Assembly: GCF_007362775.1 (NCBI RefSeq)
Contig: NZ_CP041692.1
Span: 3,100,001-3,164,000 of the forward strand
DNA: 64,000 nt
Reading direction: 5' to 3'
Origin: Microlunatus elymi
GTDB taxonomy: Bacteria > Actinomycetota > Actinomycetes > Propionibacteriales > Propionibacteriaceae
Part shown: positions 1-64,000 of the stretch, in pieces
Layout of the letters: each line of letters opens with the position of its first letter
How positions within the stretch are numbered: the first letter of the stretch is position 1
The notes under the pieces: generated by a model
The model's input: the letters and a program-made list of their open reading frames with translations, nothing else
What the model was told of the DNA's origin: nothing
The model's database searches: none
Program-made: the position numbers and the translations under genes

Positions 1-54
1 AACTACGCCTCCGCCGGAAGCGGCGGCGGTGGCAAGGCCAAGAAGAGCGCCTGA
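1..54 (+). CDS. C-terminal end of an unidentified gene (partial)
   Basis: The first 17 codons of the window read in frame to a TGA and give a Gly/Ser/Lys-rich tail (NYASAGSGGGGKAKKSA). A low-complexity basic tail is not enough to name the protein. In mycobacteria the neighbours of fxsA and lnt include rbpA on the opposite strand, so an RbpA-like protein with an extended tail is possible, but that rests only on gene order. A strong terminator follows, which supports this being a real gene end. Confidence 0.55.
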   Translation, partial: NYASAGSGGGGKAKKSA

Positions 55-77
55 GTACCAGGGGTCCCTGGAACCGA

Positions 78-126
78 AGGACGCCGTCACACACCATCAT
101 CCAAGGTGTGGCGGCGTCCTTTTTGT
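78..126 (+). terminator. Rho-independent terminator
   Basis: A long GC-rich hairpin has arms AGGACGCCG and CGGCGTCCT, extended by a second paired block (CACACC/GGTGTG) around a short A/T-rich loop. It is followed directly by TTTTT on the + strand. It lies 24 bases after the stop of the partial gene, and just past the end of the converging fxsA gene. Confidence 0.85.
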
Positions 127-131
127 GTCGG

Positions 132-713
132 TCAAGAGTCGTCGATCTCGCCGCGGATGACGACCGGCTCGTCCGGGTTGCGGCGGCTCGAGTTGCCGTC
201 GGAGGGCTCGTCGACGACCTCGCCCTCGATCACGTCGCCGTAGCCCGGTTCGCCGCGGCGTCGGCCGAAGCCGCCGGGCATGCCGTTGCGGGTGGCGAGA
301 TCGTCCAGGCCGGCCAGTTGGCGGTCGACCAGCCGGCCGAGCAGGGCCTTCGGCAGTCGTCGGGTGAACGGGATCAGGCAGATCAGCGCGATCACGTCGG
401 TGATCATGCCCGGAAAGATCAGGGCGATGCCGCCGGCCACGAACACGGCCGTGTCGAGTGCGTTCGGCAGCGCATCCTCCGACCGCGGCACACCGATGCC
501 GCCCGCCGACGCCTCCTGCAGGGACTGCCAGGCCGTACGCCAACGACGCCGGATCAGCCAGCTGCCGATGATGCCCTCGACGACGACGCCGGCCAGCACC
601 GGCAGCGCGCCGATCTGCTGTCCGAGCAGCACCAGCAGCCAGATCTCCACGATCGGCAGCACCACGAACAGCAGCAGTCCGATCGCGAGCCTTCGTCGTC
701 CGAGCCGGATCAT
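132..713 (-). CDS. fxsA: FxsA family membrane protein
   Basis: A 193-residue small membrane protein of the FxsA family. Family members are inner-membrane proteins; E. coli FxsA is known for relieving exclusion of phage T7 by the F plasmid, and the wider function is unclear. Residues 5-55 form two close hydrophobic segments (RLAIGLLLFVVLPIVEIWLL and a Gly/Val-rich one). A further pair around residues 85-115 includes IALIFPGMITDVIALICLIPF, which carries the family's characteristic PG-x-x-TD turn. The C-terminal 60 residues are hydrophilic and acidic. The frame is open to 851, but the ATG at 713 is chosen because GGAGG lies 6-7 bases upstream and the earlier sequence belongs to a palindromic repeat. 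Confidence 0.85.
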   Translation of the reverse strand: MIRLGRRRLAIGLLLFVVLPIVEIWLLVLLGQQIGALPVLAGVVVEGIIGSWLIRRRWRTAWQSLQEASAGGIGVPRSEDALPNALDTAVFVAGGIALIFPGMITDVIALICLIPFTRRLPKALLGRLVDRQLAGLDDLATRNGMPGGFGRRRGEPGYGDVIEGEVVDEPSDGNSSRRNPDEPVVIRGEIDDS

Positions 714-768
714 CGCAGAACCTCCACCCCGCCATCCTGCCCGATCAGCCAAAACCGCGTACTCACAA

Positions 769-827
769 ACTTGCGTAACGACGGTGCAGGATTCCTCGCC
801 GAGAATCTGCACCTTCGTCACGCAAGT
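769..827. repeat. 59-bp imperfect palindromic repeat, copy 1
   Basis: The two ends are inverted copies: ACTTGCGTAACGACGGTGCA on the left and TGCACCTTCGTCACGCAAGT on the right, with an A/T-rich centre. The same 59-bp architecture, ending in CGTCACGCAAGT, recurs at 18771-18829 and 51002-51060. It lies between lnt and fxsA, 56 bases upstream of the chosen fxsA start, and could form a stable hairpin in RNA or DNA. Confidence 0.8.
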
Positions 828-916
828 CTGTCCGGGCGCCCGAGCTCGCACTCGGCCTCGGCGCGAGCGGACACTCTGATACCTCCGAACGCGTGGACGA
901 GTTGCTCAGTGAGCGC

Positions 917-2632
917 TCACGCTGACCTTCCTGGCCGACGGCGGCCGCGGATCACGGCGATCACACAACACACCAGTGCACCGGCGGCCAGCCCGCGCTC
1001 CAGCCAGGGCGCGATCCGTACCGCAGGCGTGATCGCATCCCGCAGCGGCATGGTGACCACGGTCGAGTCGGCGGTCCGCTCCTTGGTCTGCCACTCGATC
1101 TGGCCGTCGCGGCCGATGAAGCCGGAGACGCCGTTGGTGGTGGCGACGGCGATCTCGCGCCGGGTCTCCATCGCCCGGGCCCGGGTGATCGCGAACTGCT
1201 GCGCGACCTGTCCGGTGCCGGTGTACGTGGCGTTGTTGCTCTGCACCATGAACAGCTGCGCGCCGGAGGTGATCACGGAGTAGATGGTGTCGTCGTAGGC
1301 CAGTTCGAAACAGATGGCGTCGCCGACGGTGACCTTCTGCTCCGGCCCGCCGCCCAGACTCAACGGCACCGTCAGCGCGCCCGGCTTGGTGCCGGGCACC
1401 GACTGGGCGCCGACCAGCTTCAAGATCGGGAACAGCGGCAGCAGTTGATCACGGAACGGGATCCATTCGCCGAACGGGACCAGGTTGCGCTTGTCGTAGC
1501 GGGCGATGATGCCGCGCTGGGGATCCCACCACAGGCCGGTGGTCTGCCGCTCGTCCGGGCCCGGCCCGTTCATCACCGCACCGACGAAGATCGGCACTCC
1601 GGCCCGGTCGACCGCGGACTGCACTTGATCGTGGGTGATCACGTCGGCGGTCGGGTCGATGTCGGTGGAGTTCTCCGGCCAGAGAATGAAGTCCGGCTTG
1701 GGATACTTGCCCGCGTCCACCTCGTCCATCAGGTGGTCGGTCTGTTTGACGTGGTTCGCGGTGACTGTACGCATCCGGCCGAGTGCGTCGATCCCCTTGC
1801 CCGGCACGTTGCCCTGCACGATGCCGACATAGGCCGTCTTCCCGATGCCGTCGGCCGGGTCGGGATTCCAACCACGTAAGGCCATACCGGCGCCCATCAA
1901 GATCAACCAGACCGCCAGTACCGGCACCAGGGCACGCGTCAGAACCACCCGGGTGAGCAGACCCGCAGAACGCCGCGAGCCGATGATCATGATCACCAGC
2001 CAGGCCAGACATTGGGCGAGCAACGCGACCACGAAGGACAACCCGGCGGTGCCGATGAACGGCAGCAGCCCGGCCAGCGGCGTGTTCACCGCGGTGTAGG
2101 CGGCCCGGGTCCAGCCGAAGCCGCCGAACGGGTAGCGAGAGTAGACGAATTCGATCCCGGTCCAGGCCGCGGCCGCCATCACCGGCCAGTAACGCAGTCG
2201 GCCGACCAGCGAGATCGCGATCCCACCGAAGCCGAAGAACAACGCCTCGAAGCCGATCAGCCCGACCACCCCGAGGTAGGCGACGGCGCCACCGCCGACG
2301 ATCACCCGGACCCAGCCGATCGCGACCAGCAGCATCGCCAGCCCGAAGAAGTAGCCGACCGCGAAACCGCGTCGGGGCCGGGTGCCGTGCGCGGCGACCG
2401 TCAGCCCGGCGATGCCGAGAAAGACCAGCGGCCACAGCGCGTACGGCTGGAAGGCGAAGCCCATCGCCAGCCCGGACAACACCGCCAGCAACAGCCGCAA
2501 CGGCATCGGCATCGCGACGGTGCCGGTGCGTTTGCCGGTCGGCCGGGTGCTGGTCGACACATCGCCGGCGTCAGCACAGACGCGCGGAGTGTCGGCGCCG
2601 CCGGTGGCGGCGAGGGCATCGCGGTTCAGCAC
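917..2632 (-). CDS. lnt: Apolipoprotein N-acyltransferase
   Basis: Predicted to N-acylate the lipid-modified cysteine of lipoproteins at the outer face of the membrane. The N-terminal half (about residues 40-250) has at least six hydrophobic segments. It is followed by a nitrilase-fold domain carrying the expected triad: Glu in ILWPENSTD, Lys in YDKRNLVPFGEW and Cys in DAICFELAYDD. One more hydrophobic segment and a basic tail close the protein. The mycobacterial enzyme is fused or paired with the dolichol-mannose synthase Ppm1; no such domain is present here. The GTG at 2632 (571 residues) has an AGGTAG upstream; an ATG at 2512 (531 residues) is the alternative. It lies 20 bases downstream of narI but is functionally unrelated. 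Confidence 0.88.
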   Translation of the reverse strand: MLNRDALAATGGADTPRVCADAGDVSTSTRPTGKRTGTVAMPMPLRLLLAVLSGLAMGFAFQPYALWPLVFLGIAGLTVAAHGTRPRRGFAVGYFFGLAMLLVAIGWVRVIVGGGAVAYLGVVGLIGFEALFFGFGGIAISLVGRLRYWPVMAAAAWTGIEFVYSRYPFGGFGWTRAAYTAVNTPLAGLLPFIGTAGLSFVVALLAQCLAWLVIMIIGSRRSAGLLTRVVLTRALVPVLAVWLILMGAGMALRGWNPDPADGIGKTAYVGIVQGNVPGKGIDALGRMRTVTANHVKQTDHLMDEVDAGKYPKPDFILWPENSTDIDPTADVITHDQVQSAVDRAGVPIFVGAVMNGPGPDERQTTGLWWDPQRGIIARYDKRNLVPFGEWIPFRDQLLPLFPILKLVGAQSVPGTKPGALTVPLSLGGGPEQKVTVGDAICFELAYDDTIYSVITSGAQLFMVQSNNATYTGTGQVAQQFAITRARAMETRREIAVATTNGVSGFIGRDGQIEWQTKERTADSTVVTMPLRDAITPAVRIAPWLERGLAAGALVCCVIAVIRGRRRPGRSA

Positions 2633-2652
2633 GGCGGCGAGCCTACCTGCGC

Positions 2653-3402
2653 TCAGAATCGCTGCCCGATGCGGCGCCAGCGGCGGCCGCTGGTGCCGGG
2701 CTCGTTCGGGCCGGACGCCACCTTGCTGCGGAAGACGATGTACGGCCGGACCAGGTAACGCAGCGGGTAGCTGAAGGCGTGCACCAACCGAGTGAACGGC
2801 CAGACGATCCAGACCGACCAGGCGGCGGTGGCGTGGATCTTGTAGACCAGCGGCGCGGTGATCATCACCTCCGGCCGCGGATGCCCGGTGAACAGGCCGC
2901 GGAACCAGACGCCGACGGTGTCGCGGTAGTCGTAGTTCAGGCCGAACAGGTTCCAGATCGTCGGCACGGTGCCGGTGATCACGATCACCAGGATCAGGAT
3001 CAGCGCGAACCAGTCGACCGGCGAGGTGGTGGCCCGGACGCGCGGGATGAAGACCCGCCGGAAGGCCAGGAACGCGATCCCGGCGATCACCAGCACCGCA
3101 GCCACGGTGCCGGCGACGGTGGCGAAGATGTGGTAGGCGTGATCGGGGATGCCGAGGAAGTTCGTCACCGCCGCCGGGATCAGGATGCCCAGGATGTGCC
3201 CGCCGATCGCGGCGAAGGTCGCGTAGTGGAACAGCGGCGCGCCCCACTTGAGGAACTTGCGTTCCTGCAGCTGGGTGGAGCGGCTGGTCCAGCCGTACTG
3301 GTCGTAGCGCCAGCGCCAGATCGTCCCGATGACGAACACGCCGAAGGCGAAGTACGGGATGGCCACCCACCAGAAGATCTGGAACGCGTTGGCGGTCTTC
3401 AT
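2653..3402 (-). CDS. narI: Respiratory nitrate reductase, gamma (cytochrome b) subunit
   Basis: A 249-residue di-heme b-type membrane subunit that passes electrons from menaquinol to NarH. It shows five hydrophobic helices and starts with the family pattern of a first helix followed by the YDQYGWTSRSTQLQERKFLKWG loop. Candidate heme-ligating histidines lie in FHYATFAAIGGHILG and in the later helices. Length matches the family (about 225-260). It is the last gene of narGHJI and its ATG overlaps the narJ stop by 4 bases, so the two are translationally coupled. Confidence 0.95.
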   Translation of the reverse strand: MKTANAFQIFWWVAIPYFAFGVFVIGTIWRWRYDQYGWTSRSTQLQERKFLKWGAPLFHYATFAAIGGHILGILIPAAVTNFLGIPDHAYHIFATVAGTVAAVLVIAGIAFLAFRRVFIPRVRATTSPVDWFALILILVIVITGTVPTIWNLFGLNYDYRDTVGVWFRGLFTGHPRPEVMITAPLVYKIHATAAWSVWIVWPFTRLVHAFSYPLRYLVRPYIVFRSKVASGPNEPGTSGRRWRRIGQRF

Positions 3403-4016
3403 GAACCCATCCCCATGTACTCGGGTGGCGCGAACGGCTCCAGCCCGACCTCCTCGTCCGGCGGTCCCTTCTCCCAGTGCAGCTTGACCAGGCCGAGGTC
3501 GCGCCGGCCCAGCCGCGGCAGCAGGGCGCAGACCGCGTCCACCACCCCGGCGTACGGGGTGTTCGCCTCGTGCAGTGCCTTGCGCAGCAACTCCAGGTCG
3601 GCCCGGTGGCTGCGCAGCAGGTCCTCACCGCGTGGTGACAGTGAGGCGAACTCCAGCACCAGCGGCAGATAGTCCGGCAGCTCGTCGTCGGTCGGGTCGA
3701 ACGCGGCGACCCGGTAGGCGGTCTTGAAGCTCAGCATCGCCATCCCGCGTCTGCGGGTGTCGCCGAAGCGGTAGTAGGTCAGATACAGGGCGCACCGGCG
3801 ATGCAGATCGAAGGTCTCGACGTAGTGTTCGGCCACCTCGGCGGGCGGAGTTTTCCCAAGCCAGTCAAGGAATCCGGCCATCGCGTCCCGGCTCTGGTGC
3901 GGCCGGACCGTGGCCACTGCGGCGACCAGGGTGTCCAGTCCGGCGAAGATCGGCGCGGTCGGATACTGCAGCAGCACCGACGCCAACTTGTACGGGCTGA
4001 CCTCCGGCCTGGTCAT
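3399..4016 (-). CDS. narJ: Nitrate reductase molybdenum cofactor assembly chaperone
   Basis: A 205-residue helical protein of the TorD/NarJ chaperone family. It binds the NarG N-terminus and allows insertion of the molybdenum cofactor before NarGH docks on NarI; it is not part of the final enzyme. The family is supported by the length, the N-terminal LLQYPT segment, the central YVETFDLHRRCALYLTYY stretch (typical YVDTFD...LHLTYY in NarJ) and the position between narH and narI. It overlaps narH and narI by 4 bases each. Confidence 0.93.
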   Translation of the reverse strand: MTRPEVSPYKLASVLLQYPTAPIFAGLDTLVAAVATVRPHQSRDAMAGFLDWLGKTPPAEVAEHYVETFDLHRRCALYLTYYRFGDTRRRGMAMLSFKTAYRVAAFDPTDDELPDYLPLVLEFASLSPRGEDLLRSHRADLELLRKALHEANTPYAGVVDAVCALLPRLGRRDLGLVKLHWEKGPPDEEVGLEPFAPPEYMGMGS

Positions 4017-5641
4017 CGGGCACCTCCCTCGGGAAACAGATGCGGCGAGGTGCTGGCCCCGTCCCAGCCGAGCAGGTTGAAGTGCTGGCGGCCGTCGTCG
4101 GCGGTGAACGTGTGAGCCTCGGGGTTCCGCGGCCCGAACTCGTCCAGCCCCCCGCTACCCATCCCGGCGCCACCCATCCCCGGCCCGCCCTCGGTGTCCA
4201 AGCTGCAGAACATCTGCTCGTGCTGACTCTGCAACCGGCCGGCGTCCTCGGCGTGCGCCTTCGGCACCACGTACCGGTCGTCGTACTTGGCGATGGCCAG
4301 CAGCCGGTAGAGGTCGTCGAGTTCGGCAGGGCTGGTGTCGACCGCCTTGCCCAGCTCCTCGTTGGGTTCCAGCCCGAGCTGGGAGGCGCGCATGGTGGCC
4401 CGGATCGCGGCCAGTTTGCGCAGCACCCGGCGGACCGGTTCGACATCGCCGGCGGTGAACAGGTTGGCCAGGTATTCGATCGGGATCCGCAGCGAGTCGA
4501 TGGTGGCGAACACCTTGTCCGGGTCGGCCTCGTCGTAGCCGGCGGCGTGCACGATGTCGGCCACCGGCGACAGCGGCGGGATGTACCACACCATCGGCAT
4601 CGTCCGGTACTCCGGATGCAGCGGCAGCGCGACCTTGTGTTTCTTGGCCAGCGCGTAGGTCGGCGACCGGCGGGCCGCCTCGATCCAGTCCGCCGGGATG
4701 CCCTGCCGGAGCGCCTCGGCCTGCACCTGCGGATCCTCCGGATCCAGCATCACCGACAACTGGGCCTCGTACAGACCCTGCGGGTCCTCGGTCGCCGCGG
4801 CCGGCAACACGTTGTCAGCGTCGTACAAGATCAAACCGAGATAGCGCAGCCGGCCGACGCAGGTCTCGGAGCAGACGGTCGGCTGGCCGACCTCGATCCG
4901 GGGCGCGCACAGCGTGCACTTCTCCGCCTTGCCGGTGCGGTGGTTGAAGTAGACCTTCTTGTACGGGCAGCCGGAGACGCAGAATCGCCAACCCCGGCAG
5001 CGATCCTGATCGACCAGCACGATGCCGTCCTCCTCGCGCTTGTAGAGCGCGCCGGACGGGCAGGACGCGACGCAGGACGGGTTCAGGCAGTGCTCGCAGA
5101 TCCGCGGCAGGTAGAACATGAACGCCTGCTCGAACTCCATCTGCACGTGCTGTTCGAGGTTGGTCAGGTTCGGATCCCGCATCGCGTGCTCGGTGGCCCC
5201 GGCAAGATCATCTTCCCAGTTGCCGCCCCACTGCATGGTCATGTCCTTGCCGGACAGCGCGGAAGCGGAGTGGGCGCTGGGATTGCGGGTGCCCAGCGGA
5301 GCCTCGATCAACTTCTGATAGTTGTACGTCCACGGCTCGCCGTAGTCGTCGATCGACGGCAGGTCCGGGTTGTAGAAGATCTGCAGCAGCTTCTTCAACC
5401 GGCCGCCGGCCTTGAGCTGCAGCCGGCCCTTCTTGTCCAGCGTCCAGCCGCCGTGCCACTGCTCCTGGTCCTCGTACCGCTTCGGGTAGCCGATGCCGGG
5501 CTTGGTCTCAACGTTGTTGAAGTAGATGTATTCGGTGCCGGCCCGGTTCGTCCAGACCTGCTTGCAGGTGACCGTGCAGGTGTGGCAGCCGATGCACTTG
5601 TCCAGGTTCATCACCATCGACATCTGTGCCTTGACCCGCAT
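4013..5641 (-). CDS. narH: Respiratory nitrate reductase, beta (iron-sulfur) subunit
   Basis: A 542-residue electron-transfer subunit on the cytoplasmic face. Cysteine motifs are all visible: CIGCHTCTVTC near residues 16-26, CEHCLNPSCVASC around 183-195, CRGWRFCVSGC around 216-226 and CTLC...CSETC around 243-263. The Trp in CRGWRFC replaces a cysteine, as in other NarH proteins, where it gives the one 3Fe-4S cluster. The start is the ATG that overlaps the narG stop by one base (TGATG); MRVKAQMSMVMNLDKC is the standard NarH N-terminus. Confidence 0.96.
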   Translation of the reverse strand: MRVKAQMSMVMNLDKCIGCHTCTVTCKQVWTNRAGTEYIYFNNVETKPGIGYPKRYEDQEQWHGGWTLDKKGRLQLKAGGRLKKLLQIFYNPDLPSIDDYGEPWTYNYQKLIEAPLGTRNPSAHSASALSGKDMTMQWGGNWEDDLAGATEHAMRDPNLTNLEQHVQMEFEQAFMFYLPRICEHCLNPSCVASCPSGALYKREEDGIVLVDQDRCRGWRFCVSGCPYKKVYFNHRTGKAEKCTLCAPRIEVGQPTVCSETCVGRLRYLGLILYDADNVLPAAATEDPQGLYEAQLSVMLDPEDPQVQAEALRQGIPADWIEAARRSPTYALAKKHKVALPLHPEYRTMPMVWYIPPLSPVADIVHAAGYDEADPDKVFATIDSLRIPIEYLANLFTAGDVEPVRRVLRKLAAIRATMRASQLGLEPNEELGKAVDTSPAELDDLYRLLAIAKYDDRYVVPKAHAEDAGRLQSQHEQMFCSLDTEGGPGMGGAGMGSGGLDEFGPRNPEAHTFTADDGRQHFNLLGWDGASTSPHLFPEGGAR

Positions 5642-8600
5642 CAGAACTCCACCTCCTGGGAGCGGCGGCGGATCACGGTGATCTCGTCGCGTTGGTTTCC
5701 GGTCGGGCCGTAGTAGTTGAACCCCCAGGAGAACTGGGCGTAGCCGCCGATGGCGTGGGTCGGTTTGATCACCAGTCGGGTCAGCGAGTTGTCGCCGCCG
5801 CCGTGCCAGCCGGAGATCTCCGACTTCGGCGTCATCAGGTGCCGGTCCTTGGCGTGATACATGAACACCGTTCCCTCCGGCATCCGGTGGCTGACCACCG
5901 CCCGGCAGGCCACCACCCCGTTGCGGTTGAACGCCTCGATCCAGTCGTTGTCGCCGACCCCGATCTTGGCCGCGTCCTGCGGACTCATCCAGATCACCGG
6001 ACCGCCCCGGAACAGCCGCAGCATGTGCAGGTTGTCCTGGTACTCCGAGTGGATCGACCACTTCGAGTGCGGGGTCAGGTAGCGGACCGTCACCTCCGGC
6101 CGGCCGGCGTCGCCGACACCCTGGTCGCCGTAGAACCGCAGGTAGTCCAGCGGCGGCCGGTAGGCCGGAAGCGCCTCGCCGAACTCGGCCATCCACTCGT
6201 GATCGAGGTAGAAGTGCATCCGCCCAGTCAGCGTGTGCCACGGCTTGAGCCGTTCGGTGTTGACCACGAACGGGGCGTAGCGGCGGCCGCCGGTCTCGCT
6301 GCCCGACCACTCCGGCGAGGTGATCACCGCCCGCGGCTGCACCTGTGTGTCGGCGAAGCTGATCTGATCGGCCTCACGCTCCTCGGCCAGGTCGGCCAGC
6401 CGCATCCCGGTCTGCCGCTCCAACTCCCGCCAGCCCTGGACCGCGACCTGGCCGTTGGTGGTGCCAGACAACGCCAGCAGAGCTTCGGCCAGGTGCACGT
6501 CGCGGGTCAGCGCGGGCCGGCCGTCTGCGATGCCGCCGCGGATCCGACCGTTCTTGCGGCCCAGGTAGTCCAGTGCCCCGTCCGGATGCACGGTGATGCC
6601 CTTGACCGTGGTTCCCAGCGTGTCCAGCAGCGGTCCGACCGCGGCCATCTTGGCCGCGACCGCGGTGTAGTCACGCTCGATCACGGTCAGCTTGGGCATG
6701 GTGACACCCGGCACCGGTTCGCAGTCGCCGCGTCGGAAGTCCTGCATCCGCCCGCCCGGATGTCTGGCCTCGTCCGGGCTGTCGTGCATCAGCGGGGTGG
6801 CGACCACGTCGGTCCGGGTGCCCAGATGCCGGGCCGCCTGCCGGGAGAACTCCTCGCCGATCGCCGTGAACGTGTCGAAGTCGGTCCTGGCCTCCCACGG
6901 CGGCGCGATCGCCGGGTTGAACGAATGCACGAACGGGTGCATGTCGGTCGTGGAGATGTCGTGCTTCTCGTACCAGGTCGCGGCCGGCAGCACGATGTCG
7001 GCGTGGGTGCAGGAACTGGTCATACGAAAGTCGAGGGTGGTGACCAGGTCGAGCTTTCCGCGAGGCGCCTCCTCGTGCCAGGTCAGCTCCTGTGGCCGGA
7101 GTTCGGGCAGGGTCTCCTCGGCGCGGACCGCGTCCTCGATGCCGAGGAAATGCCGCATGAAGTACTCCATCCCCTTGCCGGAGGAGCCGAGCAGATTGGC
7201 CCGCCAGACCGTCATCACCCGGGGGAAGTTGGCCGGGTCGTCGGGATCCTCGTCGGCGAACCGGAGCCGGCCCGCCGTGAGTTCGTCGACGATGTGGTCG
7301 GCCACCGGCCTTCCTGCCGCCTTGGCCTCGTCGGCCAGGTCGAGCGGGTTGCGGTTGAACGCCGGATGCGACGGGGTCCAACCCATCCGCGCGGCCTGGA
7401 CCAGGCAGTCGGCGAACGCCCGGCCGGTGAACAGCCCGGTGCCGAGCGGACTGGTCAGCTCGTCGGCCCGGAACTTCTCGTACCGCCACTGGTCGGTGTG
7501 CAGGTAGAAGAAGGAGGTTCCGGTCATGTGCCGCGGCGGCCGCTGCCAGTCCAGCCCGAACGCCATGTTCTGGAATCCGGTCAGCGGGCGGACCTTCTCC
7601 TGGCCGACGTAGTGGGCCCAGCCGCCGCCGTTGACGCCCTCGCAGCCGCACAGCATCAGCAGCGTGAAGAAGGTCCGGTAGATCTGGTCGGAGTGATACC
7701 AGTGGTTGGTGCCGGCGCCCATCGCGATCATCGACCGGCCACCCGACAGCTCGGCGTTGCGGGCGAACTCCCGGGCCACCCGGGTCGCGGCTCCGGCCGG
7801 CACCGAGGTGATCCGCTCCTGCCAGGCCGGGGTGTAGGGCTGCGGGTCGTCGTAACCGGTCGGCCAGTCGCCCGGCAGTCCGTCCCGGCCGACCGCGTAC
7901 TGGGCCATCAGCAGGTCGAAGACGGTGGTGACCAGCCGATCGCCGATCCGCCTGACCGGGACGCCGCGGCGGATCGCGTCGCCGCCCTGGGTCGGGCCGA
8001 CGTCGAAGCGGGGCAGGTCGACGGTGACGGACTCGTCGTGACCGTCGTACAGGCTCAGTCTCGGGCGGAGCTGCTCCAGGTCGAGGTTCCACCGGCCCCG
8101 GCCGGACTCGGTGTAGCGGAAGCCGAGCGACCCGTTCGGGACTCTCGGCTCACCGGCCTGGTCGAGCACGACGGTCTTGCTCGCCGCGCCCTCGGCTTGT
8201 GCAACGGAGCCGCCGAGATCCGCGGCGGTGAGGAAGTGATCGGGGAGGTAGCTGTCGCCGTGTTCGCGCAGCGTGACCAGGAACGGCAGGTCGGTGTACT
8301 TGGTGACGTAGTCGGTGAAGTAGTCCACCTGCCGGTCGCGGAAGAACTCGGTCAAGATCACGTGCCCCATCGCCATCGCCAGCGCACCGTCGGTGCCGGG
8401 CGCGCACGGCAGCCAGTCGTCGGCGAACTTGGTGTGGTCGGAGTAGTCCGGGCTGACCACCACGACCTTCTGCCCCTTGTAGCGGGCCTCGGTCATGAAA
8501 TGGGCGTCCGGGGTCCGGGTGATCGGCAGGTTGGTGCCCCACAACATCAGGTACGACGAATTCCACCAGTCACCCGACTCGGGCACGTCGGTCTGATCGC

Positions 8601-9342
8601 CGAACACCTGCGGCGAGGCCGGCGGCAGGTCGGCGTACCAGTCGTAGAAGGACAAGATGGTGGCACCGATCATGGACAGGAACCGGGTGCCGGCCGAGTA
8701 GGACACCTGCGACATCGCCGGGATCGGTGAGAAACCGACCACCCGGTCCGGGCCGAAGTCGCGGATGGTGGCCACGTGCGCGGCGGCGATCAGCTCGACC
8801 ACCTCCGGCCAGGTGGCGCGGACGAAGCCGCCCTTGCCGCGGAAATCCTTGTAGCGCTTGGCTTTCTCCGGATTTCGGCTGATCTCGATCCAGGCGTCCA
8901 CCGGGTCTTCGCCGGCGCTGCGCGCCGCTCGCCACAGCTCCAGCAAGGGTGCCCGGACGTACGGATAGCGGACCCTCGACGGCGAGTAGGTGTACCAGGA
9001 AAAGGAGGCGCCGCGCGGGCAGCCGCGTGGCTCGTACTCCGGGGAATCGGGGCCCACCGACGGGTAGTCGGTCTGCTGGGTCTCCCAGGTGATGATGCCG
9101 TCCTTGACGTACACCTTCCACGAGCAGGAGCCGGTGCAGTTCACCCCGTGGGTGGAGCGGACCTCCTTGTCGTGCCGCCACCGCTCGTGCCAGAACTCCT
9201 CGGCGTCGCGTCCGCCGATCCGATGGACCTCCCGGAAATCCTTGGTCGCCTTGCCCGGGGCGAAGAACTGTGCGGTCCGCAACAGCTTCTCGATCGGTTC
9301 GCCGCCGGGCAGCAGGGGTGCCAGCAGGTCCTTGTCGGTCAC
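5641..9342 (-). CDS. narG: Respiratory nitrate reductase, alpha (molybdenum) subunit
   Basis: A 1,233-residue catalytic subunit reducing nitrate to nitrite with a bis-MGD molybdenum centre and one Fe-S cluster. The N-terminal cluster motif of membrane-bound nitrate reductases is seen as HGVNCTGSC followed by EPRGCPRG, with His as the unusual ligand. The Mo-ligating Asp is expected in WYADLPPAS. Length fits NarG (about 1,220-1,250). The frame opens at 9405, but the GTG at 9342 is preferred: it has GGAG 8 bases upstream and gives the usual short leader. No twin-arginine signal is seen, as expected for a cytoplasm-facing NarG. First gene of narGHJI; the region upstream is shared with a divergent usp gene. 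Confidence 0.95.
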   Translation of the reverse strand: MTDKDLLAPLLPGGEPIEKLLRTAQFFAPGKATKDFREVHRIGGRDAEEFWHERWRHDKEVRSTHGVNCTGSCSWKVYVKDGIITWETQQTDYPSVGPDSPEYEPRGCPRGASFSWYTYSPSRVRYPYVRAPLLELWRAARSAGEDPVDAWIEISRNPEKAKRYKDFRGKGGFVRATWPEVVELIAAAHVATIRDFGPDRVVGFSPIPAMSQVSYSAGTRFLSMIGATILSFYDWYADLPPASPQVFGDQTDVPESGDWWNSSYLMLWGTNLPITRTPDAHFMTEARYKGQKVVVVSPDYSDHTKFADDWLPCAPGTDGALAMAMGHVILTEFFRDRQVDYFTDYVTKYTDLPFLVTLREHGDSYLPDHFLTAADLGGSVAQAEGAASKTVVLDQAGEPRVPNGSLGFRYTESGRGRWNLDLEQLRPRLSLYDGHDESVTVDLPRFDVGPTQGGDAIRRGVPVRRIGDRLVTTVFDLLMAQYAVGRDGLPGDWPTGYDDPQPYTPAWQERITSVPAGAATRVAREFARNAELSGGRSMIAMGAGTNHWYHSDQIYRTFFTLLMLCGCEGVNGGGWAHYVGQEKVRPLTGFQNMAFGLDWQRPPRHMTGTSFFYLHTDQWRYEKFRADELTSPLGTGLFTGRAFADCLVQAARMGWTPSHPAFNRNPLDLADEAKAAGRPVADHIVDELTAGRLRFADEDPDDPANFPRVMTVWRANLLGSSGKGMEYFMRHFLGIEDAVRAEETLPELRPQELTWHEEAPRGKLDLVTTLDFRMTSSCTHADIVLPAATWYEKHDISTTDMHPFVHSFNPAIAPPWEARTDFDTFTAIGEEFSRQAARHLGTRTDVVATPLMHDSPDEARHPGGRMQDFRRGDCEPVPGVTMPKLTVIERDYTAVAAKMAAVGPLLDTLGTTVKGITVHPDGALDYLGRKNGRIRGGIADGRPALTRDVHLAEALLALSGTTNGQVAVQGWRELERQTGMRLADLAEEREADQISFADTQVQPRAVITSPEWSGSETGGRRYAPFVVNTERLKPWHTLTGRMHFYLDHEWMAEFGEALPAYRPPLDYLRFYGDQGVGDAGRPEVTVRYLTPHSKWSIHSEYQDNLHMLRLFRGGPVIWMSPQDAAKIGVGDNDWIEAFNRNGVVACRAVVSHRMPEGTVFMYHAKDRHLMTPKSEISGWHGGGDNSLTRLVIKPTHAIGGYAQFSWGFNYYGPTGNQRDEITVIRRRSQEVEF

Positions 9343-9646
9343 GTCACCATCTCCATCCAACGGTGTGGATGCGGTACGGCGCGATGCAGGCGTCGGTGCG
9401 CGCATCTGATGTCCGGCGGCTGCCTCTCGGTGCCTCGCCGGCCCTACGTTGACTCAACTACGAGCTGTCGTTGAGCCTGATCGCTTTCTACTAGTACCGC
9501 AACGAATGTGCAAGCACGCGGTCTCGTGGATGTGCCCAAAGTCCCAGTGACGCACGTCCCTTCGTCGCTTGCCTCTCAGGAAAACAACGACGATGATCGT
9601 GCTCAGATCGCATCGATCGAGGGGCCTGAACAAGGGGTTGATCACC
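9343..9646. promoter_or_regulatory. nar/usp divergent control region with DosR-like sites
   Basis: This 304-bp stretch between divergent narG and usp holds no credible gene. At 9532-9545 GTGCCCAAAGTCCC has an intact right half of the DosR palindrome (GGGACT-WW-AGTCCC), and 15 bases on, at 9547-9560, GTGACGCACGTCCC is a weaker match. Paired sites are common in DosR-controlled promoters. At 9452-9474 CTCAAC and GTTGAG form an inverted repeat with an 11-base spacer. At 9485-9517 a TTTCTA...GCAAGCAC motif recurs upstream of the SufR-like gene. Site calls are by eye. Confidence 0.5.
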
Positions 9647-10075
9647 ATGGCCACGACGGCATCGGCCGCGCACATCATCGTCGGAGTCGACGGATCGGAA
9701 CACTCCTTGGCCGCGTTGCTCGAGGCCGAGCGGCTGGCCAAGGCGCTGGACGCTCACCTGGAGATCATCACGTGTTGGATCGTTCCCGTCGGCTGGGTAA
9801 ACGCCGGCTGGATCGACAACACCGGGCCGCGGCACGAAGCTCAGCAGATCCAGGACGCCGCGATCACCAAGGTGTTCGGTGATCTGGTGCCGGAGCACGT
9901 GACCCGGACACTGGCGGAGGGACCACCGCACGAGGCACTGATCGAGGCCGGCGCGAGAGCGGACATGGTCGTGGTCGGCAGCCGGGGGCACGGTGGATTC
10001 GTCGGCATGCTGATCGGGTCGGTCAGCCGGGCCGTGTCCACCCACGCTTCGTGCCCGGTGTTGGTCGTCCATTGA
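9647..10075 (+). CDS. Universal stress protein, UspA family
   Basis: A 142-residue single-domain universal stress protein. It begins with the first strand (HIIVGVDGSEHSLAAL) and ends with the ATP-binding signature VVGSRGHGGFVGMLIGSVS, close to the classic G-2x-G-9x-G-S/T pattern, so it probably binds ATP. The ATG at 9647 has AAGGGG at a suitable distance; a longer frame from 9569 lacks support. It lies just upstream of a DosR-like regulator and opposite narG. In mycobacteria many usp genes belong to the DosR dormancy regulon, so a role in hypoxic or nitric oxide stress is the best inference. Confidence 0.9.
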   Translation: MATTASAAHIIVGVDGSEHSLAALLEAERLAKALDAHLEIITCWIVPVGWVNAGWIDNTGPRHEAQQIQDAAITKVFGDLVPEHVTRTLAEGPPHEALIEAGARADMVVVGSRGHGGFVGMLIGSVSRAVSTHASCPVLVVH

Positions 10076-10088
10076 AGGCGGCACGGCG

Positions 10089-10760
10089 ATGACCGAGAAC
10101 CAGGCGGACCGGCCCGTTCGGATCTTTCTGCTCGATGATCATCAAGTGGTCCGCAACGGGATCGCAGAACTGCTCGGATCCGTGCCCGGCTTCGAGATCG
10201 TCGGCGAAGCGGGCACCGCCGCGGAGGCGGTGGGCCGCATCCTGGCCTGCCGACCGGACGTGGCGCTGCTGGACATGCGGTTGCCGGACGGCAGCGGGAT
10301 CGACGTCTGCCGCGAGGTCCGGGCTGCCCTGCCGCACACGTACTGCCTGATCCTGACTTCGTACGACGATCATGACGCGGTGCTGTCGGCGGTGCTGGCC
10401 GGAGCGTCGGGCTACGTGCTGAAGGAGGTCCGCACGGCCGGCCTGGTGGAGGCGATCAGACAAGCCGCCAAGGGCATTTCGCTGCTCGACCCGGCAGTGA
10501 TCGGCGAGGTGATGAACCGGATGCAGTCACAGACCGGGACCGATCCGCGGTTGAAGAGCCTCACCGAGCGGGAGCGCGAGGTGCTGGATCTGATCGCCGA
10601 AGGGTTGACGAACCGGCAGATCGGCGAACGTCTCTTCCTGACCGAGAAGACGGTCAAGAACTACGCGTCGAGCCTGTTCGCCAAGCTGGGCTTGGAAAGG
10701 CGAAGTCAGGCCGCCGTCTTCGGCGCCGAATTGCGGCGCCAGGGGCACGAGCAGAGCTGA
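10089..10760 (+). CDS. DevR/DosR-like response regulator (NarL/FixJ family)
   Basis: A 223-residue two-domain regulator. The receiver domain covers residues 10-125, with acidic pocket LLDDH, phospho-acceptor Asp62 in ALLDMRLPDGSG, the switch threonine in LILTSYDD and the conserved Lys in GYVLKEV. The C-terminal LuxR-type helix-turn-helix (about 155-215) reads LTEREREVLDLIAEGLTNRQIGERLFLTEKTVKNY followed by SSLFAKLGLERRSQAAVFGAELRR. This tail is very close to what I recall of M. tuberculosis DosR, including the KTVKNY recognition helix. No DosS/DosT-type sensor kinase is in the window. It sits 13 bases after usp, so they are probably one transcript. Confidence 0.88.
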   Translation: MTENQADRPVRIFLLDDHQVVRNGIAELLGSVPGFEIVGEAGTAAEAVGRILACRPDVALLDMRLPDGSGIDVCREVRAALPHTYCLILTSYDDHDAVLSAVLAGASGYVLKEVRTAGLVEAIRQAAKGISLLDPAVIGEVMNRMQSQTGTDPRLKSLTEREREVLDLIAEGLTNRQIGERLFLTEKTVKNYASSLFAKLGLERRSQAAVFGAELRRQGHEQS

Positions 10761-10782
10761 TCGGACCCCGGCGCCTCCGTTG

Positions 10783-11244
10783 TCAGCCGCGGGTGATCCG
10801 CCGTCCGGTGATCTTGTGAATGGTGATCTCGATCGATAACCGACGCTGACCGCCGGCCCAGGGCACCACCGAAACCGACCAGTCCGGGGACACCCAGTCG
10901 GGGTTCGACGCGGCGTGACTGACGCCTTGGATGAGCACGCTCTCGGCGACCAGGTGACGCTCGTCCAGGTGGTCCACCTCGAAGGCGACCGGGGTCGGCC
11001 GGACCAGTTCGGCCAGCGGACCGTACGGCGAGGTGCGAAAGCCGATCTCCGTGCCCAGGAAGGCGAAGTTCACCGGCAGGATCAGCTGCCCGTCGGGTGA
11101 CTTCCAGCCGATCCGGCCGACCGTCTGCTCGGTCAGCACAACGACACATTCGTGATGATCGAGCTCGGCGAGCAACGGACCGTCCTTGCGATCGGGTGGC
11201 TGAGTGGCTGGACGAGTGGATTGCTGGGAAGCGCCGAAGGTCAT
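10783..11244 (-). CDS. Pyridoxamine 5'-phosphate oxidase-like (FMN split-barrel) protein 2
   Basis: A 153-residue protein with the split beta-barrel pattern of the flavin/F420-binding PNPOx-like superfamily: ECVVVLTEQTVGRIGWKSPDGQLILPVNF, then IGFRTSPYGPLAEL and VAFEVDHLDE. It is clearly a paralogue of its upstream neighbour. The ATG at 11244 overlaps that gene's stop (ATGA), with AGGAACG upstream. The substrate cannot be told from sequence. Its placement in a block with DosR-like boxes suggests a redox or dormancy function. It converges with the DosR-like gene. Confidence 0.82.
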   Translation of the reverse strand: MTFGASQQSTRPATQPPDRKDGPLLAELDHHECVVVLTEQTVGRIGWKSPDGQLILPVNFAFLGTEIGFRTSPYGPLAELVRPTPVAFEVDHLDERHLVAESVLIQGVSHAASNPDWVSPDWSVSVVPWAGGQRRLSIEITIHKITGRRITRG

Positions 11245-11729
11245 GATCGTTCCTGCTGTGAGACGGGGGTGGTGTGTGGGTTCGCCCGGGCGATGATCCG
11301 GCCGGTGAGCTTCTTGATCGTGATCGCGATGAACAGGTGGCGGGTCCCACTGGCCCAGGGCAGGACGTCGTCCATCCGCCACCGGGGCACCCAGTTCTTG
11401 GTCGGCGCCGGCCCGGAGACACCTTGCACTAGCACACTGCTGCCCAGGCGTTGTTCATGATCAAGTACGTCGACCTCGAAGGCGACCCTGGTGCGGGTGA
11501 CCAACCCGGCCAGCACCCCGTACGCGCTGGTCCGGAAGATGATCAAATGATCGTCGTAGAGGTAGGTGACGGGGAGGATCAACGGTCCGTCCGGCGGTTG
11601 CCAGCCGACCCGACCGATGGTCTGCGAGGCCAGCACGGCCTCACACTGGGCCTCGGTGAGTTCGATGAACCGAGTCGGCTGCCGACCGGTGCGCTGGACG
11701 TCCTCGATGTCCGGCAGGTTCGCGTCCAT
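11241..11729 (-). CDS. Pyridoxamine 5'-phosphate oxidase-like (FMN split-barrel) protein 1
   Basis: A 162-residue paralogue of the next gene, with the same order of motifs: QCEAVLASQTIGRVGWQPPDGPLILPVTYLYDD, IIFRTSAYGVLAGLV, VAFEVDVLD and a C-terminal ITIKKLTGRIIAR. The Q-T-[IV]-GR-[IV]-GW motif and following P-[DG]-G-x-L-ILPV run are shared by both copies and typical of actinobacterial PNPOx-like proteins. The ATG at 11729 has a GGGGGCGG stretch 7 bases upstream; a longer open frame to 11906 is not supported. It is likely the first gene of a coupled pair, perhaps transcribed on from doxX 121 bases upstream. Confidence 0.82.
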   Translation of the reverse strand: MDANLPDIEDVQRTGRQPTRFIELTEAQCEAVLASQTIGRVGWQPPDGPLILPVTYLYDDHLIIFRTSAYGVLAGLVTRTRVAFEVDVLDHEQRLGSSVLVQGVSGPAPTKNWVPRWRMDDVLPWASGTRHLFIAITIKKLTGRIIARANPHTTPVSQQERS

Positions 11730-11850
11730 GATCAAACCGCCCCCGCCGAACGCTTTAACGCGTTCATGATCATCCCTGCCTGTCGTTAGGATCTGTTCTC
11801 CGCTTGAGGAAATGGACCGTCGCCGGGTCCGCAGGCGTCCCGCCGGACGA

Positions 11851-12495
11851 TCAACGAGCCCACGAGTGCTCGCGGTTGTACGGCAGCTGCGCCCACCAGC
11901 GGCCAAGTCCCCAGGTCATCCCCGCCGACGTCGCTGCCACCACGATCAGCACCAGCGCGTAGATCACGTGGTAGTCGACGATCGGGTTCGGCGAGCCGGA
12001 CAACCCGCCGCCGCTGAGCGTCCGGTCCAGCGGGAACTCGACCATCCACATCATCACCAGCGTGATCGTTCCCGCGACCGCCGAGGCCCGCAGAGCGACG
12101 CCGGCCATCACAGCCAGACCGACGCCCAGCAATCCGAGCATGAAGAACCAGTTGGCCCACCAGACACCGGCGATCGAGTGCGACAACGACTCGAAGGGTC
12201 CCACCTGGGTGGAGATCAGGAAGCCCTTGGTCGGCGATCCTCCGTTGATCCAGGCCTGGCTGCTCGTCGTGGCGTAGCCGAACCCGAACGTCTTGTCGAG
12301 GAAGGCCCAGAGGAAGACGAACCCGATCGCCAATCGCAGCACTGCAAGCACACGACGGGCACCTTTTCCGATCACACCGTCGTCGGCGTGGCCAACAACC
12401 TGTGGTTGTACCGGGGTCGCGACGTTGGATCGTTGAACACCGGATTCCCGTACCGGTGCTGACCCGGCCTTCGGCTCGTGATGCTGAACGCTCAT
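11851..12495 (-). CDS. DoxX-like membrane protein
   Basis: A 214-residue membrane protein. After a hydrophilic N-terminal 45 residues, the segment VLRLAIGFVFLWAFLDKTFGFGYAT begins the DoxX-like region, which has four predicted helices ending in YALVLIVVAATSAGMTWGLG. DoxX-family proteins include a subunit of archaeal thiosulfate:quinone oxidoreductase and the mycobacterial MRC complex component; the specific partner is unknown here. The ATG at 12495 follows AAGGGA. A DosR-like box (12601-12614) lies 106 bases upstream, which suggests hypoxic induction. Confidence 0.75.
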   Translation of the reverse strand: MSVQHHEPKAGSAPVRESGVQRSNVATPVQPQVVGHADDGVIGKGARRVLAVLRLAIGFVFLWAFLDKTFGFGYATTSSQAWINGGSPTKGFLISTQVGPFESLSHSIAGVWWANWFFMLGLLGVGLAVMAGVALRASAVAGTITLVMMWMVEFPLDRTLSGGGLSGSPNPIVDYHVIYALVLIVVAATSAGMTWGLGRWWAQLPYNREHSWAR

Positions 12496-13009
12496 GATCA
12501 ACCAGTCCCTTCGATCATCGCCGCCACTCGGCGGCATCTGACAAGATCAGCTTCGAACAGGTGTGCGGGAACCGCACCGGTCCAACGTCGGCAGCTTGTC
12601 GGGACTTTCGCCCTCGAAGTTCCTGAGGTCGGTGCGGGCGGGTAGCCGCGTTCGGCTGCACTCGGCGCGACTCACGCTGCGGCCATCGACAGCTCGATCA
12701 GGGCTCTTCCCCAGTTCCGCCTTGCCGAACAGCGTCGGCGCGGATGGCCGTACTGCTGAGACCGAAAGCGCGCGTCGGGCCGCCGACGATCACCAACTCA
12801 ACTTCATCGGGCAGCGTGGCTGGTGCGCGGTCAACGACCATCACCTGCAGCGGGGCCCATTGATCACCCCTGACAGTTGTTTCCACGATTGCAGTAGAGT
12901 TTGCTCGTTTCTATTAACGCCGTGGTGAAGCGCAAGCACTCCGTCGCCGATCACCGGGTCGCCGCCGGTTTGCGCCAGCATTCGCGGCCGGCCATCGAGG
13001 AGTGGGTTC
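12496..13009. promoter_or_regulatory. Intergenic control region between doxX and the SufR-like gene
   Basis: This 514-bp divergent region has short open frames but none with family features or a good ribosome site, so I see no gene. At 12601-12614 GGGACTTTCGCCCT matches the DosR consensus GGGACT-WW-AGTCCC at 11 of 14 positions, with the left half and centre intact. At 12908-12939 a TTTCTA...GCAAGCAC motif matches the one at 9485-9517 near narG in sequence and spacing. The block from 12615 to 12900 shows nothing else I can identify. Confidence 0.5.
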
Positions 13010-13765
13010 GTGAGTTCGTCACGCGACCGCAGGCGGAAGGTGGGTGACCGGAGTCCCACCCAACCGGCGTCCACGGCAGCCGGAGCCGGCTCTGCACGGA
13101 CCGGAGCCAGCCGGATGCGAGTCCTGCAGACCCTGCGCGACGCCTCCGGCGATCTGGGCGTGCAGGAACTGGCCGACAGGATCGGGCTGCACGTCAACAC
13201 GGTTCGGTTTCATCTTGATCGTCTCGTCGCCGAAGGGCTGATCGTCCGCCGCGTCGAAGAGCGTACGGAGCCGGGCCGGCCGCGCCTGACCTACCGGGTT
13301 GTCGATCACCCCGCGCAGGAGACCGACGGTCAGCGCAGTTATCGCCTGCTGGCCGAGATTCTGGCGGGCTACGTCTCCGGGACGCCGGATCCGAGGACGG
13401 CCGCGATCGAGGCCGGACGAAGTTGGGGACACTACCTGACCCAGGGCCCGGCACCGTACCGGCAGACCGGGGAGGCGACCGCGATGCGGGAGCTGATGCG
13501 AGTGCTGGACGACATCGGCTTCCGGCCCGAGTTGGCCCACTCGGGGGATCAACGCCAGATCCGGCTGCGGCACTGCCCCTTCCTCGAGGTGGCCACCGAA
13601 CACCGCGAGGTGGTCTGTTCGGTGCATCTGGGCCTGATGCAGGGCGCCCTGGACGAGTTGCGAGCGCCGCTGACCACGCTGCAGCTGGAGCCGTTCGTCG
13701 AACCGTCACTGTGTCTGGCGTCACTTGCCGCGGCGGCGCAGTCGAACGCACCGACGCCCGGCTGA
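13010..13765 (+). CDS. SufR/ArsR-like helix-turn-helix regulator with three conserved cysteines
   Basis: A 251-residue regulator. Residues 35-95 are a winged helix-turn-helix (VLQTLRDASGDLGVQELADRIGLHVNTVRFHLDRLVAEGLIVRR, then a GRPRLTY wing). The C-terminal half carries Cys189, Cys203 and Cys235 in RHCPFLEVA, EVVCSVHLG and PSLCLAS. That spacing resembles SufR-type regulators, where cysteines bind an Fe-S cluster that senses redox or nitric oxide. The GTG at 13010 has GAGGAG 8 bases upstream. Between the DosR block and a hemerythrin gene, a role as an NO or oxygen sensor is a reasonable inference; targets are unproven. Confidence 0.75.
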   Translation: MSSSRDRRRKVGDRSPTQPASTAAGAGSARTGASRMRVLQTLRDASGDLGVQELADRIGLHVNTVRFHLDRLVAEGLIVRRVEERTEPGRPRLTYRVVDHPAQETDGQRSYRLLAEILAGYVSGTPDPRTAAIEAGRSWGHYLTQGPAPYRQTGEATAMRELMRVLDDIGFRPELAHSGDQRQIRLRHCPFLEVATEHREVVCSVHLGLMQGALDELRAPLTTLQLEPFVEPSLCLASLAAAAQSNAPTPG

Positions 13766-13817
13766 GCAGGTCGGAACCGAGCCCGCGAGGAAAGCGTGGC
13801 GAAGGTCATTCGGCGAT

Positions 13818-13831
13818 AGGACCAAAGCCCT
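13818..13831. promoter_or_regulatory. DosR-like box upstream of the hemerythrin gene
   Basis: AGGACCAAAGCCCT keeps the spacing of the DosR palindrome (GGGACT-WW-AGTCCC) and matches about 10 of 14 positions. It is itself a near-palindrome and lies 70 bases before the hemerythrin ATG. A little further on, GTAGAAA (the reverse of TTTCTAC) repeats part of the motif seen near narG and the SufR-like gene. Confidence 0.4.
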
Positions 13832-13901
13832 TGGTGTTTACACAACGACTTCGGTAGAAAAAACAGTGATCCCTCATCCACCGTCGTTGGAGCTCTCCCC
13901 C

Positions 13902-14681
13902 ATGACCACCTTGACCACACCATCTCCCGTCCTGGCCGCGGCCGCGGCGCATCACGACAGTCTGCTCACCGACCTGAGTCGGCTGACCGAGGCCTTCATC
14001 ACCGCGGTCACCGAAGGCCCGGCATCCCAGTTGCAGCGAGCGGCACTGGTCGCCTTCCTACATGCCGAACTCTTGCCGCATGCCGAATCGGAGGACGCCC
14101 TGCTCTACACCGCGGTCCGCACACCGCGTACCGCGCTGCTGACCCGGGCCATGCAGGACGAGCACCGGATGATGAGGGCGCTGGTCGACGAGGTCGAGCA
14201 CGCCGGCTCACCGATGGACGCGGCCGTGGCGGCCAGCGCGTTGGTGGTGCTGTCGGAGGTACGCATCGCGCAGGAGAACGAGCATCTGCTTCCCTCGCTG
14301 GAGGCAGCCGGGCTGGATTTGTCCCGGCTGCTGGACGGACATCCCGAGATCACCGGAGATGATGATCTTGCCGAGCCGGCCGATGGCCCGTCGGTTGCCG
14401 ACGATGCCGCTGCCCGCGGACGGGCCGACGGGACGATCGACGGTCGTCGCTCGGTCGACTTGACCGGGTTGGACTACTACAACCGCCGGCATCGGATGTT
14501 CACCGCACTGCAGGCGTTGGCTCCCGGCGAGGAGGCCCTGCTGGTCAGCGAGTGCGGCAACGACGTGTCGACCTGGCTGCGTTATGAGATGGAAGCCCGG
14601 CTGCCGCAACGCTACGAGTGGTCGTCACCGCAGCAGGAGCAGGGGTTGACCAGAACACGAGTTCGCTGCCCCGAGCACTGA
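13902..14681 (+). CDS. Hemerythrin HHE domain protein with C-terminal DUF2249-like domain
   Basis: A 259-residue cytoplasmic protein. Residues 10-145 are a four-helix HHE hemerythrin domain with candidate di-iron ligands: the HH pair in AAAHHDSL, H and E in LPHAESEDALLY, H in MQDEHRMM and H in AQENEHLLPSL. Residues 190-250 (VDLTGLDYYNRRHRMFTALQALAPGEEALLVSECGNDVSTWLRYEME) resemble the DUF2249 domain often fused to such proteins. These fusions occur next to nitrate and nitric oxide metabolism genes, and a nitric oxide or oxygen handling role is likely. The ATG at 13902 is chosen; the frame's upstream part runs into the previous gene. Confidence 0.85.
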   Translation: MTTLTTPSPVLAAAAAHHDSLLTDLSRLTEAFITAVTEGPASQLQRAALVAFLHAELLPHAESEDALLYTAVRTPRTALLTRAMQDEHRMMRALVDEVEHAGSPMDAAVAASALVVLSEVRIAQENEHLLPSLEAAGLDLSRLLDGHPEITGDDDLAEPADGPSVADDAAARGRADGTIDGRRSVDLTGLDYYNRRHRMFTALQALAPGEEALLVSECGNDVSTWLRYEMEARLPQRYEWSSPQQEQGLTRTRVRCPEH

Positions 14682-14693
14682 GGAATTTCCTGA

Positions 14694-15131
14694 TCAGACG
14701 ATCGGGCGCTCCTCGTACGGGACCGACAGCACGACCGTGGTGTGCGTGGAAACCTTGCCCTTGCTGCGGATCACGGCCAGCAGGTCCTCCAATTCGGCGG
14801 CGCTGGCGACCTGAACCTTCAGCAGATAGTTCGCCTCGCCGGCGACCGAGTAGCAGGAGACGATCTGCTCGATGTCGCTGAGCAGTTCCGGGGTGTCGTC
14901 GGGCTGCTCGGCGAAGAACGGCTTCACCTCAATGAACGCGGTGAGCATCATGCCGAGCGCGGTGGCGGAGATGTCGGCTCGATATCCGGTGATCACGCCC
15001 CGCTGCTCGAGCTTGCGTACCCGTTGCTGCGCCGCGGAGGTGGACAGACCCGTGGCCTTGCCGATGTCGGTGTATGACATCCGCCCGTCCCGGGCCAACA
15101 ACGAGAGGATCTGTCGGTCGAGCTTCTCCAT
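14694..15131 (-). CDS. Lrp/AsnC family transcriptional regulator
   Basis: A 145-residue Lrp-type regulator. Residues 1-60 hold the AsnC helix-turn-helix (EKLDRQILSLLARDGRMSYTDIGKATGLSTSAAQQRVRKLEQRGVITGYRA). The remainder is the RAM ligand-binding and oligomerisation domain (TAFIEVKPF...YSVAGEANYLLKVQVASAAELEDLL). Such proteins respond to amino acids. The ATG at 15131 gives the canonical N-terminus. It converges with the hemerythrin gene and is divergent from the exonuclease gene 27 bases away, so they share a small promoter region. Confidence 0.93.
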   Translation of the reverse strand: MEKLDRQILSLLARDGRMSYTDIGKATGLSTSAAQQRVRKLEQRGVITGYRADISATALGMMLTAFIEVKPFFAEQPDDTPELLSDIEQIVSCYSVAGEANYLLKVQVASAAELEDLLAVIRSKGKVSTHTTVVLSVPYEERPIV

Positions 15132-15158
15132 GCCGCTAAGCGTGCCAGTATTTCCCGG

Positions 15159-16118
15159 GTGACGACGCAAAGACTGCTACTTCTGGACACCGCATCGTTG
15201 TACTTCCGCGCTTTCTTCGGCGTACCCGACAGCATGCGGGCGCCGGACGGGCGGCCGGTCAATGCCGTACGGGGGCTGCTGGACTTCATTGCCCGGCTCA
15301 CCGAGGACTACCGGCCGACCCACCTGGCCTGCTGCTGGGACAACGACTGGCGTCCGGCCTGGCGGGTCGAACTGATCCCCAGTTACAAGGCCCACCGGGT
15401 GGCCGAGCCGACCGGTTCCGGGATCGGCGAGATGTCGCACTCGGACGAGACCGAGATCGAGGAATCCCCGGACGCGTTGGCCGTCCAGGTGCCGATGATC
15501 ATCGACGTGCTCGGCGCGCTCGGCCTGGCGGTGGTCGGCAAGGACGGCTACGAGGCCGACGACGTGATCGGCACGCTTGCGCGCACCAGCGGCATCCCGA
15601 CCGAGGTGGTCACCGGTGACCGCGACCTGTTCCAACTGGTCGACGACCAGCGGCAGATCCGGGTGCTCTACATCGCCCGCGGCGTCGGCAAGCACGACCG
15701 GGTGGACGACGCGTGGATCCGGAACCGGTTCGGCGTCCCGGCCGCCGACTACCGCGATTTCGCCACCCTGAAGGGTGACCCGTCCGACGGCCTGCCCGGG
15801 GTGGCCGGGGTGGGTGAGAAGACCGCGGCACAGTTGATCACCAAGTACGGCACCATCGAGGGCATTCTGGCTGCCGCCAGCGAACCGAAGTCGGTGATCG
15901 CGCCGGGCGTGCGGGCCAAGCTCGCCGCGGCCATCGACTACCTCGCGGTCGCGCCCGAGGTCGTCGGCGTCGTCGACAACCTGGACCTCGGCGTGAGGTT
16001 GGACGACCTCGCGCTCCCATCGGCCCCGGCCGATCCGGACCGCTTCGCCGACCTCACCGCCGACCTCGGGCTCGGCGGCAGCGCCGACCGGGTGCTGGCC
16101 GCCCTCAAGGCATCATGA
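15159..16118 (+). CDS. 5'-3' exonuclease (PIN/H3TH fold)
   Basis: A 319-residue stand-alone homologue of the 5' nuclease domain of DNA polymerase I. The PIN-like part starts with LLLLDTASLYFRAFFG (first metal-binding Asp) and includes DNDWRPAWR, KDGYEADDVIGTLA and VVTGDRDLFQLVDD, all acidic metal-binding motifs. The helix-hairpin-helix follows as LKGDPSDGLPGVAGVGEKTAAQLI. No polymerase domain follows, so it probably acts as a flap or gap nuclease in DNA repair or RNA primer removal. The GTG at 15159 sits 27 bases from the divergent Lrp gene. Its last bases overlap the SDR start (ATGA). Confidence 0.92.
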   Translation: MTTQRLLLLDTASLYFRAFFGVPDSMRAPDGRPVNAVRGLLDFIARLTEDYRPTHLACCWDNDWRPAWRVELIPSYKAHRVAEPTGSGIGEMSHSDETEIEESPDALAVQVPMIIDVLGALGLAVVGKDGYEADDVIGTLARTSGIPTEVVTGDRDLFQLVDDQRQIRVLYIARGVGKHDRVDDAWIRNRFGVPAADYRDFATLKGDPSDGLPGVAGVGEKTAAQLITKYGTIEGILAAASEPKSVIAPGVRAKLAAAIDYLAVAPEVVGVVDNLDLGVRLDDLALPSAPADPDRFADLTADLGLGGSADRVLAALKAS

Positions 16119-16844
16119 CCGACTTCAACGGCCGCACCGTCCTGGTGACCGGCGCCAGCGGTGGCATCGGCCGCGAGACCGTGCGCCAGCTGGTTGCCGC
16201 AGGCGCCGACGTGATCGCCAGTGGCCGATCCGAAGAAGCGCTCGGCAAGCTCGTCGAGGAGGTCGGCTGCCGGGTGGGTGCCCTTCGACCTGACCTCCGA
16301 GGACAGCGTCCGGGATGCGCTCGACGGACTCGACCTGTGGGGCGTGGTCAACTGCGGCGGCTTCGGCGGCGAGATCGCCACCCCGATGGACACCGACATC
16401 GCGGTGTTCGACAAGGTCATGGCCGTCAACGCGCGCGGTGCACTGTTGGTGATCAAGTACGCGTCGCGCTCGATGATCCGGCTCGGGGGCGGGGGTTCGA
16501 TCGTCAACGTGTCCTCCCAGGCCAGCCTGGTGGCACTCAACGGCCACATCTCGTACGGCTCGTCCAAGGCCGCCCTGGACAACATCACTCGGGTGTCGGC
16601 GCTCGAACTGGGCGAGTACAACATCCGCGTCAACAGTGTGAATCCGACCGTCGTGATGACCCCGATGTCGGCCTGGTACTGGGGACGAGACGACATCCAG
16701 ACCCCGTTCCTGAACGCGATGCCACTGGGCCGATGGGCCACCGAAGCAGAGATTGCTGCCCCGATCGTCTTCCTGCTCAGCGACGCCGCGTCCATGATCA
16801 CCGGCGTCGCTCTGCCGATCGACGGCGGTTACAGCGCGGTGTAG
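16115..16844 (+). pseudogene. Short-chain dehydrogenase/reductase with a frameshift
   Basis: An SDR of about 242 residues interrupted by a single-base frameshift. The first 52 codons encode the Rossmann start VLVTGASGGIGRETVRQLVAAGADVIASGR. At about 16271-16279, within CGGGTGGGTG, the frame moves by one. Removing one G restores CRWVPFDLTSEDS and joins the rest: NCGG, the catalytic Ser in IVNVSSQAS, Y-x3-K in YGSSKAALDN, and IDGGYSAV at the end. The rest of the gene is intact, so this is either a very recent mutation or a sequencing error in a G-rich run. It may act on a sugar or polyol, but the substrate is unknown. Confidence 0.8.
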
Positions 16845-17822
16845 TTACTCGAGAAGCCGCTCCCAGACTCGCGCATTCCCCACCACGGCAGGGAATTGCT
16901 CGATTCTGTCGCGGATCTTCTGTCCGTCGTCCGGCGTCTCGCCCCAGCGGGTCAACGCCTCGGCGATCCTCGCCAGCCGGGTCCCGATCATTCGATCCAA
17001 CAGACCTTGTTGTGCCTCCAACGGCTCGCCGCCGGCGGCCGCATAAGCCGCCTGTGAACGACGTACCAGTTGCGGATCGGGAGCCGCGCGGCCCCTTCGC
17101 GCGAAAGCGATGAACACGTACGCCGCCTCCAGCGGGATGCTCTCGGGCCCGGACGTGTCCCAGTCGATCAGGGTCGGCCGGTCGCCTGCCATCAGAACAT
17201 TCCACGGCTCGACGTCGCGATGACTGAGCGCATAAGGCGGCGTCGCCTCGAATGTCACGACGACCTGTCGAGCCTGCTCGAGTACGAGGTCGAGGTGCGT
17301 GCGCAACGCCGGCGCCCACGGCGCCGTCATCGCCTCCCCTTGATCGAGCCAATCCAGCCACTGCTCCTCGGCGACCGGAGGAAATTGGCAATACCACCAG
17401 TTCGGGTCGGGGCGATCATCGAGGGGTTGCAGGCCATGGGTGAGTGCGAGGGTCGTCCCGATCCAGTCCGCGACGTCGTCATCATCGGCAAGGGCGCGAT
17501 GCTCGAGGTAAGGAAACGCACGGAACAGGCCGTGCCCGTCGATCCGAGCGACCGACCCGAACACGGGGCGGACCGGATCGATCGGTGCTGGTGTGTCGAT
17601 CCCCGCGTCAACGGCCCGCTGTTCGAGCCGCATCGCCGGTTCCAGTTGATCTTGCCAGGGCAGCTCGTCATCAGCCCAGAAGCGCTTGATCAACACCTCC
17701 CCGGACGCGGTCGGGACACGCCAGGCGTCGACCTGACCACGTCGCCTGATCAGCTTCGCCGGTCCGACCGCGTCGCCAAGATCAAATGCCTCGGTCATCA
17801 CCGCCGCAGCAACGTCACTCAT
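16845..17822 (-). CDS. Aminoglycoside phosphotransferase (APH) family kinase-like protein, A
   Basis: A 325-residue protein of the APH/choline-kinase fold. It shows a nucleotide-binding lobe (VDAWRVPTASGEVLIKRFW), the catalytic loop SHRDVEPWNVLM (with Asp and Asn in the usual H-x-D-x4-N spacing) and the metal-binding Asp in TLIDWDTSG. The HRD-E-PWN form differs from the usual HGD-x-H-x-GN, so the substrate is unlikely to be a classical aminoglycoside. The ATG at 17822 is preferred over a far upstream start. It converges with the SDR gene (one-base gap) and lies 38 bases downstream of a second APH-like gene. Confidence 0.78.
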   Translation of the reverse strand: MSDVAAAVMTEAFDLGDAVGPAKLIRRRGQVDAWRVPTASGEVLIKRFWADDELPWQDQLEPAMRLEQRAVDAGIDTPAPIDPVRPVFGSVARIDGHGLFRAFPYLEHRALADDDDVADWIGTTLALTHGLQPLDDRPDPNWWYCQFPPVAEEQWLDWLDQGEAMTAPWAPALRTHLDLVLEQARQVVVTFEATPPYALSHRDVEPWNVLMAGDRPTLIDWDTSGPESIPLEAAYVFIAFARRGRAAPDPQLVRRSQAAYAAAGGEPLEAQQGLLDRMIGTRLARIAEALTRWGETPDDGQKIRDRIEQFPAVVGNARVWERLLE

Positions 17823-17860
17823 AAGAACCGCATCCAACCATGCCCTCCGCGAGCCCGGCT

Positions 17861-18805
17861 TCAGCCACTGAGCCCCAGCAGCCGACGACCCCGGTGGACG
17901 AGACCCGGTGCGTCGTTCGCCTGGCCCCAGATGATCATGCTCGCGGCCTTCAGCGGTTCTCGCAGCTGCAGGACCCGTTCCTCCCGCTCTGTCAGGCTGC
18001 GGCCGTAGCCCTCGAAGAACGCCCGCTCGAGATCCGGGCGGCCGACCCACTCACCGGTGCGGAGCATCTCGAAATCGAAGACGTGGACGCCGACCTTCGC
18101 CTTGCCGAAATCGATCATGGACAACGCATCGTCATCGCAGACGATCCAGTTCCTGGGCTGATTGTCGTTGTGGATCGGGCCTACGGTCAGGTCTTCGGTG
18201 ACGGGAAGGTCGGCCAGTTCAGACCGGATCCGCCGCCAGATCGTCGCCGGCACGCTGCCGTTGCCGGTGCGTTCCAAGTTGTCGAACTGTTCGATCATCG
18301 AGTCCCGGCCGTTAGTCCAGCGGGTCGCCGGCTGGCAGTCATGCAGGCGTCGGGTCAGCTGACCCGCCTGGCGATGGTGGTCGAGCGACTGCGCTGTGCC
18401 TGCCGGTCCGTCGATCCACGACATCACGAGAGTCTGAGCATCATCGTCGTACGCAAAGAGGGTCGGGGCACGCCCCTGCAGCTTCGGCGCCCAGTGCAGC
18501 AACGCGTGCTTCTCGCGTACGAAGTGTCGCTCCGACTGATAGAGCTTCAACGCAACCGGACGATGTTCGGTGTGCACCTCCAGCAGCGTGGCAAACCCGT
18601 TCGGCCAGCTGCGATCACCGACGACGGCCCATCGATCAAGATCATGGTCAAGGACGCGCCCCAGCCAGGTCAGGTGCGCGATTGCAGCACGTTCCTCTGC
18701 AAGCAGCGCTCGGCGGGACACGACCGCAGCGTAACCGGAGGGAGGGCACCCGACGACACCGCGCGAACGAAGTTGTGTGACGAAGGAGCGCGGAATTGAG
18801 CCCAT
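17861..18805 (-). CDS. Aminoglycoside phosphotransferase family protein, B
   Basis: A second APH-fold protein, up to about 314 residues. Kinase features are VALKLYQSERHFVREKHALLHWAP (Lys and Glu of the N-lobe), the catalytic loop GPIHNDNQPRNWIV and SMIDFGKAKVG with the metal-binding Asp. The loop is again atypical (HND rather than HGD). The start is uncertain: the ATG at 18805 lies inside a 59-bp palindromic repeat, while a GTG at 18721 would begin at the conserved region. The repeat may have altered the original 5' end. No substrate can be inferred. Confidence 0.65.
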   Translation of the reverse strand: MGSIPRSFVTQLRSRGVVGCPPSGYAAVVSRRALLAEERAAIAHLTWLGRVLDHDLDRWAVVGDRSWPNGFATLLEVHTEHRPVALKLYQSERHFVREKHALLHWAPKLQGRAPTLFAYDDDAQTLVMSWIDGPAGTAQSLDHHRQAGQLTRRLHDCQPATRWTNGRDSMIEQFDNLERTGNGSVPATIWRRIRSELADLPVTEDLTVGPIHNDNQPRNWIVCDDDALSMIDFGKAKVGVHVFDFEMLRTGEWVGRPDLERAFFEGYGRSLTEREERVLQLREPLKAASMIIWGQANDAPGLVHRGRRLLGLSG

Positions 18806-18829
18806 TCTCTGCACTTACGTCACGCAAGT
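18771..18829. repeat. 59-bp imperfect palindromic repeat, copy 2
   Basis: It is the same length as the copies at 769 and 51002. The left end AGTTGTGTGACGAAGG pairs imperfectly with the right end CTTACGTCACGCAAGT. It overlaps the possible start region of APH-like gene B and separates it from the DUF1707 remnant. Confidence 0.75.
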
Positions 18830-18840
18830 TCGGCGGAGGT

Positions 18841-19320
18841 TCAGTGGTCTCGCGGCTCGGCGCGGTGGATGGTCACCGAACCCATGCCGGCGAACGCCTT
18901 GACTACCACGCTCGGGCCGTCGACCGGGCCCGGCTCGCGAGTCGGGCTCAGGCTGCCGATCAACGGCAGTCCCGTCATGCTCACCCGCGCATCGGCCGGA
19001 ACGGTGATGTTCACTGCGCCCAGGAATGCTCGGGCGGAGACGACTACGCCGGCGGTGCCGATGCTCGCATGGCTGAGGTCGAGCTGGACGTTGCCGAGCA
19101 CACTCACCGCCGACATCTTGCCCTCGACGATCCCCGTCGGGCGAGCCTTGGTCTCCGACAGCACCGCCAGCTGGGGCCGCACCCCCTCGCGCGCGACGAG
19201 GCCGTCAGCGCGCGCGTCCACCACCGGATGATGATCAAGGTCGGCCGCGACGGCGGCGAGGTCACTGTGGGTCTTGCTTCGATAGAGCTGATCCAGGCGC
19301 TGCGCATGTTCCGCGGGCGT
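18841..19320 (-). pseudogene. 5'-truncated DUF1707 / LiaF-like cell-wall stress protein
   Basis: The frame read from about 19320 gives LTPAEHAQRLDQLYRSKTHSDLAAVAADL, the second half of a DUF1707 (SHOCT-like) domain, then the C-terminal beta-helix domain of LiaF/DUF2154-type proteins (MSAVSVLGNVQLDLSHASIGTAGVVVSARAFLGAVNITVPADARVSM). The first half of DUF1707 (usually a SDADRE-type start and a GRL motif) is missing. In its place the frame runs into the end of the TagF-like gene, with no start codon. A GTG at 19224 could still give a 127-residue C-terminal protein. The break at 19320 coincides exactly with the edge of the surface-polymer cluster. Confidence 0.65.
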
Positions 19321-20834
19321 CAGGCGAGCAGGGCGCGGACGGCGTCGAGGAAGGGGCGGTCGTCGCCGGGGTGGTCGCCCAGGTAGTAGTGGGCTACGGC
19401 GGCGCGGCGGTCTCGCAGCGGGTCGGTGACCAGGAGCTCGTCCAGCAGGCCGGTGCAGGCGTGCTGGCCGTCACCCCGGACGGCGGCGTACTCGATCAGG
19501 TAGGCCGCGGCGGTGCTCGGATAATCGGTGGCGGCGGTGTCGGCCGACTGGCCGGGCGGCAGCACCACGGCGTACGGCTTGCCGGTGGCGAAGGAGTCGA
19601 CCAGGGCTCCGCCGACATCGGTGATCAACGCGTCGCAGGCGTCGAAGTCGTCGGTCAGCTGGACGTCCCGGCCCTCGGCCGCCATCCGATGCGGACGCCC
19701 GGTGCTCTCCCGGTCCCGGCGCAGCAGATCGTCGACCGCGTTGATCTCGACCCGTTCGCCGGCACCCAGCCAGCTGAACGGGTGCGGCCGGAAGACGACC
19801 GTCGCGCCCCGATCCAGCAGTGCCGAAACGATTTTGGTCCCCAGCGGCAGCGAGCTCAGCACGGTCTGCGCGTTGTAGCCGCGCCAGGTCGGCGCGAACA
19901 ACACCGTCGGCGGGCTCGCCTCGGCGATCGGCCGTCCGGCGCGCTGCAGTCCGGCCATCTGCGGCCGGCCGACGATGACGAACCGTTCCGCCGGCATCGT
20001 CAAGCCGGCCTGGGCATAGCGGTCGATCGCCGCCTGCCCGGCCACGAACACCAGGTCGAACATCCGGTGCATCGGATGCACCGACATCTCCTTGTCGGAG
20101 TCGCCGTGACCGAGGTAGACGTGCACCAGCCGCCGGTAGGTGACGAAGCTGGTGTTCTCGGCGACTCCGTTGACGTAGAAGGCGATCTTCAGCCCCGGCA
20201 CGATCACCGAGTCCAGATCGCTGCCGGTCGGCAGCACCACGATCGGTGCGCCGGTCACCCGCTGCGTCGACGGCAACGCCTCCGGATGCCGCAATACCAC
20301 CAGGTAGGGCAGCTGCAGCTTCTCCAGGATCGGGATCCACATCGCCAACTGGTACGAGGCGTTGTTGCGCCGGCCGGTGTAGATCACGAACGCCGGCTGA
20401 TGGGCCGACACCGCGTCCTTGATCCGAGTCCGCTGCGTGTCCCGTCCCCGACGCGCCCGGAACGCCAGTCCGAGGTTGATCAACAACCCGAGACCCGCGA
20501 TCAACATCAACACGAAGGCGACCCAGCCGGGCAGCGTCAGCATCGACAGCACCATGATCAACACGATCCCGCCGACGATCGCCATCCCGCTCCGGCCGGT
20601 GGGCACCTCGAACGGCCGCCGATAACCGCGCAGCTGAACGGCGAACGGCTGCGCCGGTCCGTGCAGGACCGCCAGCAGCGGCAGGGCCTCGACCTCGCCG
20701 GCGACGCCGATCGCCGCGATCAGCCCGAGCACCCCGTGCCCACGCAGGTCGGCGATGGCAGCGAGCGCCAGCCCGATCGCGACGGCGATCGGCGCCTGTC
20801 CGACCAGCGCGCGCAGCAGCGTCTGCGGCTTCAT
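19320..20834 (-). CDS. TagF-like CDP-polyol phosphotransferase with N-terminal membrane anchor
   Basis: A 504-residue protein. Residues 1-135 hold about four hydrophobic segments with an Arg-rich end. Residues 145-504 resemble CDP-glycerol:poly(glycerophosphate) glycerophosphotransferases: FVIYTGRRNNASYQLAMWIPIL, HVYLGHGDSDKEMSVHP (the H-G-D-S-x-K motif), FVIVGRPQ, VLFAPTWRG, VVFRPHPFSW and the late ITDVGGALVDSFATGKPYAVV, which resembles the ITDYSS...TGKP motif. It would use a CDP-activated polyol to extend a wall polymer. TDVGGAL has no Ser after the Asp, unlike its neighbours. The ATG overlaps the preceding stop (ATGA), so it is coupled to the double-TagF gene. Confidence 0.82.
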   Translation of the reverse strand: MKPQTLLRALVGQAPIAVAIGLALAAIADLRGHGVLGLIAAIGVAGEVEALPLLAVLHGPAQPFAVQLRGYRRPFEVPTGRSGMAIVGGIVLIMVLSMLTLPGWVAFVLMLIAGLGLLINLGLAFRARRGRDTQRTRIKDAVSAHQPAFVIYTGRRNNASYQLAMWIPILEKLQLPYLVVLRHPEALPSTQRVTGAPIVVLPTGSDLDSVIVPGLKIAFYVNGVAENTSFVTYRRLVHVYLGHGDSDKEMSVHPMHRMFDLVFVAGQAAIDRYAQAGLTMPAERFVIVGRPQMAGLQRAGRPIAEASPPTVLFAPTWRGYNAQTVLSSLPLGTKIVSALLDRGATVVFRPHPFSWLGAGERVEINAVDDLLRRDRESTGRPHRMAAEGRDVQLTDDFDACDALITDVGGALVDSFATGKPYAVVLPPGQSADTAATDYPSTAAAYLIEYAAVRGDGQHACTGLLDELLVTDPLRDRRAAVAHYYLGDHPGDDRPFLDAVRALLA

Positions 20835-23800
20835 GTCCGGACCCGATCGCCGAGCAGTTCGGCGGCCCCGGCCAGGAAGCCGTCCGCAGCATGGCCGGGC
20901 GCGAAATCGCCCAGGTAATAACGTCGCATCTGTTGCCGTTCGGCGCCCTTCGGATCGGTGATCAACAACTGGTCCAACGCGTCGTCCAGATCGCCGAGGT
21001 CCTCGGCGATCGGATAGCCTGCCGCGGCTGCCGGAGCCTCCGCGATCAACTCGTCTTCGGTCCGTCCGACGGCAACCACGGCGAACGGCTTACCTGAGGC
21101 AAGATAGTCGGAGATCACCGCCGACACGTCGGTGATCATCGCATCGGACGCGTTGAAGCAGTCCTCGACACTCATCTGCTGCTCAGCCTCCGCGCCCCAC
21201 AGATGCTGCCGCCCACTCGCCCGGCGGTCCTCCTCCAGCATCCGCGAGATCCGCTCGATCAGCTGCCGGTCGCCGGCGAATCGGTAGTTGAACGGATGCG
21301 CACGAAAGATCACCCGAACGCCGCGGCGCAGCAGCTCGGCGACGATGCTCTGCCCCTGCGGCAACGAGTAGACCCGGCTGTCCGCGTACGGTCCCTGCCA
21401 GGTCGGCGCGTACAGCACGGTCTGCTGCCCACTCGGCCGAGCCGCGGCGTCCGCGGTCTTGATCACCTCGGTCTGCGGCCGTCCGACGATCATGAACTTC
21501 TCCGCCGGGATGGTCACGTTGTGCCGGGCGTACCGGTCGACGGCAGCCTGCCCGGCGGCGAAGATCTTGTCGTAGATGGCATGCACCGGGTTGAAACAGG
21601 CCGGCTTCTCCGAGTCGCCGTGATTGAGCCAAACGTGGGTGAGTTCGCGGCGTTCGATCAGATGGGTGTTCCGGACCGCGTTGTTGACGTAGAACGCGAC
21701 CTTCATGCTCGGCACCACCACGTCCTCCAGGCTGCGCAGGGTCGGCCGATACAACACCGGCACCCCGGTCCCCCGGGTCAGCGCGGCGATCTCGGTCAGC
21801 ATCGGCAACGAACGGGTGATGATCACGAACGGCCGGCCGATCCGGATGAAGTACGGCAGCCACATGCCCACCTGATAACCGGCCCCGATCCCGGAGCCGA
21901 AGTAAACGCAGAATTCGGGCGCCCGACGCCGCAACACGTCCAGAACCGACGCCTCTGCCAGCACCGCCGCCCGCAGCCGGGCCCGCGCCGACCGGAGCGC
22001 GATGATGATCAAGATCAGGTACGCCGCCGCGGCGAGGGCCCACAACCCGTCGAACACCGAAACGGTCCCCGGCAGCAGATCGCCGACCGTGGCCAGCAGG
22101 AAACCCAACAGGGACAGCAGAATCGATCCGATGGACAGCCGGTGCAGCCAGGGCGACGTGGCCGGCACGGTCAGCTCCGGCAGCCCGTCGGCGATCACCC
22201 CCGGATACTCCCAGCCCTCCCGGACGGCGACCTCCAGCGCCAGTGCGATCAAGATCACCGTCGTGACGACTGCGGCGATACCGGCATCGTGCTGGGTGCC
22301 CAGCGCCGCGCCGGCGGCCAGCAGCAAGATCATCCGTGGCCCGTCCAAGGGTGTGCCGGCAGGCCCCTCGGATTGCTGCCACAGGGTCGGAATCGCTACC
22401 AGGGCGGCGATCAGTGCGGCGGCCAAGCCGACCCAGCCGTGGCCGCCCAGTGCGGCGGTCAGCGCCGCAACCGCGGCGACGCCGCTGATCATGGTCCGAG
22501 CCAGGCTGTCCAGGTTGCGCCGGATGGTGTCCCGGCTGACCCCGGTCGACCCGTCGTCGGACTCGGCCGGCTCCGCGATCGACGGCGGCGGGTTGTCACA
22601 GGCCGCGCGGACCGCGTCGACGAAGGTGTCGGCGTAACCGTCGACCGGGAAGTCGCCGAGGTAGTCGGCCCGCACCTCGGCTCGTACCTCGGTCAGCCGA
22701 TCGCCGGCCGGCAGCAGCAATTCGTCCAGCGCCGCGGGCAGCCGGTCAAGATCGTGATCGATCAGGTACGCGGCCCGGGCCACCGGATAGTCGGCGACGA
22801 ACTGCTCGAGATCATCGGCCGCGGCTTTCGACGAGGCCGGAGCGATCATCGCCAACGGCTTGCCGGAGAACAGGAAGTCCGACACCACCGCGGACACGTC
22901 GCTGATCATCACGTCGGCCAGATTCATGCAGCCCAAGGCGTCCAGCTCGGTCTCCGCGGCCGGCCCGTAGCGGTGCCCGGAACCGTTAGCGGCGTCAGCG
23001 GCGTCAGCGGAGAGCATCGCCTGCACGCGGCGGATGATCGCCGTGTCGGCCTCGTCGGCGTAGCTGAACGGATGCGGCCTGAAAATCACCCGCGCCCCAC
23101 GCGCCAGCAGCGCGCCGACAATTGCCTCGGCTCGATCCAGCGAGCTCAGTGCGGTCTCGCTGACGTGCCCACGCCAGGTCGGCGCGTACAAGATCACCGG
23201 CGGCGCCCCAGCCAGCCGCTCGGCGATCCGTTCCGGATCCGGCTGCCGGACCACCTCGACCTGCGGCCGGCCGACCACCCGGAATTTGCTCTTGTCGATC
23301 AGCACCCCGTGCGCCGCGTAGCGCCGGTTGGCGGCCGGCCCGGCGGTGAAGATCCGGTCGTACATCGCGTGCGTCGGGTTGTAGGACGGCGGCTTCTCCG
23401 AGTCGCCGTGGCCGAGATAGACGTGGGTCAGCTGGTGATAGCGGATCAGCGCCCCGTTGCCCGACGACGCGTTGACGTAGAACGCGGCCCGCAGCGACTC
23501 GGTCATGATCAGATCCAGCTCGGCGACGCCGCGGCAACACACCACCGGCACGTCGGCGAGCGAGCCGTCGAGGTGCCGGGCGATCGCCTCGGCCGGCAAC
23601 TCGTTGCGGGTGACGATCAAGAACCTGCGCCCGGCCCGGGCCAGATACGGCAGCCACATGATCAGCTGGTACGAGGCGTCGTCGGGACGAGCGGTGTAGA
23701 GCACGAACTCCGGCCGGTAGTCGGCGACCGCGTCGGCCAGGTTGCGCTGGAGCCGAGCCGCCACCCGGCGACGAGCCCGGACCTGGCGGACCAGTGCGCC

Positions 23801-24457
23801 GGCGGGCAGCACGCCGGCGACCGCGACCAGCAGGCCGATCCAGCCGGGCGATCCGGCCGCGCCGAGCACCGCGACCAGTGCGGTGACCAGCAGCGAGATC
23901 GGTGCGATCAGCCAGGCCGAAGCGGTCCGCTCGGGCAGTCGGGGCTGCCCCGGCAGACCGCGGGCGTAGGGCGCCGGCAGCCGCAGCAGCCGGACCAAAA
24001 ACGGTTCGATCGCGATCGTGCAGATCAAGACCGCGATGCCGACCCCGATCCAGAGGGCTCCGGTCCACTGCGTCCCGAACCAGGCCGACCCCGCACCACG
24101 ACTCCGGCTGGTCGTCCACGATCCGACCACCGCCGCGGCCGCCAGCATCCGCGAGCCGGCGAACCGGCCCAGTCCGCCGAGCCCGTTCCGCACCCGGAGC
24201 AGCGACCCGAGCCGGCCGGTCGGATAGATCGCCTCCGGCGGATCCTCGGCGGCGGCTTGCCGCGGGAACCGGAACGCCAGCCCAGCGAGCCCGAGCACCA
24301 GCAACAGCACCGCCGACCAGCGGCCGACCGTCGTACCGAGGGCGATGCCCGACCAGGCGGAGGCCGCCAGCAGTGCCGCGATCACCGCGGTCCCCGACGC
24401 CGAAGCAGTTGCCCGGCGCAGCACGCGGCTGGTCGGACCGTCCCCGGCCTGGGTCAT
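20831..24457 (-). CDS. Tandem double TagF-like membrane protein
   Basis: A 1,208-residue protein made of two complete anchored TagF-like units. Unit 1 has hydrophobic segments at about residues 20-240, then a catalytic region (FVLYTARPDDASYQLIMWLPYL, YLGHGDSEKPPSYNP, VILYAPTWRGH, VIFRPHPFSY, MISDVSAVVSDFLFSGKPLAMI) to about 625. Unit 2 repeats this: a second set of hydrophobic segments (about 650-840), then FCVYFGSGIGAGYQVGMWLPYF, WLNHGDSEKPACFNP, VLYAPTWQGP, VIFRAHPFNY and MITDVSAVISDYLASGKPFAVV. Both sets of H-G-D-S-E-K and D-V-S motifs are intact, so both halves may be active. The ATG at 24457 is preferred; the longer frame starts in the divergent promoter region. Confidence 0.82.
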   Translation of the reverse strand: MTQAGDGPTSRVLRRATASASGTAVIAALLAASAWSGIALGTTVGRWSAVLLLVLGLAGLAFRFPRQAAAEDPPEAIYPTGRLGSLLRVRNGLGGLGRFAGSRMLAAAAVVGSWTTSRSRGAGSAWFGTQWTGALWIGVGIAVLICTIAIEPFLVRLLRLPAPYARGLPGQPRLPERTASAWLIAPISLLVTALVAVLGAAGSPGWIGLLVAVAGVLPAGALVRQVRARRRVAARLQRNLADAVADYRPEFVLYTARPDDASYQLIMWLPYLARAGRRFLIVTRNELPAEAIARHLDGSLADVPVVCCRGVAELDLIMTESLRAAFYVNASSGNGALIRYHQLTHVYLGHGDSEKPPSYNPTHAMYDRIFTAGPAANRRYAAHGVLIDKSKFRVVGRPQVEVVRQPDPERIAERLAGAPPVILYAPTWRGHVSETALSSLDRAEAIVGALLARGARVIFRPHPFSYADEADTAIIRRVQAMLSADAADAANGSGHRYGPAAETELDALGCMNLADVMISDVSAVVSDFLFSGKPLAMIAPASSKAAADDLEQFVADYPVARAAYLIDHDLDRLPAALDELLLPAGDRLTEVRAEVRADYLGDFPVDGYADTFVDAVRAACDNPPPSIAEPAESDDGSTGVSRDTIRRNLDSLARTMISGVAAVAALTAALGGHGWVGLAAALIAALVAIPTLWQQSEGPAGTPLDGPRMILLLAAGAALGTQHDAGIAAVVTTVILIALALEVAVREGWEYPGVIADGLPELTVPATSPWLHRLSIGSILLSLLGFLLATVGDLLPGTVSVFDGLWALAAAAYLILIIIALRSARARLRAAVLAEASVLDVLRRRAPEFCVYFGSGIGAGYQVGMWLPYFIRIGRPFVIITRSLPMLTEIAALTRGTGVPVLYRPTLRSLEDVVVPSMKVAFYVNNAVRNTHLIERRELTHVWLNHGDSEKPACFNPVHAIYDKIFAAGQAAVDRYARHNVTIPAEKFMIVGRPQTEVIKTADAAARPSGQQTVLYAPTWQGPYADSRVYSLPQGQSIVAELLRRGVRVIFRAHPFNYRFAGDRQLIERISRMLEEDRRASGRQHLWGAEAEQQMSVEDCFNASDAMITDVSAVISDYLASGKPFAVVAVGRTEDELIAEAPAAAAGYPIAEDLGDLDDALDQLLITDPKGAERQQMRRYYLGDFAPGHAADGFLAGAAELLGDRVRT

Positions 24458-24621
24458 GGCGATGTCGTCTCCTGCCTCCTCGCGCGGCCGAGCGTGGCAC
24501 GCGCCGATCCGGATCACATGGATCGCGGCATCCGAGTTTATGGTGTCTCTCGCGATCCGAGCGGCCTCGCCCGCCGCGTGTCCGGATGGCCCCGCGTGTC
24601 GGTGAGGAGAGGTGGAGTTCG

Positions 24622-27600
24622 GTGTTGGCAGATGCCCGGAAGCAGTCCCGTCAGCTCGCCCGTCGGCTGAGCAAGCGGCTGCCCGCATCGGCGCAACGGG
24701 GGGCGCGCAACGGCTGGCGGCGGCTGCGGCCGTACGCCAAGCGGGTGTTCTACTCCCGGCCGGCGTCTCCCCTGGTGAGCATCGTCATCCCGATCTACAA
24801 CGTCGAGCGTTATCTGCCGGCCTGCCTGGACAGCGTGCTGTCCCAGTCCTATCCACATCTGCAGGTGATCGTGGTCGACGACGGGTCGCCGGACGACTCG
24901 TACGAGGTCGCTCGTGGCTACGCCGATAGCGACCGGCGGGTCCAGATCGTCCGCCAGCCCAATGCCGGTCTCGGCGCCGCGCGGAACACCGGTGCCCGGC
25001 ACGCCCGCGGCACCTTTTTGATGTTCATGGACTCCGACGACGTGCTCCGGCCGGACGCGATCCGGACCTACGTCCGGACGCTGCGCCAGACCGGTTCGGA
25101 TTTCGCGGTCGGCTCGTACGACCGGCTGAACTCCAACCAGACCTGGCCGGCCGCCTGGTGGATCCGTTCGGCGCACCGCTTCTCCCGACTGCGGACCAAC
25201 CTGGTCGAGTCCCCCGACATCTGCGTGAACGCGGTGGCCTGGAGCAAGTTCTACCGGCGCAGCTTCTACGACGAGCACGGCTTCGCCTTCCCCGAAGGCG
25301 TGCTGTACGAGGATCAGGCGCTGTCCGCTCGGGTGTACGCGACCGCACGGCAGTTCGACATCCTGGCCAAGATCACCTACGGCTGGCGGGTCCGGGAGGA
25401 TCGCAGCTCGATCACCCAGCAGTCCACCGACGTCGCCGATCTCCGAGCCCGGCTGCATGCCGCCGAGAACTCACTGGCCGAGTTGGCCGCCCCCGAACTG
25501 GAGGAGGTCCGGCAGGTCCGGCTGGCGCAGTATCTGAGCAACGACTTCCCGCTCAGCATCAAGACCGCCCAGCACGCCGACGACGCGTTCTGGGAACTGC
25601 TCACCGACGGTCTGAAGCGGCTCACCGCCGATGCGGGGCCGGAGGTCTGGCGCCGGGTCTCGGCCCAACACCGGGTGGCGATCAGGCTGGTGATCGAGGG
25701 GCACCGGGACGCGGTGATCGACTTCATCGGACTCGGCCACAACAATCCGAAGAACATCCCGTCCCTGGTCGCCGACGGCAACGTCTATCTGCAGGTACCG
25801 GCCCGCCGGCTGCTCGGGCTGGGGCCGACCGACCCGCTGCTGGCGCTCGCCGAACATCAGCTCGGCCTGGTGTCCAGCATCCGCCGCGCCCACTGGGACG
25901 CCGACCACCGCTTCCACATCGAGGGCTGGGCCTACATCGACAACGTCGACCTGGCCCAGTGCGACACCGCGACCACGATCACCGCGATCGAACGCAACAC
26001 CGGATTCGAGCTGGACCTGGACGTCGAGCTGCGGCCGTCGATCGAGGTCACCCAATCGACCAAGCACCGCTTCGCCCACTACGAGCCGTCCTGGTTCCAC
26101 GCCGTGCTCGATCTGCCCGCCGCGATCGAGCGTTGGCGGGCCGAGGCCGCACCGAACGGCGAGAATCCCACCGGCGCCGGATCCGATTGGCAGCTCCGGG
26201 TGACCGTCGCCTCCGGCGGGCTCACCCGCACCGGCACCTTGGCCGCGCCCGACCCGGGTGGTTCGGCGGGCCGGCTGCAGGCCGACTTCCTGCCCGACGG
26301 TCAGCGGGTCGAGGTGACCTACTCCGGCAAGACCGGACTGCTGCTCGCCGCACGACGTCCGGCGTGCACCCTGCACGAGGTCGCACTCAACGGTCGGCGC
26401 CTCGCCCTGTCGGTGGTTGCCGACGAGGATTTCCGGCCCCATCAGGTCGAGGTCCGGCAGGCGGACGGCGGCCAGGTGGCTCGCGGCCGGTTGACGGCGG
26501 GCCAGGACGGGGTGGCGCGAACGGAGCTGACGCTGCCGCCGGCACGTCCGAGCCGAGCAACCGATGGCGGGCCGATCTGGGAGGTCTCGGCGCTGACGGT
26601 GGACGGATCCCGGAGTCCGATCCACTGGCCGCCCGGCGTAGCGCAGCCGTCGTCGACTGCTGCACCGATCCTCGAATCCGATCGATTCGGTGCCTTGGTC
26701 GTGAACGACCGACCGGTCGTGGTCCGGGTGGATCGTGCCGTGGTCACCGCTGCCGGGCTGCAGATCGGTGGCAGGGTGCACGGCACGAGCGCGGCCGGCC
26801 TGAGCCTGCGGTTGCTCGGCCCGAAGGCGTCTGCGGAGGCCGAGATCACCGAGCAGGAAGGCAACCGGTTCGCGGCAACCATCCAGTTGCAGGCGGACCC
26901 GTGGGCGCTGGGACGGCTGCCGCTGCCGATGGGCGACTACGTCCTGATGGCCACCCGGGATTCAACGGCACAAGCCGCCGTGACAACCGAGCCGATCGCC
27001 GATACGGCGGTACAGGTGGACGCGGCGCTGGTCAGCCGGTTGCCGGTTGAATTTCGCACCGATCGGCTCCGGGGACAGCTTCGAATCGACAGGTCACTAT
27101 CGCTCGGCCTGCGCCTGGTTCCGCCGTTGGCCGATGGTGAGGTCGGTGCCCGTAACCAGCAGCGACTGCAGGACGAACTTCGGAACCGGTTGACCGACAC
27201 CACGTTCGAGCCGGGCGCGGTGCTCTTACGTTCCTACTACGGCGAAATCTGCGGCTGCAACCCCCGCGCACTCCACGAATACCTCCACAACCACCCAGAA
27301 ACCCCCGGCAGCCCCTACAAAATCTATTGGGCCATAAAAGACTACTCAGTCCACGTACCCGACGGCGGCATTCCCGTACTCCACGACAGCACCGAATGGT
27401 ACCGACTCCTCCACGACGCCCAGTACTACATGGACAACATGCACCAACCCCTCTACCACAAAAAACCAGCCCACCAAACCCAAATCCAAACCTTCCACGG
27501 CTACCCATTCAAACAAATGGGCCTCTCCCACTGGACCAGCCAAGGCCGCGACATCGCCCACATCCAGTCCTACCTCGACCGCGCCGCCGACTGGGACTAC

Positions 27601-28338
27601 CTCATCTCCCCCGCCACCTACGGCACCGGACCCCTGGCCCACGAATTCGGCTACCCCCACAAACCCCTCGAAATCGGCTACCCCCGCAACGACATCTTCT
27701 TCTCACCCCACAAAAACACCATCACCACCACCACCCGCCAACGACTCGGCATCCAACCCCACCAAACCGCAATCCTCTACGCCCCCACCTTCCGCGACGC
27801 CCTCAGCCTCGACGACAACACCGCCGCCATGGTCGACCACCTCGACCTCAACCAACTCACCACCGAACTCGGCCCCAACTACGTCATCCTCGTCCGCGGC
27901 CACGCCTTCAACGCCCGACTCCCCCAACGCATCAACACCCACACCACCACCGGACACCACACCATCATCGACGTCACCGACTACCCCGACATCGCCGAAC
28001 TCTGCCTCGCCTCCGACGCCGCAATCCTCGACTACTCCTCCCTCCGATTCGACTACGCCCTCACCGGCAAACCCATGATCTTCATGGTCCCCGACCTCCA
28101 CCAATACCAAAACGAAACCCGCGGCTCCCTCTGGCGCTACGAACCCACCGCCCCCGGACCCCTAGCCACCACCACCACCGACATCATCAAAAACATCCAC
28201 AACCTCCAACAAACCCACCACAACTACACCAACGCCTACCAAACATTCCACCGCGACTTCCTCGACCTCGACGACGGAAACGCCACCCAACGACTCACCC
28301 AAACAATCTTCGGACCGTCACCGGATACGGTTTCATGA
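24622..28338 (+). CDS. GT2 glycosyltransferase - TagF-like phosphotransferase fusion, copy 1
   Basis: A 1,238-residue fusion. A basic N-terminus (1-50) leads to a GT-A family 2 glycosyltransferase (50-300) with VSIVIPIYNVERYL, VVDDGSPDDS, MDSDD and VLYEDQALSAR. The middle (about 300-860) has no named domain that I recognise; it includes GGSAGRLQADFLPDG (residue 546 on) and WALGRLPLPMGDYVL (761 on), which recur in two other proteins here. The C-terminus (about 868-1230) is TagF-like: TFHGYPFKQMG, LEIGYPRNDIFF, LYAPTFRD, LVRGHAF and ILDYSSLRFDYALTGKP. The GTG at 24622 follows GGAG. From 27223 the coding strand almost loses G in third codon positions. An IS256 element begins 9 bases after the stop. 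Confidence 0.85.
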   Translation: MLADARKQSRQLARRLSKRLPASAQRGARNGWRRLRPYAKRVFYSRPASPLVSIVIPIYNVERYLPACLDSVLSQSYPHLQVIVVDDGSPDDSYEVARGYADSDRRVQIVRQPNAGLGAARNTGARHARGTFLMFMDSDDVLRPDAIRTYVRTLRQTGSDFAVGSYDRLNSNQTWPAAWWIRSAHRFSRLRTNLVESPDICVNAVAWSKFYRRSFYDEHGFAFPEGVLYEDQALSARVYATARQFDILAKITYGWRVREDRSSITQQSTDVADLRARLHAAENSLAELAAPELEEVRQVRLAQYLSNDFPLSIKTAQHADDAFWELLTDGLKRLTADAGPEVWRRVSAQHRVAIRLVIEGHRDAVIDFIGLGHNNPKNIPSLVADGNVYLQVPARRLLGLGPTDPLLALAEHQLGLVSSIRRAHWDADHRFHIEGWAYIDNVDLAQCDTATTITAIERNTGFELDLDVELRPSIEVTQSTKHRFAHYEPSWFHAVLDLPAAIERWRAEAAPNGENPTGAGSDWQLRVTVASGGLTRTGTLAAPDPGGSAGRLQADFLPDGQRVEVTYSGKTGLLLAARRPACTLHEVALNGRRLALSVVADEDFRPHQVEVRQADGGQVARGRLTAGQDGVARTELTLPPARPSRATDGGPIWEVSALTVDGSRSPIHWPPGVAQPSSTAAPILESDRFGALVVNDRPVVVRVDRAVVTAAGLQIGGRVHGTSAAGLSLRLLGPKASAEAEITEQEGNRFAATIQLQADPWALGRLPLPMGDYVLMATRDSTAQAAVTTEPIADTAVQVDAALVSRLPVEFRTDRLRGQLRIDRSLSLGLRLVPPLADGEVGARNQQRLQDELRNRLTDTTFEPGAVLLRSYYGEICGCNPRALHEYLHNHPETPGSPYKIYWAIKDYSVHVPDGGIPVLHDSTEWYRLLHDAQYYMDNMHQPLYHKKPAHQTQIQTFHGYPFKQMGLSHWTSQGRDIAHIQSYLDRAADWDYLISPATYGTGPLAHEFGYPHKPLEIGYPRNDIFFSPHKNTITTTTRQRLGIQPHQTAILYAPTFRDALSLDDNTAAMVDHLDLNQLTTELGPNYVILVRGHAFNARLPQRINTHTTTGHHTIIDVTDYPDIAELCLASDAAILDYSSLRFDYALTGKPMIFMVPDLHQYQNETRGSLWRYEPTAPGPLATTTTDIIKNIHNLQQTHHNYTNAYQTFHRDFLDLDDGNATQRLTQTIFGPSPDTVS
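27124..28315 (+). repeat. 1,192-bp near-identical direct repeat, copy 1 (3' end of fusion gene 1)
   Basis: It aligns without gaps to 32221-33412 at an offset of 5,097 bases. I found only four substitutions (27165, 27180, 27844, 27900), one of which changes an amino acid (Asp to Asn). Identity stops sharply after TTCGGAC near the stop codons and begins at CCGTTGGCCGATGG. The rest of the two genes is clearly more diverged, so this segment was recently duplicated or homogenised. Confidence 0.9.
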
Positions 28339-28339
28339 A

Positions 28340-29732
28340 TCCGCGTAGGGACTGTAATTTTAACGGTGTAACTCCTGAGACGAAGGAGACACCTGTGACT
28401 GACGTGACGAGTAGGGATGTGGCTGCTGCTGACGGGCAGGAGCTGTCGGCCAGCGATCAGCAGCTGGTGCGCGAGCTGACCGATCGGGCCCGGGCCAACG
28501 GGTTGCAGCTGACCGGTCAGGGCGGCTTGCTGGGCCGGCTGACGAAGATGATCGTCGAGGGCGCCCTGGAGGGTGAGATGGATGATCACCTGGGGTATGC
28601 CAAGCATGATCCGGTCGGCCGGGACGGCGGTAACTCCCGCAACGGCTACCGGGCCAAGACGCTGTTGACCGAAGCCGGGCCGGTTGATGTTTCGGTGCCG
28701 CGGGACCGGGACGGCAGTTTCGAGCCGACGATCGTGGCGAAGCGGCAGCGGCGACTGTCTGGGGTGGAGGACCTAGTGATCTCGCTGTCGGCGAAGGGAC
28801 TCACGACCGGGGAGATTTCGGCGCACCTCGCCGAGGTGTATGGGGCGGAGGTGTCGAAACAGACGATCTCGACGATCACCGACCGGGTGATGGAGGGGCT
28901 GGCCGCCTGGCAGTCTCGTCCGTTGGACCCGGTGTATGCGGTGCTGTTCATCGACGCGATCCAGGTCAAGATCCGGGAGGGTGAGGTCTGCAACCGGCCG
29001 ATCTACCTGGCCCTGGGTGTCACCGCCGACGGTGAGCGTGACGTGCTCGGCCTGTGGGCCGGTGAGCACGGCGACGGGGAAGGTGCCAAGTACTGGCTGC
29101 GAGTGCTGACCGAGATCAAGAATCGTGGCACCAACGATGTGTGCATGCTGGTCTGCGACGGGCTGACCGGACTCCCTGACGCGGTGTCGGCGGTGTGGGA
29201 CAAGACGATCGTGCAGACCTGCATCGTGCATCTGCTGCGGAACTCGTTCAAATACGCCTCGAAGAAGGACTGGGGGTCGGTCGCCAAGGACCTGAAACCG
29301 GTGTATACCGCCGCCTCCGAGGCCGAAGCGCTGGACCGGTTCGCCGACTTCAGCTCCAAGTGGGAGAAGCGTTACCCGGCGATCATCCGGCTGTGGACCA
29401 ACGCTTGGGCAGAGTTCGTCCCATTCCTGCAGTTCGACCGCGAAATCCGCACCGTGATCTGCACGACGAATGCGATCGAGTCGATCAACGCCCGACTCCG
29501 GCGAGCGGTCAATGCCCGCGGTCATTTCCCCACCGAGCAGGCAGCGCTGAAGTGCCTGTACCTGGCGATCATGAGTCTCGATCCGACCGGCCGAGGACGC
29601 AAACGCTGGACCAACCGATGGAAGGCAGCACTCAACGCCTTCGACATCACCTTCGACGGACGCCTATCCGCCGGACGCAACTAACAAGATCAAAAATCAG
29701 TTACACCGAAAACTTGACAGACCCTCCGCGTA
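28340..29732 (+). mobile_element. Complete IS256-family insertion sequence with 8-bp target duplication
   Basis: The element spans 28348-29724 (1,377 bp). The left end begins GGGACTGT and continues to CGGTGTAACT; the right end read in reverse begins GGGTCTGT and also runs to CGGTGTAACT, giving imperfect inverted repeats of about 26 bp. The direct repeat TCCGCGTA flanks both sides (28340-28347 and 29725-29732). An 8-bp duplication is typical of IS256 elements. Intact ends, duplication and open transposase frame point to a recent insertion, 1 base beyond the stop of fusion gene 1 counting the duplicated target. Confidence 0.95.
28395..29684 (+). CDS. IS256-family transposase
   Basis: A 429-residue mutator-type DDE transposase that cuts and pastes its element through the inverted repeats. 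Typical features are the N-terminal LVRELTDRARANGLQLTGQGGLLGRLTKMIVEGALEGEMDDHLGY, the RNGYRAKTLLTEAGPVDVSVPRDRDGSFEP block, first catalytic Asp in YAVLFIDAIQVKIREG, second Asp in VCDGLTGLPDAVSAVW and the Glu in TTNAIESINARLRRAVNARGHFPTE. No frameshift or premature stop is seen. The GTG at 28395 follows GAAGGAGAC at proper spacing. Confidence 0.96.
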   Translation: MTDVTSRDVAAADGQELSASDQQLVRELTDRARANGLQLTGQGGLLGRLTKMIVEGALEGEMDDHLGYAKHDPVGRDGGNSRNGYRAKTLLTEAGPVDVSVPRDRDGSFEPTIVAKRQRRLSGVEDLVISLSAKGLTTGEISAHLAEVYGAEVSKQTISTITDRVMEGLAAWQSRPLDPVYAVLFIDAIQVKIREGEVCNRPIYLALGVTADGERDVLGLWAGEHGDGEGAKYWLRVLTEIKNRGTNDVCMLVCDGLTGLPDAVSAVWDKTIVQTCIVHLLRNSFKYASKKDWGSVAKDLKPVYTAASEAEALDRFADFSSKWEKRYPAIIRLWTNAWAEFVPFLQFDREIRTVICTTNAIESINARLRRAVNARGHFPTEQAALKCLYLAIMSLDPTGRGRKRWTNRWKAALNAFDITFDGRLSAGRN

Positions 29733-29754
29733 GTCAACTCGGCATCGAGAAGGG

Positions 29755-32700
29755 ATGAGTGTGCAGAAGTTCGTACGACGCACCAGGCAACAATTGCGTG
29801 GTCTGGCCATCCGGACGTTGAATGCGGGGACCGGTGATGCGCCGCCGCAGCGGTTGGCCAAGGCCGGGGTGAAGCGTTTGCGTTCCGTTCGGCGCGCCGC
29901 GTCCAAGCCGGCTGCTCCGCTCGTCAGCATCGTGATCCCGGTCTACAACGTGGAGCGCTATCTGCGGGCCTGTTTGGACAGTGTGCTGACGCAGTCGTAC
30001 ACCGATCTACAGGTGGTCGTGGTCGACGACGGGTCACCCGACTCCTCGGTCGACATCGTTCGCGAGTACGCGCAGCGAGATCGTCGCGTGCAGCTCGTCC
30101 GCCAGGCCAATGCCGGCCTTGGGGCAGCGCGCAACACCGGCGCCCGGCACGCCCGCGGCGTGTTCCTGATGTTCGTTGATTCCGACGACGTGCTTCCCAC
30201 GCATGCCATCGCGAACTATGTACGTACCTTGCAGAAGACCGGCTCGGACTTCGCCGTTGCCCCGTACGAGCGGATGAACGACGCGCGGACCTGGCCGGCA
30301 GCGCCGTGGATCCGCACCGCACACCGCGAGCCGCGGCTGCGTACCGACCTGAGCAGCGCTCCGGACATCTGCGTCAACGCCATCGCCTGCAGCAAGCTCT
30401 TTCGTCGCAGCTTCTGGGAAGAGCAGGGATTCGCCTTCCCCGAGGGAGTGCTGTACGAGGACCAGGCGCTGTCGACACGCATCTACGCCCGCGCGCGGCA
30501 GTTCGACATCCTCGACAAGATCACCTATCGGTGGCGCGCCCGGGACGATCGCAGCTCCATCTCTCAGCAGAACACCTCGGTTGCGGACCTCCGGGCCAGG
30601 CTCAGAGCGGCGAAGGACTCGCTGGCGGAGTTGGACCTGCCCGGCTTGGAACACGTTCGCAACACCCGGCTCGCGCAGTACCTGAACAATGACTTCCCGC
30701 AATCGATCAAGGCGTCCCAGCACGCCGACGACGAGTTCTTCCAGGTGCTTGCCGACGGGCTGAAACAGCTCACCGCCGACGCCGAGCCCGAGGTCTGGAG
30801 CCTGGTCTCGGCTCAACACCGAATTGCGATCGCGCTGGTCGTCGGTGGCCACCGGGAGGCGACGACCGAGTTCGTCGGCCTCGGCCACAGCAACCCGAAG
30901 AACCTTCCCGGCATCGTTGCGGACGGCAAGGTGTATCTCGACACTCCGGCCCGCCAACCGCTGGGTCTCGAGGCCACCGATCCGCTACTGGCTCTGGCCG
31001 ACCACCAACTGGGACTCGTCACGAGCATTCGCCGCGCTTACTGGGACGAGGACCACGACTTCCATGTCGAAGGCTGGGCCTACATCGACAACGTCGATCT
31101 CTCCCGGTGTGAGACCGAGGTGAGGATCTTCGCGGTCGAAGGCGGGACGGGCACGGAGTTCGACCTTCAGGTGCAGCGGCAGCCGTCCGCCGAGGTCACG
31201 CAGGCCAGCAAACATCGTTTCGCCAACTACGAACCGTCCTGTTTCCGCGCCACGCTGGCGTTCTCCGGGGCCTCCGCAACGCTCGGTGATGCTGCCGGCC
31301 AGGCCGAATGGCAACTCTGGGCGTCGGTGACATCCGCCGGAATCCACCGAACGAAGCTCCTGACCGGCGTCGATCGGGGCGGTTCGGCGGGCCGGCTGCA
31401 GGCAGACTTCCTGCCCGACGGGACCCAGGTCGACGTGTCGTACTCTGCGAAGTCAGGTTTGACGCTGACTGCGCACCACCCGCGCGCCGTGGTGGCCGAA
31501 GCTTCGATCCAGGCGCGGACCCTGCAGCTGTCGGTGATCGGCACGGACGATCTCCGACCGGTACGACTCGAGCTGGCCGGCAACCGCAGCAAGAGGCAGT
31601 TGACGGCGGATTTCACCCGCGAGGACGACGTCCCGTCGGCGAGGATCGAGGTGCCGACGCCGCAGATCGACGAGCGTTCGGATCCGCCGATCGATCGAGA
31701 GAACTGGACGCTGCGCGTTGTCGACGCGGACGGCGGCCGGCACCCGATTGCCTGGCCGGCGCAGTCCGTACCGTCGCCGGGATCCAATCCGTACCTGCAA
31801 CGGACGCAGTACGGCAACATCGGGGTGGTCGACGAGCCCCACGGCGTACGCGTTGACGATCTTGCGGTGGCCGACGGCGTCCTGCGGGTGCACGGCGTGG
31901 TGACCGGGGGTACGGCAGACGATCTGACGCTTCAGCTGAGGACATCCAAAGCCAGCGCCCGAGCCGAGCTGCGCGAGGCGACCGGCAGCCGATTCGTCGC
32001 CGACATCGAATTGGTCGATGACCCCTGGGGCCTCGGTGCGCTACCGCTACCGATCGGCGATTACGTGCTGGCGGCATCGCTCGAAGGCGTCCGCGCCGAG
32101 GTGCCGGTGCGGATGACCGACGCTCTGATTGCGCGACTGCCGATGGCGCTGGAGTCCGAACGCCTTCGTGGCGCGCTGCGGTTGCATACGCCGAATCTGC
32201 TCACGGTCCGCTTGCAGGCGCCGTTGGCCGATGGTGAGGTCGGTGCCCGTAACCAGCAGCGGCTGCAGGACGAACTCCGGAACCGGTTGACCGACACCAC
32301 GTTCGAGCCGGGCGCGGTGCTCTTACGTTCCTACTACGGCGAAATCTGCGGCTGCAACCCCCGCGCACTCCACGAATACCTCCACAACCACCCAGAAACC
32401 CCCGGCAGCCCCTACAAAATCTATTGGGCCATAAAAGACTACTCAGTCCACGTACCCGACGGCGGCATTCCCGTACTCCACGACAGCACCGAATGGTACC
32501 GACTCCTCCACGACGCCCAGTACTACATGGACAACATGCACCAACCCCTCTACCACAAAAAACCAGCCCACCAAACCCAAATCCAAACCTTCCACGGCTA
32601 CCCATTCAAACAAATGGGCCTCTCCCACTGGACCAGCCAAGGCCGCGACATCGCCCACATCCAGTCCTACCTCGACCGCGCCGCCGACTGGGACTACCTC

Positions 32701-33438
32701 ATCTCCCCCGCCACCTACGGCACCGGACCCCTGGCCCACGAATTCGGCTACCCCCACAAACCCCTCGAAATCGGCTACCCCCGCAACGACATCTTCTTCT
32801 CACCCCACAAAAACACCATCACCACCACCACCCGCCAACGACTCGGCATCCAACCCCACCAAACCGCAATCCTCTACGCCCCCACCTTCCGCGACGCCCT
32901 CAGCCTCGACGACAACACCGCCGCCATGGTCGACCACCTCAACCTCAACCAACTCACCACCGAACTCGGCCCCAACTACGTCATCCTCGTCCGCGGACAC
33001 GCCTTCAACGCCCGACTCCCCCAACGCATCAACACCCACACCACCACCGGACACCACACCATCATCGACGTCACCGACTACCCCGACATCGCCGAACTCT
33101 GCCTCGCCTCCGACGCCGCAATCCTCGACTACTCCTCCCTCCGATTCGACTACGCCCTCACCGGCAAACCCATGATCTTCATGGTCCCCGACCTCCACCA
33201 ATACCAAAACGAAACCCGCGGCTCCCTCTGGCGCTACGAACCCACCGCCCCCGGACCCCTAGCCACCACCACCACCGACATCATCAAAAACATCCACAAC
33301 CTCCAACAAACCCACCACAACTACACCAACGCCTACCAAACATTCCACCGCGACTTCCTCGACCTCGACGACGGAAACGCCACCCAACGACTCACCCAAA
33401 CAATCTTCGGACGGCAATCCGAGGCGCCCGAATCCTGA
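29755..33438 (+). CDS. GT2 glycosyltransferase - TagF-like phosphotransferase fusion, copy 2
   Basis: A 1,227-residue paralogue of the upstream fusion with the same layout: basic N-terminus, GT2 domain (55-305; VSIVIPVYNVERYL, VVDDGSPDSS, VDSDD, VLYEDQALSTR), an unassigned middle with GGSAGRLQADFLPDG (about 542) and WGLGALPLPIGDYVL (about 758), and a TagF-like domain from about 858. The GT2 part is similar to copy 1 but the middle has diverged strongly, whereas the last 1,192 bp are almost identical. AGAAGGG abuts the ATG at 29755, so the in-frame GTG at 29761 (6 bases from AAGGG) may be the true start. The IS256 element sits just upstream and may have separated it from the promoter of copy 1. 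Confidence 0.84.
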   Translation: MSVQKFVRRTRQQLRGLAIRTLNAGTGDAPPQRLAKAGVKRLRSVRRAASKPAAPLVSIVIPVYNVERYLRACLDSVLTQSYTDLQVVVVDDGSPDSSVDIVREYAQRDRRVQLVRQANAGLGAARNTGARHARGVFLMFVDSDDVLPTHAIANYVRTLQKTGSDFAVAPYERMNDARTWPAAPWIRTAHREPRLRTDLSSAPDICVNAIACSKLFRRSFWEEQGFAFPEGVLYEDQALSTRIYARARQFDILDKITYRWRARDDRSSISQQNTSVADLRARLRAAKDSLAELDLPGLEHVRNTRLAQYLNNDFPQSIKASQHADDEFFQVLADGLKQLTADAEPEVWSLVSAQHRIAIALVVGGHREATTEFVGLGHSNPKNLPGIVADGKVYLDTPARQPLGLEATDPLLALADHQLGLVTSIRRAYWDEDHDFHVEGWAYIDNVDLSRCETEVRIFAVEGGTGTEFDLQVQRQPSAEVTQASKHRFANYEPSCFRATLAFSGASATLGDAAGQAEWQLWASVTSAGIHRTKLLTGVDRGGSAGRLQADFLPDGTQVDVSYSAKSGLTLTAHHPRAVVAEASIQARTLQLSVIGTDDLRPVRLELAGNRSKRQLTADFTREDDVPSARIEVPTPQIDERSDPPIDRENWTLRVVDADGGRHPIAWPAQSVPSPGSNPYLQRTQYGNIGVVDEPHGVRVDDLAVADGVLRVHGVVTGGTADDLTLQLRTSKASARAELREATGSRFVADIELVDDPWGLGALPLPIGDYVLAASLEGVRAEVPVRMTDALIARLPMALESERLRGALRLHTPNLLTVRLQAPLADGEVGARNQQRLQDELRNRLTDTTFEPGAVLLRSYYGEICGCNPRALHEYLHNHPETPGSPYKIYWAIKDYSVHVPDGGIPVLHDSTEWYRLLHDAQYYMDNMHQPLYHKKPAHQTQIQTFHGYPFKQMGLSHWTSQGRDIAHIQSYLDRAADWDYLISPATYGTGPLAHEFGYPHKPLEIGYPRNDIFFSPHKNTITTTTRQRLGIQPHQTAILYAPTFRDALSLDDNTAAMVDHLNLNQLTTELGPNYVILVRGHAFNARLPQRINTHTTTGHHTIIDVTDYPDIAELCLASDAAILDYSSLRFDYALTGKPMIFMVPDLHQYQNETRGSLWRYEPTAPGPLATTTTDIIKNIHNLQQTHHNYTNAYQTFHRDFLDLDDGNATQRLTQTIFGRQSEAPES
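32221..33412 (+). repeat. 1,192-bp near-identical direct repeat, copy 2 (3' end of fusion gene 2)
   Basis: Partner of 27124-28315, with the same reading frame and gapless alignment. Both copies share the coding-strand depletion of G described for copy 1. Confidence 0.9.
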
Positions 33439-33470
33439 CTCGGATTGTGATCGGATCGGTCCTGTCGCCG

Positions 33471-33606
33471 CCAGAATCCCGCACGTGCCGGAAAGTGACC
33501 CCAAGAACTGGTCCGGCACGCGCCAGAATCCAGCGCGTGCCGGAAAGTGACTCCAAGAACCGGGCCGGCGGCCGCCAGAATCCAGCACGTGCCGGAAAAT
33601 GACCGC
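33471..33606. repeat. 52-bp tandem repeat, about 2.6 units
   Basis: Units start at 33471, 33523 and 33575, each beginning CCAGAATCC and containing GTGCCGGAAA and TGAC. Spacing is exactly 52 bases. Within a unit CGTGCCGGA and TCCGGCACG can pair across a 19-base loop, so the block may act as a bidirectional terminator between the converging fusion gene and methyltransferase gene. The 193-bp gap holds no gene. There are no unique spacers, so it is not a CRISPR. Confidence 0.8.
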
Positions 33607-33631
33607 GGGCAGGAGCGGTGGTGGAAGCGGG

Positions 33632-34384
33632 TCAGGCGGCAGCGAAAGCAGGCCCGAGATCGCCGGCGACCTGTGCGGTGATCACCGGCCGCAGTTCGCT
33701 TGCGGATGCGTTCGGATCGGCCGCCGCGAGCAACTCGAAGATGCTCGATTGCAGCACCTTCTCCGGCGCCGGAACGGTCAACCGGTCGATGATGCGCTCG
33801 GGGACCGGCTGCGGGTCGCTGTGCCGGAATTCCAGCAGGATCTGGGCGTAGTTGTCGGCAAGGACCGTGCTGTCGGGGTCCAGGCCGGTGATCAGCAACA
33901 TGCCGGTCGGGGTTGTGCCGATCGGGATCACCGCGAGATCGGGCCGGTACTTCGCGAACACGTCGATGATCTGGTAGACGTCGCCGGTCCAGGCACTGGT
34001 GTGCCGATCTCGAGCGGCTTCGTCCACATTTCGCGGCAGCATGTCGTCGAAAATGATCATGCCCTTGGCGCTGGAACAGCGCTCGGCGTTGATGAAGTCC
34101 CGGAGCGCGTACTCGAAGATGTGCAGCCCGTCGATGAAGGCGAATTCGAACGGGCGACCGCCGGTGGGTGCGAGCGGATCCGGCCGAGAGAAGTACTCGT
34201 CACTGGACGTACGGAAAAGCGCGATGTCCCCGTCCAACTGAGCAGTGATGTGATACGTCGGGTCGATGGCCACGGAACGGCACTTCGACAACGCGAGGGT
34301 GTTGCCGGTGGCCACACCGATCTCCAAGTACGCCTGCGGCTTGAGCCGTTCGTGCGTCTGGGCCAGGAAGGGGCGGTAATCCAC
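33632..34384 (-). CDS. Class I SAM-dependent methyltransferase
   Basis: A 250-residue protein with a Rossmann-type SAM site: AYLEIGVATGNTLALSKCRSVAIDP (motif I, with the acidic residue after the next strand), FAFIDGLHIFEYALRDF (motif with Asp and His, as in the Methyltransf_24 group) and GMIIFDDMLP. It probably methylates a sugar or polyol in the surface polymer, as methyltransferases of this group often occur in such clusters; the acceptor is unknown. GTG at 34384 has GAAAGG upstream. It lies 57 bases after the GT61 gene, likely in one operon. Confidence 0.8.
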   Translation of the reverse strand: MDYRPFLAQTHERLKPQAYLEIGVATGNTLALSKCRSVAIDPTYHITAQLDGDIALFRTSSDEYFSRPDPLAPTGGRPFEFAFIDGLHIFEYALRDFINAERCSSAKGMIIFDDMLPRNVDEAARDRHTSAWTGDVYQIIDVFAKYRPDLAVIPIGTTPTGMLLITGLDPDSTVLADNYAQILLEFRHSDPQPVPERIIDRLTVPAPEKVLQSSIFELLAAADPNASASELRPVITAQVAGDLGPAFAAA

Positions 34385-34441
34385 GACGTTGCCTTTCGTG
34401 AGGTGCTCGAACCACGTTCTGTCTCCAGGGTGACGACGACA

Positions 34442-36328
34442 CTAGCCCAGTTCGCCGAGCAGCCGTTCGAGGTCTGCGCCGTTGCGGTCGAAGTCGAACT
34501 CCCAACTTGACTGATGCGCTGCGTACAGCGCGCCGCCATCGGGGTGACCAATGTCCGGCGAACTCCAGAACCAGTGCTCGTCGGCACCCAGCACGACGCC
34601 GTAAAGGTGCTCGTTCCGGGCGGTGTAGGCCTCGTGATTCAGCACGATCATGGTTTCCAGATTTCTGGCGAACATGAGATTGAACATGCCGGATCCGCCG
34701 AAACCCGCGACCACTCGCGCCTTGGAGAAGATGCCGGCCTGCTGCGGCAACGACAGCCGCTGCGGTTGCAGGATCTCGAACCCGTGCTCGGCGAACACCC
34801 GCTCGACCTCGGCGACGTTTCGGCAGGACCTGTTCTTGTAGGTCACCGGCCGGGAGACGAAAATCCGCTCGTACTCCGGAGCAGTGTCGTCGATGAGAGC
34901 GTCGCCGATGCGCTGCCAGACACCCTTCAGTTCGGGGTGGGCGTAGAACGGCGGCGCGTCGTGCCACATCGGCGTGGCTCCGACGAGCGACTCGACCCAC
35001 ACCGGCTCGTCGACCCAGACGATGTCGTCCGGGTCGACCCCGTAGGCGTCGAGAAAGACGTTCTCCAAGCGCGGCTCGGGTCGATCGGGATAGCGCTCGG
35101 GGATTCGCAAAAGGATCTTCAGGTCGGGGTCGGCGCGTTTGGCGATGTCCCAGCCCCAGAATTTCGGCATCCCCTCGGTCATCAGATGTCCGAAGTGGCC
35201 GGAATTGCTGTAGTCGAGATAGTAATACGCGCCCGGGAGGGTCTTTTCCGGCAGATCCTGCAGGCGAAGTCGAGCGAAACGCTCGTCCACATTGTTCAGC
35301 CGCGCCTGCGGCAGGTCGGCGCGCAGATGGAAACGGAACGAATCGGGCAGGATGGAGCTGTCGTCGTGGACGACGCCACCCGGCCCCACGCACAGCCTGC
35401 CCTCGTACCGCCGCAGATACAGCTTCGGGTACGGCAACTGGGCGTCCAGACCGTCAGCGGCCGACTCGGCCGGATCGTGCGCGTGGGAAACGATCTTCCC
35501 GGCAGAGGTCAGGGTGCCTTCGGGTTTGGTCGCCAGCGGCGTCACCTGCAGCGCGCCGCCGCTGCGCCGACGCAGCATCCGGGTCGCGACCCGGTCCCGT
35601 ACCTTGAGGTGGTGGGTGTTGCCCTTGCCGACAATCAGATAGTCGCTGTCGATGACCAACGATTCGATCGACTCGGCAATGGACTTGTTCGGCTCTTCCA
35701 GGGTGGCAAGCTCCGACGGGGGCGTACTCACGTACGCGGAGAGATCCCGCAGGCGCCTGAACAGCGACGGCTCCCCCTTGGCGGCGGGCATGATCGAACT
35801 CCGGTCGACGGCGTAGATCCCGCCGGCCCGCAGGTGGAAGTACAACAGGCGCCACATTTTCACGTGCCGCCCGTCGGTGTCGCTGCGCAGATTGATCACC
35901 ACATCCAGGTGACCGAAAGGAAGGAGTCGTTCGCTGATCTGCACCGGGCCGCCGCCCGCCAGGACGACTTTGGCGCCGTATCGGTCCGGATCCCACGACG
36001 AGTTTCCGGATTTCAGGACGACGAACAGTCGCGCCCCTTTGAAGCCTTCGGCAAGTTCTCGCACGGCGTCGGACCATTCGTTCGCGACGATCGCGACCTT
36101 GAGGTCGGAACGCTGCGGGATCAGCGACGAATAGCGGCCGAGAAGAGCTGAACGAGGTGCAGACCCGTCTTTCCGGACGCCTGTCGACACCAATTCACCG
36201 GACAGCCGATTCAATCGTGCCAACGACGCCCGGCCCGTCCGACGGAGGCGTCGGGCGGTACGTCCCGCTGTTGCTTTTGCTGCTCTGCTCATGGAATCAA
36301 TCTGCTGTCGAGTCGAATCATCAGTCAT
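34442..36328 (-). CDS. Glycosyltransferase family 61-like protein
   Basis: A 628-residue protein. The C-terminal part (about residues 340-580) has the GT61 (DUF563) pattern: GAYYYLDYSNSGHFGHLMTEGMPKFWGW, a middle block ending ERIFVSRPVTYKNRSCRN and the late VAGFGGSGMFNLMFARNLETMIVL. The first 330 residues do not match a family I can name; they include LKVAIVANEWSDAVRELAEGFKGARLFVVLK, which looks Rossmann-like. It would add a sugar to a cell-surface glycan, with unknown donor. The ATG at 36328 has GAGGTGG upstream. A basic N-terminus without signal peptide suggests a cytoplasmic enzyme. Confidence 0.72.
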   Translation of the reverse strand: MTDDSTRQQIDSMSRAAKATAGRTARRLRRTGRASLARLNRLSGELVSTGVRKDGSAPRSALLGRYSSLIPQRSDLKVAIVANEWSDAVRELAEGFKGARLFVVLKSGNSSWDPDRYGAKVVLAGGGPVQISERLLPFGHLDVVINLRSDTDGRHVKMWRLLYFHLRAGGIYAVDRSSIMPAAKGEPSLFRRLRDLSAYVSTPPSELATLEEPNKSIAESIESLVIDSDYLIVGKGNTHHLKVRDRVATRMLRRRSGGALQVTPLATKPEGTLTSAGKIVSHAHDPAESAADGLDAQLPYPKLYLRRYEGRLCVGPGGVVHDDSSILPDSFRFHLRADLPQARLNNVDERFARLRLQDLPEKTLPGAYYYLDYSNSGHFGHLMTEGMPKFWGWDIAKRADPDLKILLRIPERYPDRPEPRLENVFLDAYGVDPDDIVWVDEPVWVESLVGATPMWHDAPPFYAHPELKGVWQRIGDALIDDTAPEYERIFVSRPVTYKNRSCRNVAEVERVFAEHGFEILQPQRLSLPQQAGIFSKARVVAGFGGSGMFNLMFARNLETMIVLNHEAYTARNEHLYGVVLGADEHWFWSSPDIGHPDGGALYAAHQSSWEFDFDRNGADLERLLGELG

Positions 36329-36469
36329 CGAAACCACCTCGCTCGTATCGAAATGCCATGGGGTTTTTCTTCAATGCTGACCCAGGAGGACCATCGCCCA
36401 AGCGTGACACGTCGCACCCGAGCAGACCTTTACAGCGGGCAGCGATCTCTCAGCTTGCTTCCAACAATC

Positions 36470-39025
36470 TCAACCGGCGAGCAATGCGTCGACAGCGCGC
36501 TCGGCGGCGCGCCCGTCGTCCAGGGGGTTGAATTTCTGCTGCCACGCTCGGTAGTTGTCGGCGTGCGCCTTCGCGACCTCGTCCAGATCCCGCAGTGCGT
36601 CGATCGTCTCGTCTGTCGTCCGCAGCACGGGCCCGGGCGCGGAGGCGGCCAGATCGAAGTAAGTTCCCCGGCGAACGTCGCTGTACTCCTCCAGATCCGG
36701 TACGAAGAAGATTATCGGCTTGCCCGTGACGCTGAAATCGAACATCGTCGACGAGTAGTCGGTGATCATCACATCGCTGGCCAGGTACAGATCCGACAAC
36801 TGCGGATAGAGCGTCACGTCGAGAAGTCGCTCGCCCGCCACACCGCGGCCATATTTCACGACATTGGGATGCCCACGCACCAGGAGTCGGCCGGTCGGGC
36901 CGAGGAAAGACGTCACCGCATCGAAGTCGAGTTCCCGGAACAGACCCTTGGCCTGCTCCCGCCAGGTGGGAGCGTACAGAACGACCCGGTCCGCGCCCTC
37001 GATCCCCAACCGCTGCCGCACCGAATGGCGGTACGCGTCGTCCGCGCGGACAAGCACGTCATTGCGCGGATAGCCGATCTGCAGGATGTTTCCACGATAA
37101 CCGTAGGCGGATTCGAAGATCTTCTTGCTGTATTCGTTCTGCGCAATGAGAAAGTCCCACTGACCGACTTCTTCCGCGGTTTTGCGACGATATTCGTCAC
37201 CGCGCCGAATTCCGATCCGGTCGTTACCGAGGAGTTTGAGCGGCGTACCGTGCCAGGCCTGCAGCACACGTTGATGGTCCCGGCGCCGGAACCGGCCCGG
37301 CAGCCAGCAATTGTCGATGATGTAGCGCGAGCTGGTCAGCGCCCGCCACCACTCGGCGCTCTTGTAGACCAGTCCGGTGGTGCCGCCGGGGACCTCGACC
37401 GAATAATCGGCAACCGTCCACAGCAAACGCAGATCCGGCCGTCGATCGGCGATGACGTCGGCGATGGCCAGGCTGTTGTCGCTGACCGACTTGCCGAAGT
37501 AGCTGTTGAGCAGCACAGTGTCGGTGGGGGCGACCGGGCCGGACACGTGCCGATTCTCCAGCCGGCGGACCGTGTACTTGCTGCGTTCGCCCGCTGCCAG
37601 CGGCGGACCGATCCGGATCGTCAGGGCGTCTGCCCGGCCCCGGCGGATTTCGAACGTGTTGCCCGCGGTACGCACCGTCCGCGGCAGCGTCTCGGCCAGT
37701 TCTGCGTCCAGCGTCGCCTTCACCTCGGCCTCGGCGGTCGGGCCGCGATCAGCACGATCGACGCTCGTGGTCAGTTCGTAGTCACCGAGTGCCAGCGGCA
37801 CCGGCGTCAGCCCCCAGTCGTGAATCGCGGTCTGGGCGAACTCGATGGCGAATCTGCCGTCACCGATCTCCAGCCCGGAGGCTTCCACCGTGCGCCGCCC
37901 GGCAACCAAGCGCCAGTCCGCTGGATCGGCGCAGACCGCGTGACATGTCCCGCTGATCCTCAGCCGACCGGAATCGCCGCAGTCATCCGAACGGCCCGGC
38001 GTGAGGTCGATCCGGTCCACCACCAGCCGGTAGGGATGGACGTCGAGCCGGACGACGCCGTTGGGTCCGAATCGAACCGCGGCGCGGGGGTCGGTGGCCG
38101 ACTGCTGACGGAATCCGTGCCGCGCGTCGCCCTGCCAGTGGACGTGCCGGGTTGCTCCGTCGGCGTCGGCAACCAGCAGATACCAGGACTGAGCACGCAG
38201 TGACGTCGGATCCAGATCCAGCGCCTCGGCGTACGAACCGGAAATCTCGACCGCCCCGGCGTCCGCTTCGCGCAGTCGCAGCGGGATGTCGGTGTTCTCA
38301 CGCCGAAGGAGTGCGGTCGTCGCCGCGAAGTCACCGCGGCGTTCGACGGTTGCGACGAACTGGTCTGCTTCCAGCGCCACGTCGCGCAGCGAGAAGGCAC
38401 GTCTCGACACGACGATGCTCAAGCCGCGGCCCTTGCTCCAGGTGGGCCGGGCCAGTAGACCTCGGCCCAGAAAGCCGGCGTTGAGTTGACCCGCCGAGCC
38501 CCCGTCGTCGCGGTCACGGAGTCGGTCGGTGACGTCCCCGGCCTCGTCTCGTACGACCAGCTGAACCTGCCAGGTGTGTTCGAAGACGGACGAGGCGTCG
38601 TCGCGTAGCTCGGCCGGCACCAGCTGGATCAGATCGATCACGGCTCGGAACCCCGAATGCGTCCGGTCCTGCATCGGGCTCTTGGAGAAGTCGTTGAACG
38701 CCGCCGAGCACAGCGGCTCGACCGGAAGCTCGTACGAGTTGTCGCCGCGAACCAGCCGTACGCCGATCACCCGCGTCCCGTTCAGCGTGTCGCCGCGCCG
38801 CCAGGCAGCCCCCTCGAGCACCAGGCGCCGGACGCCCGCGTAGTCGGGTTCGGCCCAGCAGACGCGGAGCAGTCGGGAGGTCAGCGCGTTCGGCGGCTGC
38901 TCGGACTCGACCGGCTGCTGCGCGTCCTGCTGCTTGGGATTCGGAGCTGAAGCCGAGGAGCCGGACAGCTGCCGGACCCGACCGACAAGCCGCTTCAGAG
39001 GTGAGCCCAGTTCGATCTTGGTCAT
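36470..39025 (-). CDS. TagF-like CDP-polyol phosphotransferase with N-terminal beta-rich region
   Basis: An 851-residue protein. Residues 485-851 form the TagB/TagF catalytic domain: QAWHGTPLKLLGNDRIG (H-G-T motif), LQIGYPRNDVLVRADD, VLYAPTWREQ, LLVRGHPNV and VMITDYSSTMFDFSVTGKPIIFF. It therefore has the full set of conserved motifs. Residues 1-480 are beta-rich and unassigned. They share GGSAGQLNAGFL (175 on) and WGLTPVPLALGDYEL (about 404 on) with the middle of both GT2-TagF fusions, in the same order. AAGGAG precedes the ATG at 39025. It is read away from the divergent CDP-ribitol synthase gene, with 127 bases between them. Confidence 0.85.
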   Translation of the reverse strand: MTKIELGSPLKRLVGRVRQLSGSSASAPNPKQQDAQQPVESEQPPNALTSRLLRVCWAEPDYAGVRRLVLEGAAWRRGDTLNGTRVIGVRLVRGDNSYELPVEPLCSAAFNDFSKSPMQDRTHSGFRAVIDLIQLVPAELRDDASSVFEHTWQVQLVVRDEAGDVTDRLRDRDDGGSAGQLNAGFLGRGLLARPTWSKGRGLSIVVSRRAFSLRDVALEADQFVATVERRGDFAATTALLRRENTDIPLRLREADAGAVEISGSYAEALDLDPTSLRAQSWYLLVADADGATRHVHWQGDARHGFRQQSATDPRAAVRFGPNGVVRLDVHPYRLVVDRIDLTPGRSDDCGDSGRLRISGTCHAVCADPADWRLVAGRRTVEASGLEIGDGRFAIEFAQTAIHDWGLTPVPLALGDYELTTSVDRADRGPTAEAEVKATLDAELAETLPRTVRTAGNTFEIRRGRADALTIRIGPPLAAGERSKYTVRRLENRHVSGPVAPTDTVLLNSYFGKSVSDNSLAIADVIADRRPDLRLLWTVADYSVEVPGGTTGLVYKSAEWWRALTSSRYIIDNCWLPGRFRRRDHQRVLQAWHGTPLKLLGNDRIGIRRGDEYRRKTAEEVGQWDFLIAQNEYSKKIFESAYGYRGNILQIGYPRNDVLVRADDAYRHSVRQRLGIEGADRVVLYAPTWREQAKGLFRELDFDAVTSFLGPTGRLLVRGHPNVVKYGRGVAGERLLDVTLYPQLSDLYLASDVMITDYSSTMFDFSVTGKPIIFFVPDLEEYSDVRRGTYFDLAASAPGPVLRTTDETIDALRDLDEVAKAHADNYRAWQQKFNPLDDGRAAERAVDALLAG

Positions 39026-39152
39026 CAAACTCCTTGCAATTGCCGACGACGCGACGCAGCCCGGCTCGGCCCAGCAGTGATACGAACGCTGCGAAGGTAC
39101 CACCTGGTCCAGCCGGCGAGGATCCTTGTCGGAGACACGTTAGGGTCATCGA

Positions 39153-40592
39153 GTGGAGAAGCTGCGGAACGTCGCCGTCGTGCTGGCCGGCGGCACCGGC
39201 ACCCGGGTCGGACTGGACATCCCCAAGCAGTTGATCAAGATCGCGGGCAAGCCGGTGATCGAACACACCATCAGCGCGCTCAGCCGGTCGCCGCTGATCG
39301 ACGAGATCATCATCATGATGACGCCGGGCCATCTCGACCCGGTACGAGCGATTGTCAACGGGGGCGGCTACACCAAGGTCACCCGGATCCTGGAGGGCGC
39401 CGGCACCCGCAACGACACCACCCAAGCCGCGCTGGCCGCGCTCGGTGATCAGGAGTGCAACGTCATCCTGCACGACGCGGTCCGACCGCTGGTCTCGCAG
39501 ACGATCATCGAGGCCAACGTCCGCGCGCTGGCCGACTACGCCGCGGTCGACACCGCGATACCGTCGGCGGACACCATCATCCAGGTCGACGGCGAACTCG
39601 ACGCCGGCAAGCGGGTTGGCGGCGAGCAGCCGGTGATCTCCGACGTCCTCCGGCGCGCGCTGCTGCGCCGCGGCCAGACCCCGCAGTCGTTCCGGCTGTC
39701 GGTGCTGCGCAAGGCGTACGAATTCGCCAATCAGGATCCGAACTTCACCGCCACCGACGACTGCACGGTGGTGCTGCGTTACCTGCCCGACGTACCGATC
39801 GCGGTGGTCGACGGGCACGAGCGCAACATGAAGATCACCGAGCCGATCGACGTCTACCTGGCCGACAAGCTCTTCCAGCTCACCTCGGCCGATCATCCGC
39901 TCGCGCCCAGCCCGCAGGAGTACGAGGCCGCGCTGCGCGGCCGGACGATGGTGATCTTCGGCGGCTCGTACGGGATCGGCGCCGACATCGCGAAACTCGC
40001 CCGCGGCTACGGTGCCGAGGTCCACACCTTCTCCCGTTCCTCCACCAACACCCACGTGGACCGGCGCGAGGACGTGCACGCCGCGGCGGAGTCGGTGATG
40101 GCCAAGAGCGGCCGGGTCGACTTCGTGGTCAACACCGCCGGGGTGCTGCCCCGGGGCCAGTTGGCCGAAACCAGCGAGGAGACCATCTACTCCGCCACCG
40201 AGATCAACTACCTCGGCCCGGTCTTCATAGCTCAGGAGTTTCAGCCCTATCTGGCCGAGACGAAGGGCTCGCTGCTGCTCTTCACCTCGTCCTCCTACAC
40301 CCGCGGCCGGTCCGGCTACGCCCTCTACTCCTCGGCCAAGGCCGCGGTGGTGAACCTGACTCAGGCCCTGGCCGACGAGTGGGCGGGTCTCGGCATCCGG
40401 GTCAACTGCATCAACCCGGAGCGGACCGCGACGCCGATGCGGACCAAGGCGTTCGGTGCCGAACCCGAGGGCACCCTGCTGGCCTCCACCGAGGTCGCCC
40501 GGCAGTCGCTGGACGTACTGCTCGCGGCCCAGACCGGACACGTCATCGACATCCGCCGCGAGGACGGGCCGGCGGCCGCCGACAACGGCTGA
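39153..40592 (+). CDS. Bifunctional cytidylyltransferase/SDR, likely CDP-ribitol synthase (Bcs1/TarIJ-like)
   Basis: A 479-residue fusion. Residues 1-235 are an IspD/TarI-type cytidylyltransferase: VVLAGGTGTRVGLDIPKQLIKIAGKPVIEHT (nucleotide-binding loop and Lys), GAGTRNDTT, ILHDAVRPLVS and RGQTPQSFR, with ATDDCTVV. Residues 255-479 are a short-chain reductase: VIFGGSYGIGADIA, VNTAGVL, LLFTSSSYTRGRSGYALYSSAKAA (Ser, Y-x3-K) and INPERTATPM. The same order occurs in H. influenzae Bcs1, which reduces ribulose 5-phosphate and makes CDP-ribitol. It is unlikely to be the MEP-pathway IspD. It would feed CDP-ribitol to the TagF-like enzymes nearby. GTG start. Confidence 0.85.
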   Translation: MEKLRNVAVVLAGGTGTRVGLDIPKQLIKIAGKPVIEHTISALSRSPLIDEIIIMMTPGHLDPVRAIVNGGGYTKVTRILEGAGTRNDTTQAALAALGDQECNVILHDAVRPLVSQTIIEANVRALADYAAVDTAIPSADTIIQVDGELDAGKRVGGEQPVISDVLRRALLRRGQTPQSFRLSVLRKAYEFANQDPNFTATDDCTVVLRYLPDVPIAVVDGHERNMKITEPIDVYLADKLFQLTSADHPLAPSPQEYEAALRGRTMVIFGGSYGIGADIAKLARGYGAEVHTFSRSSTNTHVDRREDVHAAAESVMAKSGRVDFVVNTAGVLPRGQLAETSEETIYSATEINYLGPVFIAQEFQPYLAETKGSLLLFTSSSYTRGRSGYALYSSAKAAVVNLTQALADEWAGLGIRVNCINPERTATPMRTKAFGAEPEGTLLASTEVARQSLDVLLAAQTGHVIDIRREDGPAAADNG

Positions 40593-40635
40593 CGCGGCTC
40601 CGGCTGAGACCTGGGTGCGGACTAAATTGACCGGC

Positions 40636-41631
40636 ATGCGAGCGACGGTCCGCGACGTGGCAGCCCGAGCCGGGGTGTCCCCGAAGACCGTCTCCAACGT
40701 GCTCAACGGCACCTTCCGGGTCAGTCCCGACACCCGCTCCCGGGTGGAGGAAGCGCTGGCCGCGCTGGACTACGTACCGAATCTGTCCGCCCGGGGCCTG
40801 CGCAACGGCCGGACCGGGATGATCGCGGTGGCGATGGCGGACCTGCGGATGCCCTACTCGGCCGAGATGTGTCATCACTTCGTGGAGGCAGCGGCCGGCC
40901 GCGGACTCCACGTTCAGATCGAGGAGACCGCCGGCAGCGGCGAACGCGAGGTCGAACTGATGTCCCGGGCCCGGGCGCAGCTGGTGGACGGATTGATCTT
41001 GAATCCGGTCCGGTTGGAGACCACGGCCGTGCAACGCGACGTCAACCTGCCGCCGGTGGTGCTGATCGGCGAAGTTGATCAACCGATCGTCGATCACGTC
41101 TGGATCGACAACGTGGCTGCCGTCCGGGAGCTGACCGGGTTGCTGATCGACCAGGGCCATCGGCGGATCGCGATCGTCGGCACCGGCCCGATGGCCACCG
41201 CACAACTGCGGCTGGCCGGCTACCGCAAGGCGCTGCGGTCGGCCGAGATCAAGATCGACCGATCACTGCTTGTTCCCTGTGAGGGTTGGCATTCCACCGA
41301 TGCGGCCGAGTCGTTCAGCGCGTTCCTGGACCGGCACGAACCGCCGGAGGCCGTCGTCTGCATGACCGACACGATCGCCTTCGGGGTGATCAGCGCGCTG
41401 CACGCGCACGGACTGTCCGTGCCCGACGACGTGTCCATCGTGGGCTACGACAACATCACCGACTCGGCCACCACCGTGCCGGCGCTGACCACGATCGACT
41501 TCGACAAGCAACGCTTCGCCGACACCGCGGTGGACGTGCTGCTGAGCCGGATCGCGAACCCGGCCGCGCCGATCATGAGCGTCACCATCCCCTACCGGTT
41601 GATCGAGCGGGCCAGCACCGCAACCCGCTGA
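40636..41631 (+). CDS. LacI family transcriptional regulator
   Basis: A 331-residue regulator. Residues 1-55 are the LacI helix-turn-helix and hinge (ATVRDVAARAGVSPKTVSNVLNGTFRVSPDTRSRVEEALAALDYVPN). The rest is a periplasmic-binding-protein-like sensor domain (MIAVAMADLRMPYSAEM, GLILNPVRL, VPDDVSIVGYDN). It probably responds to a sugar or polyol. The ATG at 40636 gives the standard N-terminus. It lies 43 bases after the CDP-ribitol synthase gene, so it may be co-transcribed, but whether it controls the polymer cluster is not known. Confidence 0.92.
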   Translation: MRATVRDVAARAGVSPKTVSNVLNGTFRVSPDTRSRVEEALAALDYVPNLSARGLRNGRTGMIAVAMADLRMPYSAEMCHHFVEAAAGRGLHVQIEETAGSGEREVELMSRARAQLVDGLILNPVRLETTAVQRDVNLPPVVLIGEVDQPIVDHVWIDNVAAVRELTGLLIDQGHRRIAIVGTGPMATAQLRLAGYRKALRSAEIKIDRSLLVPCEGWHSTDAAESFSAFLDRHEPPEAVVCMTDTIAFGVISALHAHGLSVPDDVSIVGYDNITDSATTVPALTTIDFDKQRFADTAVDVLLSRIANPAAPIMSVTIPYRLIERASTATR

Positions 41632-41643
41632 CCACTCCCACTC

Positions 41644-41697
41644 CCGACCTGTCAGAACGTAGGTGGGCTATGACCCGACTACCTTCTGACAACTCGG
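41644..41697. repeat. Extragenic palindrome, family 2, copy 1
   Basis: The left arm CCGACCTGTCAGAACGTAG and the right arm CTACCTTCTGACAACTCGG are imperfect inverted repeats around a GTGGGCTATGACCCGA centre. It follows the LacI-type gene by 12 bases and may terminate its transcript. A related element with the same CCGAC[CT]TGTCAG tip is at 56866-56915. Confidence 0.65.
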
Positions 41698-41791
41698 TTG
41701 GGGAAGGTTGAAGCGCGGCTGAGGCGGCCGGTGCGGTGTGATCCGGGTCACTACGCTGATTCCGTTCGGTGGGATTTTCGGGGTGGTGGAC

Positions 41792-42715
41792 ATGGCCGGG
41801 CATATCGGGGGAACTCTTCGCGCGGTGGCTACCGCAAGCGCAGCGCTGCTGGTGTTGGCGGTGTCCGCGCCGGCTGCGCTCGCTGCCGGTGATCATCCCA
41901 GCGGGTTCTGGTACGGGACCGACAGCTCGACCGTCAAGGTGTCCGGTTCGGCGCCGTACCAGGAGCCGGTGATCGGCGGCTCGTACGGCGGCTACATCGG
42001 CATGGTCGGCAACTGGGCCAACCTGACCGGCTGTCACAAGATCGTCGTGTGGTCCTCGACCAACGCCAAGCAGGCCAACACCGACTACCTGACCTATCAC
42101 CGCGGTGTCGGCGTCGGCGGGTACTACTTCATGGGTGGGCCGGGTGTCGACCCGCACTACAACGGGACGGCGAGCGAGGCGAAGTCCTGGGGTGAGAAGC
42201 AGGCGGCGCAGACCCTGCACGACCTCTCCCTGCACCACATCACCTATCCGGTGGCGTTCATGGACATCGAGATCCCGGGCGACTCGCCGTCCTACACCCC
42301 GGCCCCGGACAACGGCTGGAACACCGTCTACACCTCCCCCTGCAGCGGCCGGGTGCGATCGCACGGCGTCGCGTACGCCGTCGATCGAGCCGAGGTCAAC
42401 GGCTACGCCGACTACCTGACCGGCCACTCGCACGACAAGGCCGGCGTGTATTCGGCCCCGGACATCTGGCGGTCGATCTTCGGCACCGGCACCGACTCGC
42501 TGATCCCGAACACGTACGAGTGGACCTACGAGTCATTCACCCGCAGCCTGGCGCACCGACCGAACGGCTGGTGCCTGTCCGGCACGTCGACCTGCGCGCA
42601 CTTCTTCGGCGGCCAGACCTCCGGGTCGAAGTACGCGCTGATGTGGCAGTGGTCCGGCGGGGGCGGGTCCCGCAACGGCTACGGTGACTTCGACCAGATC
42701 GACGGACTGCGTTGA
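41792..42715 (+). CDS. Secreted GH25-like (lysozyme-fold) protein
   Basis: A 307-residue exported protein. Residues 1-33 are a signal peptide (basic start, ATASAALLVLAVSA core, cleavage near ALA-AG). The mature part has GH25-type landmarks: GGYYFMGGPGVDP, a strand ending in two acids (YPVAFMDIEIPG, the probable catalytic D-x-E) and a C-terminal LMWQWSGGGGSRNGYGDFDQIDG that matches the usual W-Q-[YW]-S...G-x-D-x-D ending. It may cut peptidoglycan, but divergence is high and substrate uncertain. The ATG at 41792 is chosen because it starts the signal peptide; an upstream GTG at 41738 is possible. Confidence 0.68.
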   Translation: MAGHIGGTLRAVATASAALLVLAVSAPAALAAGDHPSGFWYGTDSSTVKVSGSAPYQEPVIGGSYGGYIGMVGNWANLTGCHKIVVWSSTNAKQANTDYLTYHRGVGVGGYYFMGGPGVDPHYNGTASEAKSWGEKQAAQTLHDLSLHHITYPVAFMDIEIPGDSPSYTPAPDNGWNTVYTSPCSGRVRSHGVAYAVDRAEVNGYADYLTGHSHDKAGVYSAPDIWRSIFGTGTDSLIPNTYEWTYESFTRSLAHRPNGWCLSGTSTCAHFFGGQTSGSKYALMWQWSGGGGSRNGYGDFDQIDGLR

Positions 42716-42862
42716 TCTGTTCGCTTCGCTCACGCGGGGGGCGACCCCCGGACCCCCGGGCGTGGCCACTTCCATAGACCGACTCGCCGAGCCCGCTTCG
42801 CGGACTGCGGCATACGCGGCCGCGGGTGCGTTCCCCGAGTCAACGTGGTCGGGACGGCTGCT

Positions 42863-43927
42863 CTAGCGGAGTTCGGATTCTACGGCGGCGATGAAGCCGT
42901 CGACGTCCTCGGTGGTGGTGTCGAACGAGCACACCCAGCGGACCTCGCCGGCGGCCGGATCCCAATCGTAGAAGGCGAACTTCTGCCGCAGCCGGTCGGC
43001 GACACCTGCCGGCAAGGTGGCCAGGATGGTGTTCGCGTCGGTCGGCTGGCTGAAGCTGATGCCGGTGATCGCGCCGGAGGAGACTCGCTCCTCCAACCCC
43101 GTACGCAGTCGACGGGCCATCGCGTTGGCGTGCGCCGCCGACCGCTGCCAGAGATCATCCTCCAGCAGGGCCAGGAACTGCGCCGACACGAAGCGCATCT
43201 TCGAGGCCAGCTGCATGTTGAGCTTCTGCAGATAGCCAAGGCCGGTCACCGCGTCCGGATTGATCGCCAGCACCAACTCGCCGAAGATCAACCCGTTCTT
43301 GGTGCCGCCCAGCGACAGCACGTCCACGCCGGCGTCGGTGGTCAACGCTCGCAGCGGCAGGTCCAGTGACGCCGCCGCGTTGGCCAGCCGGGATCCGTCC
43401 AGGTGCACCGTCAGCCCGAGCGCATGGGCCCGGTCCGTGAGGGCACGCAACTCCTCGGCGGTGTAGACGGTGCCCAACTCGGTGGACTGGGTGATCGACA
43501 CCACTCCCGGCAGCGGGTGATGGACGTCGTCGGGTTCGCGCGGATAGCGGTCAAGATCATCGGGCCGGAGCTTGCCGTCGACGCTGGGCACGGTGAGCAG
43601 CTTGATCCCGGCCACCCGTTCCGGCGCGCCGGCCTCGTCGGTGTTGATGTGCGCGCTCTCGGCGCAGATCACCGAACCCCAGTGCGGCAGCATCGACTTC
43701 AACCCGACCACGTTCGCGCCGGTGCCGTTGAAGACCGGAAACACCTGTACCTGTTGGCCGAACTGCTCGCCCAGCACCTCAGCCAACCGCGCGGTGTAGG
43801 CGTCACCTCCGTACGAGATCTGGTGGCCACCATTGGCACTTGTCAGCGCCGCCAGCACTTCCGGATGGACACCGGCATAGTTGTCGGAAGCGAAGCCGCG
43901 GAGGTCTGGGTCATGCAAGCTGTTCAC
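42863..43927 (-). CDS. ltaE: Low-specificity L-threonine aldolase
   Basis: A 354-residue PLP enzyme of the beta-eliminating lyase family that splits threonine and related beta-hydroxy amino acids to glycine and an aldehyde. Features are SDNYAGVHPEVLAAL, YGGDAYTARLAEVLGEQFG, ESAHINTDEAGAPE, the PLP-ring region VHLDGSRLANAAASL and the Schiff-base lysine in LSLGGTKNGLIFGE. Length fits the family. Start is GTG at 43927. It stands alone, converging with the GH25-like gene across a GC-rich 147-bp gap. Confidence 0.9.
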   Translation of the reverse strand: MNSLHDPDLRGFASDNYAGVHPEVLAALTSANGGHQISYGGDAYTARLAEVLGEQFGQQVQVFPVFNGTGANVVGLKSMLPHWGSVICAESAHINTDEAGAPERVAGIKLLTVPSVDGKLRPDDLDRYPREPDDVHHPLPGVVSITQSTELGTVYTAEELRALTDRAHALGLTVHLDGSRLANAAASLDLPLRALTTDAGVDVLSLGGTKNGLIFGELVLAINPDAVTGLGYLQKLNMQLASKMRFVSAQFLALLEDDLWQRSAAHANAMARRLRTGLEERVSSGAITGISFSQPTDANTILATLPAGVADRLRQKFAFYDWDPAAGEVRWVCSFDTTTEDVDGFIAAVESELR

Positions 43928-44007
43928 CAGCGGAGTCTCTCATCTGCTACCTCGCACACAGCTCGGACCTGTCTGGAACAGAAGCTGAGGGACTATGGTG
44001 ACCCGCG

Positions 44008-45333
44008 ATGTTGATCCGTGAACCCAGTGACGAACTGTTGTTGCCCGAACGCACCCGGCTGCTGCACATCGGTCCGATGAAGACCGGGACCACGTCGGTG
44101 CAAGCAGCGGCGAGTGCGCGTCGAGACCAATTGCTGGCTCACGGCGTGCGCTACCCCGGCAACGACTTCAACCATCGGCGGCAGTTCGGTGCGTTGATGG
44201 GCTGGAGTGTCGACACCTGGCGGCGGTCGGATCGCCTTCGCCCCGACCTGCTCGATGTTGCGACGTCGGGGGTGCCGAGCAAGAAGGTCTGGAGCCGACT
44301 CCGCGCCGAGATCGACGGTGATCAGGACCGCCGAATCTTCCTCAGCCATGAATTCGCGAGCCAGGCCGACGATGCCATCGCAGAACGGATCGTCGACGCC
44401 GTCGGAGACCGCGTCCACGTCTGCATCACGCTGCGAGCTCCCGGCCTGATCGTGCCGTCGCTGTGGTCGCAGGAGATCAGGGACGATGCCCTGACCGAGC
44501 CGCTGGAGGAATGGCTGCGTCGGTTCTACGGTCGGTCCGCGCAGCATCCGATCTCCGCCAGGTTTCAACGAGCCTACGATCAGAGCGGCCTGGTCGATCG
44601 GTGGGCCAGGCTGGTAGGCCCCCGGAACGTCACCGTGATCATCGTCGACCATGCCGATCCGAGCCTGATGACGAGCTCGTTCGAGGCGATGCTCGGGCTG
44701 CCGGCGGGGATGTTGGACTGGAACCGCAGCAACCGATCGCTGACCGGAATCGATGCCGAGCTGTTCCGGCAGGCGAACGTGATGATGCGCGATCGGGGCG
44801 TCGACTGGCGGTCCTTCTACTCGCTGGTGTGGAAGGGCGCGATTCAGCTGGGCCCGGAGCAGCGTAAGGTCCCGGCCGGCGGGCCACGGGTGATGCTGCC
44901 GCCGTGGGCCGGCGAGATCGCCGACAAGGACGGGCGTCGCTTCGCCGACGAGATCGGCGCGATGGACGTCCGGGTGGTCGGGGACCTGGACAACCTCGCG
45001 GTGGAGTCGCGGACCGCGCCGTGGCAGGACATCACCGAGATCCCGATCGAGATCGCGGCCGACGCGGTCGCCGCGGGAGTGCTGGCCGGGCAGCAGTCCC
45101 GGGAGCGCTTCCTGGCCACCGAGCTGGCCAACCAGGAACAGATCGCCAAGCTCCGGCAGCAACTGGCCCGGGAGACGACGCGTTCGTTGGCCGATCGCGC
45201 CCGGGCGATCCCGGCGAACCGCCGGGCCGAGCAGTTGGCCGGCGCGTTCAGCTCGCGCGAGCTGGCCGCGGCACTGAAACGGCGGTTGCTGCACCGGCTG
45301 CGTACCCGGCAGTCCTATCCGCGCGAACGCTGA
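44008..45333 (+). CDS. Sulfotransferase-like P-loop protein
   Basis: A 441-residue protein with the PAPS-binding loop LLHIGPMKTGTTSVQAAASARRDQL near residues 18-42 (K-T-G-T-T), typical of carbohydrate sulfotransferases. Further segments include LSHEFAS, VHVCITLRAPGLIVPSLWSQEI (resembling the 3'-phosphate-binding R-x7-S) and NVTVIIVDHAD. The C-terminal 80 residues are helical and charged (a possible coiled coil around 370-395). It may sulfate a surface glycan, which fits the nearby polymer genes, but the acceptor is unknown. ATG start. Confidence 0.75.
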   Translation: MLIREPSDELLLPERTRLLHIGPMKTGTTSVQAAASARRDQLLAHGVRYPGNDFNHRRQFGALMGWSVDTWRRSDRLRPDLLDVATSGVPSKKVWSRLRAEIDGDQDRRIFLSHEFASQADDAIAERIVDAVGDRVHVCITLRAPGLIVPSLWSQEIRDDALTEPLEEWLRRFYGRSAQHPISARFQRAYDQSGLVDRWARLVGPRNVTVIIVDHADPSLMTSSFEAMLGLPAGMLDWNRSNRSLTGIDAELFRQANVMMRDRGVDWRSFYSLVWKGAIQLGPEQRKVPAGGPRVMLPPWAGEIADKDGRRFADEIGAMDVRVVGDLDNLAVESRTAPWQDITEIPIEIAADAVAAGVLAGQQSRERFLATELANQEQIAKLRQQLARETTRSLADRARAIPANRRAEQLAGAFSSRELAAALKRRLLHRLRTRQSYPRER

Positions 45334-45360
45334 CCGGCTCCAGTCGCTTTGGGTCGCCGA

Positions 45361-46188
45361 TCAGAAACTGACCCGGCCGTTGATCATGGTCTGGGTGCGG
45401 CCGCCGACCCAGACCTGTCCACCGGCGTCCTGCTCGATCATGATCACTCCGTCGGCTCCGACGCACGTGCCCTGATGGGCGCGATACGGGGCGGTCAGCA
45501 GACCGGCCGGCAGCAACCACTGGGCCACTGCGGCGTTGAGGCTGCCGGTCACCGGGTCCTCGACCGCGATGCCGTTGCTCTCGAAGAAGGCCCGCAACTC
45601 GACGTCGTAGCCGGCCGTCGCCGTCCGGCTGACCAGCCCGATCGCACCGGGCAGGCCGGCGCCCGGCAGCGTGAGGAGGTCGACGGCGTCGTCGAGCAGC
45701 AGTCCGACCCAGCCGGGACCGTTGTCGATCACTCGGGATGCCAGCACCTGTTGCGATTCCAGGCCGAGCACGGAGACGATCCGGTCGAGCAGGTCCGGAT
45801 CGACCGGCCCGGAGTTGATCATCGGCGGCGCAGCGAAGGACAGCCGGTCCAGCGAACGCCGCACCGCGACGACGCCGAGGTCGCACTGTTGCCGGACCCG
45901 ATCATCGGCGAATCCGGGATGGGCGGCGAGCCAGGCGTGGGCGCTACCCAGGGTCGGATGTCCGGCGAACGGCAACTCCTGCGATGCGGTGAAGATGCGG
46001 ACCCGGTAGTCGGCGTCCGGGTTCGTCGGTGACATTAGGAAGGTGGTCTCGCTGAGGTTGGTCCAGCGGGCGAAGTCCTGCATCTGCTCGGTGCTCAGTC
46101 CGTCGGCATCGTGCACCACCACCAGTGGATTGCCGCGGTACCGCGTGGCGCCGAAGACGTCGACCTGGGAGAAGGTGTACGAGGCCAT
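45361..46188 (-). CDS. PhzF family isomerase/epimerase-like protein
   Basis: A 275-residue protein of the PhzF fold (two diaminopimelate-epimerase-like halves). The signature start is YTFSQVDVFGATRYRGNPLVVV, followed by NLSETTFLM (with the likely catalytic Glu), RIFTASQELPFAGHPTLGSAHAWL and the late EDPVTGSLNAAVAQWLL. All are standard. The substrate is unknown for most family members. The ATG at 46188 shares one base with the stop of the lipoate ligase gene (TGATG), so they are coupled. Confidence 0.9.
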   Translation of the reverse strand: MASYTFSQVDVFGATRYRGNPLVVVHDADGLSTEQMQDFARWTNLSETTFLMSPTNPDADYRVRIFTASQELPFAGHPTLGSAHAWLAAHPGFADDRVRQQCDLGVVAVRRSLDRLSFAAPPMINSGPVDPDLLDRIVSVLGLESQQVLASRVIDNGPGWVGLLLDDAVDLLTLPGAGLPGAIGLVSRTATAGYDVELRAFFESNGIAVEDPVTGSLNAAVAQWLLPAGLLTAPYRAHQGTCVGADGVIMIEQDAGGQVWVGGRTQTMINGRVSF

Positions 46189-47252
46189 CACGGCACCCGG
46201 TGCAGCCACTCGTCGGTGCCGAACTTCTCAGTCACCAGAGCTTCGGCGCGGGCCCGTTCGGCGTCGGTGATCTTGCCGTCGACGGTCGCGTACCGCTTTC
46301 GGAAATGATCTTTCAACGCCTCGATCACGTCGGCCCGGGACATCCCGGTCTGGCTGCGCAGCGGGTCGACCCTCTTGTTCGCGCTGGTGGTGCCCTTGTC
46401 CGACAGCTTCTCCCGGCCGATCCGCAGCACCCGCAGCATCTTGGCGGCATCGATGTCGTACGACATGGTCACGTGATGCAGCACGGCGCCGCCGAGTTTG
46501 TTCTGTACGGCAAGGCGTTTCTGCGCGGCGCCGCCGATCTTGCCGATCGGCGAGGTGATGTCGTTCAGCGGTGCGTAGTGCGCGTCGATGCCGAGTTCCT
46601 TCAGCGCACCGAGCACCCAGTCGTCCAGGAACGCGTACGAGCGTTCGAAGCTGAGCCCCTCGACCAGCGAGCCGGGAACGTACAGCGAATAGGTGATGGT
46701 GTTGCCGGGCTCGATGAACATCGCGCCCCCGCCGGAGATCCGGCGCACCACGGTCACGTCGTACTTTTGCGAGGCCGCGTCGTCGATCTCGTTGCGGTAG
46801 GACTGGAAGGAGCCGATCACCACCGCGTTGCGTTCCCACTCCCAGATCCGCAGCGTCGGCGCCCGGGTGCCGGCGGCCACCGACTCGGTCAGCGCCTGGT
46901 CCAATGCCATCTGCAGTTCGGGCCGCTCTGCGGCGCCGTGCACGATCTCGAACGTGTGATCGGCCCAGCTGGTCGCCCGGCCCACCGCGCGGCGTACGGC
47001 GATCGCCACGGCGTCGGCGTCGAAGCCGATCAGGTGCGCGTCCGGCCCGACGGCGGCCTGCACCAGCGCACTCATCCGGTCCACCGACGAGTCCTCCGGC
47101 AGCCCGGTCAGGGCCCGATCGATCCGATCCAGGGCGTCGTCCGGCTCCAGGAAGAAGTCGCCGGAAATGTGCACGGAGTTCAATGAGCCATCGGAGACGT
47201 CCACCTCGGCGGCGACCAGCTTGCCGCCCGGGACCTTGTATTCGCCACGCAT
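46188..47252 (-). CDS. lplA: Lipoate-protein ligase with N-terminal accessory domain
   Basis: A 354-residue protein predicted to attach lipoate (or octanoate) to E2 and GcvH proteins in the cytoplasm. The N-terminal 85 residues (GEYKVPGGKLVAAEVDVSDGSLNSVHISGDFFLEP...) match the accessory domain that lies at the C-terminus in E. coli LplA. The catalytic BPL/LplA domain follows, with WEWERNAVVIGSFQSYRNEID, VVRRISGGGAMFIEPGNTITYS (R-R-x-S-G-G-G-A) and SPIGKIGGAAQKRLAVQNKLGGAVLHH, which holds the lysine expected for lipoyl-AMP binding. The swapped domain order is seen in other actinobacteria. ATG at 47252. Confidence 0.87.
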   Translation of the reverse strand: MRGEYKVPGGKLVAAEVDVSDGSLNSVHISGDFFLEPDDALDRIDRALTGLPEDSSVDRMSALVQAAVGPDAHLIGFDADAVAIAVRRAVGRATSWADHTFEIVHGAAERPELQMALDQALTESVAAGTRAPTLRIWEWERNAVVIGSFQSYRNEIDDAASQKYDVTVVRRISGGGAMFIEPGNTITYSLYVPGSLVEGLSFERSYAFLDDWVLGALKELGIDAHYAPLNDITSPIGKIGGAAQKRLAVQNKLGGAVLHHVTMSYDIDAAKMLRVLRIGREKLSDKGTTSANKRVDPLRSQTGMSRADVIEALKDHFRKRYATVDGKITDAERARAEALVTEKFGTDEWLHRVP

Positions 47253-47312
47253 GATGCTGAACCTAACGCCGCCCGGCTCGACTCTCTTCCGATGTGGCGG
47301 AGATCACGATCT

Positions 47313-47342
47313 TGCAGTTTCTGCATTCGTGCAGTCACTGCA
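47313..47342. promoter_or_regulatory. Twin palindromic operator, probable TetR site
   Basis: Two perfect 13-bp palindromes, TGCAGTTTCTGCA (47313-47325) and TGCAGTCACTGCA (47330-47342), are separated by TTCG, centre to centre 17 bases. TAGAAT (47343-47348), a plausible -10 box, follows at once. The site lies in the 207-bp gap before the TetR/MFS pair and close to the lipoate ligase start, so binding would block RNA polymerase. Palindromes with such spacing suit two TetR dimers. Confidence 0.75.
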
Positions 47343-47459
47343 TAGAATGAGGTCAGCGTCAAAGCTCAGAGCCCAACGGCGGGTCGACGCTCCACCCGAT
47401 CGGGTGTCTGAAGCAGATCCATCGAGAACCCGCCATAGCTGAAGTGAGAAGGCGCTGCC

Positions 47460-48122
47460 ATGAGTACGAGCCTGCGCGAGAAGAAGCGCGAGCTGCTCCG
47501 TTCGACCATCGAGAAGGCGGCCGTCGCTCTGGTTCTGGAGCACGGCTACGACAACGTCACCGTGGACATGATCTGTGAGCAAAGCATGGCCTCGCAGCGA
47601 ACGTTCTTCAACTACTTCGGTTCCAAGGAGAGCGCGATCCTCGGACCGCCGCCGCCGGCCCCGTCGCCGGAGATCATCGAGGCGTTCGTCCATCATCGTG
47701 AGGGCGATGTGCTCAGCGATCTGACCCGGATGATGACCCGGGCGCTGAACGACGCCGGTGAAGTTGATCTTGACCTGTGGCGCGATCGGCGACAGATCAT
47801 CCGTACCACCCCGGAACTGATGCGTTCCCAGGCCGAGAAGATCGCCACCAAGGACTCCGAGATCGCCGCCCTGGTGTTGCGCCGGCTCCGGGTGCAGCAC
47901 GGACTTCCCGAGGTCGCCGACTCCGCTGCCGCGGAGTCGGAAAACCCAACAGAACAAGCCGATTCCGACGATCGCCTCATCGACGAGGCCAGGTTGATCG
48001 TCAACCTGTGGTGGGGCATCGCCCGCCACGCGATGAAGCTCTGGGCCGAAAAGCCCGAAACCACTCCGCAGCAGATCACGGACGACCTGCTCACCCTGCT
48101 CGCCCGGATCAAGGAAGCCTGA
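47460..48122 (+). CDS. TetR family transcriptional regulator
   Basis: A 220-residue regulator. Residues 8-60 are the TetR helix-turn-helix (KRELLRSTIEKAAVALVLEHGYDNVTVDMICEQSMASQRTFFNYFGSKESAIL). The C-terminal ligand domain is helical and variable; residues 145-165 are an acidic insert (SAAAESENPTEQADSDD). It precedes the MFS pump gene by 3 bases and most likely represses both through the twin palindromic operator upstream. ATG start preceded by GAAGTGAGAAGG. Confidence 0.92.
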   Translation: MSTSLREKKRELLRSTIEKAAVALVLEHGYDNVTVDMICEQSMASQRTFFNYFGSKESAILGPPPPAPSPEIIEAFVHHREGDVLSDLTRMMTRALNDAGEVDLDLWRDRRQIIRTTPELMRSQAEKIATKDSEIAALVLRRLRVQHGLPEVADSAAAESENPTEQADSDDRLIDEARLIVNLWWGIARHAMKLWAEKPETTPQQITDDLLTLLARIKEA

Positions 48123-50429
<2,307 letters not shown>

Positions 50430-50451
50430 GCTGGCGGGCGGGACCGACAAG

Positions 50452-50489
50452 AAGGGCCCGGGACGGATGATCATCCGTCCCGGGCCCTT
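50452..50489 (+). terminator. 38-bp perfect palindrome after the MFS gene
   Basis: AAGGGCCCGGGACGGATGA is followed directly by its exact reverse complement, giving a 19-bp stem with almost no loop, centred on TGATCA. It lies 22 bases after the MFS stop and is the likely terminator, although no T-run follows; actinobacterial terminators often lack one. Confidence 0.65.
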
Positions 50490-50540
50490 GGTCATCGCTC
50501 GGCAACCGGTCGTCCGCCACTCCCGCACCCAAAACCGACC

Positions 50541-50636
50541 GGCGCGCGCGAAATATCGGCTGCCGGAGTGAATCTTGCGCGCGGCTGTGATGCAGTACGG
50601 AAGTATCGGTTGCGCGAGTCGATTTCGCGCGCGGCT
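50541..50636. repeat. 50-bp imperfect tandem repeat, two units
   Basis: TATCGG[CT]TG at 50554 and 50604, and GCGCGCGGCTG after each, recur at an interval of 50 bases, with the sequence between partly conserved (GAGT[GC]GA). Each unit is flanked by GCGCGC runs that can pair. Together with the palindrome before it, this fills the 221-bp gap between the MFS and thioesterase genes; no gene is seen. Confidence 0.55.
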
Positions 50637-50650
50637 GCTGCGGTTGCTCG

Positions 50651-51022
50651 TCAGTCCCGGCGGAGAATCAGGCAGCTGGTGGTGGCGGTGGCGAGCCGCC
50701 GATCTTGATCATCAAGTACCTCGGCGCGAGCGGTCGCAGTGGTCCGACCGACGTGTTCGGCAGTGCCGATCACCCGCAGCGGAGGGTCGTTCGCCTGGAT
50801 CGCTCGCAGGTAGCGGACCTGAATGTCCAGGGTCGTCAGACTGATGCCGATGTCCAGTCGGCTCTGAATCGCGTACCCCATCGCGGTGTCCAGCCAGGAG
50901 GCGATCACGCCGCCGTGCACCGTACCGATCGCGTTGCGGGGTGGAAACGCGCACCTCCCCACATGCACCCGGGAGACCTGCAGCAGGCAGACCAAGATCA
51001 AAGCTGCGGAACGAAGGTGCAT
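50651..51022 (-). CDS. PaaI-type hotdog thioesterase, probably 5'-truncated
   Basis: A 123-residue protein with the core of the PaaI-type acyl-CoA thioesterase family: AIGTVHGGVIASWLDTAMGYAIQS (H-G-G active-site motif with the Asp five to ten residues on), LTTLDIQVRYLRAI and a final strand LATATTSCLIL. The usual 30-40 residues before GTVHGG are replaced by an unrelated stretch (MHLRSAALILVCLLQVSRVHVG). The only ATG (51022) lies inside a 59-bp palindromic repeat. The gene may have lost its 5' end, so activity is doubtful. The frame extends to a TTG at 51103 without a better start. Confidence 0.65.
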   Translation of the reverse strand: MHLRSAALILVCLLQVSRVHVGRCAFPPRNAIGTVHGGVIASWLDTAMGYAIQSRLDIGISLTTLDIQVRYLRAIQANDPPLRVIGTAEHVGRTTATARAEVLDDQDRRLATATTSCLILRRD

Positions 51023-51060
51023 GGTTCGGCGTGGAATTTCCGCACTTTCGTCACGCAAGT
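51002..51060. repeat. 59-bp imperfect palindromic repeat, copy 3
   Basis: It has the same length and right-end sequence (CTTTCGTCACGCAAGT) as the copies at 769 and 18771; the left end AGCTGCGGAACGAAGGTGCA pairs with it imperfectly. It overlaps the presumed start of the thioesterase-like gene. The following bases to 51271 hold nothing recognisable. Confidence 0.75.
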
Positions 51061-51271
51061 CAGCCCGCCCGGTGGCCGAGGTCAGCCACACCAACTCCAG
51101 CAAGCCGGAGTCGGGTAGTGGATGCCGCCGAGCACCCGTGTGGCGATCCAGACAACCTCGTACGAGCTCAGGGATCCAAGGAGGTTACGGTCTCCATTGG
51201 GCGACTATGAGTGCGCTACCTCCTGCCATCGGCGAATGAGGCGACACCAGGGTCAGGCAGCGACAGTCTGC

Positions 51272-52132
51272 TCAGACGAAGAGCGGCTCCATCCCCCAGG
51301 CCTGTTCCAACTCGGTCATCGCGGCGTCGTCGGGGCGCTCGGTGAAGCGTTCGGCGGCGTCCAGCACCTTGGGCAGGATGTCGATGTCGCCGACGGTGTT
51401 CAGGAAGATGCCCGGGCGGCCGAGGACCCAGCCGACCGCGGTGTCGATGGCGGCTTGGTCTCGCAGCGGCTCGTACCAGGTGCTGGCGAAATGCTCGGAC
51501 CCTTCCTGCCAGGGCGCGCGGGTGATCGCCTTGATCGTCTGCACCGCGATGTCATGTTCCTGACAGTACGTGTACAGCTCCTCCCAGTCGGCGAGGTAGT
51601 CCGGATTCCGCGTCATCGGATAGTTGTACGGCAGCAGCACCGAGTCGAAATCGAACACCCGCAGGGATTTCAGGTGCTGACGGGCCACCGTGACACCGTG
51701 TCCGGTGATCCCGATGTGCCGGACCAGCCCCTCGTCGCGGGCCCGGACACACGCCTCCAACGCACCCCCGGTGCCGAGTGCGGTCCGCCGTTCGTCCTCG
51801 TCGACGAGATTGTGCAGTTGGATCAGGTCCAGGTGATCGGTCCGCATCCGTTCCAGCGAACGCTGAATCGACGCGTACGCCTCGGACGCGGTCCGGTCTC
51901 CGGTCTTGGACGCCAGGAAGTAGTCGTCGCGATGATCTTGCAGGTGCGGACCGAGCCGATCCTCGGCGGCGCCGTAGCTGGCGGCGGTGTCGATGTGGTT
52001 GATGCCGTGCCGGCGGATCAGGTCCAGGGTCCGGTCGGCATCGTCCTGGCTGACCTCCGCCAGCGCTGCCGCGCCGAAGATGATGCGGGTCGACTCGTGG
52101 CCGGTACGACCGAAGGACAGGGTTTCGATCAT
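51272..52132 (-). CDS. Aldo/keto reductase, A
   Basis: A 286-residue NAD(P)H-dependent reductase with the TIM-barrel pattern of the family. Catalytic residues are visible: Asp and Tyr in [17 protein letters not shown], Lys in [10 protein letters not shown] and His in [11 protein letters not shown]. The cofactor-binding part near the end includes [24 protein letters not shown]. The substrate is unknown. ATG at 52132 with AAGGGA upstream. It lies 26 bases after larC and may be co-transcribed with the lar genes. Confidence 0.92.
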
Positions 52133-52158
52133 TGCCAGATCCCTTCTGGGATGGGGAT

Positions 52159-53391
52159 TCAGTGGGGTGTTGTGCGGGCGTTCTCCGGTACGGGTACGCC
52201 GATCACCAGCCCGGCGTGCTGCGCGGCGGCGATCGCCTCGGCCAGCACCACCCGGGTCGGCTTCCCGGCCGCCGCAGCCACTGCGACGACGTCGTCGAAC
52301 TCCGGCGTCACCTGCTTGATCAGCCCGTCTCGATGGGCGATCTTGATCATCACCTGGCCGTCACCGAGTCTGATCCTGGACCAGGCTCGCGGCAGTGCGA
52401 ACTTGCGATACTCCTGCTGGCGTACGCCGATGGTGCTGGTCCGGGTCAAGATCAACTCCCGCAACCCGGCCGTCGCCGACGGATGCGCCAGCACACACAG
52501 GGTATGGGCCGGACGGCCCTTCTTCATCATGATCGGCACCAGCCAGGCGTCGGAGGCCCCGCCGGCCATCAGGTCGGCCAGCACACCGGGCCACAGCCGT
52601 GGATCAAGATCATCGACGTTGGCTTCCAGCACCACCGCCGGGTCACCGGCACCGACCCCGGCCACCTCCGTACGCTCTCCGATCAGCAGTCGGGTCACGT
52701 TGGCGTGCCCGGCGAAGTCCTTCGTGCCGGCACCCAGCCCGACGGTCTGCAGCCGCATCGCCGGCAGGTCTGTGCATTCGGCGCACAGCGTTGCCAGCAA
52801 GGCCATTCCGGTCGGTGTGGTCAGCTCGCCCTCGCCCCCGGCGAACAGGGTCCAGCCGTCGGCCAGCCGGGTGACCGCCGGCACCGGCACCGGGATCCGG
52901 CCGTGCGCCGCCCGGACGAAACCGGAGCCGACGGCCACCTTGCTCGCGGTCAGCTGGTCGATCGCCAGGTCGAAGATCCCGGCACAGACTCCGACCACGT
53001 CGGCGATCGAGTCCAGCGCGCCGACCTCGTGGAAGTGGATGTCGTCGGCCGGCACCCCGTGCACTCGGCCCTCCGCTTCCGCCAGTCGGGCGAACACGGC
53101 GGTCGCCGAAGTCCGCACCGGCTCGGGCAGCCCGGCATCGGTCAGCATGGTCGAGATCGTTCGCCAGGTCCGGTGCGGCGGGTCGGCAACGAGTACGTCG
53201 ACGTGCACCTTGATCGCCGCGATGCCGGCCCGGGTGACGTGCTCGGTCCGCAGCCGTACGGAGTCGGGCAGCACCTGGTCGATGCAGCGCTGCGCGAACT
53301 CGACGTCGGCACCGGCATCGATCAGTGCACCGAGCAGCATGTCGCCGGCGACTCCGGCGGATGCGTCGATCCAGGCGTGGCGTTGGGTCAC
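52159..53391 (-). CDS. larC: Nickel-pincer cofactor biosynthesis protein LarC
   Basis: A 410-residue protein of the LarC (DUF111) family, a CTP-dependent cyclometallase that inserts nickel into the pincer nucleotide. It opens with the family motif [25 protein letters not shown] and includes [21 protein letters not shown] sequence (here [19 protein letters not shown]). In L. plantarum larC is split by a programmed frameshift; here it is one continuous frame covering both halves, ending in [11 protein letters not shown] start overlapping the larB stop by 4 bases. Confidence 0.92.
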
Positions 53392-54080
53392 AGAGCTTCC
53401 TCGGTTCTCGGGGCGGCGACCTGGGCGGCGAGGTGGCCGGCGCCGTACCCGTTGTCGATGTTGACCACGGCGACGCCGGGCGCGCAGGCGTTGAGCATCG
53501 ACAGCAGGGGTGCGATGCCGCCGAACGCGGCGCCGTAGCCGACTGAGGTGGGCAGCGCGATCACCGGGCAGCTGACCAGGCCGGCGACCACGCTCGGCAG
53601 GGCGCCGTCCATCCCGGCGGCGACCACGATCACCCGGGCACGGCGCAACTGATCGAGCTTGCCCAGCACCCGATGCAGTCCGGCCACGCCGACATCGACG
53701 ACCAACTCGGCTGAACGCCCCAGATAGCGGGCGGTCAGCAGTGCCTCCCGGGCCACCGGCAGATCGGAGGTGCCGGCGCAGAGCACCAGCACCGCATCGC
53801 CGGTCGGCTCGGGTGGGGTCGGCGGCCAGGCCAGCAATCGTGCGGTCCGGTCCCAGGACGCGTCCGGCAGCACCCCGAGGATCGCCTTGGCCTGGTCGTC
53901 CGTGGCCCGGGTGAACAGAGTGATCTGGTCCGGAGATCCGGCGGCGCGGTCGGCAACGGCCTGGGCGATCGTCGCCACCTGGTCGATCGATTTGGGTTCG
54001 CAGAGCACCGCCTCCGGGTAGCCGCGGCGGGCGGCCCGGGCGAAGTCGAGGGTCGCGATGTCCTCCAGGGGGTCAGGCAT
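53388..54080 (-). CDS. larB: Nickel-pincer cofactor biosynthesis protein LarB
   Basis: A 230-residue protein related to the PurE class of carboxylases. LarB carboxylates and hydrolyses nicotinic acid adenine dinucleotide, the first step to the pincer cofactor. Key segments are the N-terminal LDFARAARRGYPEAVLCEPKS, LVLCAGTSDLPVAREA, VDVGVAGLHRVL, VIVVAAGMDGALPSVVAGLVSCPVIALPTSVGYG (PurE-like core) and VVNIDNGYGAGHLAA at the end. Overlaps larE by 8 bases and larC by 4, a tight operon. Confidence 0.93.
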   Translation of the reverse strand: MPDPLEDIATLDFARAARRGYPEAVLCEPKSIDQVATIAQAVADRAAGSPDQITLFTRATDDQAKAILGVLPDASWDRTARLLAWPPTPPEPTGDAVLVLCAGTSDLPVAREALLTARYLGRSAELVVDVGVAGLHRVLGKLDQLRRARVIVVAAGMDGALPSVVAGLVSCPVIALPTSVGYGAAFGGIAPLLSMLNACAPGVAVVNIDNGYGAGHLAAQVAAPRTEEAL

Positions 54081-54954
54081 CGCGCTGGCCCAGGACGGTG
54101 AGGGTGAAGGCGCCGGACTGCATTCCGGCCAGATCCACTGCCGCGTAACGGAATCCGGCGCGTTGGACGGCGCGGCGGATGTCGCCGTTCAGCGGCGGGG
54201 TCACGGCCCGCACGAGGTCGTCGGTGGGCAGTTCGATCCGGGCGATCTCGCCGTGGTGTCGGACTCGGAAGTCGGTGAAGCCCAGCTCCCGCAGAGCGGC
54301 TTCGGCCTGATCGATCTGCTGCAACTTCTCCGGGGTGACTTCCTGGTGGTGCGGGATCCGCGATGCCAAACAGGGCGCGGCGGGCTTGTCGGCCGACGGC
54401 AGCCGCCAGGCCCGCGCCAGCCGGCGTACCGCCTGCTTGTCCAGACCGGCCGCGGCCAGTGGCCGCAGCACCCGATGTTGGCTGGCCGCGGCGGCGCCGG
54501 GACGGTCCGGACGCAGCGCGTCGTCGGCGTTCTCCCCGTACGCGATCGCGTCCAACCCGTGCTCGGCCACCAGCTGATCATCGATCCGGGTGAACAGCTC
54601 GTCCTTGCAGAAGTAGCAGCGATCGGCACCGTTGGCGCGGTACTCCGGGCGTTCACCCTCGTGGGTCTCCACCTCGATCACCGGGGCGCCGATGAAGCGG
54701 GCGACCTCGTGCGCCGCGGCACGTTCGGCGGTGGCCAGGCTGGGCGAGACGCCGAGGATGGCGATCACCCGATCCGCGCCGAGCTCGCGGACCGCGGCGG
54801 CGAGCAGCACCGACGAGTCGACGCCGCCGGAGAACGCAACACCGAGGCGGCCGACGCCGGCGAACTGCCGCCGCAGTGCCTCGAGCTCGTCCTGGATCCC
54901 GATCTCTGCCTGGACGGTGGCCGGGTCGTCCACCGCGGCTGATTGCGACGTCAT
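54073..54954 (-). CDS. larE: Nickel-pincer cofactor biosynthesis sulfur transferase LarE
   Basis: A 293-residue PP-loop ATPase. LarE adenylates the pyridinium intermediate and donates sulfur to form the thiocarboxylates. The ATP-binding motif is VAFSGGVDSSVLLAAA near residue 38. The donor-site region reads DKPAAPCLASRIPHH, whose cysteine corresponds to the sulfur-donating residue of L. plantarum LarE. Additional cysteines are in RCYFCKDELF. ATG at 54954 has AAGGGG upstream. First gene of larE-larB-larC; no larA (lactate racemase or other target enzyme) is in the window. Confidence 0.92.
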   Translation of the reverse strand: MTSQSAAVDDPATVQAEIGIQDELEALRRQFAGVGRLGVAFSGGVDSSVLLAAAVRELGADRVIAILGVSPSLATAERAAAHEVARFIGAPVIEVETHEGERPEYRANGADRCYFCKDELFTRIDDQLVAEHGLDAIAYGENADDALRPDRPGAAAASQHRVLRPLAAAGLDKQAVRRLARAWRLPSADKPAAPCLASRIPHHQEVTPEKLQQIDQAEAALRELGFTDFRVRHHGEIARIELPTDDLVRAVTPPLNGDIRRAVQRAGFRYAAVDLAGMQSGAFTLTVLGQRDA

Positions 54955-55056
54955 GATTTGACCCCTTCGTGACGGCTGCCGGACCACCGTTCAGTCTGCC
55001 GCATCGCGAGCCGCCGTGCTGCGGTGGGGTGGATCCGGATCCGAGCCGCCGGGCGC

Positions 55057-56349
55057 TCAGGCGAAGTAGCGCAGCCACAGGTACGGGATGCAGATCGCGA
55101 TCGTCATCGCGGTCACGATCAGGCCGTACTTGGTGAAACCCCAGAAGGTGATGTCGATGTCGTTGCGTTTGGCGATGCCGATCATCACCACGTTGGCGCT
55201 GGCACCGATCGCGGTCGCGTTCCCGCCCAGGTCTGCGCCCAGCGCCAGCGCCCACCACAGCGGCTTGGCCACGTCACCGCCGGCCTGGACCAGGTCGGCG
55301 GTCAGCGGCGCCATCGTGGTCACGTACGGAATGTTGTCGATGATCCCGCTGAGCACCGCCGACCCGACCAGCAGCGCCAGGGCACCGGCCAGATAGTGGC
55401 CCTCGATCAGATCGCCGGCGGCCTTGCCGACAGCGTCGATGATGCCGAGGTTGACCAGCGAACCGACCATGATGAACAGCCCGGCGAAGAAGAGCAGGGT
55501 CTCCCACTCGACCTCGGAGAAGTTCTTCGCGTTGCCGAGCCGGGTGAGCAAGATCAACAAGCCGGAGCCGAGCAGCGCCACCACCGACACGTCCAAGCCG
55601 ATCACCGAGTGCAGCACGAACGCGGCCAGCACCAGACCGACCACGACCAGCGACTTGATCAACAACACCTTGTCCCGCAGCGCTTCGCGTTCGTTCAGGG
55701 CCATCACCCGGGCTGCCCGTTCGGGGTTGTAGACGAAGGCCGACCGGAACAGGAAGCGGCACAACACGATCAGGGCCGCCAACAGGATCACCACGATCGG
55801 CGCCGTGTTGATCAAGAAGTCGTTGAAGGACAGGTTGCCCCGGCTCGGGCTGGCGATGATGATGTTGGGCGGATCACCGATCAGGGTGGCCGCACCGCCG
55901 ATGTTGCTGGCCATCACTTCGGCAATCAGGTACGGGATCGGCGGCACGCCGAGCCGATCACAGACCAAGATCGTCACCGGTACCACCAACAGCACAGTGG
56001 TCACGTTGTCCAGGAATGCCGACAGCACGCCGGTGATCACGATCATCATCGCCATGATCACGAACGGCCGCCCGCGAGCCCGTTTGGCGGCCCAGATGGC
56101 CAAGAATTCGAAGATGCCGGTCTGCCGCAGGATGCCGACGATGATCATCATCCCGAGCAGCAGGAAGATCACATTCCAGTCGACGCCGGTCTCCTCGGAG
56201 AAGAAGGAGTGTTCGGCGTCGGTAGCACCGATCAGCACCATCGCCGCCGCACCGGCCAGGGCAACCGTGACCCGGGGCAGTTTCTCGGTGGCGATGAAGA
56301 AGTAGACGGCGACGAAGATCAACAGGGCCAGGACGATCTGTACGCTCAT
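55057..56349 (-). CDS. ArsB/NhaD-type ion transporter (IT superfamily)
   Basis: A 430-residue membrane protein with about 11-12 helices. Two inverted halves each carry a re-entrant motif: SAFLDNVTTVLLVVPVT with NIGGAATLIGDPPNIIIAS, and SGIIDNIPYVTTMAPL with ADLGGNATAIGASANVVMIG. This is the pattern of the ArsB/NhaD/P-protein permeases. It could export arsenite, sodium or another ion. Overlap of its ATG with the CBS gene's stop (ATGA) shows the two are coupled. Confidence 0.88.
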   Translation of the reverse strand: MSVQIVLALLIFVAVYFFIATEKLPRVTVALAGAAAMVLIGATDAEHSFFSEETGVDWNVIFLLLGMMIIVGILRQTGIFEFLAIWAAKRARGRPFVIMAMMIVITGVLSAFLDNVTTVLLVVPVTILVCDRLGVPPIPYLIAEVMASNIGGAATLIGDPPNIIIASPSRGNLSFNDFLINTAPIVVILLAALIVLCRFLFRSAFVYNPERAARVMALNEREALRDKVLLIKSLVVVGLVLAAFVLHSVIGLDVSVVALLGSGLLILLTRLGNAKNFSEVEWETLLFFAGLFIMVGSLVNLGIIDAVGKAAGDLIEGHYLAGALALLVGSAVLSGIIDNIPYVTTMAPLTADLVQAGGDVAKPLWWALALGADLGGNATAIGASANVVMIGIAKRNDIDITFWGFTKYGLIVTAMTIAICIPYLWLRYFA

Positions 56350-56828
56350 CCGTGCTCACCCGAGGCCGGCCCGGCCACGTTCAGCACGGCATCGAGCACG
56401 ATCGGCAAGGTGACCACGCGCGCCCCGTCGCGGCCGGCAGCCCCGACCACCGCGATCATCGAACCGGCGGACACCAACACGGCGGCGATCTCCAGCACGG
56501 TCGCATCCGCGTCCACCGTTGGCACTGGTCGCAGTCGGACCGCCTGGTCGGCGATCACCTCGGCCACCGTCTTGTCCCGCAGCGGCGCGATCAGTTCCTC
56601 GATCGCCTGCTCGTCCAGGGTTGCCGCCAGCGACGAGTCGTCCAGCAGATAGTCCGGCAATGCCAGCCGGAACACATCCAGCGCGGTGATCATGCCCAGC
56701 GGCGTACCGCGATCATCGGCGACGACGACGCCGATCTTGCCGCGGTCGGCGATCATCCGGCTGGCCTCGGCCACCGAACTTCGCCGACTGATCATCGGGG
56801 TCTCGACCTGGATGTCGCGTGCTCGCAT
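56346..56828 (-). CDS. CBS-domain pair protein
   Basis: A 160-residue protein of two CBS motifs: VETPMISRRSSVAEASRMIADRGKIGVVVADDRGTPLGMITALDVFR at the N-terminus, and AEVIADQAVRLRPVPTVDADATVLEIAAVLVSAGSMIAVV with a degenerate end. CBS pairs bind adenosyl nucleotides and regulate partners. Coupled to the ion permease gene, it probably regulates that transporter's activity according to energy state. ATG at 56828. Confidence 0.85.
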   Translation of the reverse strand: MRARDIQVETPMISRRSSVAEASRMIADRGKIGVVVADDRGTPLGMITALDVFRLALPDYLLDDSSLAATLDEQAIEELIAPLRDKTVAEVIADQAVRLRPVPTVDADATVLEIAAVLVSAGSMIAVVGAAGRDGARVVTLPIVLDAVLNVAGPASGEHG

Positions 56829-56865
56829 GCGTGTCCTTCCGTAGCCCGAGACACCCTAGTAGCCC

Positions 56866-56915
56866 GACTTGTCAGCGTCAGAAGGCGCTGTGGCGCTTCC
56901 TGACGCTGACAGGTC
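56866..56915. repeat. Extragenic palindrome, family 2, copy 2
   Basis: GACTTGTCAGCGTCAG and CTGACGCTGACAGGTC are near-perfect inverted arms, extended by GGCGC pairing around a short TGT loop. It ends 2 bases before the stop of the copper ATPase gene and may end that transcript. Its tip resembles that of the palindrome at 41644-41697. Confidence 0.7.
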
Positions 56916-56917
56916 GG

Positions 56918-59900
56918 TCAGTGGGCGTGGACGGTGAAGGGGGCGGTGATCACCCGGCCGTCGGGCAGGGCGAACTGGGCCCGGAGTTGGTACGTCCCCG
57001 CGTCCGGGAAGTCGGCATGCAGCGTCAGGTCCGGGCCGAAGCTGGTGCCGGGCAGGGCGAACACCGGCCGGCCACGATCGTCTGTGGTTTCGGCATGCTG
57101 GTGGGCGAACCAGCCGTCGTCGGACTTGATCATCACCACGTGCCCGGCCGCACCCAGGTACGGCTCGAGGTCGTCCACCGGACGTCCGGAGGCGTCGGTG
57201 AAGTGCAGGTCGAAGTCGCTCACCCCGCCCGCCACGGCGTCACCGTCCAGTCGGACCGTCACGCCGCCGACGGTGGCGCTGCGGACGTCGGTCGCCGGCT
57301 GCGCAGCGGCCGCCGGTGCGTCGCCCGAGACCCGCACCCGCTGCTCGTCCAGGATGTCGGTCATCTGCCCCTGACGCCGGAACTCGGTCCGCAGGCTGTA
57401 CTCGCCGCCGGTCGGGAAGTTGGTTGTCACCCGCAACTCGCCGGCTCGCCCGGTCGGCTCCGGATGCAGATGGCTGAAGGTGCCCAGGTCGGTCCGGTTG
57501 ATGATCAGGTGCGCCCAGACCTGATGGGTACGAACCAGATCGGTGATCGGCCGGCCGGTCTGCTCGTCGATCAGTCGCAGCGTCAGCGTCGCGGGCGTGC
57601 CGGGGCGCAACGACCGGGCGCGGTCGAGTTCGACCCGTACGCCGGCCTCGTGAGCCGGCACCGGCGGGGTGTCGGTGGTCTCCATCACGCTCATCGCCGG
57701 CCGGGCCGGCATGCCCATGCCCTGACTCCAGGCGAGGATCCCGTTCATCCCTCGCTGGGCCGGCTCGGTCCGGCTGGCCCAGGTGAATCCGGCGCCGATG
57801 GCGAGCGCGAGCACGGCCACCGTGATCAAGTACGCGTAGCCACCGACCCGCGATCTCAGCGGCGGATGGGCGACTTCCTCGGCGGTGTTCGGTCGGCGAT
57901 AGCGCCGCAGCCGCAGCGCGTTGGTGACCACCGAGACCGAGCTCATCGCCATCGCGGCCGAGGCCAGCACCGGGTCCAGCAGGAGTCCGTTCACCCCGTA
58001 CAGCACACCGGCGGCGACCGGGATCAACAGCAGGTTGTAGCCGAACGCCCAGCCCAGGCCCTGCTTGATCGTGCTGACGGTCCGCCGGGACAGGCCGATC
58101 GCGGCCACGATGCCGCGCAGATCGCCACCCAGCAAGGTGATGTCGGAAGCCGCGATCGCGACGTCGGTGCCGGTGCCGATGGCGATCCCCAGGTCGGCGG
58201 TGGCCAGCGCGGGTGCGTCGTTGATGCCGTCGCCGACCATCGCGACCAACCGGCCGTCGGCCTGCAGCTCCGCCACTCGAGCGGCCTTGTCGGCCGGCAA
58301 CACCTCGGCGATCACATTGTCGATGCCGACCTGGCTCGCGACCGCCTCCGCGGTCCGGGCGTTGTCGCCGGTGAGCATCCAGACAGCCAATCCGAGCGCC
58401 TTCAGCTGGGCGATCGCCTCCGCCGACTCGGGTTTGATCGGGTCGGCCACGCTGAGCAGGCCGGCCAGCCGGCCGTCGACCGCGACGAACATCGGCGTCG
58501 CGCCGCCGGCGGCCCGCTCGGCCGCGGCCGCCGTCAGCGGTGTGGGATCGATCGAGGCTCCGGTCAGCAGCGCACGGTTGCCGACCAGGACCGTACGGCC
58601 GCCGACCTCACCCCGTACGCCCTGGCCGGGAACCGCGGTGAAGTCGTCGGTGCGCTCCAGCGACAGCCCGCGGTCGGCCGCGGCAGCGGTGACCGCAGCG
58701 GCCAGCGGGTGTTCGCTGCCGGTCTCGACCGCGGCGACCAACGCCAGCAATTCGTTCTCGGTCAGCTCGCCGGTCGGCTCGACCGCCGTCACCGTCGGCC
58801 GGCCCGCGGTGATCGTGCCGGTCTTGTCCAGCACCACCGCGTCCAGTCTGTGCGCGGTCTGCAGTGCCTCACTGCTGCTGATCAGCATGCCCAGTTCGGC
58901 AGCCCGGCCGGTGCCGACCATCACCGCGGTTGGTGTGGCCAGCCCGAGCGCGCACGGGCAGGCGATGATCAACACCGCCACCGTGGTGGTGATCGCCAGC
59001 GTCAGCCGGTCGGTCTCGGGGCCGAAGATCATCCAGGCCGCGAACGTGCCGGCGGCGATGATCAACACCGCCGGGACGAAGATCGACGAGATCCGGTCGG
59101 CCAGCTTTTGCAAGGCGGGCTTGGAAGCCTGCGCGTCCTCGACCAGTTGGATGATCTTGCTCAGGGTGCTCTGCTCGCCGACCGCGGTGGCGGTGATCAC
59201 CATCGAACCGGTCACGTTCATGGTCGCGCCGATCACCTGATCGCCGGCCTGCTTGCGCACCGGCAGACTCTCCCCGGTGATCATCGACTCGTCCACCGTG
59301 GAACCGCCGTCGGTCACCACCCCGTCGACCGGGATCTTCTCCCCCGGCCGGACCCGGACCAGGTCACCGGACCGGACCTGATCAACTCCGATCGCGGTCT
59401 CCCGACCGTCCCGGATCACCGTCGCCGTCTTGGGCGCCAGTCCTACGAGGGCCTGGATCGCCGACACCGTACGATGCCGGGCGCGCCGCTCCAGCCAGCG
59501 GCCGAGCAGCACGAACCCGATGATCGCCAACGCGGTCTCGAAGTAGACGTGCAGCGGCAGCCCCCAGCGTTCGGCCAGCCCCGGCCAGAGGGTGACGAAG
59601 GCGCTGTAGCCGTACGCGACCACGGTGCCGAGCGCGACCAGCGTGTTCATGGTGGTGCTGCGATGCCGGGCGGCCTGCCAGGCGGATCGGTAGATGTCGG
59701 CACCGGCCCAGAACTGGACCGCGGTGGCGACCACCAGCATCGCCGGCATCAGCCAGTCCATCGCGTCGGGGTAGATCGGAACGTACATCGCGGCCATCAG
59801 CACCCCGGCCGCGATCAGCGCCACCTGCCAGCGCCGCTTCAGCCCGGTGAGTGCGGGATCGGTCGCCGGCGCGAACTCCTGCCTCGCCGACTCGCTCGTC

Positions 59901-60199
59901 TCGTCCGCCCCGGCGGTCGTCGCCGACGACTCCGGCTTCGGCGGTGTCCGGGGCGTGCCGACGTACCCGGCCTTGGTGACGGCGTCGACCAGCCGCTGCA
60001 CCTCGACCGCACCCGGCTCGAACCGTACGGTCGCGGTCTCGGCAGCCAGGTTGACGGTCGCGTCGCTGACCCCGTCGACCTTGCACAGCGCCTTCTCCAC
60101 CCGACCGACGCAGGACGCGCAGGTCATCCCGTCGATGTCGAGCACCCGGCTGGCCAGGGCTGGGTCGGAGCCGGATCGGGTCGGTGACGCGGTGGACAT
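56918..60199 (-). CDS. copA: Copper-type P1B ATPase fused to an extracytoplasmic metal-binding-like domain
   Basis: A 1,093-residue protein. Residues 18-85 are one heavy-metal-associated domain ([18 protein letters not shown]). The ATPase core follows: actuator TGES, membrane motif [13 protein letters not shown] (CPC, about 415), phosphorylation site DKTGTIT (about 460), SEHPLAAAV and [16 protein letters not shown]. This fits Cu+ export. After the normal last helix there is one more ([20 protein letters not shown], about 790-810), which should place the C-terminal 280 residues outside the cell. These contain a Met-rich stretch ([14 protein letters not shown]) and two beta-type repeats with HLHPEP and FAHQHAE. 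Such a tail is unusual for CopA. ATG at 60199, just downstream of a CsoR-like operator. Confidence 0.88.
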
Positions 60200-60209
60200 G
60201 CCGGCACTA

Positions 60210-60224
60210 TACCCCCACGGGGTA
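60210..60224. promoter_or_regulatory. CsoR-like copper operator
   Basis: TACCCCCACGGGGTA is a perfect palindrome (TACCCC-CAC-GGGGTA), close to known CsoR/RicR operators with their ACCCC...GGGGT core. It ends 11 bases upstream of the copA ATG, so repressor binding would overlap the transcription or translation start. The csoR gene is not in the window. Confidence 0.8.
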
Positions 60225-60283
60225 CGGGTTGTCAGTGAGACGCCCACTGCCGGCCACCGAACCGCGAGGAGGATGATGACGGC

Positions 60284-61210
60284 GTGAAAATCCTGCACCC
60301 GGCCAACAGCAATCTCGCCGCTTCCAACGTCGTCCTCGGACTGATGCGGATCTCGTCGCTGGACGACGAGCAGATCCGCGAGCTCGTCGCCGCCGCACGG
60401 GACACCGGCATCAACGTCTTCGATCATGCCGACATCTACGGCGGTGATCATGGGTGCGAGCGTCGCTTCGGCGAGGCGATCACCCTGAGCGCGTCGGAGC
60501 GCGAGTCGGTGATCATCCAGTCCAAGGTCGGCATCCGGCCCGGCTACTTCGACTTCTCCGCCGAGCACATCGTCGCGTCGGTGACCGAGTCGCTGACGGC
60601 GCTGCGCACCGACTACCTCGACGCCCTGCTGCTGCATCGTCCCGACACCCTGGTCGAGCCGGACGAGGTCGCCGCCGCGTTCGAGCAGCTGCACAGTGCC
60701 GGGAAGGTGCGGACGTTCGGCGTCTCCAACCACACGCCGGGACAGATCGAGTTGCTGAAGAAGTCGGTCCGGCAGCCGTTGATCTTCAACCAGGTGCAGT
60801 TGAGCATCACCCACGCTCCCCTGTTCGCCTCCGGGATCGCGGCCAACATGGCCGGCCTGGAGCAGTCGGTGGTCCGCGACAACGGGCTGCTCGACTACAG
60901 CCGGCTGAACGAGATCACCTTGCAGGCTTGGAGTCCCTTCCAGAAGGGCTTCTTCGACGGTGTCTTCATCGGTGATCGGGAGAACTACGCCGAGCTCAAT
61001 GATCAACTCGATGCGCTGGCGAAGAAGTACGACGTCACCCCGACCGGGATCGCGGTCGCCTGGATCACCCGGCATCCGGCCGACATCCAGGTTGTGCTGG
61101 GCACCACCAAGCCGGAACGGGTGCGCGAGTCGGCCGCCGGCTCCGAGGTCCCGCTGACCCGCGAGGAGTGGTACGGCCTGTTCAAGGCCGCCGGTTACGT
61201 CGTCCCGTGA
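60284..61210 (+). CDS. Aldo/keto reductase, B (YdhF-like)
   Basis: A 308-residue NADPH-dependent reductase close to E. coli YdhF. Catalytic residues appear in [24 protein letters not shown] (Asp, Tyr), [12 protein letters not shown] (Lys) and [24 protein letters not shown] (His). The late [26 protein letters not shown] binds the cofactor phosphate. The substrate is unknown. GTG at 60284 with GAGGAGGATGAT upstream. It is divergent from copA and its stop overlaps the MFS start (GTGA). Confidence 0.92.
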
Positions 61211-62463
61211 CGCAGACTCCCGGCACCGGGGCGCCGGTCAAGTTCGCCGCCCTGCGCAATCGGCACTCCCGGCCGTACCTGTTCACGGCCGGTCTGTCGA
61301 TGATGGGCGACAACAACGAGCACGTGATCACGTACTGGGTGCTGTGGGAGAAGTTCCATTCCCCCGCGCTCGTCGGCTTCGAGGTGATCAGTCACTGGTT
61401 GCCGTTCCTGCTGTTCTCGGTCTGGTTCGGCACCCTGGCGGAGAAGTACGACTGCCGCCGGCTGATCCAGATCTCCCAGGGCCTGTTCATGTTCGTCTCG
61501 ATCATGTGGGGCGTGCTGTTCGCCACCGGCTCGCTGCAGATGTGGGAGGCCTGCGTGCTGCTGGTCCTGCACGGGATGGCCGGGTCGATGTGGGGACCAG
61601 CCGAACAGCTGATGCTGCACGACTTCGTCGAACGCAAGGACCTGCCCAGCGCGGTCCGGTTGAACGCGACCTTCCGCAGCCTCGGTGTGCTGTTCGGTCC
61701 GGCGGTCGGCTCCGCGCTGCTGCTCGGGCTGGGACCGTCGCTGGGGATCTTCGCCAACGTGTTGTTCTACCTGCCGATGATGATCTTGATGTTCAAGATC
61801 CCGTACACCGGTCACACCCGGGACGCCGGGATCGAACGCCCCAAGGTGACGATCGTCGACTCGGTCCGGGTGTTGCGGGAGGTCCGGGCCAACCGCGTGC
61901 TGGTGAGCATGATCATCCTGGCTGGGTTGGCGGCGGTCACCATCGGCGGATCGTTGCAAGTGGCGATGCCGATCTTCGCCGGCAAGCTCGGTGCCGGCAC
62001 CGCCGGACTCGCGTACGGGGTGTTGCTGTTCGCCAACGGCGCCGGCGCGGTGCTCGGCGGCTTCCTGCTGGAGGCGACCGGTGCGATCAAACCCAACCTG
62101 TCCTGGGCGATCATCGGCACCGCGATGTTCGGTGTCACCACGTTGATCTTCGCCACCACTGGCAGTTATGTCGTCGCGGTGATCGCGTTGCTGATCGGCG
62201 GCGTGGCCAACATGGCGTCGATGTCGATCACCCAGAGCATCGTCCAGTTGGAGGCGCCGCCGGGCGATCGCGGCCGGGTGTTCGGCGTGTTCGGCATGTT
62301 CGGCAGCGGTCTGCGAGTGGTCGGCGGCGCCACCCTGAGCGGGCTCGGCCTGCTGGTCGGCACCACCCAGTCGGTGGCGATCTGTGCCGCCATCTTCATC
62401 GTCGGCACGCTGGTCGTCGGCCTGTACGCCCGCAGCGGCCGGGCTCGAGCGGCCGTGCACTGA
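61207..62463 (+). CDS. MFS transporter
   Basis: A 418-residue protein with about 12 hydrophobic helices. N-terminal part reads [29 protein letters not shown], then [22 protein letters not shown] (motif A-like) and [37 protein letters not shown], a pattern of the MFS_3/enterobactin-exporter-like group. Substrate unknown. The GTG at 61207 overlaps the reductase stop, so the two are translationally coupled. Confidence 0.9.
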
Positions 62464-62486
62464 AGCTCAGCCCAATGGATGCAGAC

Positions 62487-64000
62487 TCAGCGGGCGTCGC
62501 TCTGCAGGAGGCTGAGGGCGCGCGCCCTGCGGACCGCCTCGTTGCGCCGGGACACCGCGAGCTTGCGCAGGATGTTGCGGATGTGGGTGCGGATCGTGTT
62601 GACCGAGACGAACATGGCCGCGGCGATCTCGTCCGTGGTGAGCAACTCGGCCAGGTAGCCGAGCACCTCCGTCTCCCTGGGCGTCAACGGCTCGATCACA
62701 CTCGGCTCCGTGGCCAGCGAGTCCGGTTGACCGATCGCCGCCCGGTTGACCACCACCCGGAGCGCCGGTGTCGCGCCGGCCGTCCGAACGCGCGTCCGAG
62801 CTGCCCCCGATCGATCGCCACTCAGTCGCTTGCCATCCACCCGATCGCGAGCGCCGGGATCGTACCCGGTGCGATCGCTGGTCGCCGTTGCGGCGGTTAC
62901 CGGCGTCAGCGGGCCCCGGCTGGGCCCTGGAACGTCGGGAATCTGGCCCTTGGCCCGATACCACTCGGCGGCACGACGCCTGAGGCGCGTCAGCCGCGAC
63001 GGGGAGCCGTTGGCGAGCTCGGCGACCAGGAATTCGCGGAAGAAGGGGTGATAGCGATACCACCCCGGCGGCGAGACCGCCTCGAGGAGCACATTGGCCC
63101 GAGCCAGACGCGCCAGCGTACGAGCCGCCAGGCGTCCACCGAGCGCCTCGATCAACCCCGGTTCCAGCACGTCGACCACACTGGTGCGCAACAGGACCTC
63201 CCGTTCCTGCGGCGTCTGGGTTCGCAGCATCTCCGCCATCAGGAACTGCGAGATGTCGCCGGTATCGCCGGCCAATCGCGGGATCTGCACCTCGGGATCG
63301 GCGCCGCGCTCCAACTCCAGCGACGCGAATCGAATCCCGGCCGCCCAGCCGCGCGCGTGCTCGGTAAGCCTCGCCACGGCCGGCGGCCCGACCTCGATCC
63401 CGCCGCGCTCCAGCAGTTCACCCGTCTCGCCGGCGGTGAAGGCCAGGTCGGCCATCCCGACCTCGGCGATCGTGCCCGACAGCCGCAGCCGCGCCAGTGG
63501 CAGCTTCGGATCCGTCCGACACACCAACATCGGCCGGAACTTGCCGCCGCTGTGTCCCAACAGGAAGATCAGTCCGTCGGTCAGCACCGCGTCGGCCAGA
63601 TCGTAGCCGTCCAACACGATCGAGACCGGACGATCCAGCTCGGCCAGCATCGAGCCGAGACGATTCAACGTCCGGCGCGGAGCCCGCGGACCGGAGTACT
63701 GCGCGTCCGGCGGCAACGGCCCCACAGCCGCGCACAGGCCGGCGATGATCAGCGGCCACAGGATGCTGGGCCGCTCGTCGCCCGGCTCGAAGGAGACCCA
63801 GCCGACCGCGTCCCGGCCCGCGCGGCGAGCCCAGGCCGACACGGCGACGGTCTTGCCGCTGCCCGCGGGCGCCCGGACCAGGGTGACCGCCGACGCGGCC
63901 GCCCGACTCAGCTGGTCGGCCACTCGTGGCCGATCGACGTACCACGGCGGCACCTCCGGCGGCGCCAACCGAGCGGCCAGCAGCCGATCGGCGGCGACGC
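62487..64000 (-). CDS. LuxR-type regulator with AAA ATPase domain (5' end outside the window)
   Basis: At least 504 residues, with the frame open to the window end. The ATPase domain has a Walker A (VRAPAGSGKTVAVSAWA), Walker B-like VSIVLDGYDLA and a winged region (WYRYHPFFREFLVAEL). The C-terminus is a LuxR helix-turn-helix: PLTPRETEVLGYLAELLTTDEIAAAMFVSVNTIRTHIRNILRKLAVSRRNEAVRRA. MalT-like regulators normally carry a long TPR region between these parts; here only a Pro/Arg-rich linker of about 100 residues is present. The start of the reading frame beyond 64000 is not visible. Confidence 0.85.
   Translation of the reverse strand, partial: VAADRLLAARLAPPEVPPWYVDRPRVADQLSRAAASAVTLVRAPAGSGKTVAVSAWARRAGRDAVGWVSFEPGDERPSILWPLIIAGLCAAVGPLPPDAQYSGPRAPRRTLNRLGSMLAELDRPVSIVLDGYDLADAVLTDGLIFLLGHSGGKFRPMLVCRTDPKLPLARLRLSGTIAEVGMADLAFTAGETGELLERGGIEVGPPAVARLTEHARGWAAGIRFASLELERGADPEVQIPRLAGDTGDISQFLMAEMLRTQTPQEREVLLRTSVVDVLEPGLIEALGGRLAARTLARLARANVLLEAVSPPGWYRYHPFFREFLVAELANGSPSRLTRLRRRAAEWYRAKGQIPDVPGPSRGPLTPVTAATATSDRTGYDPGARDRVDGKRLSGDRSGAARTRVRTAGATPALRVVVNRAAIGQPDSLATEPSVIEPLTPRETEVLGYLAELLTTDEIAAAMFVSVNTIRTHIRNILRKLAVSRRNEAVRRARALSLLQSDAR

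What the first reader, a model, noticed from the sequence alone, without database searches (positions are those of the whole stretch)
24622..33438. Twin GT2-TagF fusion genes with a homogenised 1.2-kb catalytic module
Two adjacent paralogues of about 1,230 residues differ throughout their GT2 and, more so, middle domains. Their last 1,192 bp (27124-28315 and 32221-33412) align without gaps with only four mismatches found by eye. The boundary of identity is sharp on both sides. This looks like gene conversion or module replacement that keeps one TagF domain constant while the glycosyltransferase and middle parts vary, a possible mechanism for diversifying a surface polymer.
Basis: seen in the sequence. 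Interest (0 to 1): 0.75.

Follow-up and report, generated by a model that had tools for sequence, protein, structure and literature searches.

The report
Recoded, copied module in wall-polymer genes
Two neighbouring bacterial genes for building a cell-wall polymer share an almost identical 1.2-kb catalytic segment that was rewritten in this lineage to avoid G and T on its coding strand, a signature described mainly in antibiotic-assembly (polyketide) genes and a chance to study how such rewriting arises.

Summary
[quoted passage not shown] None of 25 congeneric TagF regions, 78 loci from a wide scan or 28 further loci is skewed like this. Module and upstream part have the same local tree, so the module was probably rewritten in place. 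Changes are one-way: 91 of 218 conserved G lost, hardly any gained; 49 of 49 invariant columns survive. Best reading: a GRINS-like element outside polyketide synthases, homogenised by recent gene conversion. The cause of recoding is inferred; adaptive polymer diversification is not shown.

The parts
24622..28338 (+). Gene A: GT2-middle-TagF fusion, 1,238 aa (GTG start)
   Evidence: Pfam PF00535 at residues 53-193 and PF04464 at 862-1230; start as in a database protein of 1,238 aa on a contig of the same length
29755..33438 (+). Gene B: GT2-middle-TagF fusion, 1,227 aa
   Evidence: Pfam PF00535 at residues 58-220 and PF04464 at 850-1218
27122..28315 (+). Copy A of the near-identical tract (TagF catalytic module)
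   Evidence: 4 mismatches to copy B over 27124-28315; exact ends
32219..33412 (+). Copy B of the near-identical tract
27232..28315 (+). Skewed (recoded) core of copy A; third positions A or C at 94% after the change point against 51% before it
   Evidence: change point; fine skew profile
32329..33412 (+). Skewed (recoded) core of copy B; third positions A or C at 95% after the change point against 50% before it
   Evidence: change point; fine skew profile
27151..28320. GRINS by the procedure described in PMC9899208 (blastn used for the pairwise step)
32251..33420. GRINS by the procedure described in PMC9899208 (blastn used for the pairwise step)
28348..29724 (+). IS256/Mutator-type insertion sequence, 1,377 bp, 8-bp target duplication TCCGCGTA, inserted between A and B
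   Evidence: Pfam PF00872; ends and target duplication; 11 full-length near-identical copies in the genome counting this one
20831..24688 (-). Neighbour with two PF04464 stretches (true start may lie inside the ORF)
19320..20834 (-). Neighbour with a borderline PF04464 match (21.8 bits, cut-off 22.1; 22.4 bits in the genome search)
33632..34384 (-). Neighbour, methyltransferase domain PF13578
34442..36337 (-). Neighbour, glycosyltransferase 61 (PF04577)
36470..39103 (-). Neighbour, further TagF-domain protein (PF04464)

Best explanation
A and B are old tandem paralogues in a teichoic-acid-type wall-polymer cluster of a Microlunatus species. Their last 1.1 kb, the TagF catalytic domain, was recoded in this lineage so that its coding strand is purged of G and, less strongly, T (the complementary strand is G/T-rich). 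The recoded module is now almost identical in the two genes through recent gene conversion. [quoted passage not shown] Shown: identity, sharp ends, skew, one-way changes against congeners, preserved active-site columns. Supported by trees: recoding in place. Inferred: that the G/T-rich, TGG-rich strand makes the tract a good RecA substrate so that A and B keep converting, and that conversion or repair biased towards A/C on the coding strand ratchets the composition until only constrained positions keep G and T.
For: Identity and boundary. Skew: at its peak -0.54 (GC) and -0.35 (TA) over 1 kb, against a background GC-skew sd of 0.054 and a maximum of 0.275 in 15,280 windows from 80 x 20 kb; over the whole module -0.47 and -0.31. 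GRINS criteria were seen in passages of PMC10394414 (about 1 kb, often >90% identity, both skews >25%) and PMC9899208 (method); the method calls only these two tracts in the window. Recoding: CAG to CAA, CTG to CTC, AAG to AAA and so on. Of sites unanimous in three congeners (copy A): G>A 49 and G>C 42 of 218, G>T 0, T>C 10 and T>A 3 of 141, against C>G 1 and C>T 1 of 246 and A>G 1 of 133; upstream the changes are roughly balanced. Four-fold sites with G in all three congeners: 22 of 23 lost it in the core; upstream 4 of 35 (A) and 11 of 32 (B) did. Trees of GT2+middle and of the module both give ((G006,G012),(G011,(A,B))). Amino acids moved too: Thr/Asn/His/Gln/Lys/Pro 36.5% against a mean of 20.7%, sd 1.5%, maximum 23.8% in the 118 other homologues listed. 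0 of 49 invariant columns broken. TGG 60 per kb on the complementary strand against 14 in the upstream parts and 17 in background; RecA filaments are most stable on TGG repeats (PMC3763553, abstract and passages). RecA is encoded.
Against: One genome only: no population data, so the number and direction of conversion events are unknown, and a single recent copying would leave the same picture. The TGG enrichment is about what base composition alone gives (hand calculation from the base counts), and the RecA link is untested here; PMC3763553 reports that TG-rich DNA does not help RecA nucleation. The published definition places GRINS inside one PKS, and this genome has no sign of an assembly-line PKS (4 ketoacyl-synthase matches). 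The PNAS GRINS paper itself was not available. The pairing of A with B in the GT2+middle tree has only moderate support (81/85), and the tree program flagged the module rows for odd composition, so their exact place is less certain. A mild negative third-position GC skew is usual in these genes (mean -0.16 in 78 loci, lowest -0.35; down to -0.31 in a congener). The identical tract begins with 110 bp without skew, so conversion does not need the skew; and downstream of copy B the TA skew goes on for some 200 bp beyond the tract while the GC skew fades.
Confidence: 0.8

Rival explanations
1. Ordinary single gene-conversion event between paralogues; the skew is a separate older property of the domain that happens to lie in the tract.
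For: Conversion between tandem paralogues is common; the identical tract is 110 bp longer than the skewed core at its 5' end.
Against: The GC skew ends about where the identity ends at the 3' side and begins close to its start. No TagF homologue examined has a like skew: 0 of 25 congeneric TagF regions, 0 of 78 and 0 of 28 further loci, sets that overlap in part. So it is not an old property of the domain, though it may be older than the last conversion.
Confidence: 0.2
2. Module replacement by horizontal transfer from a donor with C/A-ending codons.
For: Abrupt change of composition and codon usage.
Against: The module's protein tree has the same local topology as the rest of the gene, inside Microlunatus. 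In the protein search (1,664 matches, best 120 listed) only A and B themselves exceed 72% identity, and in 57 relatives the best DNA match outside this genome is 72%. Composition bias makes the fine placement of a long branch less certain.
Confidence: 0.06
3. Selection for translation speed or expression produced the codon bias.
For: C-ending codons are favoured for some amino acids.
Against: ORFs of the ribosomal-protein operon of the same genome use the opposite codons: AAG 161 to AAA 1, CAG 71 to CAA 2, CTG 88 to CTC 30, CCG 80 to CCC 9. The module has AAA 9 to AAG 0, CAA 18 to CAG 5, CTC 32 to CTG 2, CCC 22 to CCG 4. The bias also changes amino acids.
Confidence: 0.03
4. Single-type strand damage (for example cytosine deamination of the template strand).
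For: G>A on the coding strand is the commonest change (49 of 218).
Against: G>C transversions are nearly as common (42 of 218), T>C and T>A occur, G>T is absent; one deaminase cannot give this.
Confidence: 0.05
5. Assembly artefact: a repeat duplicated or collapsed in assembly.
For: No reads were available to test it.
Against: Two different flanks, four single-base differences, one contig rated complete that also resolves 11 full-length near-identical 1.38-kb IS copies. The skew itself cannot be made by assembly.
Confidence: 0.03
6. Diversification device for a surface polymer: TagF is held constant while GT2 and middle parts vary.
For: Module constant, upstream divergent; the locus is a wall-polymer cluster.
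Against: Middle parts vary as much between the close orthologues of other species (47-50% aa among G006, G011 and G012); no functional data and no other strain of the species were at hand. Mosaic upstream parts were not specifically searched for.
Confidence: 0.12

Closest known systems
[quoted passage not shown] Nivina et al., PNAS 2021 (not held; known here from passages of PMC10394414, PMC9899208 and PMC11907408)
   Same: About 1-kb coding tract, near-identical second copy close by, GC and TA skews above 25%, protein recoded with biased composition, link to gene conversion.
   Different: Not in a PKS: two separate adjacent wall-polymer genes, one domain only, in a genome without sign of an assembly-line PKS. 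Here unskewed orthologues in the same genus allow the changes to be polarised.
Concerted evolution of bacterial paralogues such as tuf (passages of PMC6053082)
   Same: Paralogues kept alike by gene conversion, synonymous sites included.
   Different: That study treats concerted evolution across the full length of genes; here one domain is homogenised and its base composition has been rewritten.
TagF/TarF-type CDP-glycerol:polyglycerol-phosphate glycerophosphotransferases (PF04464; solved structure 3L7I)
   Same: The module aligns over 377 of its residues with 3L7I (2.3e-50). The histidines aligned with TagF H444 and H584 are kept (B residues 947 and 1082; the catalytic role of the two is recalled).
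   Different: Fused to a GT2 domain and a middle part without a Pfam match at the default cut-off (one weak match at E 0.027 in B); the polymer made is unknown.

Membership tests
GRINS | Region of about 1 kb | tested here: met
   Skewed core about 1.08 kb (27232-28315, 32329-33412); called tracts of 1,170 bp
GRINS | High DNA identity (>80%, often >90%) to another region nearby | tested here: met
   1,188 of 1,192 positions identical, 5.1 kb apart
GRINS | Intense GC and TA skew (>25%; >15% in the method used) | tested here: met
   -0.54 and -0.35 at peak over 1 kb, -0.47 and -0.31 over the module; method call
GRINS | The copies lie within the same assembly-line PKS | tested here: not met
   Two separate GT2-TagF genes; the genome has 4 ketoacyl-synthase matches, two of them partial. 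Hence filed as GRINS-like, a variant, not as a PKS GRINS
GRINS | Recodes the protein-coding region | tested here: met
   Codon counts, polarised changes, amino-acid shift
GRINS | Promotes gene conversion | tested here: inconclusive
   The pattern is what conversion leaves, but that the skew promotes it was not tested
TagF/TarF-type glycerophosphotransferase (PF04464) | Domain match above cut-off | tested here: met
   273.6 and 271.9 bits, cut-off 22.1
TagF/TarF-type glycerophosphotransferase (PF04464) | Conserved active-site residues | tested here: met
   Both histidines align (their role is recalled); 0 of 49 invariant columns broken
TagF/TarF-type glycerophosphotransferase (PF04464) | Transfers glycerol phosphate to a growing polymer | not testable with these tools
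   No biochemistry. The NCBIfam TarF model matches at 207 and 206 bits, under its cut-off of 550
Diversity-generating retroelement (definition recalled) | Adenine-specific changes against a template repeat, with reverse transcriptase | tested here: not met
   Changes remove G and T, not A; no reverse transcriptase among the 28 different window reading frames scanned with Pfam, a part of the 196 ORFs listed

The most novel reading that the evidence does not exclude
A local, strand-specific recoding process, not tied to polyketide synthases, acts on tandem repeats that convert each other. Each round of conversion or repair favours A/C over G/T on the coding strand, so the tract is ratcheted away from G and T at synonymous and even amino-acid-changing sites until only essential positions resist. 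GRINS would then be the end product of biased gene conversion between close repeats in any gene family, and this locus, with unskewed orthologues in the same genus, would be a place where the process can be dated and its rules read.
Probability: 0.35. Interest if true: 0.85.

Novelty: new variant of a known kind. Interest (0 to 1): 0.66.

Why it matters
How GRINS arise is, as far as I recall from the original abstract, unknown, and in multi-module PKSs it is hard to know what a recoded region looked like before. Here one recoded pair has unskewed orthologues in the same genus, so the direction of the changes can be read: 42% of the conserved G lost (91 of 218), none to T, G>A and G>C about equally, almost no reverse changes, invariant columns untouched. 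That makes mechanisms (biased conversion, mutator, selection on strand composition) directly testable in a simple two-copy system, and shows that such recoding can reach a wall-polymer enzyme and alter its amino-acid make-up.

Tried and rejected
Translation selection was rejected with the ribosomal-protein operon. Import from another lineage was disfavoured by trees and the protein search. A simple deaminase was rejected by the change spectrum. An IS-driven duplication was rejected: the IS256-type element has its own 8-bp target duplication, lies outside both tracts and exists in 11 full-length near-identical copies counting this one, so it is a recent insertion between genes that were about 31 bp apart before (my count from 28338, 28348, 29724 and 29755 less the duplicated 8; one search printed 33 with rougher ends). 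RNA structure: the coding strand of the core is much less structured than synonymous versions with the genes' own upstream codon usage (-14.6 against -31.8 kcal/mol per 120 nt, sd 1.2), but mononucleotide shuffles give nearly the same (-13.2, sd 1.0), so it follows from base composition and is no separate evidence; the same null shows that the module's amino-acid sequence alone would give a GC skew of about -0.20 of the -0.53 seen in the core. An Rfam scan of 19000-40000 and a tRNA scan of the window found nothing. Milder skews elsewhere (both above 0.2 in L064, L065, L190, L193, L200, L239, L242) do not reach the module's GC skew; L064 and L065 hold no direct repeat over 31 nt in the stretches scanned, and the L190 stretch has a 76% relative elsewhere, under the 80% GRINS limit; the other four were not checked for copies.

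Errors of mine that were corrected: and 28 loci on the minus strand were read on the wrong strand; one search turned most of them and the last four. Of the 30 loci the skew count uses 28 (2 own, 26 others from 17 of the 19 congeneric genomes); L049 and L050 match GT2 only and were left out, and L042 covers no TagF part, so 25 of the 26 are TagF regions. The 28 are the 30 loci less the two own copies; one search found matches in 26 of 396 genomes, the own one included. The trees use the 19 rows longer than 3,300 bases. The 80 background stretches were mostly evenly spaced, not random.
Full report
What is there. A DNA search finds the module nowhere else in the 5.12-Mb, single-contig genome, which has 9 PF04464 places in all. 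Each tract is the C-terminal part of a fusion of a GT2 glycosyltransferase, a middle part without a Pfam match at the default cut-off, and a TagF-type glycerophosphotransferase domain. The genes sit in a wall-polymer cluster with three more PF04464 neighbours (one borderline), a GT61 enzyme and a methyltransferase. An IS256/Mutator-type element of 1,377 bp with an 8-bp target duplication lies between the genes; it exists in 11 full-length near-identical copies counting this one and is a late, separate insertion.

Age of the pair. Upstream of the module the paralogues are old: 74% aa identity in GT2, 49% in the middle part, and four-fold sites identical at 55 of 115 and 75 of 157, against 192 of 195 in the module. 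A is at least as close to the nearest orthologue in other Microlunatus (GT2 81% and middle 53% with G011) as to B. The module was therefore copied between A and B long after they separated. One of the four differences can be polarised clearly: at 27844 four congeners have Asp, so the Asn of B is new and came by G>A. Organism names come from record titles: G012 is M. endophyticus, G002 M. kandeliicorticis, G004 M. speluncae and G008 M. parietis by equal contig lengths; G006 is Microlunatus sp. Gsoil 973 by equal contig length, and G011 is probably M. soli, whose contig length is close but not equal.

The overlooked feature. Within the module G and T are scarce on the coding strand. The 1-kb GC skew reaches -0.54 and the TA skew -0.35; over the whole module they are -0.47 and -0.31. 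In 80 stretches of 20 kb from the same genome (31% of it; 15,280 windows of 1 kb) the GC skew has sd 0.054 and a maximum of 0.275, and no window has both skews above 0.3 with the same sign. At third positions the GC skew is -0.80 and the TA skew -0.74 and -0.81 in the two copies, against -0.06 and -0.04 (GC) and +0.12 and +0.21 (TA) just upstream. A single change point puts the start at 27232 and 32329, 110 bp inside the identical tract. The GC skew ends about with the tract; downstream of copy B the TA skew goes on for some 200 bp.

Only here, as far as looked. After correction of strands none of 25 TagF regions from congeners has |GC skew| above 0.13 or |TA skew| above 0.07. None of 78 loci from a wide scan has a GC skew below -0.15 or a TA skew below -0.09, and no 1-kb window in them has both skews above 0.25 with one sign; two low-GC loci have a positive GC skew of 0.22-0.23 without TA skew. 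A mild third-position GC skew is usual (mean -0.16, lowest -0.35). None of 28 further loci, from a search of 396 genomes of the phylum of which 26 matched, has a 1-kb window with both skews above 0.2. The sets overlap in part. In a protein search with 1,664 matches, of which the best 120 were listed, the next relatives after A and B are at 72% identity.

Recoded in place. Trees of GT2 plus middle and of the module have the same local topology, ((G006,G012),(G011,(A,B))); the module's stem is long (0.34 against 0.11 for G011). Support for A with B is 81/85 in the first tree and 100/100 in the second, for G011 next to them 81/93 and 90/88, and the program warns that A and B have an odd amino-acid make-up in the second. 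Taking sites where G006, G011 and G012 agree as the older state, 91 of 218 G were lost in copy A (49 to A, 42 to C, none to T) and 13 of 141 T (10 to C, 3 to A), while only 1 of 246 C and 1 of 133 A became G, and 1 of 246 C became T. Upstream the same count is roughly balanced. At four-fold sites 22 of 23 conserved G were lost and 21 of 22 conserved C kept; upstream 31 of 35 (A) and 21 of 32 (B) conserved G were kept. The pressure reached the protein: in the last 370 residues Thr rose from 15-18 in these three congeners to 36, Asn from 7 to 17, His from 13-16 to 26, and Val fell from 23-26 to 8. The share of Thr/Asn/His/Gln/Lys/Pro is 36.5% against 20.7% (sd 1.5%, maximum 23.8%) in the 118 other homologues listed. 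The amino-acid sequence alone would give a GC skew of about -0.20; the rest of the -0.53 in the core is codon choice. Yet none of 49 columns invariant in 30 other homologues is broken (3 of 73 columns at 90% are; other rows break 0-5 of 67-69), and the two histidines aligned with TagF H444 and H584 of 3L7I are kept (their role is recalled). The enzyme is therefore probably active.

Comparison with known things. PMC10394414 describes GRINS as regions of about 1 kb with high identity to another region of the same PKS and GC and TA skews above 25% (passages). PMC9899208 gives a method (150-nt windows, step 30, identity above 80% over at least 500 bp, both skews above 0.15; passages). I applied that method with blastn in place of pairwise alignment: it calls 27151-28320 and 32251-33420 and nothing else in the window. 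By sequence features this is a GRINS pair. By the published setting it is not: the genes are not PKS genes, and the genome has only four ketoacyl-synthase matches, two of them partial. From memory, the abstract of the original paper says that GRINS occur in a broad range of phyla and gene families; I could not read it. I found no paper on GRINS in teichoic-acid or glycosyltransferase genes in the listings; most subscription papers are not in that library.

How it may work. Shown: one-way changes against congeners and near-identity of the two copies; supported: recoding in place and recent homogenisation. Inferred: the complementary strand is rich in TGG, GTG and GGT (60, 50 and 67 per kb against 17, 18 and 23 in 400 kb of background), about what its base composition predicts. 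RecA filaments are most stable on TGG repeats through slower loss of monomers, though not through better nucleation (PMC3763553, abstract and passages). A tract of this kind may pair and convert easily, and if repair of the mismatches favours A/C on the coding strand, repeated conversion would drive the composition further. Against a simple deaminase stand the many G>C changes; against translation selection stand the ribosomal-protein genes, which use the opposite codons; against import stand the trees.

Gene conversion is supported. The proposed purpose, varying a surface polymer while one domain is held constant, is not shown: the middle part varies as much between close orthologues of other species. 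The more interesting fact is the recoding.

Noticed in passing
28348-29724: Recent IS256/Mutator-type insertion between A and B with an 8-bp target duplication; 11 full-length near-identical copies in the genome counting this one.
   Followed up: yes
33458-33613: Three tandem 52-bp repeats directly downstream of gene B, between converging genes; ten weaker matches (70-91% over part of the stretch) elsewhere in the genome.
   Followed up: partly
L190:7401-9100 (C1:427401-429100), L193:3501-5000, L064:18101-19700: Milder same-sign skews (GC 0.20-0.27, TA 0.2-0.46); the L190 stretch has a 76% relative at C1:655326-656999. Possibly genomic islands.
   Followed up: partly
   Followed up: partly
20831-24688, minus strand: Protein with two divergent TagF-type domains and hydrophobic stretches in the translation; a further borderline TagF-type gene follows at 19320-20834.
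   Followed up: no
4013-9405, minus strand: ORFs resembling respiratory nitrate reductase beta subunit and a molybdopterin oxidoreductase.
   Followed up: no
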